Source of the DNA: Desulfococcaceae bacterium HSG8
GTDB taxonomy: Bacteria > Desulfobacterota > Desulfobacteria > Desulfobacterales > 4be13
Direction: 5' to 3'
DNA length: 32,699 nt
Assembly (NCBI GenBank): GCA_030378015.1
Contig: JAUCGG010000042.1
Span: forward strand, 1-32,699
In this document: one piece after another, positions 1 to 32,699 of the stretch
How the letters are laid out: each line of letters begins with the position of its first letter
Position numbering within the stretch: position 1 is the first letter of the stretch
The notes under the pieces: generated by a model
The model's database searches: none
What the model was told of the DNA's origin: nothing
Seen by the model: only the letters and a program-made list of their open reading frames with translations
Translations under genes and position numbers: made by a program

Positions 1-112
1 AGTTCAGATGCCTTATTCCGCCCGCAAGCACATCCGCATTCCTGATAACGGAAAGATGATGATCTGTCAAGTCCCTGGTTGAAAGTCCCAGCCCGATAAT
101 TGTCAATGTCAT
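1..112 (-). CDS. cbiE: Precorrin/cobalt-precorrin methyltransferase, CbiE/CobL type, 5' end only
   Basis: The first 37 codons read leftward off the window edge. The N-terminus MTLTIIGLGLSTRDL continues to ADVLAGGIRHL. Both blocks fit the start of CbiE/CobL, the SAM-dependent methyltransferase of the corrin ring in cobalamin biosynthesis: a glycine-rich VIGxG strand, then an ADVLxGGxRHL motif. The start ATG (112-110) is preceded by TAAGGAAAACACC, which gives an AAGGA ribosome site about seven bases away. The catalytic remainder, and any CbiT fusion, lie outside the window. The family call rests on this short segment only. Confidence 0.72.
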   Translation of the reverse strand, partial: MTLTIIGLGLSTRDLTDHHLSVIRNADVLAGGIRHLN

Positions 113-289
113 GGTGTTTTCCTTAGACCGTATTTGAAAAGTCTTTCCCATCCGAGGCGAATTCCGGATACGTGAATTCCGCCTGTCAGCAACATAAACA
201 AATCCGTTGCTGTCCGCAGCGGCACCCGTTTCAGTCCCGGAGCGCGCATTTTCAACGAAGCAACATAAACAAAGAAGCCGCCAGTCCTC

Positions 290-395
290 GTTCCCAAACT
301 CCGTTTGGGAACGCAATTGCCGGCAAAACTCCGGTTTTGCGTGAAATGTGCAAACAGAGTTTGCATACAGGTGTTCCCAAACGGAGTTTGGGAAC
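290..395. repeat. Two copies of a 23-bp palindrome (GTTCCCAAAC...)
   Basis: GTTCCCAAACTCCGTTTGGG followed by AAC occurs at 290-312. A version with ACGGAGT in the centre occurs at 373-395, so the second copy is the first read on the other strand. Diverged relatives are at 12321-12346 and 1540-1690. The short perfect arms and dispersed copies point to a mobile palindromic repeat, not a terminator. Confidence 0.6.
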
Positions 396-586
396 AAGGG
401 CTGACCTAACAGTTTTAATTACACCACCGCCTTTGCTCCCACAAATTGCCCGTCACTGTCCGCTAAATAGCAGTAAAGCGTGTAAAGCATATTTTCTTGG
501 AAATCGCAAATTTTATCTGACCCGGACAATTGTCATTTTCCCATTACATTAGGGATTTCCCAAAAAATAAAGTACCCGAAAATGTA

Positions 587-820
587 GGGTTAAAATTAAA
601 AAACATCCGTCTTTAATTTTCCCTGGAATGACAACTTAACCTGCTGTCATTCCGAGGAACTTCCATGACCTGACGGTCACAGCGAATGATGAAAGTCCGC
701 CGCGACTCCCCCTTTCGTAAAGGGGGATTTTTTATCGGGTTCGTAAAGGGGGATTTTTTATCGGGACTTTCATATAAAAATCGGAAAACGGATGTTTTCC
801 GATTTTAACCCGGAATCCAC
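587..820. repeat. Family A palindromic MITE-like element, outer ends missing
   Basis: It starts at GGGTTAAAATTAAAAAACATCC and ends at TTTAACCCGGAATCCAC, which are the inner arms of the family A element seen complete at 23285-23470 and 30655-30844. The CAGTAGATCGAAAA ends are absent. The centre carries an inserted purine/pyrimidine block (CCCCCTTTCGTAAAGGGGG), partly duplicated. Confidence 0.6.
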
Positions 821-1012
821 GGGGCGCATTCCCATTTCCCGATATATTATATCATACGTAAATTTCGCTGCGCCCGCTTACGCTATGCCAGACTGTAAGT
901 CTGGTACTCCGTTATTACGGACTTTCAAAAATCGCATTCGCCAACAAAGATAGTGGGTTACGCCAGCGCACCACTCTGTATTTTCCGGAATCGGGTATTT
1001 TATTTCGACAGT

Positions 1013-1446
1013 CAGTAGATCGAAAACTTTCCGGTAACCCTCTGTGAACAGTGGATTCAGAGTTAAAATTAAAAAACATCCGTTTTTAATTTTCCCCGGA
1101 ATGACAACTTAACCTGCTGTCATTCCGGGGAACTTCCATGACCTGACGGTCACAGCGAATGATGAAAGTCCCCCTTTCGTAAAGGGCGGGGGGATTTTTT
1201 ATCGGGACTTTCATCTCGTGAGTCGTAAGTTCTCATAAGTAGCTGAAATGACTCACCCGAAAACTCCCCTTTTTTAAAGGGGGCCCGGGGGGGATTTTCT
1301 GCAACCTTCTGAAATCACCCTATATCCTTTTAAAAAAGGGGGACTCCGAACAGCGGCTTCGGAGAACTTTCATATAAAAATCGGAAAACGGATGTTTTCC
1401 GGTTTTAACCCGGAATCCGCTGCTTGCAAAAGTTTTCGATCTACTG
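1013..1446. repeat. Family A palindromic MITE-like element, expanded copy
   Basis: The left end CAGTAGATCGAAAACTTTCC and the right end AAGTTTTCGATCTACTG are inverted. Inside lie the GGTTAAAAT and TTTTAACC inner arms, and between them several CCCCTTT...AAAGGGG blocks. At 434 bp it is more than twice the basic 186-190 bp form, apparently through nested insertions. Confidence 0.65.
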
Positions 1447-1892
1447 ATAATGATTGAAATACAATATGTTTGCAGATGTGGCTTTCCCCATTTACTGAGT
1501 GCAGGCATAAGTGTTGAGGGGTGTTAGGTGAACGCCAGCCCTCGTTCTCAAACTTCGGCGTAAGCTCAGACTTCGGCGTAAGCTCAGTCGAACCGTCGAA
1601 CGAACGCGATTTCACGCAAAATTCAGGTTTTTAATGAAATGCCAGGTAGCTGCAAACAGAGTCTGCCTTCTGGTGTGTTCTTAGACGGAGTTCGGGAACA
1701 CCCGGTGATATTGGCGATACCTCCTGCCATAAACCAGATTGTATGTATATCCGGAAAACCCGGGAAATTTCCAATTAACTGTTGTCTTTTATTATTATGC
1801 AGTATATATTTTACAAACTCGTTGGTGTAAATGATTCAGGGAAATTTTATCATGGCTTCACCAACAAGTAATAAGAAAAGCAGGAGGAAAAA

Positions 1893-2216
1893 ATGGGTAC
1901 AAGAGCAAAAATCAGAATAGAAAGTAAAGGCAATTATTTATGTTCAAAGTATTTCAACATGGACGGACATGTGGAGAACTGGGCTCCGACACTGATAACA
2001 GCATTGAATCAGACCAGTCCGGGAAATATTCTGAAAAACAGACAGTTGTTAAAGTTTATGTTTGATGACTACGAAAGTGACGATTATCTGAGTTATCTGT
2101 GTGAAGTTGATATATCTGATGATGATTACAAGATAACAATATATGGGTATAAAAAGGAATTGCTTTTTGAAGGCTCCTTAGATGAATTTTCCGAAAAATA
2201 TGACGAGATTTACTGA
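1893..2216 (+). CDS. Hypothetical protein, 107 residues
   Basis: A small acidic protein beginning MGTRAKIRIESKGNYL and ending with many Asp and Glu residues. The start is supported by an AGGAGG ribosome site seven bases upstream (GCAGGAGGAAAAAATG). The MGTR plus beta-strand opening resembles small phage- and plasmid-type proteins of unknown function, but I cannot assign a family. There is no signal peptide or membrane segment. It lies downstream of a repeat-rich region and 389 bp before the tandem paralogues. Confidence 0.65.
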   Translation: MGTRAKIRIESKGNYLCSKYFNMDGHVENWAPTLITALNQTSPGNILKNRQLLKFMFDDYESDDYLSYLCEVDISDDDYKITIYGYKKELLFEGSLDEFSEKYDEIY

Positions 2217-2604
2217 AGCCGCAATGCGTTAGCTGAAGAATTGGGTGATTTCTTTGGGATTCAAGCGTCGGATATGGCCTTGATCTTCGTTTCGGCCATA
2301 TTGTCTGAACTCGGATTTGCAGGATTAAACGCTCATGATCAGGGCGATCACCCCGGTCATGAAAATGTGTTTTATGGTAACGTAGCGTAATCTTTCAGAT
2401 TGCGCCTCACCGGATATGTTCTTTCCGGCGCAATCTGAAAGATTACGCTACATGTATTTTCACGGTAAAGGATAAACAGGATTTACAGAATGTTATCCTA
2501 ATCTTGCAAATCGTGGTTCAGACAAACGGCGAAGGCTAATCCTTAAACCAACACTGAAGTATATCGGTTTTCTGATTCTGCATAACAAAAGGAGTTATGA
2601 TCAT
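2217..2604. other. Intergenic region with a long perfect hairpin
   Basis: It contains the perfect inverted repeat at 2382-2451, flanked by AT-rich unique DNA including GGATTAAACG- and GGATTTACAG-type repeat fragments. No coding potential was recognised. The ribosome site of the next gene (AAAGGAG) is at its right edge. Confidence 0.6.
2382..2451. repeat. Perfect 25-bp inverted repeat, 20-nt loop
   Basis: The left arm 2382-2406 begins GTAGCGTAATCTTTCAG. The right arm 2427-2451 is its exact reverse complement, ending GATTACGCTAC. The loop is 2407-2426. There is no T-run after either arm, so it is not a typical intrinsic terminator. It looks like a dispersed palindromic repeat. Confidence 0.8.
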
Positions 2605-3471
2605 ATGAAAAATGAATTTCCAAAAATCATAAATGAAATGATTACAAAGGCAGATGCCAATAAATTAGAACACTTAAATTTCCATTCGTTTGAAAATGCA
2701 GTGGAACATATCGACAGGACTATGGATTTTTTTGCAGTACATGTTCATATTGAGCCGCTTGATGATGATATCAGAAGAGACGAACATTTTGTGTCTGTAA
2801 GCGAAGTAAATACTGGCAGTGCTGTAGAATATAAAACGCAAATGTATTGGCTGAAAAGGCAGGATGAACATTTCGATCTGATAGATGCCCGTATTGAAAA
2901 ATTAAAAAATACGCCTGAATATCAGCATATCAAAGAATGGGAACTGGAGGATGAGGTCCGGCTTAAGGACAGGGTACTTGAAGAATTAAACCAGGAAATT
3001 CAGCCCAAGATCATCAGAATGATGAAAGAGGAATATAAACTCATGTATGAAGATGAATGGGAAGAAAAATGGCACCAGGAAGATATTTTTAAAGATCGGA
3101 TAAGAAAAGACTATCGGCGCAAATATGACATGCCGATTCCTTTCTGGCATTGGGATATTCGTAATACTTGGCAGCAGTTTTATTTTGCACGGGATAAGGA
3201 AGAAAATTTCTATTACCGGAAAGGAGGTTCCGGAAGCAGCGGACAAAGGTATCACCATTGTATTTTCGGGCATCTCTTTGCCATTATCAATGATGAAAAG
3301 CCGGTCCCGACATATTTTTTCAGATATGACAGTCGAAATCGTTTTTTGTTTGACAGGGAAGAAAATGAATTATGGCTGAATTTTATGGATATCAGAACTA
3401 ACTGCGGTATAAGAGAAACCAGGGAAATTCTTAAAAATGTGCATAGAATTGAGAGGACATGGGAGATATGA
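2605..3471 (+). CDS. Hypothetical protein, tandem paralogue 1 (288 residues)
   Basis: An unrecognised cytoplasmic protein with no signal peptide or membrane helix. The first two thirds are charged and probably helical (Glu/Lys/Arg-rich, residues about 85-170). The last third is aromatic-rich and most conserved against its neighbour, including WQQFYFARD, GGSGSS, FGHLFA and PVPTYFFRYDSRNRF. The start is fixed by AAAGGAG upstream of ATGAAAAATGAATT. It is followed after four bases by a clear paralogue, so the pair is one tandem duplication and probably one transcript. Function unknown. Confidence 0.8.
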   Translation: MKNEFPKIINEMITKADANKLEHLNFHSFENAVEHIDRTMDFFAVHVHIEPLDDDIRRDEHFVSVSEVNTGSAVEYKTQMYWLKRQDEHFDLIDARIEKLKNTPEYQHIKEWELEDEVRLKDRVLEELNQEIQPKIIRMMKEEYKLMYEDEWEEKWHQEDIFKDRIRKDYRRKYDMPIPFWHWDIRNTWQQFYFARDKEENFYYRKGGSGSSGQRYHHCIFGHLFAIINDEKPVPTYFFRYDSRNRFLFDREENELWLNFMDIRTNCGIRETREILKNVHRIERTWEI

Positions 3472-3475
3472 ACAT

Positions 3476-4333
3476 ATGAAAACACAATATCCTGAAATTA
3501 TAAAAGAAATTATAGCTGAGACTGCGGCCGGCAAATTAAAAAAATTTAATGTTGTATCATTTGAATCTGCAGTTAAAGAGTTTGACAGATCTATGCATTT
3601 TTTTTCAGCCCATGTTCATACAGAGCAGCTTGATGAGGATATCTTCAGGGATGAACGATATGTTATAAAACAGGAACTGCAAATTGTCAGCATGGTGGAA
3701 GAAAGAGCCAGGATGTACTGGTTTAAAAGAAATAAGGAGCATTTGAAACGAATAGATTTCCGGATGGAGGAACTGAAAAAGACCTCTGAATACCGGAATA
3801 TCAGGGAAAATGATTACAAGGCGCTGTCAGAACTCAGGGACAAGGTTATTGAAGAACTGAACCAGGAGATTCAGCCTCAGATGATCGAACTCATTAAAGA
3901 TGAATGCCGCTATATGTACGGAGATAAATGGGAAGAGCATTTCAACGATGCGGACATATTCGGAGAACGCACGCAGAATGAGTATTGGAGAAGATATGAG
4001 ATGCCGCTCCCTTTCCGTCACTGGGACGACAGAAATTCATGGCAGCAGTTTTATTTTGCCCGGGATCATGAAGGGAACTTTTATTATGAGCGCGGAGGCT
4101 CCGGGAGCAGTGACCAGAGATTCTGTCACTGCACTTACGGGCATCTTTTTGCTGTTCTCAATGACGAAAAACCGGTCCCCACATATTTTTTCAGGTATGA
4201 CAGCCGCAATCGCTTTGTTTTTGACAGGGAAGAACCGGGCCTCTGGCTCAATTTTATGGATGTCCACTCTTGCTATATAAAAGAAACTTTTGAAATTCTT
4301 AAAAATGTGAAAGAAATTGTGAGGCACTGGTAA
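3476..4333 (+). CDS. Hypothetical protein, tandem paralogue 2 (285 residues)
   Basis: A paralogue of the preceding gene along its whole length. Shared blocks include EELNQEIQP, HWDxRNxWQQFYFARD, GGSGSS, PVPTYFFRYDSRNRF and LWLNFMD. The start chosen is the ATG at 3476 (MKTQYPEIIKEI), because it aligns with the start of copy 1 and has GGGAG about ten bases upstream; a longer frame starting at 3437 overlaps copy 1. The C-terminal third is better conserved than the helical N-terminal part. A terminator-like hairpin follows. Function unknown. Confidence 0.8.
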   Translation: MKTQYPEIIKEIIAETAAGKLKKFNVVSFESAVKEFDRSMHFFSAHVHTEQLDEDIFRDERYVIKQELQIVSMVEERARMYWFKRNKEHLKRIDFRMEELKKTSEYRNIRENDYKALSELRDKVIEELNQEIQPQMIELIKDECRYMYGDKWEEHFNDADIFGERTQNEYWRRYEMPLPFRHWDDRNSWQQFYFARDHEGNFYYERGGSGSSDQRFCHCTYGHLFAVLNDEKPVPTYFFRYDSRNRFVFDREEPGLWLNFMDVHSCYIKETFEILKNVKEIVRHW

Positions 4334-4340
4334 GAATGTG

Positions 4341-4371
4341 AGCGAAGAACCGGATTGCTGAATTCTTCGCT
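4341..4371 (+). terminator. Terminator-like hairpin after the paralogue pair
   Basis: AGCGAAGAA (4341-4349) pairs perfectly with TTCTTCGCT (4363-4371), and GTGTTTTC follows. The stem is short and the T-tract weak, but its place eight bases after the stop codon of paralogue 2 fits transcript termination. Confidence 0.5.
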
Positions 4372-4442
4372 GTGTTTTCAGTGATACCAAATAAATTCAT
4401 TTACAAACCCCTTATAAATAAGGAAAAAATACGATTCTGACA

Positions 4443-4649
4443 ATGAATCATCCGATCGTAAGCCAAATTGAAATTATGTCAGATGCGGATAAACTTCAAT
4501 TGGTTGACATAATTTTGGATCAGCCGGATGCTGATATTGACAGATGGTGGGCTGACGGGGCAAAATCCCGATGGAACGCATATAAAGAAGGGAAACTTGA
4601 AACCGTTTCATATTCTCAGGTAATGGAAAAATATTGCATCGTTTTCTGA
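4443..4649 (+). CDS. Putative addiction-module antitoxin component, orphan
   Basis: A 68-residue protein. The pattern MSDADKLQLVDIILDQ, then WWADGAKSRWNAYKEGK, then YSQVMEKY resembles the short unstable antitoxins of the addiction-module component family (Unstab_antitox type), where an L-x-x-I helix, an R-x-x-A-x-x-x-G turn and a terminal V-helix recur. The usual downstream RelE/ParE toxin is missing: the next gene is another antitoxin-like frame. The start has no strong ribosome site (AAGGAAAAAATACG is about 20 bases upstream). The family call is by pattern only. Confidence 0.55.
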   Translation: MNHPIVSQIEIMSDADKLQLVDIILDQPDADIDRWWADGAKSRWNAYKEGKLETVSYSQVMEKYCIVF

Positions 4650-4686
4650 AGGCAATAAAGCTTAAAACTATTTAAGGAGGGAGCTT

Positions 4687-4992
4687 ATGAATCCGCAAGC
4701 TAACGATACTTTTGTAACCGTTCAGATACCTGCCCGGGTGTACGCTGATTTATTATCCTTAGAGACAGATGAATTAAAAGAAGCGCCTGAAATTATCCGG
4801 AGGCTAGCAGAAGACGCCCGCAGACACGATGCACGGGCTGCTGAAAAAAGGCAAGGAGGTCTTGTGTCTGCTATAGGCAAGTGGGAAGGATTTGAAGAAA
4901 TTGAAACCGTTTTATCAGACCTTCAATCAATAAGAGAAGGCGGAGGTACGGGAACTGTAGAACAATTTTTCAAATTGTTTAAAACGATTTGA
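4687..4992 (+). CDS. Antitoxin-like hypothetical protein with repeat-derived C-terminus
   Basis: A 101-residue protein with an excellent AAGGAGG site seven bases before ATG. Residues 1-80 resemble VapB-like antitoxin or DNA-binding small proteins: a beta-strand TVQIPARVYADLL, then helices, then SAIGKWEGFEEIE. No PIN or other toxin follows. The last residues (VEQFFKLFKTI) and the stop are encoded inside the palindromic family C repeat at 4955-5006, so the native 3' end has probably been replaced by insertion of this element. Family assignment is tentative. Confidence 0.5.
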   Translation: MNPQANDTFVTVQIPARVYADLLSLETDELKEAPEIIRRLAEDARRHDARAAEKRQGGLVSAIGKWEGFEEIETVLSDLQSIREGGGTGTVEQFFKLFKTI

Positions 4993-5006
4993 AAAATCGT
5001 TCTACA
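4955..5006. repeat. Family C palindrome, overlapping a gene end
   Basis: CTGTAGAACAATTTTTCAAA and the inverted GATTTGAAAAATCGTTCTACA form an imperfect palindrome. It matches the core seen at 5096-5147 and three times at 22805-23220. The 3' end of the antitoxin-like gene runs into it. Confidence 0.75.
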
Positions 5007-5052
5007 TTAAATTATTGATCACAAATCACAAATATTCTGGAAAAATATCCGG

Positions 5053-5147
5053 CATCCTTACATAAAAGCTGAAAAGCAGTTTACACTTTTCCAGGCTGTA
5101 GAACAATTTTGCAAATTGTTTAAACGATTTGCAAAATCGTTCTACAG
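5053..5147. repeat. Family C repeat element with flanking arm
   Basis: CATCCTTACATAAAAGCTGA starts an arm that is the reverse complement of the outer arm at 22890-22912 (TTTTCAGCTTTTATGAAGGA). It is followed by GCAGTTTACAC and then by the core palindrome CTGTAGAAC...GTTCTACAG at 5096-5147. It is an inverted, shortened copy of the unit tandemly repeated at 22749-23284. Confidence 0.7.
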
Positions 5148-5246
5148 TAAAGACTTCAACGCTGTGACAAATCCTGTCAGTTTATTTCCACAATATCCCC
5201 CTTCATACTTACAAATCCGCCCCTCCTTCCACCCCTGATGATTCCG

Positions 5247-5275
5247 TTGACATTTCATCATGATTATGAAATATT
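5247..5275 (+). promoter_or_regulatory. Candidate sigma-70 promoter for hndABC-like operon
   Basis: TTGACA at 5247-5252 is followed 17 bases later by AATATT at 5270-5275, with four of six matches to the -10 consensus. Transcription would start near 5282, about 55 bases before the ATG at 5338. This is a sequence match only. Confidence 0.4.
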
Positions 5276-5337
5276 GCCTGCATTGTTGCTCTGTTTTTTT
5301 TCAAAGCTTTTTTATTTAATTTTTGGGAGACTTGGAC

Positions 5338-5832
5338 ATGTCAAATAAGATACATCCTCAGCATCCTGATATCACAGTGGATATGTGGGAAAAGATTGAT
5401 GAGACCATAGCAGCCAACCGGTCAAAACCAGGTTCGGTGATTACCGTTCTGAGAGAATGTCAGAATGTTGTCAACTATCTTCCGGTAGAACTTATTGACT
5501 ACATCAGCCAGGGTCTTAATCTTTCCTCCAGCGATGTATTCGGTGTTGCATCTTTTTATTCGCTTTTTTCATTCGAACCGAAAGGCAGACACCTGATAAA
5601 AGTATGTATGGGAACAGCATGTTATGTAAAAGGGATAAAAGAGGCCATAGATCGGACCTGCAACACATACCAGATCAAAGAAGGGGGAACCAGCGAAGAC
5701 CGGCGATTCTCCCTGGAAGCTGTAAGGTGCCTGGGCGCGTGCGGCCTTGCGCCTGTAGCAGTAGTGGATCAGGACATCTATGGCAGCATAAGTTCGAGTA
5801 ACATTCTGGAAATTCTCGAAAGATACGAATAG
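5338..5832 (+). CDS. hndA: NuoE-like [2Fe-2S] subunit (HndA type)
   Basis: A 164-residue thioredoxin-fold [2Fe-2S] protein of the NuoE/HndA family. It passes electrons within soluble NADH or NADP-dependent hydrogenase, formate dehydrogenase or bifurcating complexes. Four cluster ligands are visible: C90 and C95 (CMGTAC) and C131 and C135 (CLGAC). FGVASFYSLFSF at 68-79 is a family signature. The ATG at 5338 is chosen because TTGGGAGA lies seven bases upstream; a TTG five codons earlier would overlap that site. It is the first gene of a three-gene set with HndB- and HndC-like subunits, separated from the next gene by a 68-bp spacer containing a short inverted repeat. Confidence 0.88.
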   Translation: MSNKIHPQHPDITVDMWEKIDETIAANRSKPGSVITVLRECQNVVNYLPVELIDYISQGLNLSSSDVFGVASFYSLFSFEPKGRHLIKVCMGTACYVKGIKEAIDRTCNTYQIKEGGTSEDRRFSLEAVRCLGACGLAPVAVVDQDIYGSISSSNILEILERYE

Positions 5833-5835
5833 AAA

Positions 5836-5878
5836 GTCAGTTGTCAGGAACCGATAAATGACAACGGGCAACTGACCA
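5836..5878. repeat. GTCAGTTG inverted repeat inside the hnd spacer
   Basis: GTCAGTTGTC and GACAACGGGCAACTGAC form imperfect arms between hndA-like and hndB-like genes. Relatives are at 12713-12780 and 10544-10560. It may form an intercistronic hairpin. Confidence 0.5.
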
Positions 5879-5900
5879 CGGACCATCGGAGGAGAAAATC

Positions 5901-6269
5901 ATGGCGAAATTAACCATACAGGATCTGAAAAAAATAAAAGAAGGCGCATCAAAGGAGATGTCTTTAAGGGACGAGGCTGGAAAGGTCAAAGTTACTGTCC
6001 ATATGGGCACATGCGGAATCGCTGCCGGTGCCCGGGATGTAATGGCTTCCCTTATGGAGGAAATGGGCGAGACAGACCGTAAGGATATCCGGGTGGTGGC
6101 CTCCGGATGCATGGGAATGTGCAGCAGCGAGCCGAATGTGACGATAGAGATCGAAGGGGAGAAGCCGATTATTTATCAGCATATTGATAGAAACAAAATG
6201 CGTCAGGTTTTTAAAAGGCATGTCCTTATGGGCGAAGTTCAGACGGATTTTGCTTTGGCAAAGATGTAG
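5901..6269 (+). CDS. hndB: Thioredoxin-like [2Fe-2S] ferredoxin (HndB type)
   Basis: A 122-residue protein. Residues 31-80 carry VTVHMGTCGIAAGA and ASGCMGMCSSEP, the signatures of the small HndB-type ferredoxin found beside HndA and HndC. Three cysteines are visible at the cluster site: C38, C70 and C74. A GGAGGAG ribosome site precedes ATG. It lies between the NuoE-like and NuoF-like genes with a 12-bp gap to the latter. It is expected to relay electrons in a soluble NAD(P)H or ferredoxin complex in the cytoplasm. Confidence 0.82.
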   Translation: MAKLTIQDLKKIKEGASKEMSLRDEAGKVKVTVHMGTCGIAAGARDVMASLMEEMGETDRKDIRVVASGCMGMCSSEPNVTIEIEGEKPIIYQHIDRNKMRQVFKRHVLMGEVQTDFALAKM

Positions 6270-6281
6270 CAGGAGATGATG

Positions 6282-8069
6282 ATGAAAAAAGTAAGAACAC
6301 AGTTGATGCTGTGCGGCGGTACAGGATGCCATTCCACAGGTACGCCCGCGGTTCGGGAGGCCCTTGAAAAGGAAATTGAGCAGCAGGGGCTTTCTGAAGA
6401 GGTTCAGGTGGTTGAAACAGGATGCAACGGATTTTGCGCTGTGGGCCCCGTGATGCTGGTTCAGCCTGACGGGATTTTTTACCAGAAACTTGATCCCAAG
6501 GATATTCCGTATCTGGTGGAAGAGCATTTTCTCAAGGGCCGCCCTGTAAAGAAATTTTTCTACAAGGAGCCTGATTCCAAGGAAACTATCCCGGGAATGA
6601 ACGATATTCCTTTTTTTGCACACCAGCAGCTCCGGGTTATGCGTAACAAAGGGCTTATTGATCCCGAGGTGATTGACGATTATATTGCCAGGGACGGCTA
6701 TTTCGGAGCAGCCAAAGCCCTCCAGGAAATGACACCCGAACAGATTGTCGAAGAAGTAAAGACTTCACAGATCCGGGGGCGCGGGGGCGCGGGCTTCCCG
6801 ACGGGCATAAAATGGGAATTTGCCAGCAAAAGCCCCGGTGATGTCAAATATGTCCTTTGCAATGCCGATGAAGGTGATCCCGGGGCTTTCATGGACAGGA
6901 GCATCCTGGAAGCCGACCCTCACGCGGTAGTCGAGGGCATGATAATCGCAGCCCGGGCAATAAACGCTCATAAGGGATATATCTATGCACGTACAGAATA
7001 CCCCCTGGCAATCCGAAGACTGAATATCGCCATCACCCAGGCAAAGGAATACGGACTCCTGGGGAAGGACATCCTCGGAACCGGCTTTGATTTTGAAATT
7101 GAAATCTACGAAGGTGCAGGCGCGTTCGTATGCGGCGAGGAAACTGCCCTGATGCGTTCCATTGAAGGAAAACGCGGGATGCCTCGGCCCCGTCCCCCTT
7201 TCCCTGCCCATAAGGGCCTGTGGGAAAAGCCAACCATTCTGAACAATGTGGAGACCCTGGCCAATATCCCCCAGATCATTTTAAACGGGGGAAGCTGGTA
7301 CGCGAGCGTCGGAACCGAAACCAGCAAGGGAACAAAGGTCTTTGCGCTCTCCGGTGATATCTATAATATCGGTCTGTTAGAAGTTCCTATGGGCATATCC
7401 CTGAGAACCGTTATTTATGATATCGGCGGCGGTATTCCCAAAAAGAAGAAGTTCAAGGCGGTCCAACTGGGAGGGCCTTCGGGCGGATGTATCCCGGAAC
7501 AGCATCTGGATACGCCTGTTGATTACGAGGAAATTACCAAAGTCGGGGCTATCATGGGATCAGGCGGTATGATCGTCATGGACGAAAATACCTGTATGGT
7601 GGATATGGCCCGTTTTTTTATGGATTTTATCCAAGATGAATCCTGCGGGAAATGTACCCCCTGCCGCGAGGGAACACGCCGTCTGCTCCAAATCCTTGAA
7701 AAAATATGTGATGGAAAAGGAGAACCCTCGGACCTTGAATCCCTGGATAAACTCTCAGCTATCATCAAAGATTCAGCTTTGTGCGGTCTGGGTCTGACAG
7801 CTCCCAACCCTGTTCTCTCAACCCTTAGATATTTCAGGGATGAATATGAGGCCCACATTTATGAAAAAAGATGTCCTGCAAAGAGATGCGCGGCTCTGCT
7901 GAAATTCGAAGTTGATCCGGAGCTTTGCACGAAATGCGGAGCCTGTTTCAGGCACTGCCCAACGGAAGCAGTCATCTGGAAGAAGAAAGAAATTGCTGTA
8001 ATTGATAAAGAAAAATGTATAAAATGTATGACCTGTTTCGAGAAGTGTAAATTCGGGTCAATTTTCTGA
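6282..8069 (+). CDS. hndC: NuoF-like flavoprotein with extra ferredoxin domains (HndC type)
   Basis: A 595-residue NADH-binding flavoprotein subunit. In order: an N-terminal thioredoxin-like [2Fe-2S] domain (C11, C16, C48, C52); FMN/NADH motif GRGGAGFPTG at 166-175; YEGAGAFVCGEETAL at 276-290; an SLBB segment around 350-430; the NuoF [4Fe-4S] ligands C455, C458, C461 and C501; and a C-terminal 2x[4Fe-4S] ferredoxin domain (C549-C559 and C579-C589). This architecture is typical of HndC, HydB and related bifurcating subunits. Three ATGs are in tandem; that at 6282 is best spaced from AGGAG at 6271. No catalytic HndD hydrogenase follows, so the final electron partner must be encoded elsewhere. 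Confidence 0.9.
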   Translation: MKKVRTQLMLCGGTGCHSTGTPAVREALEKEIEQQGLSEEVQVVETGCNGFCAVGPVMLVQPDGIFYQKLDPKDIPYLVEEHFLKGRPVKKFFYKEPDSKETIPGMNDIPFFAHQQLRVMRNKGLIDPEVIDDYIARDGYFGAAKALQEMTPEQIVEEVKTSQIRGRGGAGFPTGIKWEFASKSPGDVKYVLCNADEGDPGAFMDRSILEADPHAVVEGMIIAARAINAHKGYIYARTEYPLAIRRLNIAITQAKEYGLLGKDILGTGFDFEIEIYEGAGAFVCGEETALMRSIEGKRGMPRPRPPFPAHKGLWEKPTILNNVETLANIPQIILNGGSWYASVGTETSKGTKVFALSGDIYNIGLLEVPMGISLRTVIYDIGGGIPKKKKFKAVQLGGPSGGCIPEQHLDTPVDYEEITKVGAIMGSGGMIVMDENTCMVDMARFFMDFIQDESCGKCTPCREGTRRLLQILEKICDGKGEPSDLESLDKLSAIIKDSALCGLGLTAPNPVLSTLRYFRDEYEAHIYEKRCPAKRCAALLKFEVDPELCTKCGACFRHCPTEAVIWKKKEIAVIDKEKCIKCMTCFEKCKFGSIF

Positions 8070-8079
8070 TTGATATTCG

Positions 8080-8114
8080 AAGACCCGGGAGGTTTCGGAA
8101 GCCTCCCAGGTCTT
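8080..8114 (+). terminator. Intrinsic-type terminator after the hnd-like operon
   Basis: AAGACCCGGGAGG pairs with CCTCCCAGGTCTT around the loop TTTCGGAAG, and AATATTTTATAT follows. The stem is about 13 bp with one mismatch. It lies 11 bases after the stop of the NuoF-like gene. Confidence 0.7.
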
Positions 8115-8131
8115 AATATTTTATATACAGA

Positions 8132-8410
8132 CAGTAGATCGGAAACTTTTGCAAACAGTGGATTCCGGGTTAAAATCGGAAGATATTCATCTTCCGATTT
8201 TCCCGGGAATGACGTATTACCGGATGTCAGTTCCGGGGAACCTGACGGCCACAAGGAATGATGAAAGTCCACCGCGACTCCCCCTTTCGTAAAGGGGCCG
8301 GGGGGATTTTTTACCGGGGCTTTCATATAAAATTAAAAAACGGATATTTTTTAATTTTAACCCGGAATCCGCTGTTTACACGGTTAATTCGGAAAGTTTC
8401 TGATCTGCTG
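8132..8410. repeat. Family A MITE-like element, diverged copy
   Basis: The left end CAGTAGATCGGAAAC and the right end GTTTCTGATCTGCTG are inverted and slightly diverged. The inner arms GGATTCCGGGTTAAAAT and TTTTAACCCGGAATCC are intact. The centre carries the CCCCCTTTCGTAAAGGGG block. It fills most of the 357-bp gap 8070-8426, which otherwise holds only the terminator and the next ribosome site. Confidence 0.65.
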
Positions 8411-8426
8411 ACAGAAGGAGAGAATT

Positions 8427-8909
8427 ATGATCAGTCTTGATTTTCTGGAAAAGGTTGAAGTCTTCAAAGGGCTGGATGACGAGCAACTGACTGCTGTTCA
8501 GGCCTGTTGCCAGGAAAAGGGTTTTAAGCAGGGAGATAAACTCTTTAATGAGGGGGAGGATGCCGCACATCTCTACGCAGTGATAGAAGGGCAGGTTGAT
8601 CTGAAGTTTGATTCGTCCGAAGGCTCTGATGTGGACAAAAGCATCCTGTCCTCAGTAACAGAGGCAAAGGCTTTCGGATGGTCCAGTCTGGTGCCGCCCT
8701 ACAAACTGACACTTTCATGTTATTGTGCCAGCAGAAACTGCAAAGTAGCGGAAGTGGACAGCAAGCAGCTTATCGGGCTTTTTGAAAAAGACAATGTACT
8801 CGGATATCGTGTAATGTCGAATCTTTCAGAACTCGTAGGCAGGCGGTTCAATAATCTGCAGAATGAAATCGCAAAGCGCAGAGGGGAAGAAATGATGTCC
8901 AACTGGTAA
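8427..8909 (+). CDS. Cyclic-nucleotide-binding-domain protein without HTH
   Basis: A 160-residue protein made of one Crp/Fnr-type cyclic-nucleotide-binding beta-roll (residues about 10-125: FKGLDDEQL, GDKLFNEGEDAAHLYAVIEGQVDL, then VAEVDSKQL) and a short C-terminal helix. There is no DNA-binding helix-turn-helix, so it is probably a ligand-sensing or protein-partner module, not a transcription factor. The canonical phosphate-binding GExxRxA is not clear: AFGWSSLVPP occupies the site, so the ligand may not be cAMP. AGAAGGAGAG gives a good ribosome site. It is separated from the hnd-like operon by a terminator and a family A element. Confidence 0.8.
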   Translation: MISLDFLEKVEVFKGLDDEQLTAVQACCQEKGFKQGDKLFNEGEDAAHLYAVIEGQVDLKFDSSEGSDVDKSILSSVTEAKAFGWSSLVPPYKLTLSCYCASRNCKVAEVDSKQLIGLFEKDNVLGYRVMSNLSELVGRRFNNLQNEIAKRRGEEMMSNW

Positions 8910-8951
8910 TGTCAGCTTGGAAAAGTCCGTAGTACATCAACTTGTAAATTC

Positions 8952-9050
8952 CTCCCCCCTTTTTTAAAGGGGGGCCGGGGGGGATTTTTGCCGCAACCCC
9001 CTTTTTTAGTAACGTAAAATCCCCCCGGCCCCCTTTAAAAAAGGGGGGAG
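8952..9050. repeat. G/C-tract inverted repeat
   Basis: CTCCCCCCTTTTTTAAAGGG at 8952 and its inverted counterpart ending AAAAAAGGGGGGAG at 9050 flank a 27-base centre. Similar CCCCTTT...AAAGGGG blocks are inserted within the family A copies at 587, 1013 and 8132. Confidence 0.6.
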
Positions 9051-9120
9051 ACGAACTTAAAAAGTGGTGTAGTAGTACACACTTACAAGTTCGTCCCCTT
9101 TCTTAAAGGGCATGGGGCAG

Positions 9121-9329
9121 TTTATATGAAAGCCCGCGGACAACGGAGTTCCAAACTTATAGTTTGGCATTGCGTAAGCGAGCGAAGCGAAGCTTGCGCA
9201 TACACTCCTGCCAAACTGTAAGTTCGGCACTCCGCAGGTCATGGAAGTTTTATATGAAAGCCCGCGGACAACGGAGTGCCAAACTTACAGTTTGGCATTG
9301 CGTAAGCGAGCGAAGCGAAGCTTGCGCAT
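9121..9329. repeat. Family D repeat, two direct copies
   Basis: Units at 9121-9201 and 9249-9329 share TTTATATGAAAGCCCGCGGA, then a CCAAACT...AGTTTGG palindrome, then a GCGTAAGCGAGCGAAGCGAA hairpin ending TTGCGCAT. A further copy lies in reverse orientation at 17714-17795, and a fragment at 32397-32423. Confidence 0.7.
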
Positions 9330-9474
9330 CATGGACCGTTTATATGAAAGGGGGTTCCCGTTCGGCAGGATCAGGGAACGGGAACGGCTTTCATATTTCG
9401 TTGTGACCGCCAGTTCATGGCCGTTTATATGAAAGTCCCGTATAAAAAATCCCTTTAAAAAAGGGGGGACGAAT

Positions 9475-10521
9475 TTACAAGTCGGCCCTTACAGCGACCA
9501 GTTCTGCAACAATGCTGACCGCTATTTCCTCCGGGGTCTCCGCACCGATATTAAGCCCGATTGGAGAATGCACCCTGTCCATGTCCTTGTTTGTAAAACC
9601 TTCTTGCAACAGCTTCTTGTAAATAGCATCCCGTTTTCGCAGGCTCCCGATCATGCCGATATACCCCGCCTCTGTCCTGAGAGCCTGAGCCAGAACAGTT
9701 TTATCATGACTGTGCCCCCTTGTGACAATTACCAGAAAGCTGTCCCGATCCATCTCCGAGTCGGAAAACGCCAGATCAAAAGACGTTAGCACCCTGATCT
9801 CATCAGCATCGCTGAACCTTTCCCGGTTTGCAAATTCTTCCCGGTCATCCAGCACAACCGTGCGGAAATCAACCATCCGGGTCAGGATTGCCACCTGCTG
9901 GGAAACATGACCGGCTCCGAACAGATAGACCGTCCCTGCTGTAAAATAAGGCTCTGCAAGGAACCGTTGGCCTTCAACAGTGAGGACTACCGGGGCTTTT
10001 CCTTTGCGTATGTTTTCCATCAGGGTTTCCCACAGGGACGGCAAAGGAACGAATTCACCAGCACGGGTCTCCCCGTCCGTGATCAGACAGTGACTGACCC
10101 TTTCAATCTCCTGACCTTCTCCCGGCAGCATCGTCACCAGCAATGATTTTTCCTTCTTTTCCAGTGATGATAGGAGATTACGGTATATTTCAAGATTAGT
10201 CTGCCCCGGGTCAATCCGCTCGGTCAGAACCTCCAGGCGCCCGCCGCAAATCACATCCATGCTGTCTGTTGTCTCTGCATCTGTCAGGTCAAACTTTCTG
10301 ATCCGGGCATTACCGTCTCTGAATACATCCTCGGCCCCCTTCATTACCTCAGCTTCCACCCGTCCTCCGCCGATGGTTCCGACGATATTCCCATCCGACA
10401 GGACAAGCATCTTCGTCCCCGCAGTGCGCGGCGTTGATCCGGCATGACTGAGAATAGTTGCCAGCACAACGCTCTCCCCCTGTTCAAGTATCTGGCACAA
10501 AGTTTTTTCCACTTTATTCAT
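9475..10521 (-). CDS. XdhC/CoxI family molybdenum-hydroxylase maturation protein
   Basis: A 348-residue XdhC/CoxI-family protein. Members bind and deliver the sulfurated molybdenum cofactor to xanthine dehydrogenase-like enzymes. The N-terminal domain has ATILSHAGSTPRTAGTKMLV and GTIGGGRVEAEV (about residues 22-61). The C-terminal Rossmann half starts at VYLFGAGHVSQQVA (about 198) and continues with TRGHSHD and GYIGMIGS. GGAAAGGAAG lies seven to eight bases upstream of ATG. No molybdenum hydroxylase gene is in the window, so the client is unknown. It may belong to a selenium-dependent hydroxylase system elsewhere. Confidence 0.85.
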   Translation of the reverse strand: MNKVEKTLCQILEQGESVVLATILSHAGSTPRTAGTKMLVLSDGNIVGTIGGGRVEAEVMKGAEDVFRDGNARIRKFDLTDAETTDSMDVICGGRLEVLTERIDPGQTNLEIYRNLLSSLEKKEKSLLVTMLPGEGQEIERVSHCLITDGETRAGEFVPLPSLWETLMENIRKGKAPVVLTVEGQRFLAEPYFTAGTVYLFGAGHVSQQVAILTRMVDFRTVVLDDREEFANRERFSDADEIRVLTSFDLAFSDSEMDRDSFLVIVTRGHSHDKTVLAQALRTEAGYIGMIGSLRKRDAIYKKLLQEGFTNKDMDRVHSPIGLNIGAETPEEIAVSIVAELVAVRADL

Positions 10522-10929
10522 AAAATTCTTCCTTTCCTGGAGTGGTCAGTAGTCAGTTGCAACAAATATTAGAGATTTATCAATAAATAAAATACTCGTC
10601 CGTTGCTCGCGGGGATTGACAAATCCCCGCCGCGGGTTCGGATTTGTCAATCGTTCGACTGATTCACGCCGAAGCCTAACCGAGCAGGAGATGCCCTTTG
10701 TTTACTCGAATAGGGTATATATCCAGTAGATGGAAATTCCTCCCTTGAGGAGGCGAAGGGGGATAACTCTCTGAAAATACATCCCCCGGCCCCCTTCGAA
10801 GGGGGAGTTTCCATCTACTGATATTTATTTGGACTTCCCTAAGTTCTGATGATCACGCATTACGCATTACGCATTACGCATTACGCATTACGCATTACGC
10901 ATTACGCATCACGTTTCACGTTTCACGTT
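10522..10929. other. Intergenic repeats between XdhC-family gene and rarA
   Basis: It contains a hairpin of GGGATTGACAAATCCCCGCC type (10616-10655), a palindromic element with CAGTAGAT ends (10724-10820) and the start of a heptamer array (10853 on). No gene is visible. Confidence 0.6.
10724..10820. repeat. Palindromic element with CAGTAGAT ends
   Basis: CAGTAGATGGAAATTCCTCC at the left is mirrored by GGGGGAGTTTCCATCTACTG at the right. The terminal CAGTAGAT is the same as that of family A elements, but the body is a GAAGGGGGAT / ATCCCCCGGC inverted repeat. At 97 bp it may be a second non-autonomous element using the same ends. Confidence 0.6.
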
Positions 10930-10947
10930 TCACGTTTCACGTTTCAC
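10853..10947. repeat. Heptamer tandem array at the rarA stop codon
   Basis: About 13.5 units of a 7-bp repeat: first TTACGCA-type units, then TCACGTT-type units. It overlaps the last codons of rarA on the minus strand: the stop TGA (10932-10930) and the terminal residues VKRET are encoded by the repeat. The same heptamer family occurs at 21366-21702. Confidence 0.9.
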
Positions 10948-12264
10948 CTCTCTCCATTTATCAAGCCGCTGTTTTATAATCCTTTCATATCCACGCTCTG
11001 TGGGAAAATAGTATAACTGCCCCCGGAGTCTGTCCGGGAGATATTCCTGAGGGACATATCCGTCTTCAAAATCATGCGCGTATTTATAATTCTTCCCATA
11101 TCCGAGATTTCGCATCAGACCTGTCGGCGCGTTTCGGATATGAAGGGGAACCGGGAGAGAACCTGAACGCTTAACAGCCTCCTTTACTTTTCCGTAAGCC
11201 GCGTAGATGCTGTTGCTCTTGGGCGCAGTAGCGAGATAAACCGCTGCCTGAGCCAGCGCGAGTTCACCTTCAGGGGGCCCGAGAAACTTGAAGGCCTCAG
11301 CCGCGTTCAGTGTTATCCTGAGGGCCTGGGGATCTGCATTCCCCACATCTTCGGATGCAAATCTGACCATCCGCCGGGCCACATATAAAGGATCTTCCCC
11401 GGCAGACAGCATCCGGGCCAGCCAGTAAATCGCTGCATCCGGATCACTTCCCCGCAGGCTTTTGTGAAATGCGGAGATAAGGTTGTAATGTTCTTCACCG
11501 GATTTGTCATAGCGGAGTGCCTGCTGCTGCAAAGCATGTTCCAAAATTCTGAGCGTGATACTCGGGGTTTCCTCATCATGTTCCGACAGAACCAGGGATG
11601 CGGCAATTTCGAGGTTATTCAGCGCTGATCGGGCATCGCCGTCTGAAATGCGTATCAGGTGGGAAAGCGCGTCCTGATCTAAAACAAGATTCATATCTCC
11701 GAATCCCCGTTCCCTGTCCTTAATTGCCCGATTAATAATAGCAGCAATATCATCCGGGGAAAGGGATCTGAGTGTGATCACGCGACATCTGGATAAAAGC
11801 GGCGCTATGACTTCAAAGGAAGGATTTTCAGTGGTCGCGCCGATCAGTGTGATCAGCCCGCTTTCCACATGGTGGAGAAATGCATCCTGCTGGGCTTTAT
11901 TAAAACGGTGGATCTCATCAACAAAGAGGATTGTTCTCTTTCTATAAAGCCGCTGCTGATCCCTGGCTTCTTCAATGACCGCCCGGATCTCTTTTACCCC
12001 GGACAGCACCGCTGAGAAATGGGTAAAATGGGAACGGGTTTCTCGTGCGAATATCCTGGCAAGAGTTGTCTTTCCGCATCCCGGGGGTCCCCAGAGAATC
12101 GTGGAGAAAAGCCTGTCTTTTTCAATAGCATGGCGAATCAGGGTTCCCTGGCCCACAGCATGGCCCTGCCCGGTGAATTCCTCCAGATTTTTCGGACGCA
12201 TCCGTTCCGCTAGGGGACGCTCACCCGCCAAAGCTTTCTGAGCTTGGTATTCAAAAATATCCAA
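10930..12264 (-). CDS. rarA: Replication-associated recombination protein A (MgsA/RarA AAA+ ATPase)
   Basis: A 444-residue AAA+ ATPase of the RarA/MgsA family, which acts at stalled replication forks with single-strand-binding protein. RPKNLEEFTGQGH at about 23-35 is the family opening. Walker A GPPGCGKTT is at 59-67, Walker B ILFVDEIHRF at about 112-121, and sensor 1 GATTENPSF follows. The C-terminal half has the typical tetramerisation region, including DPLYVARRMVRFASED and YAAYGKVKEAV. The length is normal. The last five residues (VKRET) and the stop are drawn from a heptamer repeat array, so the native C-terminus is slightly altered. Confidence 0.93.
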   Translation of the reverse strand: MDIFEYQAQKALAGERPLAERMRPKNLEEFTGQGHAVGQGTLIRHAIEKDRLFSTILWGPPGCGKTTLARIFARETRSHFTHFSAVLSGVKEIRAVIEEARDQQRLYRKRTILFVDEIHRFNKAQQDAFLHHVESGLITLIGATTENPSFEVIAPLLSRCRVITLRSLSPDDIAAIINRAIKDRERGFGDMNLVLDQDALSHLIRISDGDARSALNNLEIAASLVLSEHDEETPSITLRILEHALQQQALRYDKSGEEHYNLISAFHKSLRGSDPDAAIYWLARMLSAGEDPLYVARRMVRFASEDVGNADPQALRITLNAAEAFKFLGPPEGELALAQAAVYLATAPKSNSIYAAYGKVKEAVKRSGSLPVPLHIRNAPTGLMRNLGYGKNYKYAHDFEDGYVPQEYLPDRLRGQLYYFPTERGYERIIKQRLDKWREVKRET

Positions 12265-12887
12265 TTGGCGTTATCCGTTATCTATTTATTTCGAATTCTC
12301 AATAAACCGAGTCCCTGTACTTGTTCCCAGACTCCGTTTGGAAACACACTTGCATGCAAACTCTGCTTGCAGCATCAGGTAAAGCAGACACGCAAAACCG
12401 TGCTTCCTCTGACATCTGACAAGGGTTTTTCCTCCAGGTACCCGTCATTCCACTCATAAGCGAAGTCCGGGTCGTTGTAATATTTTTCCCAGTATTCCTC
12501 TTCCGATACCGCATCTTCTGATCATCTTCCTCGGCATCTTCTCATCATATTTTTCCAGTCCGTCACGGGACAATGTCTGCAAAGCTTCCATATTTCCTCC
12601 TCAGCGGAGAGGTTACAGGTCGGGAACTTTCCGGCCTGCAGCCGGGTTGATCCGATACAAAATTTATCAATGTTATAATTTTTTCTGATCCCTGTCAACA
12701 GATTTTGTCGGCAGTGGTCCGTTGTCCGTGGTCAGTTGCAACGGATAACGGATAACACGGACAACTGACCACTGACTATTCCCTGAAACTCACCGACAGC
12801 ACAGGCCAAATTAAAATGATCAACATGTCACTTGTATTTATATACAGCCTACCCAGGTGTGTCCCACCTTTTGCACAAAGACCGGGC
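12265..12887. other. Degenerate region between rarA and the transposase remnant
   Basis: It holds a diverged GTTCCCAGACTCCG palindrome (12321-12346), the Uma2-like remnant (12375-12591) and a GTGGTCCGTTGTCCGTGGTC repeat with an inverted partner (12713-12780). No intact gene is seen. Confidence 0.6.
12375..12591 (-). pseudogene. Uma2-family endonuclease-like remnant, frameshifted
   Basis: An ATG at 12591 preceded by GAGGAGGAAAT opens MEALQTLSRDGLEKYDEKMP. A +1 shift then brings in SEEEYWEKYYNDPDFAYEWN followed by DGYLEEKPLSD, before a stop at 12377-12375. The second block matches the N-terminal region of Uma2-like proteins (SEEEYW, then YEW-N-G-YLEEKP). The nuclease core is missing. The good ribosome site and broken frame mark a recently decayed gene, truncated next to a palindromic repeat. 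Confidence 0.6.
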
Positions 12888-13520
12888 TTAACTTTCAGTC
12901 GCATTAAGAAAATCTGTGACATCAGCAGACAGATACTTTATCATCTGATAAATTTTTATATAATTTTTTCGAATGCTCTCAGATCTTATGCCGTCATGAT
13001 TTTTTTCCAGACGCCTTAAAATCCTCATCCCGGACTCGGAGTTGGAAGATCGTCTGTATCTTCCCAGACCTTTTTTCTTTAAATACTGCATAGCCTCATT
13101 CCGATGGTTATCAAAAAACTTGCATATCCGGGTGAGATGGTTATTTCCGATCTCACCGATCTGATTTTTCAGGTTTCCGAGTCTGACTTCGGCCTGAGCT
13201 TCTGTATCTGAGTGATCAGATATATTTACGATCTGTCTGATGACAAACCGGAATTCTGAGATAAATCCTCCGTCTTTTTTTTCAATTGCTTCTGTCTGCT
13301 CTCTCTCCTTTTCACTCAGATTCGAAGGTTTTTTTAATAATGACCATCTCAGCTTCCGCAACTCCGAGGCAATTTCCGGCATATCCCCGTCCTGCTCTTT
13401 TTCTCCTGCCGCCTTTAAATTCCTTCTGTGTTCCGGCAGTCCTTTTCTCAGATATTTCCATATGTTTTTCACACTATGAAAATGATCCGCCTGAAATTTT
13501 TCGAGATGTGCGGTTAGGTT
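12888..13520 (-). pseudogene. ISL3-family transposase C-terminal remnant
   Basis: The frame carries, upstream of its first ATG, LEKFQADHFHSVKNIWKYL, which resembles the DRFHVVK motif of the ISL3 DDE transposase domain. LRKLRWSLLKKPSNLSEKER follows and is close to the family LLKNPENLSEEQ block. The remainder is helical. The expected final NxxxEGxNNKIK region is degenerate (RYRRSSNSESGMRILRR). A TAA about 13 codons before the DHFH motif and the absence of the first half of a transposase mark it as a 5'-truncated remnant. No terminal inverted repeats were identified. Confidence 0.7.
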
Positions 13521-13651
13521 TTAGCGGGATTTTCAGATAATTACTGATCATCCTGAAATGACATATAATATATATATAGGTATGGATTCAGCAGAAAAGA
13601 TATGATAGACTGACATCGGAATTCTGATAAACTGCGGAAGGAGGTTGCCGG

Positions 13652-13804
13652 ATGGAAAATTATAAGATTGAAGTCGGAATAAACATAGTGAAATGCGACG
13701 GATCGGAATCGGCTGATCCGAAAATGCATGATGATATATTCAAATGGCTATCGGAAAAGATCACAGTGTCCCAGACCGGAGTTTGGGGAGCGATGGATGA
13801 ATAG
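13652..13804 (+). CDS. Small protein of 50 residues, unknown
   Basis: ATG at 13652 has a near-perfect AAGGAGG ribosome site seven bases upstream. The product MENYKIEVGINIVKCDGSES continues to an acidic, helical end with FKWLSEKITVSQTG. There is no signal peptide or recognised motif. It lies between the transposase remnant and the convergent sensor kinase gene. It could be a small functional gene or the surviving 5' end of a longer one cut by the repeat at about 13805-13880. Confidence 0.5.
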   Translation: MENYKIEVGINIVKCDGSESADPKMHDDIFKWLSEKITVSQTGVWGAMDE

Positions 13805-13855
13805 TCAAAGGTCAAAGGCGTTTTCAAACGGGCGTATTCATAAATTGGGGAGTAA

Positions 13856-13878
13856 TTTTCAGTCCCGGAGGACTGAAA
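13856..13878. repeat. Short palindrome (TTTTCAGTCC / GGACTGAAAA)
   Basis: A perfect 10-bp stem with a 4-base loop just beyond the 3' end of the sensor kinase gene. It has no T-run on the minus strand after the stem, so terminator function is uncertain. The flank ACGGGCGTATTCATAAATTG recurs at 30427 in slightly altered form. Confidence 0.4.
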
Positions 13879-13907
13879 AAAATGAGGTCAGTTCCCTCTG
13901 CAATATA

Positions 13908-16900
13908 TTAAAATATATCGTGATGCTGAATATAACCCCGAAGTGCCTTCAGAACCTCGCTGATATGTCTTTGGAAATCGGGCATCAGACCTCCGGCTTT
14001 TTCCAAGTCTTTTTTTTCGCCGGCCGTTTCCATTTGATGAGCAATGTCAGCCGCCCGGATCGCGCCGATACTCTTTGCAGCGCTTTTTATTGAATGCGCC
14101 ATTCTTTCCACGGTTTTGCTGTCATTTTGTAATATGGCGCGGTTCAGTTCATCCATTTTTTTAGGAAAATTTTTCACAACAGATTTGCATCCTTTCATTA
14201 ATACCTTTTCCTCACCGCCCATTAGCTTCAATGCATAATCCAAGTCAATACACCCGGATTTTTCTTTTTGCGTTGTTTTTTCTTTGCAGATATGGGCTAT
14301 CGCATTCAGCAGTTCTTTGGCGTCTATGGGTTTAGGGACGTATTCGTCCATACCGGCCTGCAAAAATTTTTCACGGTCTCCTTTAAGCACATGGGCTGTT
14401 AAAGCAATGATGGGGATGCTGCCAGCTTCCGAATCTTCAAGGTTTCTGATTCTCCGGGTTGCCTCCAGGCCGTCCATCACAGGCATCTGAACATCCATGA
14501 GTACAACATCGAATTTTTTCTGCCTGACAGCTTCCAGTGCCTCTTTGCCATTTTCCACGACCTGAACCGTATGCCCCTGTTTTTCAAGAAAAGGAGCGAT
14601 GATTTCCTGGTTCACATCAAAATCTTCCGCCAGCAGGATATGAAACTTTCTTTGCGGTTCGCTCACATTCGACCCAATGGGAATCCCTGCGCGTTGTTTT
14701 TCAAACTCCTCAATCTCCTCCGGTTTAATAAGATCGAACCGGGCAGTGAAAAAGAAGGTGCTGCCTCTGCCCGGTTCGCTTTCAGTCCATATTTTTCCTC
14801 CCATGAGGCGGACAAATGCCCTGCAGATAGTCAGCCCCAGTCCGGCGCCGCCGTATTTTCTTGTGTAGGAGCCATCTGACTGGGTGAATGCTTCAAAAAT
14901 GGTCTCCAGCTTATTCCCCGGGATTCCGATCCCGGTATCCTTTACCATAAAAAGAAGCGTAATTATCTGCGATGATGATTTCTCACCTCCGATCTGATCT
15001 TCTCCGCTCTTTCCCGTGGCACCGACATAAAGCGATATTTCACCGGCTTCAGTAAATTTCACAGCATTGCCAACAAGATTAACGATGATCTGGCGCAATC
15101 GGTGCGGATCACCCATGAGGCAGACAGGAAGCTGCTCTGCTATTTTGTATGATATCGTGAGGCCTTTCCGTTTTGCCTGGTAAGTGAGAATGGCAACAGC
15201 GTCATTTAATACCCGGTTCAAATCAAATGGGACAGCTTCAAGGCTGAGTTTTTCCGCCTCAATTTTGGAAAAGTCCAAAATATTGTCAATCAGGGCAAGG
15301 AGATGATCAGACGCCCTGCGCACAGTTTGCAGATACTTCCGCTGTTCACGGTTCAACTGAGTTTCGAGCGTCATACCTGTCATGCCGATAATGGCGTTCA
15401 TGGGAGTGCGGATTTCATGGCTCATGGCGGCAAGAAATTCGCCCTTGGCGCGGTTTGCATCTTCGGCGATTTTTTTCGCCTGCCTGAACACCTCTTCAGC
15501 ATGCTTACGTTCAGAAATATCTTTAAATGATCCCTGGATATAAAGCAGCTTTCCGTTTGAATCCCTGATCGCCCGACCGCTGACAGATGCCCAGAGTACG
15601 GTGCTGTCTTTGCGGCACATCTGCACTTCAAAACCTGATACCTGGCCATCCTGTTCGAGAATGGCGATAAATTCCTTCCGCTGTTCAGGATTCACGTAAA
15701 TCTGCGTTGCAATATTGAGGATTACTGAAAACATTTCATCAGGAGACTCATATCCCAATATCCTCGCCATTGCAGGATTTGCACTCAGCAGGCGGTTATC
15801 AGGCGTACTTTGAAAAATACCGTCAACCGAGTTTTCAAAGATGTCCCGGTATTTCTCTTCAGACTCCCGCAATTTTCGTTCAATATCTCTTCGTTCCCGG
15901 ATCTCCTGTTCCAACATTTTCAGGGTTTTTTCCTGTTCATCGCTTTTCTGATGAAGCGCCCGGGTTCTTTCTATGACGTTCTGTTCAAGGGTTTTATTGT
16001 ATTCTTCCAATTGCTTGTATGAATGCTTCAGCTTGCAGACCATGTCATTAAACGAGGCAGCAAGAACACCGATCTCATCATTCCTCACAATATCGGTTTG
16101 CGCTGTAAAATCGCCGTCCTTAATTTTTAAAGAAGCCTCGTAGAGCTTTTTCATGGGGTAAATAATGTTTCTGATAAAATACAGCATGGTTATCAGTGTC
16201 GAAACGATCAGAAATCCGAGGGTGATCCATGTCAGTAACGTGGTCATGCGTTTTACAGTGGAGTTTATTGCTTTGCGGGTTTCCCGGACAGAGGATAAAA
16301 TATCTGCCTCCGGGGCCGCGGTTCCGAGGCTCCATCCGGTTGAAGGCATGGGATAGAAGGAAACCAGATAGGGGGCGTTCCCGAGATCCAGGGGAAAGAC
16401 GCCGCTTTCTCCTTTAATCATTTTCCGGGTAAGTTCCCTGACTTTGGAATACGTCGTATCAGACAGCCTGATCATGGGATATCTCAGGGGGCTGAGATTT
16501 GATTTTCCTGTTCTGATGCCGAACAATCCGAGCCGATCCAGGGGAAATGCAATGATACCGCCTGCTCCGTCAATGAGAAAAGAAAATTCGTTTCTCAGCC
16601 CTTTTCCATTTGCTTTTTTCGGATTTTCAGAATCGTTAAGGATGGTGTTCACCATGGTTTCCAGTGTGATATCAATGCCGCACACACCTGAAAAATGACC
16701 AGCGTCGCTGTAAACCGGGGTCGTCGCGGTGGTCATTAATCCTTGTCCCCCGGGGTCCTGATAGATTTCAGTCCATAATGTCTTTTGCTCCGGATTGTTT
16801 TCAGGGGTCGCAATCCGGAAGAACCGGTATTCCCTGATGTCATATTCCTTTACCGGCGGTAAATAGTTGATAAGCGGTACATTGGGGTAGTATCGGGTAA

Positions 16901-17504
16901 TGGAATTTTTCATCAGAATCCACGATGCTGTTGCAGAGTAACTGCTTTTCTGAATTTTCTCCAGAAGCGGATCCAGGTGGGAAAGAGCATTAATTTGCTG
17001 AATGATTTCAGGATAAAGATCGGGGGTTTCCCAGTAAACTACAGATATCCTGTCTGTAACTGCATTGAAAAACATTTCCTTGTCCTCACTAAAAAACATT
17101 TCCTCATGAGGATTAAGGTTTTTCTTTCCGTACAGTTCAATATAATCCAAGTAGGATTCGGCCTGCTTTGCAGCCAGCGCGGTAAATGTGGCGGCCTGCT
17201 GGAAAAATGAACCGTATCGTTGGGCCCGTTCACGGGTAATGCGGGATAAATAATGGTATGCCTGATTTCGGATACTGGTTTCATTGCGGGCTGCGGAAAA
17301 CTCGCCGAAATCCGTTACCAAGTGCGTGGAAACCCTGATCAGGGCAATGGCTGACAACAGGATGACCAGCGAAAGGAAGATTGACAGTTTTACTCCGATT
17401 CGGGAATTCAGTTTAACGGTTCGCTCTTTGAATCGTTTGTAAGACATAATGCCGCATTTTATCATTTTTTTACCATGCACCGTGAAGTATCGTATATTCT
17501 TCAT
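13908..17504 (-). CDS. Hybrid sensor histidine kinase (dCache-HAMP-PAS-HisKA-HATPase-REC-HPt)
   Basis: A 1198-residue membrane sensor kinase. Domains in order: TM1 about 37-57; large extracytoplasmic Cache-type sensor 80-420 (FSGVCGIDITLE and GWSLGTAAPEADIL are typical); TM2 about 422-447; HAMP 448-500; coiled coil 500-555; PAS 550-665; HisKA with H696 in MSHEIRTPMN; HATPase_c 795-925 (N-box NLVGNAVKFT, G1 DTGIGI, G2 GGAGLGL); REC with D1004 in VLMDVQMPVMDG; HPt with H1137 in MAHSIKSAAKSIG. A full internal phosphorelay is therefore present. The start is the first ATG, with only a weak upstream site; M14 or M20 are alternatives. Its response regulator and ligand are not identified. The qhp locus lies upstream, separated by repeats. 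Confidence 0.92.
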   Translation of the reverse strand: MKNIRYFTVHGKKMIKCGIMSYKRFKERTVKLNSRIGVKLSIFLSLVILLSAIALIRVSTHLVTDFGEFSAARNETSIRNQAYHYLSRITRERAQRYGSFFQQAATFTALAAKQAESYLDYIELYGKKNLNPHEEMFFSEDKEMFFNAVTDRISVVYWETPDLYPEIIQQINALSHLDPLLEKIQKSSYSATASWILMKNSITRYYPNVPLINYLPPVKEYDIREYRFFRIATPENNPEQKTLWTEIYQDPGGQGLMTTATTPVYSDAGHFSGVCGIDITLETMVNTILNDSENPKKANGKGLRNEFSFLIDGAGGIIAFPLDRLGLFGIRTGKSNLSPLRYPMIRLSDTTYSKVRELTRKMIKGESGVFPLDLGNAPYLVSFYPMPSTGWSLGTAAPEADILSSVRETRKAINSTVKRMTTLLTWITLGFLIVSTLITMLYFIRNIIYPMKKLYEASLKIKDGDFTAQTDIVRNDEIGVLAASFNDMVCKLKHSYKQLEEYNKTLEQNVIERTRALHQKSDEQEKTLKMLEQEIRERRDIERKLRESEEKYRDIFENSVDGIFQSTPDNRLLSANPAMARILGYESPDEMFSVILNIATQIYVNPEQRKEFIAILEQDGQVSGFEVQMCRKDSTVLWASVSGRAIRDSNGKLLYIQGSFKDISERKHAEEVFRQAKKIAEDANRAKGEFLAAMSHEIRTPMNAIIGMTGMTLETQLNREQRKYLQTVRRASDHLLALIDNILDFSKIEAEKLSLEAVPFDLNRVLNDAVAILTYQAKRKGLTISYKIAEQLPVCLMGDPHRLRQIIVNLVGNAVKFTEAGEISLYVGATGKSGEDQIGGEKSSSQIITLLFMVKDTGIGIPGNKLETIFEAFTQSDGSYTRKYGGAGLGLTICRAFVRLMGGKIWTESEPGRGSTFFFTARFDLIKPEEIEEFEKQRAGIPIGSNVSEPQRKFHILLAEDFDVNQEIIAPFLEKQGHTVQVVENGKEALEAVRQKKFDVVLMDVQMPVMDGLEATRRIRNLEDSEAGSIPIIALTAHVLKGDREKFLQAGMDEYVPKPIDAKELLNAIAHICKEKTTQKEKSGCIDLDYALKLMGGEEKVLMKGCKSVVKNFPKKMDELNRAILQNDSKTVERMAHSIKSAAKSIGAIRAADIAHQMETAGEKKDLEKAGGLMPDFQRHISEVLKALRGYIQHHDIF

Positions 17505-17540
17505 ATTTTGAATTCATCTCACGACAAATAATTCATGACT

Positions 17541-17682
17541 TAGTGCTCTGTTTCATAAATAATGTCCGGGTTAAAACGGAGGAGTGCAAAGCTTGCTTTG
17601 CGCCACTGCGGGATTCCCGCAAAGCAGGCTTTGCACTCCGCGGAATTTATAACCCGGACATTATTTCTGAAACGGAGCACTT
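17541..17682. repeat. 142-bp nested inverted-repeat element
   Basis: The outer arms begin TTAGTGCTCTGTTTCA on the left and end TGAAACGGAGCACTTA on the right, and each extends inward to a shared ATAATGTCCGGGTT (about 32 bp with three mismatches). Inside is a second inverted repeat of GGAGTGCAAAGC type. This nested structure suggests a MITE carrying, or invaded by, another palindrome. Confidence 0.75.
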
Positions 17683-17713
17683 AGCAGTCATAACGAATTA
17701 TGAAACCGGGACT

Positions 17714-17795
17714 GTATACGTAAGCTTCGCTACGCTCGCTTACGCAATGCCAAACTGTAAGTTTGGCACTCCGTTGCCGCGGTCTTTCATATAAA
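17714..17795. repeat. Family D repeat, reverse orientation
   Basis: It contains GTAAGCTTCGCTACGCTCGC, then a CCAAACTGTAAGTTTGG palindrome, then CACTCCGTTGCCGCGGTCTT and TCATATAAA. It is the reverse complement of the units at 9121-9201 and 9249-9329. Confidence 0.7.
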
Positions 17796-17929
17796 TATTT
17801 TTCAGATATGATTTACAAGGTACGGCAGGAAATCATATGTCTATATCCTTCTGAAACACAAGAGTTATTCCGATCATCTGGCAGGATTTCAAGTCATGTG
17901 TTACATGGTCAGGATATGGGAAAGTGTTG

Positions 17930-18631
17930 TCAGAAAGTAGCCCTCTGCTCCGAGTTCTTACTCGCCATTTTTATCAGCATTTCCTTTATCTGCAACGGTT
18001 CCGCACCAGGATTCCTCTCCAAAAGCTGGGCGACCCTGGCTGTAATGTGGGCAGCGGCAAAGCTGTTCCCACAGAAGTTTTTCTCCTGCGGCAGTCCCGG
18101 GATTGCCCTGGGCCAGCCATAAGCCCCGAACTCCACCTTTTCTCCTGGATAGTAACGGATAGACGTTTCATTACATCCGCGATCCCAGCAGACACCGATA
18201 ACCGTCTCAAACACAGAGGGAAAAACCCGGTCATCCGGCGATCTTGCCGCGGCCAGCATCACGATCCCTTTGTCAAACGCGTATTGACACAGGCTTTCCA
18301 ACTCGTTTCTGTATGTCTCACGCTCTGTGCCTAAGCTTAGGTGAATAATTTTAATATTCTTATCAATGGCCCATTCCAAGGCACCCAGGAGCAGGGACAC
18401 AGGCGCGTTCAGTTCCTCGTGAAATATTTTCACCGCATACATCCGGGCAGAGGGAATCTTCTCCCTGATAATCCCGGCAATGGCTGTCCCGTGACCAATG
18501 GCGTCTCTGAAATCACCGTCCGTGGTCAGACCCTCTGAATCCGAGTAGAACGCTATGCCGCCTTCCACACCCTGCACATGGATATGCCAGGGATTTATCC
18601 CGCTGTCAATTATGGCAATATCAGGACTCAT
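17930..18631 (-). CDS. qhpE: Subtilisin-like serine protease of QHNDH biogenesis (QhpE)
   Basis: A 233-residue S8-family protease with no signal peptide, so probably cytoplasmic. Triad residues are visible: D9 (IAIIDSG), H47 (GHGTAIAG) and S190 (GNSFAAAHIT). In characterised QHNDH systems QhpE removes the QhpC leader after the thioethers form, and the linkage to qhpF here supports that role. Its ATG overlaps the end of qhpF by 11 bases, with GAGG nine bases upstream, indicating coupled translation. Oddity: where subtilisins have AAGN with the oxyanion-hole Asn, this protein reads AAARSPDD (about 127-134). This is the last gene of the locus. Confidence 0.82.
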   Translation of the reverse strand: MSPDIAIIDSGINPWHIHVQGVEGGIAFYSDSEGLTTDGDFRDAIGHGTAIAGIIREKIPSARMYAVKIFHEELNAPVSLLLGALEWAIDKNIKIIHLSLGTERETYRNELESLCQYAFDKGIVMLAAARSPDDRVFPSVFETVIGVCWDRGCNETSIRYYPGEKVEFGAYGWPRAIPGLPQEKNFCGNSFAAAHITARVAQLLERNPGAEPLQIKEMLIKMASKNSEQRATF

Positions 18632-20330
18632 TTAAATATGCCTCGGCTGTGTCTTCATAGACAAGTCCTTCTTTTTCAAAAGCAATAATTTTGTCCGCAT
18701 GTTGAATAGTTGAGAACCGATGGCTTACGATAAGAATGGTTCTGTCTTTCATCAGAAACTTTATGGTTTCTTTTAAACGCTCTTCCACGGATGCATCGAG
18801 AAAAGCAGTGGCTTCGTCCAAGATAAGAATCTTAGGATCCAGCAAAATGGAACGGGCAATACTGATTCGCTGTTTCTGTCCCCCGGAGAGGCGCACTCCC
18901 CTGTCCCCGACCACAGTATGATATCCGTCAGGAAGCGACAGGATGAACTCATGGATACATGCGGCCTTTGCTGCCGCCTCAATCGCTTCGTTACTGGCCC
19001 GGGGGTCTGAGAACCTGATATTTTCGAGGATCGAGGTATGAAACAAAAAAATATCCTGGGAGACAAGTGTTATTTGTTTTCTTAACCACCCTGTTCTGAA
19101 TCGGTTCAGATCTGTTCCGTCCAGCGTGACCTGTCCAGAGTCCGGATCGAAAAGTTTCAATATCAGATGGCAAATCGTGGTTTTTCCCACGCCACTGGGG
19201 CCGACCAGGGCGGTTATTTTCCCGGAAGGGATTTGAAATGACAGATTTCTGAGTACAGGTTCATTTTCATCATAAGCAAAAGAGACATTTTTAAAAGCGA
19301 TATCGCCTCGCACTGCTCCGTCTTCCGGAACGTGGTCGCCGTTTTCCGTGGAGACCGGCTCAATATCCAGGATTTCCCTGACCCTTGTCAAAGAGACCCT
19401 GGATTTCTGTATGACCAGGAAACCGTCCATCAGCCCTTGCAACGGAGCAAACACCCGCCCCTGATAGACAGAGAACGCGACCAGGCTCCCGATGCTCAGG
19501 GTATCTTCCAAAACAAGAAATCCGCCATATCCGAAAACGACCAGGGTGTTGATGACAGTGAACATCGTGGGCACTGAGCCGGAAAAAACCCCCATAATCT
19601 GATAGCGCAAAAGAAATTTCAGGATACCGGACTGCTTTTCTTTCAGTTTCTCGCATTCCGGTGTTTCAGCCCCGAAGGCTCTTATCAGGCTGGTATTGCT
19701 CAGGGACTCAAACAGGAAATGAGCGATATCCGCATTGCTCTCCGCGACATGCCTTGACAGTTCCATAATTTTCGGGCGTATCCTGTGAATAATATACAGC
19801 GCGGCAGGCAGGAAAGACAAACTCAGGAGCGCCATTTTCCAATTGAGCCAGAATAAGATCATCGCGGTGATAAGGCATGTGAGAAAATTGAATAGATAAT
19901 GAGGAATGGTTTCTGTCACCAGCGCCTGAACATCTGCCATGTCAGAGGCAATTCTGGAGAATATGTCGCCGATTTTCCGCTTTGTAAAAAAATTCAGAGG
20001 GATTCTCTGGAGATGTTCAAACAGGTCTTCTCTCATTTTAAACAGGATTCGAGAGGAGTACAGTGTGTAAATATAGCTGTTGCTTACCCTGATGATAAAG
20101 CTGATGATAAGCAGGGAAATCAGGGCAAGCAGAAGCGGTATCAGGATCTGGGACTGGCGATCTATAAAAACTTTATCTATCAGTATTTTGGCAAAATAGG
20201 GCTGAATCATCCCCAGGGCCGTGCTGACTCCACTGAGCAGAAAAGAGAAAATCAGAATCCGTTTGTGAGGACGGAGGTATTTGCCGATGTATTGAATTTG
20301 TTCAAGAAAAGAAACATCTTTAGATTCCAT
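18621..20330 (-). CDS. qhpF: ABC exporter of QHNDH gamma subunit (QhpF)
   Basis: A 569-residue half-type ABC exporter with the membrane domain first and the ATPase second. The membrane part (about 20-310) has six likely helices. In the ATPase: Walker A GPSGVGKTT (377-385), signature LSGGQ (481-485), Walker B ILILDE (501-506) and the switch His in VSHR (537). In aerobic QHNDH operons the homologue QhpF moves modified gamma subunit to the periplasm. The same job is inferred here because QhpC has no Sec signal. It is coupled to qhpE by overlap. A 208-bp repeat-bearing gap separates it from the MBL-fold gene upstream. Sequence alone would also fit a lipid or drug exporter; context decides. Confidence 0.85.
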   Translation of the reverse strand: MESKDVSFLEQIQYIGKYLRPHKRILIFSFLLSGVSTALGMIQPYFAKILIDKVFIDRQSQILIPLLLALISLLIISFIIRVSNSYIYTLYSSRILFKMREDLFEHLQRIPLNFFTKRKIGDIFSRIASDMADVQALVTETIPHYLFNFLTCLITAMILFWLNWKMALLSLSFLPAALYIIHRIRPKIMELSRHVAESNADIAHFLFESLSNTSLIRAFGAETPECEKLKEKQSGILKFLLRYQIMGVFSGSVPTMFTVINTLVVFGYGGFLVLEDTLSIGSLVAFSVYQGRVFAPLQGLMDGFLVIQKSRVSLTRVREILDIEPVSTENGDHVPEDGAVRGDIAFKNVSFAYDENEPVLRNLSFQIPSGKITALVGPSGVGKTTICHLILKLFDPDSGQVTLDGTDLNRFRTGWLRKQITLVSQDIFLFHTSILENIRFSDPRASNEAIEAAAKAACIHEFILSLPDGYHTVVGDRGVRLSGGQKQRISIARSILLDPKILILDEATAFLDASVEERLKETIKFLMKDRTILIVSHRFSTIQHADKIIAFEKEGLVYEDTAEAYLNES

Positions 20331-20399
20331 TCGTTAAATTTTCCTATTTCTGAAAGCCCATCATCATCCTCCGTAACCCGCCTGAAAACACAGGGAGAT

Positions 20400-20462
20400 A
20401 ATGCCGCGAAGAAACACAAAGAATCTTCGTGAGACTTCGCGCCTTTGTGCCTTCGTGGCATT
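20400..20462. repeat. Inverted repeat between MBL-fold gene and qhpF
   Basis: AATGCCGCGAAGAAACACAA and the inverted CTTTGTGCCTTCGTGGCATT form an imperfect stem of about 21 bp around a loop rich in TTCGTGAGAC. It is probably a dispersed repeat. It sits in the 208-bp qhpF leader and could affect read-through within the operon. Confidence 0.6.
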
Positions 20463-20538
20463 GTAAATTGCACATCGCGTAATTTTCGATCTGCTGAATG
20501 GTCTCCCATTCTCTTTTTACGTCAAATCCTCGCTGATG

Positions 20539-21339
20539 TCAGCCGGCATCAATGGTCAGGGTCTCTCCGTCATCCGGAATGAATGTTTTTGATAGCAGGC
20601 CGTTATTTTCCAGTGTCTGTTTCAGTTGTGAACGGGTCGTAGGGCAATGGTTGAGCGCCTCAAGGTGATTGGCAATGACTTTGCCGGGGGCCGCCCGGAC
20701 AAAGGTCACCACTTCCTCCAAAGGCATCAGGATCGGCCCGCCGACATCCAGGCTGGCGTTGCCTGCCGCCACCACTGCAATATCAGGTCTTAATTCTGTC
20801 AATGCCCGTTCCACCGCTTTGGTATATACGGTGTCTCCGCTGATATAGATCGAAGGCTCACCGTAAAGCCGGAGATAAAACCCCGCACCGTTCGCCATCA
20901 GATTATGAATCCAGCCGTGACCGTGCTGTGCCGGGACAGCCGTAATTTCCCCGCCTAAGAACTGTTTCGGCACCCGGTATTCCAGTGTCGTTCCGACATT
21001 GATCCCGTATTTCCCCAAGTAAGCCGCATCCTGTTCCCGGCATACAACCGGGATGTTATTTTTTCGCAGGAAAGACTCACCGGGACCATCAAGATGATCC
21101 GCATGCTGCAAAGCTCTTATTCCGAATGTCCGGCTGTGTGTGATCAGACAATGCGTTACTTTGTTCAGGATCTGTGATGCGTTATCCGGCAGCGGGACAG
21201 TGGGATTATGTTCGGGTTTGTGTCGAAAGAAGGCAAACGGAGGCAGTTTGCCTTTTCTGCTTAACATGGGGTCAATCAGGATGTGATCTACCCCTGATTC
21301 GATGACAAATGTTGCGCTTCTTAAATGATGTATTTTCAT
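20539..21339 (-). CDS. MBL-fold metal-dependent hydrolase (UlaG-like)
   Basis: A 266-residue metallo-beta-lactamase-fold protein. The metal motif is visible as H68 (LITHSR) with HADHLDG at 79-85, then PAQHGHGW (H139, H141) and a bridging Asp in YISGDT (D169). This matches UlaG-like or YtnP-like cytosolic hydrolases. There is no signal peptide. It lies inside the qhp locus on the same strand, between a U32 gene and qhpF, separated from both by repeats. It is not a standard part of the aerobic qhp operon. A link to cofactor maturation or amine-product handling would be guesswork; the substrate is unknown. Confidence 0.78.
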   Translation of the reverse strand: MKIHHLRSATFVIESGVDHILIDPMLSRKGKLPPFAFFRHKPEHNPTVPLPDNASQILNKVTHCLITHSRTFGIRALQHADHLDGPGESFLRKNNIPVVCREQDAAYLGKYGINVGTTLEYRVPKQFLGGEITAVPAQHGHGWIHNLMANGAGFYLRLYGEPSIYISGDTVYTKAVERALTELRPDIAVVAAGNASLDVGGPILMPLEEVVTFVRAAPGKVIANHLEALNHCPTTRSQLKQTLENNGLLSKTFIPDDGETLTIDAG

Positions 21340-21700
21340 TTGGTTGCGTTAATCCTCAATTTAAGTGAAACGTGATGCGTAATGCGTGAATTCACACCTC
21401 ATGTTCCGCATCTACACGTATCACGTTTCACGTTTCACGTTTCACGTATCACGTATCACGTATCACGTATCACGTTTCACGTTTCACGTTTCACGTATCA
21501 CGTATCACGTTTCACGTTTCACGTTTCACGTTTCACGTATCACGTATCACGTATCACGTATCACGTTTCACGTTTCACGTTTCACGTTTCACGTTTCACG
21601 TTTCACGTTTCACGTTTCACGTTTCACGTTTCACGTTTCACGTTTCACGCATCACGTATCACGTTTCACGTTTCACGTTTCACGTATCACGTATCACGTT
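21340..21700. other. Gap holding only the heptamer array
   Basis: The region between the UbiU-like gene and the MBL-fold gene is almost entirely tandem heptamers. There is no gene. Long + strand frames across it are an artefact of a 7-bp unit that lacks stop codons on that strand. Confidence 0.85.
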
Positions 21701-21702
21701 TC
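21366..21702. repeat. Large heptamer tandem array (TTTCACG / TATCACG)
   Basis: About 40 units of GTTTCAC or GTATCAC occupy 21414-21702. A short inverted block (GTGAAACGTGATGCGTAATG) starts at 21366, so the ends can pair. On the minus strand the first unit, TGAAACG, contributes the TGA stop of the UbiU-like gene (21703-21701). It is the same family as the array at 10853-10947. Confidence 0.92.
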
Positions 21703-22675
21703 AGCATTCCCTGAAATAACACATATATCCTTTTTCACAATATTCGGGGGTTCCCCGCACAGAACGGGCATATTCCCCGATTCTCTCATGGGTCGCCCCG
21801 TTTCTCACCTCATCCATTACTGCCCTGACCAACTGAAGACTCCTCATTTTTCGATAAAAAGACGCTTCCCTGCCCACAATCTTGACAGCTTTAACCCTCC
21901 AATCTCTGAACTGCCCGAACCAGCAGAGGCTGCACGGTCCGTTGGGAAGTCCGTCCGCCTGGAAAGTTGACCCGCAGTTGTTCTGATACCACAGGTAGTC
22001 GCGGGAATCTTTAAGTTGGGTTTCTATTTCCTCTTGGGAAATGCCATGTCCTGAGACCTCCCAGTCTGTCAGACAAAAAGCGCCGAGGGTATGAGATGTC
22101 TGGCAGAATCCCTCTTCAAAATAACAGCCGTCATTTAACGCAAAGACCTCGAATTCCATCCGGGGATTTGCCTTGGCGATTAAATGACTGATCTCTGAAA
22201 GCCTCAGTTGGCGGGGCAGGATAATCCGTTTTACGCCCAGTGAGAGATAAAAATCAACAGATTCGGAATTGAAGCAGCTTCCCAGGCTGCTCAGATGAAT
22301 CCTCACCGGAAGTTTTTCCCGGGACAGCCGCATCAGCAAATTAAAATCAGAGACAATAAGACCGTCAATGCAAAGCTCGCTGACCAGCTTTTCCGCGAGT
22401 TTCAGTAAATAACCAACGCTCCCCCTGGGGTAAAAAGGCGCGTTCAGGGTGAGATGAACTCGGACATCATTTTCGTGGGCCAGTTCCACGATATTTTGAA
22501 TATCCTCCCATGAGAAGATATTGGCTTGGGAAGGGTCTCTCCGATTCATCCAGCATCGGTTGCCAAAATGCTCTTTCCACTCCGGCGTGTTCACACCGCA
22601 ATAGAGTTCATCCGCACCGAAATGCAGGAGCATTTCCGCTTCTTTGAAGGAAGTGACCGGGGCAATAATTTTCAT
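21701..22675 (-). CDS. U32-family [4Fe-4S] protein, UbiU-like; candidate O2-independent hydroxylase
   Basis: A 324-residue U32 protein. The N-terminus MKIIAPVTSFKEAEMLLHFG followed by ADELYCG is the family barrel opening. C184 and C191, six residues apart, followed by C201 and C234, match the order of the UbiU cluster cysteines (C-x6-C, then two more). Extra cysteines are C248, C251, C313, C319 and C324. Characterised U32 proteins (UbiU/UbiV, RlhA, TrhP) are hydroxylation factors that do not need O2. The next gene upstream in the locus is UbiV-like, so the two probably form a heterodimer. The start has CGGAG eight bases upstream. Inferred role: hydroxylation of the QhpC tryptophan in the cytoplasm, replacing QhpG. 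The function is not proven. Confidence 0.82.
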   Translation of the reverse strand: MKIIAPVTSFKEAEMLLHFGADELYCGVNTPEWKEHFGNRCWMNRRDPSQANIFSWEDIQNIVELAHENDVRVHLTLNAPFYPRGSVGYLLKLAEKLVSELCIDGLIVSDFNLLMRLSREKLPVRIHLSSLGSCFNSESVDFYLSLGVKRIILPRQLRLSEISHLIAKANPRMEFEVFALNDGCYFEEGFCQTSHTLGAFCLTDWEVSGHGISQEEIETQLKDSRDYLWYQNNCGSTFQADGLPNGPCSLCWFGQFRDWRVKAVKIVGREASFYRKMRSLQLVRAVMDEVRNGATHERIGEYARSVRGTPEYCEKGYMCYFREC

Positions 22676-22748
22676 GCTACTACTCCGTTTCGGGAAAGGA
22701 TCGCTAAACTTTCAGTTTAGCAGAGGTGTTCGACATCGCAAGATATTG

Positions 22749-23284
22749 CTAAACTGAAAGTTTAGCACTCCTCTCCTGATTTATGCGGCATCCTTCAGTT
22801 TACACTTTACTGTAGAACGATTTTGCAAATCGTTTTAATTTTAAACAATTTGCAAAATTGTTCTACAGCCGGAACAAGTGTAAACTACTTTTCAGCTTTT
22901 ATGAAGGATAGCATTTATGCCAAACTGAAAGTTTAGCACTCCTCTCCTGATTTATGCGGCATCCTTCAGTTTACACTTTATACTGTAGAACGATTTTGCA
23001 AATCGTTTTAATTTTAAACAATTTGCAAAATTGTTCTACAGCCGGAACAAGTGTAAACTATAAACTACTTTTCAGCTTTTATGAAGGATGTCATTTATGC
23101 CAAACTGAAAGTTTAGCACTCCTCTCCTGATTTATGCGGCATCCTTCAGTTTACACTTTACTGTAGAACGATTTTGCAAATCGTTTTAATTTTAAACAAT
23201 TTGCAAAATTGTTCTACAGCCGGAACAAGTGTAAACTATAAACTACTTTTCAGCTTTTATGAAGGATGTCATTTATGCCAAACT
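22749..23284. repeat. Three tandem 171-180 bp units carrying the family C palindrome
   Basis: Each unit starts AAACTGAAAGTTTAGCACTC (22751, 22922 and 23102; a fourth begins at 23280 and is interrupted). It continues to CATCCTTCAGTTTACAC, the core palindrome CTGTAGAACGATTTTGC...GTTCTACAG, then GTGTAAACT and TTTTCAGCTTTTATGAAGG. The units are almost identical, which indicates recent amplification. They differ by small indels such as a doubled TATAAACTA. Confidence 0.9.
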
Positions 23285-23470
23285 CAGTAGATCGAAAAGT
23301 TTCCGGCAAACCTTGTAAACAGTGGATTCCGGGTTAAAATTAAAAAACATCCGTTTTAATTTTCCCCGGAATGACACCTTAACATACTGTCATTCCGGGA
23401 AAAATCGGAAAACGGATGTTTTCCGGCTTTAACCCGGAATCCACTGTTTGCAGAAGTTTTCGATCTACTG
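23285..23470. repeat. Family A MITE-like element, complete (186 bp)
   Basis: It runs from CAGTAGATCGAAAAGTTTCC to GAAGTTTTCGATCTACTG. The inner arms GGATTCCGGGTTAAAAT and TTTAACCCGGAATCC are inverted, around a central hairpin of GGAATGACACC / TGTCATTCC type. It is inserted in the fourth AAACTGAAAGTTTAG unit: AAACT remains on the left and GAAATTGAAAATTTAGCACTC on the right. No coding capacity. Confidence 0.85.
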
Positions 23471-23481
23471 AAATTGAAAAT

Positions 23482-24381
23482 TTAGCACTCCTTTCCAAAA
23501 ATAAATCCCTGATAGACCAGACGCAGATTTTCATGATCGGCTCTTTTAAGAAGATAACTTAACATGGATGAGGTGTAAAGATAAAAAATGGTATTACCGT
23601 TTTGAATCAGCGGAAAGGAAAAATTTTTATGTTTAAGTTCCAGCGTCATCCCATTACAGGGGCGGGGACATTTTACAGGAATAACAAATCGTTCTCCTAT
23701 TTTCTGTTTGAAAGACGCCGTCCAGCAGACTCTCCCGCTCGTGACATAGCCAAACGGAAAATAAACGGAAGTTTTAAAGTCTGATCCGGTGATCTCTCCA
23801 ACATCATTTCCATAAGGCAGCAGATCACGCTCCAGACGGGTAACAGAAAGTTCCGCCATTTTTTCCTGGAAATCAGGATGATCAAATGTGCTGTAATTTA
23901 GAAGCTCATCTGCTTCTTGGGAAATGGAAGACGACTTCTCATTGCTCGACAATCGGGGGTCTTTAAAGCCCTTGTTAAAAAGTCTGCCCGCGGACAGACG
24001 AAACAGGGGATAGTTTCTCTTCAAGTAGAAAAGAACACCCAGATCATTCACCACGACTTCCGTTTCAGGGTGTTTTTTTTCCAGATATTCAAAGAGCGGA
24101 GAACATTTCGCTATCCCCTCATCTGTGAGAACCGGCGTCAGAAGCGTAATATTCAGATTCTTTTCCTCGGCAAAGCTGAAGAAATGTTTCATTTCAGCGA
24201 GAGAGGGAATGCGATTTGAACAGAACTCATCTCCTACATAGACTCGGTTAAAAGAGTGAGATTTCTTTTCCAAGTCCTCTTTTCCGACGAAAGCCTGATC
24301 ATAAAAGTCCATCAGGTGATTTGAAACTTTGGGCAAGTCTCCTTTATTATCAGGATTTCTGAGGTGCAAGGCGATTTCCAT
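23482..24381 (-). CDS. U32-family [4Fe-4S] protein, UbiV-like; candidate O2-independent hydroxylase partner
   Basis: A 299-residue diverged U32 protein. VYVGDEFCSNR (C54) aligns with the VCSKR site of UbiV, and C219, C238 and C242 (SGRVCW, then CPRPC) match the remaining three UbiV cluster cysteines, including the C-x3-C spacing. No proteolytic motif is visible. It starts eight bases after the NapC-like cytochrome gene and shares its strand, so the two are co-transcribed. The paired UbiU-like gene follows after a repeat block. In Escherichia coli UbiU and UbiV together hydroxylate ubiquinone precursors without O2; a matching two-protein hydroxylase acting on QhpC is inferred. A menaquinone-type host would have no evident need for UbiUV itself. 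Confidence 0.78.
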   Translation of the reverse strand: MEIALHLRNPDNKGDLPKVSNHLMDFYDQAFVGKEDLEKKSHSFNRVYVGDEFCSNRIPSLAEMKHFFSFAEEKNLNITLLTPVLTDEGIAKCSPLFEYLEKKHPETEVVVNDLGVLFYLKRNYPLFRLSAGRLFNKGFKDPRLSSNEKSSSISQEADELLNYSTFDHPDFQEKMAELSVTRLERDLLPYGNDVGEITGSDFKTSVYFPFGYVTSGRVCWTASFKQKIGERFVIPVKCPRPCNGMTLELKHKNFSFPLIQNGNTIFYLYTSSMLSYLLKRADHENLRLVYQGFIFGKEC

Positions 24382-24389
24382 ATCATCAC

Positions 24390-24998
24390 TCAGCTTTGAT
24401 TTCCAGACTGGCCGGCCCTGGCTTGTTTTTCCGATGTTACTTTCTCATAAAATTTCTGCCCCTTGCGCATTTCATGATTGTGGCAGTCTTTGCAGGGCTG
24501 AGAGGCAATCCCTTTTATAAGTTTGCTGTGTATTTTAGGCTGATCTATTTCCTTATGATTTCTGGCATCTTTACATTGAAAACACCTGCTGTTCGGCACA
24601 TGGCTCCAATACCCAGGTTCTTTTCCCTCTTCCAGGAACAGGGGTTCGGGAAGGGGTTTGATCGGCTCGTTGGGATCACGTTTGAAATGTTCTGCAAGCA
24701 GCCTCACCGCCGACTTATTCATTTTCATCCATCCGTCAAATCCTGCTTCAAAATGGCAGCCTGCACAGTTGTTATGATTTTTCGCAGTACCGGATTCTCT
24801 CCACTTCTGTATGGGGGATCTCATCTCATGGCAGACCACACAGGTTTGTTCCTGGAAATACCGGATTGAAAGCTCATGAGAAGCAAGCCCTAGGACAGGG
24901 AGCAAAAGCAATATTAGAAAAACAGCGGTTTTTTTCCTGGTTTTGAAAAAACCGACGCCTTTCAGTACAAAATCCCAAATCTTTATCATATAATACAT
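24390..24998 (-). CDS. NapC/NirT/NrfH-type membrane-anchored multihaem cytochrome c
   Basis: A 202-residue protein with one N-terminal membrane anchor (about 24-42) and a periplasmic multihaem domain. Haem sites: CVVCHEM at 53-59, which has the CXXCHXM form of the NrfH first haem; CAGCH 78-82; CFQCK 139-143; CKDCH 169-173. The third has Lys where His is expected (codon AAA), a form best known from the active-site haem of NrfA, where a dedicated lyase is needed. NapC-family proteins exchange electrons between the quinone pool and periplasmic enzymes, so it is the probable redox partner of the amine dehydrogenase. AAGGAG lies eight bases before ATG. It is co-oriented with and follows qhpB. Confidence 0.85.
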   Translation of the reverse strand: MYYMIKIWDFVLKGVGFFKTRKKTAVFLILLLLPVLGLASHELSIRYFQEQTCVVCHEMRSPIQKWRESGTAKNHNNCAGCHFEAGFDGWMKMNKSAVRLLAEHFKRDPNEPIKPLPEPLFLEEGKEPGYWSHVPNSRCFQCKDARNHKEIDQPKIHSKLIKGIASQPCKDCHNHEMRKGQKFYEKVTSEKQARAGQSGNQS

Positions 24999-25064
24999 GA
25001 TCTGAACTCCTTATGTTTACGGATAGTCAGATATCCGAGGATAGCCAGACCTCCGGAGAGGCAG

Positions 25065-25098
25065 ACCTCCGAGGTTTTTGAAACTTCGGAGGTCTTTT
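25065..25098. promoter_or_regulatory. Hairpin between qhpB and the cytochrome gene
   Basis: AGACCTCCGAGG and the inverted CTTCGGAGGTCT form a 10-bp stem, next to two further AGACCTCCG repeats (25050-25072). On the coding strand there is no T-run after it, so it may serve as a processing or stability stem-loop setting different levels of structural and accessory transcripts. On the + strand TTTT follows. Confidence 0.45.
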
Positions 25099-25105
25099 AC
25101 AGAGT

Positions 25106-26137
25106 TTATTTAGGAAGAAGATGAGCGATAACCCCGTCTCCGGCAAGCGGAATTGTCCCAATCAGTTCAAGAGTTTCAGTATCATAAACACTCATGTCCG
25201 GTCCCGCAGGTCCCACATAAATCTTTTTTCCGTCAGATGTCAGGGTGAGCGCGTAACAGGTTCCTTTTTTCACAGGGATAGCTTTTATGGTTTCCCCGGT
25301 TTTCATATCAATCTTTACCAGTTCATCCATAACACCGTAAAGATATTTTTTATCAGGGGAAATGACATTGGAGTACTCAAACCAGACATCTTTTCCCTTC
25401 AGCGTGCTGACCTTACCGGTGTTTTTATCAACGATAAAGTATCCCATCCCTGATTCGGTATAATACGGATTGGCAAAAAGCCCGTGATCTCCGGGGTAGT
25501 TGTTTTGCCAGATCACCAAACCGTTTTTTGCCTCCTCACCCTTTTCAGGATTAAGCATCCCCATAAGTTTCTCAAGCTTTCCGGTCTTGAGATTCAGTTT
25601 ATGGATATCCAGGCCTACAAGGATAACATTATCGTTGTCATTCCTCAGCGGCACAACCCCGGTAAAGCTGCACGGGATCTGATAGTTCTTCACCATTTTT
25701 TTAGTTTTAATATCATAGACCACGAACTGGGGCGGAAGAACATTGAGCTTGGGAATATTCTGCTTCTTTTTGACAATGGCACAGCTCAGGTAGAGCTGGC
25801 TGTTATCATTCGAAACCCCAAGCCCCAGTATCGTCACCCGGCTTAACTCGGATGAAAATTTGTAAGTATCTATGAGCTTGTTGGTGGTCGTGTCTATCGC
25901 ATAAACAGAGTGAAACGCGTTTAAGTAATACCGTTTTTTATCAGGCGAAAAAACAGAATTGACGATGTAGTCATTATAAGGGATGCTTTCAACAACCGTG
26001 TCTGTCTCGCAATCAATGATCTCCAACGCGTTGACACAGGGGATATAGATGAAATCCTTAGCCATCACCGGAAAAGACAGGACTGCGATACAGCACAGCA
26101 TCATCGCCAGTATGGCTCTGTTTGTCTTGATCGTCAT
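25106..26137 (-). CDS. qhpB: Quinohemoprotein amine dehydrogenase beta subunit (QhpB)
   Basis: A 343-residue periplasmic beta-propeller. A Sec signal peptide spans about 1-26 (AILAMMLCCIAVLSF then VMA|KD). The rest consists of YVTN-like blades, with repeated patterns such as NSVFSPDKKRYYLN, YSNVISPDKKYLYGV and LTLTSDGKKIYVGPAG, ending ETLELIGTIPL. In QHNDH the beta subunit is a seven-bladed propeller that holds the CTQ-bearing gamma subunit. AAGGAG lies six bases before ATG. It is 14 bases downstream of qhpC. Size and position match the known enzyme; on sequence alone it could be any YVTN propeller. Confidence 0.87.
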   Translation of the reverse strand: MTIKTNRAILAMMLCCIAVLSFPVMAKDFIYIPCVNALEIIDCETDTVVESIPYNDYIVNSVFSPDKKRYYLNAFHSVYAIDTTTNKLIDTYKFSSELSRVTILGLGVSNDNSQLYLSCAIVKKKQNIPKLNVLPPQFVVYDIKTKKMVKNYQIPCSFTGVVPLRNDNDNVILVGLDIHKLNLKTGKLEKLMGMLNPEKGEEAKNGLVIWQNNYPGDHGLFANPYYTESGMGYFIVDKNTGKVSTLKGKDVWFEYSNVISPDKKYLYGVMDELVKIDMKTGETIKAIPVKKGTCYALTLTSDGKKIYVGPAGPDMSVYDTETLELIGTIPLAGDGVIAHLLPK

Positions 26138-26151
26138 GCTTATCTCCTTTC

Positions 26152-26478
26152 TTATCTCTTAATAACGAAATTCAGGTTTCTCCAGTCCTTCTCAATAGCG
26201 CGGCACTGATTCTGAAAATCCGGGAAATTAGTGATGTTGTCCGGGGTCTGGGCGGGCCACCAGCACGGACCTGAACAACTGGTGAAGTCCCGGGCACTGG
26301 AAAGACAATTGCTCATCGGTGTTTCAGGTCGGGGATTGGTTTCCCAGCCTGTATCAAAAATCGTGGTGCATCCGATGGGCATGCTTGTCGAAATATCATC
26401 CGACATGCCAAAAACCTCTTTTTCCTCCAATTTTTTCGCCCGTTTGTTTACGGGTTTCAGAGCTTTTTTCTTTTTCAT
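26152..26478 (-). CDS. qhpC: Quinohemoprotein amine dehydrogenase gamma subunit precursor, CTQ-bearing (QhpC)
   Basis: A 108-residue ribosomally made precursor of the catalytic subunit. A basic leader (about 1-30, starting MKKKKALKPVNKRAKK) precedes the core. Core residues match the known enzyme position for position: C37-E46, C58-D64 and C72-D80 for the three thioethers, and C68 with W74 in CSGPCWWPAQ for cysteine tryptophylquinone. With a leader of about 30 residues these equal C7/E16, C27/D33, C41/D49 and C37/W43, with one inserted residue before C58. Start: GGAG ten bases upstream of this ATG; the longer frame to 26586 overlaps qhpD. An unmatched Cys is present at 92. There is no Sec signal, so export needs QhpF. 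Confidence 0.95.
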   Translation of the reverse strand: MKKKKALKPVNKRAKKLEEKEVFGMSDDISTSMPIGCTTIFDTGWETNPRPETPMSNCLSSARDFTSCSGPCWWPAQTPDNITNFPDFQNQCRAIEKDWRNLNFVIKR

Positions 26479-26516
26479 GAGCGATTTACTCCTTTTCGCA
26501 AGTTTATGTTTACGTT

Positions 26517-27959
26517 TCAGATGACTTGGCTGAATAACGGCGCATGCCCCCTCAGCATGGACAGCTTTTCGAGATATTCCGGGCATTCCAGCGTGAGACG
26601 GGCGTAAACTGCCAGCCCCATGTCCACCCAGGTTTTTATCCAGTCACAATAATGCAGGTTCGATTTTGTCAGACCACCTTCCCTGACCATTGCTTCATGG
26701 TAACATCCGCCCGCGCAGATCGTGCGAACCCAGCAGGTTCTGCAAAGGTTCCGCTGCCCGATTTCTGCCTGTTCTCTGAAAGTCCCGATCTTGCCCTGGT
26801 CAAACCCCTTGAAAATATCTCCCATATAACACGAGGATTCCCCGGTAAGCCGCTGGCAGATATAAAGACGCCCCTCCGGGTCCGCTGCAAAAAGCCCCAG
26901 ACCCGCGCCGCAGGGGTAGTTTTTCACTTCTCCCTCGTGCAGCACCACCAGCAGATCAATCAGATTAGTGAATCCGAAAAAATCACCCTGGCGGGCAATT
27001 TCCAGGAATTTATCCGAGAGGTTTCCGAACTGGTCAAGCAACTTGTTCATTCCGTCAGCGTTGAGCTGATAAGATGTATCCGGTGTTGTGACGGGTGCGA
27101 ACCCGGCTTCCGAGAAACCAAGATCAAGAAGATGATCCAGTATTTCAGGCACATCCCCGGAATCCCCGGCCACTGTCACCCTCGCCACCACCGGTTTTTC
27201 CCGTTCCAGCCTAAGCAGATTCTTTATCCTGGGCAATATCACCTGATAGGACGGGGTCCCGTCCGGGAAACGCCGAAAACGGTCATGCGCTTCCTCAAAT
27301 CCGTCTATGCTGACAGTGATTCCGATTTTATTCTCATGCAAAAAACGAATGGCCTTATCCGTCAGAAGGGTTCCGTTGGTGGTGATGGCAAAGCTGACTT
27401 TTTTCCCTTTTTCCAAAGCCTTGTCACGGGCATATTTGACCGCGAAGACGATGAGGTTAAAATTCATCAGGGGTTCCCCGCCAAAAAAGACCAGGATCAC
27501 TTCTTCCAAACTGCCGGAATGCTCAAACAGGAAATCAATTGCTTGCTGCGCCACTTCGGATGACATTGTGCGCCCCGTCTTCCCGGGAGCGTGTCCGTTC
27601 TGGCTGTGATAGCAGTAACGGCATCCGAGATTACAGGCTTCTGTTACGTGAAGCACCAGGGTCTTCAGGGGAATTGCGCCCTGCTCTGTTCCTGTTGTTC
27701 TGGCGAATGCCTCACTGTTTGCTTTTACAAGAACACCCCGGTTTACAATTTCCTCAAAGAATTCCCTGTTTTCTTCATCTGAACCGCTCATGCGTGAAAA
27801 GAATTCCTCCCTGCTTAATTCCCCGGCGCGGAAGCCCTGCTCCAAGATATCTTTTATATCCGGGTCCGTTTCAAAAATCGCACTGCTCCCCGTGAGAAAG
27901 AGAAAGTCATGCCCGTCCGCATGGAACATCCTGTTTTCAGCAATTCTGAATTTTTGCAT
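26517..27959 (-). CDS. qhpD: Radical SAM/SPASM thioether-forming enzyme (QhpD)
   Basis: A 480-residue peptide-modifying radical SAM enzyme. Residues 1-80 form a PqqD/RRE-like or clasp domain for leader binding. The SAM cluster motif is C109-x3-C113-x2-C116 (CNLGCRYC), with GGEP at 160-163 and TTNGTLL at 193-199. The C-terminal SPASM region has C350, C368, C377, C406, C409, C415, C419 and C438, enough for two auxiliary [4Fe-4S] clusters. QhpD is known to insert the three Cys-to-Asp/Glu thioethers in QhpC. The gene lies between qhpA (9-bp gap) and qhpC (38-bp gap), the classical order. The upstream AGGG site is moderate. It acts in the cytoplasm. Confidence 0.94.
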   Translation of the reverse strand: MQKFRIAENRMFHADGHDFLFLTGSSAIFETDPDIKDILEQGFRAGELSREEFFSRMSGSDEENREFFEEIVNRGVLVKANSEAFARTTGTEQGAIPLKTLVLHVTEACNLGCRYCYHSQNGHAPGKTGRTMSSEVAQQAIDFLFEHSGSLEEVILVFFGGEPLMNFNLIVFAVKYARDKALEKGKKVSFAITTNGTLLTDKAIRFLHENKIGITVSIDGFEEAHDRFRRFPDGTPSYQVILPRIKNLLRLEREKPVVARVTVAGDSGDVPEILDHLLDLGFSEAGFAPVTTPDTSYQLNADGMNKLLDQFGNLSDKFLEIARQGDFFGFTNLIDLLVVLHEGEVKNYPCGAGLGLFAADPEGRLYICQRLTGESSCYMGDIFKGFDQGKIGTFREQAEIGQRNLCRTCWVRTICAGGCYHEAMVREGGLTKSNLHYCDWIKTWVDMGLAVYARLTLECPEYLEKLSMLRGHAPLFSQVI

Positions 27960-27968
27960 GATGTTACC

Positions 27969-29606
27969 CTATTTCAGATGGGTTATGAAATCCGGCACCG
28001 TGACAGCCAGCAAGGACCTGCCTTTTAACTCGCGGTCTCCGTCGGTATAAGACGCTCCTATTGCTATCAATCCGACACCTTCCCTGCGAAGTTGTCTCTC
28101 TTCGATAGGTGCGTAAGTGGTGACAGGAGTATAAAGTCCGTTTGCCACGGGAATGTCGAGATACTTCATATCATCATCATTCTCCCTGGTTTTTTCCTCT
28201 TCCAGCCACCACTTTGCATCCAAAGGCTCCAGCATAAGATCATCATCAGTGTCAGCTTTGCCATCTTTGCCAAAGTGCATTCCGTAAGCAACGAACTGAA
28301 CGCCCTGGGGCGGATATGCTGCGCCGGAGCTGACCCGGGCGCGGCCGATTGCGGGAAATATTTTGACGCTGTCTATCTTGTCAAAAATTTTGACGCCCTC
28401 TCCATATGGAAGGTCTTTTACATTCAGCGTCAGAACGCCCACAGGCACATTCGCGCCGACGTCCAGCTTGCAAACAATTTTGGAATCATCGCTCTTTTCC
28501 GCCTTAACAACTTTCACATTGGCATCTGAGAATTTAATATCTGCTTCGCTGACGGTCTCCGGCAGGTTCACTCCGAGGAGCGTCAGGGTCTGCTCTGCTC
28601 CTGCTTTTAATGCATGAGGATACGCGGCAAACACCCTGGGCGAGCCGCCTGTTTTATAGAACTTTTCATTCCCGTAGGCGTTGGAATCCTGGACAACTGT
28701 CCACCATTTTCCATTAAATCCCATCTCTTCGGCGTTAAGATCAAAAACACCTTCAATCCTTCCGGTAAGAGGCGTGGGCGCAAGCGCGTATCGCAGGTGA
28801 TACTCACTGTAAAGGGTTCCCTCTCCCTTCATCTTCAGGGTTGTTCCGCTTTGGTAGGTGACGTTCTTTTCAACAAGATATTCGTCCTCTCCCTTTTTGG
28901 AATTGGCCTCAAACGTATAGGTTCCGCTGTAATACCCGAGACCGGGCTGGTACCCGAACACCTTCCACTCCCCGCTTATATCTTGGTCATTCCTGTTTTT
29001 GATCCATTCCTGCCATTCGGGTGTGTCAAAAGCAAACAGTTTGGCGAGGGGTTCCACCAGTTCCTGGGATTCTTTGTACCAGTCCATTTCCCGCATCTGG
29101 GGGATGACCGTGGGATAATATCCCAGGTGCAGATTCCTGTTTTCCGCCCACTGGGCAGAGGTCATTTTATGGGATACGATTTTCCCGTAAGTATGACATC
29201 TCACGCAGGCTGTGTAAATTCTTTTTTCCAGATCATTTTTGGGAATTTCCCTGTATTGGCTGTTTTCATCACTGTTAAGATAAGCAACCTGGGACATCTC
29301 CCCAGGCGTCAGGCACAGGTTTTTGCTTACTTCTTTAATTACAGCGTTAAAATTTTCATCTTCGAGAGGCGCGCTGTTAATGCGGATCATTCTGTCAACA
29401 ACGACTTTCCACTCTTCAGGGGTTTTTCTTGTCTCCTCAATCACTTCCAAACGCTTATCCGGATCTGGCTTGTGACAGGCTCCGCATGTCTGCCTTACCA
29501 TAGAGCCTTCGGGAAACACGGGTTCGCCATACACAGCGGAGCATATAGCAAAAACCATACACAAGGAGATAACAGTCGCAAAACTGAACTTTATAAATAT
29601 TCTCAT
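27969..29606 (-). CDS. qhpA: Quinohemoprotein amine dehydrogenase alpha subunit, di-haem (QhpA)
   Basis: A 545-residue periplasmic subunit. The signal peptide spans about 1-27 (ATVISLCMVFAIC then AVYG|EP). Domain I holds two c-type haem sites, C41-x2-C44-H45 (CGACH) and C134-x2-C137-H138 (CVRCH). The remaining about 210-545 is beta-rich, matching the barrel and immunoglobulin-like domains II-IV (GTYTFEANSKKGEDEYLVEK and PRVFAAYPHALKAGAEQTLT are typical). The haems take electrons from CTQ of the gamma subunit during oxidation of primary amines to aldehydes. CCGGAGGA lies seven bases before ATG. It is the first gene of the locus, with a candidate sigma-54 promoter about 180 bases upstream. Confidence 0.94.
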   Translation of the reverse strand: MRIFIKFSFATVISLCMVFAICSAVYGEPVFPEGSMVRQTCGACHKPDPDKRLEVIEETRKTPEEWKVVVDRMIRINSAPLEDENFNAVIKEVSKNLCLTPGEMSQVAYLNSDENSQYREIPKNDLEKRIYTACVRCHTYGKIVSHKMTSAQWAENRNLHLGYYPTVIPQMREMDWYKESQELVEPLAKLFAFDTPEWQEWIKNRNDQDISGEWKVFGYQPGLGYYSGTYTFEANSKKGEDEYLVEKNVTYQSGTTLKMKGEGTLYSEYHLRYALAPTPLTGRIEGVFDLNAEEMGFNGKWWTVVQDSNAYGNEKFYKTGGSPRVFAAYPHALKAGAEQTLTLLGVNLPETVSEADIKFSDANVKVVKAEKSDDSKIVCKLDVGANVPVGVLTLNVKDLPYGEGVKIFDKIDSVKIFPAIGRARVSSGAAYPPQGVQFVAYGMHFGKDGKADTDDDLMLEPLDAKWWLEEEKTRENDDDMKYLDIPVANGLYTPVTTYAPIEERQLRREGVGLIAIGASYTDGDRELKGRSLLAVTVPDFITHLK

Positions 29607-29779
29607 AAAATTCCTCCGGTTAAATTTAATTTGATCATAAAAAGCATTGGCTTCGGTCGGGTGTTGAAGACCGAAAAAATTCGTCCGTGTATTTATATAA
29701 TTTTCTCCTCATCCCTCCTTTCTTATGAAAATTTTTATCACCGGGTGAAACGCGAATTCGGCTCTGTGCAAATTCAAGT

Positions 29780-29795
29780 TTCAAAAAATGTGCCA
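29780..29795 (-). promoter_or_regulatory. Candidate sigma-54 promoter of the qhp locus
   Basis: On the minus strand TGGCACATTTTTTGAA has the -24 element TGGCAC and, at exactly the consensus spacing, TTGAA in place of TTGCA/TTGCT. The only departure from the core is A for C in the -12 GC. Transcription would start near 29769, leaving an untranslated leader of about 160 bases before qhpA. The divergent neighbour is a sigma-54 activator, which supports the call. Confidence 0.55.
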
Positions 29796-29800
29796 TTTAT

Positions 29801-29949
29801 TATCCGATGATCAGATTATTTCACAACATATTGACTTTATTTATCAAATCGCTATCAAGATATTTAATCAGTAAAACCAGTGTGTTAACTTTGTAACAAC
29901 GAGCAGTCGGATAATCTGATACTGTCAGTAATTATTTTATAATCTGTTT
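29801..29949. promoter_or_regulatory. Candidate enhancer sites (ATAATCTGAT motif, three copies)
   Basis: ATCAGATTAT (about 29810-29819, the reverse complement), CGGATAATCTGATA (about 29912-29925) and ATAATCTGTT (about 29939-29948) lie 15-170 bases upstream of the sigma-54-like promoter. The first two copies also share ATCCGA / TCGGAT. Position and repetition fit upstream activating sequences for the adjacent response regulator. Confidence 0.45.
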
Positions 29950-30228
29950 AAATTCAAAGTTTTATAAAGTGTTTCCCTGATGAACTGATATTAAGGATTG
30001 AAATTTATGAAATTCAAATATATTCATTGCCAATCTGCTACGATGCTTGGTTTTTATTGAAAATGTCTGAGAAATTGGATAATGTTAATTACTTTTTGAA
30101 TTAAATTTGGTGGCTGAATCCGATACATCTTTGCTATAAACTTGTGTATGCAAAAATGGACTAAAAGAAAAAAAAGTCCAAAAAAATGGACAAAAGGGAA
30201 AAAGTAAAATAAACATGGGCACCTTTGT

Positions 30229-30421
30229 CAGTTTACACTTTACTGTAGAACGATTTTTCAAATCGTTCCAAGGCTCCGCCCTGAACTGACTCATCGGTAA
30301 CTCATCGGTCTTACCCTGAAACACGAGGCAGAGCCTCCTGAAATGCATTCCCGGGAACGAGAATTTCCTACTTTTCGGGAATGCGCCCGTGTAAACTGCT
30401 TTTCAGCTTTTATGAAAGATG
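30229..30421. repeat. Family C relative with altered centre
   Basis: It opens CAGTTTACACTTTACTGTAG AACGATTTTTC and closes GTAAACTGCTTTTCAGCTTT TATGAAAGATG, the outer parts of the unit tandemly repeated at 22749-23284. The second half of the core palindrome is replaced by unrelated DNA (30267-30388). Confidence 0.65.
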
Positions 30422-30654
30422 CCTAAACGGGCGTATTTATAAGTTGGGGGAGTTCGCAGTGACTGCTGAAAACAGCCCGGCAATTCATTGCTGGGATAAG
30501 CTGACAGAAGCCCCGAGTCCCATATTTCACCAAGTTCAGTCGTCTCTACTGGACTTGACAAATTATGCATATCCGAATTGCCGGGTTATTTTCACAAGCC
30601 TCCAACTTGTAAATGCGCCCTGCCTAAACATGGCTGATTTAAACAAGGAACTAT

Positions 30655-30844
30655 CAGTAGATCGAAAAGTTTCCGCTAAACCTTGGTAAACAGTGGATTC
30701 CGGGTTAAAATTAAAAAACATCCGTTTTTTAATTTTCCCCGGAATGACAATTTAACATACTGTCATTCCGGGGAAAATCGGAAAACGGATGTTTTCCGAT
30801 TTTAACCCGGAATCCATTGTTTGCAAAAAGTTTTCGATCTACTG
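30655..30844. repeat. Family A MITE-like element, complete (190 bp)
   Basis: It runs from CAGTAGATCGAAAAGTTTCC to AAGTTTTCGATCTACTG, with inner arms GGATTCCGGGTTAAAAT and TTTTAACCCGGAATCC. If the ends are taken as TCAG...CTGA, both flanks are CTA, a possible 3-bp target duplication. It ends 62 bases before the start codon of the sigma-54 activator and may carry or disturb its promoter. Confidence 0.85.
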
Positions 30845-30906
30845 ACTATTCAACGAGGCTGATGAACAGGTGAAAACTGAGTCGTTACCAAAAGGAGATG
30901 ATCAAG

Positions 30907-32328
30907 ATGGCAAAGATTTTGATTGTTGATGATGATGAAATGTTTTATGACCCTTTTTCCTTTTATATTGAGGAATTAGGTCATAATTGTGAAATAGCTG
31001 AAAACTTTCATGACGGGCTGAATATGGTTCATAAAAACGATTATGATATCGTTTTCCTAGATGTTATCTTACCTGATATCAGCGGGCTTGAAGGCATTGG
31101 CAGGCTTAAAAAAGCACCTTCATCGCCTGAGGTCATCATTATTACCGGGCAGGGAGATTCTTACGGTGCTGAAAAAGCCCTGAAAAACGGGGCTTGGGAT
31201 TATCTTGAAAAGCCTCCTTCATACACGAATATCAAGCTCCTCGTGGGCCGGGCTTTGGAATACAGGGAAAAAAAACTTCAGTTCTGTGAACAAAAGGTGT
31301 TAAACAGGGAATTTATTATTGGGAATGACCCGAAACTGAGGGATTGCCTGGAGGTTATCGCCAGGGCCGCGGGCAATGACGGGAGCGTTTTCATCACCGG
31401 GGAAACAGGAACAGGAAAAGAACTGATGGCCAAGGCTGTCCATATAAACAGCCCGAGAGCAAAACGAAATTTTGTCACAGTGGATTGTACAAATATTCCT
31501 GTTAATCTGGCAGAAAGCCTGCTATTCGGTCATACCAAAGGCAGTTTTACAGGAGCGCATTCTGATCAGGAAGGATTGATCAGGCAGGCTGAGGGCGGGA
31601 CCCTGTTTCTTGATGAAGTCGGCGATCTTCATCCTTCCGTGCAAAAATCCCTGTTAAGTATATTGCAGAATAAGAAATTCCGTCCCCTGGGCGCAAAAAA
31701 AGAGGTGATCTGTAATTTTCGTGTTATCTCAGCTACTAACAGAGATTTAAAAAAAATGGTTAAGGCAGGCCATTTTCGGAAAGATCTGTATTTCCGACTT
31801 GTTGCCTTCCATGTTCACGTTCCCTCATTGAGAAACCGTGCGGATGATATAAAACTGCTGATGAATCACTACATATATATAATCTGCGACGAATTCGGAA
31901 TCAGCACAAAAGGCGTTTCCAAAGACTTCACAGACAGCCTGATGCGTTATGAGTGGTCCGGAAACATAAGAGAACTGACAAACGTGCTTCATGCCACCAT
32001 TGCCAATGCGATGAACGAACCGACATTATATCCGCACCATCTGCCAGTGGATATGAGGATTCATTTTTGCAAAGCAGGGATAAAGAAAAAAGAGAAGCAT
32101 GAGGAAAATAACGCCCCGGCTGTAACCGTGGAGATAAATCGGACAAAATTTCCAGAACTCAGGGAATTCCGCAAACTTGCCGAATCAGAATACTTGGATG
32201 ACCTGATAAAACTGTCAGAAAGCAATGTAAGCAGAGCATGCCGTTTGTCCGGGGCGTCACGTTCCGGACTCTATCAGTTATTGGAAAAGCACGGCAAGCG
32301 GATGAAAAGAGGAACAAAGAGAGATTGA
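30907..32328 (+). CDS. Sigma-54-dependent response regulator (NtrC family)
   Basis: A 473-residue activator. Receiver domain 1-120: acidic pocket DDDE at 8-11, phospho-acceptor D52 in VFLDVILPDISG, and K102 in EKPP. The sigma-54 AAA+ domain begins about 135: Walker A GETGTGKE 165-172, the sigma-54 contact loop GSFTGA 212-217, and Walker B LFLDEVGD 233-240. It ends in a Fis-type helix-turn-helix (SNVSRACRLSGASRSGLYQL). The ATG at 30907 is preferred because AAAGGAG lies nine bases upstream; the ATG at 30898 abuts that site. It is divergent from the qhp locus, which has a sigma-54-like promoter, so it is the probable regulator. Its kinase is not identified. Confidence 0.92.
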   Translation: MAKILIVDDDEMFYDPFSFYIEELGHNCEIAENFHDGLNMVHKNDYDIVFLDVILPDISGLEGIGRLKKAPSSPEVIIITGQGDSYGAEKALKNGAWDYLEKPPSYTNIKLLVGRALEYREKKLQFCEQKVLNREFIIGNDPKLRDCLEVIARAAGNDGSVFITGETGTGKELMAKAVHINSPRAKRNFVTVDCTNIPVNLAESLLFGHTKGSFTGAHSDQEGLIRQAEGGTLFLDEVGDLHPSVQKSLLSILQNKKFRPLGAKKEVICNFRVISATNRDLKKMVKAGHFRKDLYFRLVAFHVHVPSLRNRADDIKLLMNHYIYIICDEFGISTKGVSKDFTDSLMRYEWSGNIRELTNVLHATIANAMNEPTLYPHHLPVDMRIHFCKAGIKKKEKHEENNAPAVTVEINRTKFPELREFRKLAESEYLDDLIKLSESNVSRACRLSGASRSGLYQLLEKHGKRMKRGTKRD

Positions 32329-32699
32329 TATGATATCTTTCATGAAGACAGAAATCGTCCATTACTGAATAAAACAGACTTTATCTGAAATAAAAACGGA
32401 GTGCCGAACTTACAGTTTGGCAGCAACCGGCATTCCCCGATATTATACAGATGAACTCGAACGGTTCATAGAAAAAAACAGCTCATTAGAATAATTCCCT
32501 GGGCGCATCCTAAAAAGTAGGAAACACTCGTTTCCGGGCTTCTGCCTGGGAACGCATCAGGAGAGGTTCAGCATCATATTTGGGAGTAATTATTTTAAAA
32601 CCCACCTTATAGCATTTTAAAGTTTGAGGTTATATCCAATCAGGACAGGGCGATAGTCTCGAATATGGGAAAAAACAGTCAAATATTATAAATATTATA
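32329..32699. other. 3' end of window, no supported gene
   Basis: After the activator gene there is a family D fragment (32397-32423: ACGGAGTGCCGAACTTACAG) and AT-rich DNA. An in-frame tail reading GIPRYYTDELERFIEKNSSLE is present at 32427-32492 but lacks a start, so it may be the remnant of a lost gene. Confidence 0.5.

What the first reader, a model, noticed from the sequence alone, without database searches (positions are those of the whole stretch)
21701..24381. Two UbiU/UbiV-like U32 proteins in a QHNDH locus that lacks QhpG: a candidate O2-independent route to the CTQ cofactor
Seen: the locus encodes QhpA, D, C, B, F and E, but no flavoprotein monooxygenase (QhpG) is in the window. It does encode two U32 proteins on the same strand; one (C54, C219, C238, C242) matches the UbiV cysteine pattern and the other (C184-x6-C191, C201, C234) the UbiU pattern. 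Known: QhpG uses O2 to dihydroxylate the QhpC tryptophan; UbiU/UbiV, RlhA and TrhP are U32 hydroxylation factors that work without O2, and prephenate is implicated as the oxygen source for this family. Inference: the U32 pair performs the tryptophan hydroxylation here, letting an anaerobe build cysteine tryptophylquinone. As far as I know this has not been described.
Basis: partly seen in the sequence, partly recalled or inferred. Interest (0 to 1): 0.96.

Follow-up and report, generated by a model that had tools for sequence, protein, structure and literature searches.

The report
Oxygen-free route to a tryptophylquinone cofactor
In this bacterium and its relatives, the genes for an amine-oxidising enzyme with a quinone built from its own tryptophan sit beside two genes resembling the oxygen-independent hydroxylase pair UbiU-UbiV, while the oxygen-using enzyme known for this step was not found; the pair would likely put the two oxygens on the tryptophan without O2.

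Summary
The window carries a quinohemoprotein amine dehydrogenase (qhp) locus, A-D-C-B-tetraheme cytochrome-U32b-U32a-F-E, and no QhpG. U32a is a Pfam U32 protein; U32b is unnamed, but its four invariant cysteines align with the UbiV cluster ligands, and those of U32a with the UbiU ligands.

The co-occurrence test was run. Of 395 Desulfobacterota genomes, 9 have QhpC over the cut-off and all 9 have the pair (in G200 U32b is a contig-end fragment). No QhpG was found in 15 of 15 QhpC genomes searched; the best partial hits of five genomes are other flavoproteins. In 26 of 27 clear QhpD plasmid records of Pseudomonadota QhpG lies within 4 kb, and U32b in none. QhpC keeps the modified tryptophan in 27 of 27 rows.

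Most likely the pair is an Fe-S hydroxylase that replaces QhpG and works without O2. This is inferred from genomes only. One locus (L020) has U32b without U32a, distant paralogs sit in other settings, and many host genomes carry heme-copper oxidase genes.

The parts
27969..29606 (-). QhpA, alpha subunit of quinohemoprotein amine dehydrogenase; two CxxCH haem motifs
   Evidence: TIGR03908 312 bits, above cut-off; four Pfam alpha-subunit domains; two CxxCH
26517..27959 (-). QhpD, radical SAM/SPASM maturase that would make the Cys-Asp/Glu thioethers in QhpC
   Evidence: TIGR03906 428 bits, full length, cut-off 453; CxxxCxxC at 109-116; groups with other qhp-locus QhpDs
26152..26478 (-). QhpC, gamma subunit with leader; substrate peptide carrying the CTQ tryptophan and cysteine (start corrected from 26586)
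   Evidence: NF037958 124 bits, above cut-off; all cross-link and CTQ residues kept; start by leader alignment
25106..26137 (-). QhpB, beta subunit (beta-propeller)
   Evidence: TIGR03907 115 bits over 36-335, below the cut-off of 223; found in relatives at the same place
24390..24998 (-). NapC/NrfH-like tetraheme cytochrome, likely electron acceptor of the dehydrogenase; third motif CxxCK
   Evidence: PF03264 31.5 bits, above gathering; 18 rows (window and 17 loci, two pairs of loci from one genome each) have four motifs
23482..24381 (-). U32b: UbiV-like protein, predicted second half of the hydroxylase, four invariant cysteines
21701..22675 (-). U32a: UbiU-like U32 protein, predicted first half of the hydroxylase; UbiU ligands plus four more conserved cysteines
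18621..20330 (-). QhpF, ABC exporter
   Evidence: ABC_membrane and ABC_tran; relatives of 734-878 bits in the close qhp loci that hold it whole
17930..18631 (-). QhpE, subtilisin-like leader protease
   Evidence: NF049966 168 bits, cut-off 165

Best explanation
The two proteins at 21701-22675 (U32a) and 23482-24381 (U32b) likely form a UbiU-UbiV-like iron-sulfur heterodimer that would replace the O2-dependent flavoenzyme QhpG and dihydroxylate the cofactor tryptophan of QhpC without O2. Shown here by sequence: the pair lies in the qhp locus, its cysteines match the UbiU and UbiV cluster ligands, it is present in the QhpC genomes examined with the exceptions given below, no QhpG was found there, and the QhpC substrate residues are kept. 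Inferred: QhpD first forms the thioethers in leader-bearing QhpC; the U32 pair, each half holding a [4Fe-4S] cluster, binds the QhpC-QhpD complex as QhpG does and puts OH on C6 and C7 of the tryptophan that corresponds to Trp43 of Paracoccus; the oxygen would come from a non-O2 donor, prephenate being the candidate named for this family; oxidation and Cys37 attachment then give CTQ, QhpF and QhpE export and trim the subunit, and the tetraheme cytochrome would take the electrons from QhpA into an anaerobic chain.
Against: No activity is shown. U32b is not recognised by Pfam (0 of 45) and hardly by the UbiV model (1 of 45), and in the fold comparisons CutC (and for U32a pyruvate kinase) score as high as 5d88. 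L020 has U32b without U32a in its locus or in genome G410 (best 68 bits); L014 ends just after U32b and its genome gives only 58 bits; in L030 an assembly gap cuts the end of U32b and part of a U32a lies elsewhere. G001 holds the close pair but no QhpC hit (3.1-kb contig). Paralogs occur without qhp: 31 of 41 U32b-positive genomes. A qhp locus on a Novosphingobium plasmid has neither the pair nor a clear QhpG, only an ORF with weak QhpG likeness (32.5 bits); it shows that a divergent QhpG could score as low as the partial genome hits. 15 of 21 qhp-type genomes have a COX1-family hit over the cut-off, so O2 is not excluded for many hosts. The support for one U32a clade, 94/95, is just under the tool's starred level. 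In the window an 806-bp repeat array parts U32b from U32a.
Confidence: 0.8

Rival explanations
1. The U32 pair serves the qhp system in another way (for example another oxidation, Fe-S delivery or electron supply to QhpD), and the tryptophan is hydroxylated by something else such as QhpD itself, the tetraheme cytochrome with peroxide (as MauG does in tryptophan tryptophylquinone, recalled) or an unknown protein.
For: No activity has been measured; the tetraheme cytochrome is common in the close group, and U32a has four conserved cysteines beyond the UbiU ligands.
Against: U32 proteins of known function are O2-independent hydroxylases (PMC11574389 passages); the pair stands in for the one step whose enzyme was not found; no tetraheme gene was seen in the more distant qhp loci L049, L050, L052, L054 and L055 that have the pair; no other candidate recurs.
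Confidence: 0.13
2. The pair is a neighbour that hydroxylates an RNA base, a quinone or another small molecule and has no part in CTQ formation.
For: Distant paralogs sit next to LipB-LipA, Ham1, MoeA or radical SAM/B12 genes; UbiU, RlhA and TrhP act on quinone or RNA (PMC11574389).
Against: The close family is found with qhp genes in 17 of 18 loci, and the pair lies between B (or the cytochrome) and F-E in loci of two deeply split groups; qhp-type U32a rows share C234 (22 of 22) and C313 (21 of 22), which the 13 other relatives lack.
Confidence: 0.05
3. The metallo-beta-lactamase-fold protein at 20539-21339 is a PqqB-like hydroxylase that modifies the tryptophan.
For: PF12706 hit in the same strand run; PqqB, a protein of this fold, hydroxylates tyrosine in PQQ synthesis (recalled).
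Against: No relative in any of 29 other qhp-type loci by tblastn at E 1e-3 nor by phmmer; best NCBIfam model is the hydrolase PRK00685, below cut-off; 361 and 208 bp from its neighbours, beside repeats.
Confidence: 0.01
4. A QhpG or other O2-dependent hydroxylase lies in the missing fifth of this genome and in unsampled parts of the others, or is too divergent to be seen, and acts in brief contact with O2.
For: The window's genome is 81.5% complete; many relatives are draft MAGs; a Novosphingobium qhp locus has an ORF with only 32.5 bits of QhpG likeness.
Against: None of 15 genomes, six of them at least 90% complete and at most 5% contaminated, has more than a partial match, and the best ones of five genomes are other flavoproteins. 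Neither the QhpG profile nor the Novosphingobium ORF matches anything in 30 qhp-type loci at E 10, although QhpG lies close to QhpD where it is known.
Confidence: 0.01

Closest known systems
QHNDH maturation of Paracoccus/Pseudomonas (QhpA-G, R)
   Same: Same structural subunits, radical SAM QhpD, exporter QhpF, protease QhpE, and the same modified residues in QhpC
   Different: No QhpG flavin monooxygenase found; a U32a/U32b pair and, in the close group, a NapC/NrfH-like tetraheme cytochrome instead
UbiU-UbiV, O2-independent ubiquinone hydroxylases
   Same: A gene pair, each with the four cluster-ligand cysteines in aligned columns (PMC6747719)
   Different: Far below the UbiU model cut-off (78 of 440 bits); U32b barely seen by the UbiV and U32 models; extra conserved cysteines in U32a; sits with qhp genes; likely substrate a protein residue
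RlhA and TrhP (U32 RNA hydroxylases)
   Same: U32 family, with the prephenate link reported for it (PMC11574389)
   Different: They act on RNA; U32a scores 70 of 534 bits on the TrhP model
Other paired U32-like genes in Desulfobacterota and Omnitrophota (LipB-LipA-U32b-U32a-DnaJ; radical SAM/B12 clusters)
   Same: Same two families, same four U32b cysteines
   Different: Lack C234 and C313 in U32a; no qhp genes seen; function unknown

Membership tests
Quinohemoprotein amine dehydrogenase (CTQ type) | alpha, beta and gamma subunits | tested here: met
   alpha and gamma above NCBIfam cut-offs; beta matched over its length but below its cut-off
Quinohemoprotein amine dehydrogenase (CTQ type) | CTQ Cys37 and Trp43 and the three Cys-Asp/Glu cross-link pairs in QhpC | tested here: met
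   all present in the window's QhpC
Quinohemoprotein amine dehydrogenase (CTQ type) | QhpG flavin monooxygenase | tested here: not met
   not found in window or own genome nor in 14 other QhpC genomes
U32 family (PF01136) | U32a: match above the gathering score | tested here: met
   97.2 bits, cut-off 22.4
U32 family (PF01136) | U32b: match above the gathering score | tested here: not met
   0 of 45 rows at E up to 1
U32 family (PF01136) | U32b: U32-type TIM-barrel fold | tested here: inconclusive
UbiU | four [4Fe-4S] ligand cysteines (C169, C176, C193, C232) | tested here: met
   align with C184, C191, C201, C234 of U32a
UbiU | NCBIfam equivalog score | tested here: not met
   78.3 bits, cut-off 440
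UbiV | four [4Fe-4S] ligand cysteines (C39, C180, C193, C197) | tested here: met
   align with C54, C219, C238, C242 of U32b
UbiV | NCBIfam UbiV model | tested here: not met
   window protein no hit; 1 of 45 rows at E 0.0024
UbiU/UbiV | O2-independent hydroxylation by a heterodimer | not testable with these tools
   needs protein chemistry
TrhP tRNA hydroxylase | NCBIfam equivalog score | tested here: not met
   70.2 bits, cut-off 534

The most novel reading that the evidence does not exclude
U32a-U32b is the first U32 enzyme that acts on a protein: a two-cluster Fe-S hydroxylase that puts two oxygens from a non-O2 donor, prephenate, onto one tryptophan of a radical-SAM-crosslinked peptide, so that sulfate reducers and other anaerobes can build a tryptophylquinone enzyme; it is one branch of a wide set of paired U32 hydroxylases in anaerobes whose other branches (next to LipA, MoeA, B12-radical SAM genes) have other targets.
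Probability: 0.6. Interest if true: 0.93.

Novelty: new variant of a known kind. Interest (0 to 1): 0.88.

Why it matters
The one paper on this hydroxylation step that I could read in passages uses O2 (QhpG, PMC7876137), while a 2019 paper known to me only by its title in reference lists reports such dehydrogenases starting anaerobic amine degradation in Aromatoleum aromaticum. If the U32 pair does the step, it explains how the cofactor can be made without O2, extends U32 chemistry from quinones and RNA to a protein side chain, gives a soluble small protein substrate (QhpC) for studying the still unknown O2-independent mechanism, and marks a family now named 'putative protease' and 'hypothetical protein' as cofactor-building enzymes.

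Tried and rejected
PqqB-like MBL rival: not conserved. A flavin monooxygenase elsewhere in the window's genome: only short FAD-binding stretches. Sequence search for a solved relative of U32a, U32b, UbiU or UbiV: nothing meaningful, so fold comparison used predictions. Foldseek on the U32b model gave no match at E 0.001 or below; 5d88 had probability 1.00 at E 5.7e-3. Comparison of the U32b profile with UbiV alone was weak (probability 6%); the wider profile did better (79%). The phylum of G395 held 3 genomes, 1 with QhpC, and that of G399 proved to be the same Desulfobacterota sample, so no second large phylum was surveyed for QhpC. The U32b tree leaves open whether the two qhp-linked groups are sisters (there I labelled L098 as LipBA-linked although no LipBA gene was seen in its stretch); the U32a tree joins them. 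No complex of QhpC, QhpD and the pair could be predicted (single chains only). The recurrence test kept only the longest non-overlapping ORFs and so recovered known genes in part (QhpC in 11 and U32a in 12 of 26 loci); a short recurring gene could have been missed. U32a alone gives weak hits (under 60% identity; the 10 seen have 25-27% and are named U32 peptidase or YegQ) in 188 plasmid records, of which I saw 10. A QhpG-like protein outside a qhp locus exists on an Azoarcus plasmid (54% identity).

Rows dropped: G381, a 21-bit QhpC hit with two stops, below cut-off. Plasmid QhpD: of 34 records, 26 have at least 56% identity; Novosphingobium (38%) was then examined; seven with 33-36% (Mycetohabitans, Rhizobium, Bradyrhizobium) were not. 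From the U32b alignment: L118 (fragment), a second weak L026 ORF, identical copies; from its tree also L124 (truncated). In the 27-row QhpC alignment L019 and L053 are the same genome. L021 and L118 count among the 22 qhp-type U32a rows though their short contigs hold no other qhp gene.

Papers: PMC7876137, PMC6747719, PMC10470549 and PMC11574389 seen as passages; PMC11231019 and PMC10413684 only as reference-list passages; PMC6657600 not held, known by title. That the U32-qhp link is not in print rests on searches, open-access papers only.
Full report
What is there. On the minus strand the window encodes, in order, QhpA (27969-29606), QhpD (26517-27959), QhpC (26152-26478 after correcting the start), QhpB (25106-26137), a NapC/NrfH-like tetraheme cytochrome (24390-24998), U32b (23482-24381), U32a (21701-22675), a metallo-beta-lactamase-fold protein (20539-21339), QhpF (18621-20330) and QhpE (17930-18631). 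Gaps from QhpA to U32b are 8 to 107 bp; an 806-bp stretch with three 178-bp repeat units lies between U32b and U32a, and a 7-bp repeat array follows U32a. QhpA, QhpC and QhpE pass the NCBIfam cut-offs; QhpD (428 of 453 bits) and QhpB (115 of 223) fall short but match over their length. Alpha and gamma carry the expected haem and cofactor residues.

Co-occurrence from the pair. A scan of GTDB genome contigs with the U32b family gave 22 loci. Eighteen (L014-L031) are close relatives. In 17 of the 18 the locus also holds qhp genes; the other, L021, is a 3.1-kb contig with only the pair. U32a is next to U32b in 15 of 18; L014 ends just after U32b (its genome's best U32a match is 58 bits), L030 has a 100-base run of N over the end of U32b with part of a U32a some 350 kb away, and L020 has no U32a in the locus or the genome. 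The remaining 4 of 22 (Omnitrophota, Elusimicrobia) have a distant pair and no qhp genes, and their genomes have no QhpC hit.

Co-occurrence from QhpC. Among 395 genomes drawn from the phylum, 10 have a PF08992 hit, 9 over the cut-off. All 9 have U32a and U32b (G077 and G200 on another contig than QhpC, in G200 the U32b cut by the contig end and scoring 37 bits). U32b-like hits occur in 41 of the 395, so 9 of 9 has probability 6e-10 if genomes were independent, which they are not.

QhpG. A profile of three QhpG proteins found no QhpG in 15 of 15 QhpC genomes: 12 have partial matches, the best 32.6 bits over a third of the profile, against 634-817 bits for the three proteins from which it was built, so these are not independent controls. 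A better check of reach: one of them, by tblastn, finds the QhpG of Paracoccus and Leisingera at 31-35% identity, E 2e-21 or better. The best partial hits of five genomes, taken as whole ORFs, are geranylgeranyl-reductase-like (three), FixC-like and GMC flavoproteins, with 25-106 bits on the NCBIfam QhpG model against a cut-off of 240 (the Cupriavidus QhpG has 558). In 30 qhp-type loci, the window included, nothing matches the QhpG profile at E 10.

The contrast sample. Of 27 plasmid records with a clear QhpD (Paracoccus, Leisingera, Pseudomonas, Cupriavidus, Novosphingobium), 26 have QhpG within 3.8 kb, and none has U32b; the only U32b hit in the plasmid collection is a 34%-coverage match in Roseburia. 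The 27th, Novosphingobium, has a qhp locus (A, D, C, a weak B, F, E) with no U32 protein and, where QhpG could be, an ORF with weak QhpG likeness (32.5 bits; 31% identity over 83 residues; no Pfam hit). It does not fit either type cleanly. The sample is Pseudomonadota only, and some of these hosts denitrify (the Paracoccus pantotrophus record gives a denitrifying source); I could not survey Pseudomonadota chromosomes.

The substrate is kept. In 27 QhpC rows (24 from U32-type loci, 3 from QhpG-type) the cofactor tryptophan and the three thioether pairs are unchanged, and the CTQ cysteine is present in 26; L049 has threonine there. So the step that QhpG performs, two oxygens from O2 onto Trp43 of crosslinked QhpC within a QhpC-D-G complex (PMC7876137, passages), still has to be done in these organisms, and the protein known to do it was not found.

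History. A tree of U32a puts all 22 qhp-type rows on one side of a branch (94/95, just under the starred level) against 13 other relatives and UbiU; C234 (22 of 22 rows) and C313 (21 of 22) are missing from the 13. The QhpD tree, with three QhpG-type rows as outgroup, has three supported groups, the close U32 type, the distant U32 type and the QhpG type. The link between pair and qhp genes is thus likely old and kept through deep divergence. C248 and C251 are in 34 of the 35 U32a relatives; with C313 and C319 they could bind a second cluster in the qhp type, which is inference.

Nothing else recurs. Outside the known genes, families seen in 4 or more of 26 qhp loci are regulators, antisense reading frames, an aldehyde:ferredoxin oxidoreductase (5 loci) and an AMP-binding enzyme (4 loci); one member of each named family was scanned, and the ORF choice was coarse. 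The last two fit amine to aldehyde to acid to CoA-ester. The metallo-beta-lactamase gene of the window is in none of 29 other loci.

Mechanism. UbiUV hydroxylates an aromatic ring with an oxygen not from O2, even in air (PMC10470549, passages), and a review gives prephenate as the source in ubiquinone synthesis and a possible common source for the family (PMC11574389, passages). I infer that U32a-U32b binds the QhpC-QhpD complex in place of QhpG and hydroxylates C6 and C7 of the tryptophan. Not shown: activity, heterodimer, clusters, oxygen source, and that two rounds occur on one residue.

Hosts. The window's own genome (6.0 Mb, 81.5% complete) has dsrA at 599 bits and no COX1 hit, as expected of a sulfate reducer. 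Across 21 qhp-type genomes dsrA is over the cut-off in 14, and COX1-family hits in 15. The distant group (G021, G176, G200, G223, G244, G344) has no dsrA over the cut-off, and 5 of these 6 have a COX1-family hit over the cut-off, so the pair is not restricted to strict anaerobes as judged by genes.

Against. See the exceptions L020, L014, G001 and Novosphingobium; the weak profile evidence for U32b; and the paralogs elsewhere. In Desulfobacterota 31 of 41 U32b-positive genomes have only distant members (some hits as weak as E 7e-4), for example LipB-LipA-U32b-U32a-DnaJ. These show that the two families occur in more than one setting and that the assignment here rests on gene context and on the clade, not on the fold.

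Verdict. I found no paper that links U32 proteins to QHNDH or CTQ in the open-access library. It is a new variant of a known maturation system, with a new kind of substrate for U32 proteins if confirmed.

Noticed in passing
L098, L100, L102, L103, L105 (G034, G071, G209, G104, G133): A second U32a/U32b-like set in another setting: LipB-LipA-U32b-U32a-DnaJ in L102 (checked by Pfam) and, by eye, L103; L105 has LipA, the pair and DnaJ; L100 has LipB, LipA and U32b at a contig end; L098 has the pair without LipBA in the stretch read. A further U32b-like copy sits by a Ham1 gene (L101 by Pfam, L099 by eye). Target unknown.
   Followed up: partly
L032-L034 (Omnitrophota), around 7400-16800: U32a/U32b-like pair near radical SAM genes (in L032 also a B12-binding radical SAM gene, by Pfam), no qhp genes.
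   Followed up: partly
L049 (G344), QhpC ORF 5692-7440: QhpC has Thr at the position of the CTQ cysteine (Cys37) while the tryptophan and cross-link residues remain; its quinone might lack the thioether.
   Followed up: no
L148 (Novosphingobium sp. RL4 plasmid), 7067-15336: A qhp locus with QhpA, D, C, weak B, F and E, no U32 protein, and only a weakly QhpG-like ORF at 11553-12911; its QhpD is the top-ranked plasmid match of the window's QhpD (38%). A possible third type or a divergent QhpG.
   Followed up: partly
window 24390-24998 and relatives: The tetraheme cytochrome has CxxCK as its third haem motif in 13 of 18 rows, CxxCH in L014, L019/L053, L020 and L056.
   Followed up: partly
window 21415-21703 and 22747-23284: A 41-copy 7-bp array (CACGTTT) that begins at the end of U32a, and three 178-bp units with inverted repeats between U32b and U32a.
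   Followed up: partly
L018 1151-2899, L027, L050, L054, L055: Aldehyde:ferredoxin oxidoreductase gene near the qhp genes in 5 of 26 loci, an AMP-binding enzyme in 4 (one member of each checked by Pfam); fits anaerobic amine breakdown.
   Followed up: partly
L030 (CP070697.1) 5254-7130: QhpA reads as two frames split by an in-frame stop, and a run of N lies just before it; likely assembly trouble.
   Followed up: no
window 30898-32328 (+): Sigma-54 response regulator upstream of qhpA, with relatives in 4 other qhp loci (L019, L031, L050, L051); possible regulator.
   Followed up: no
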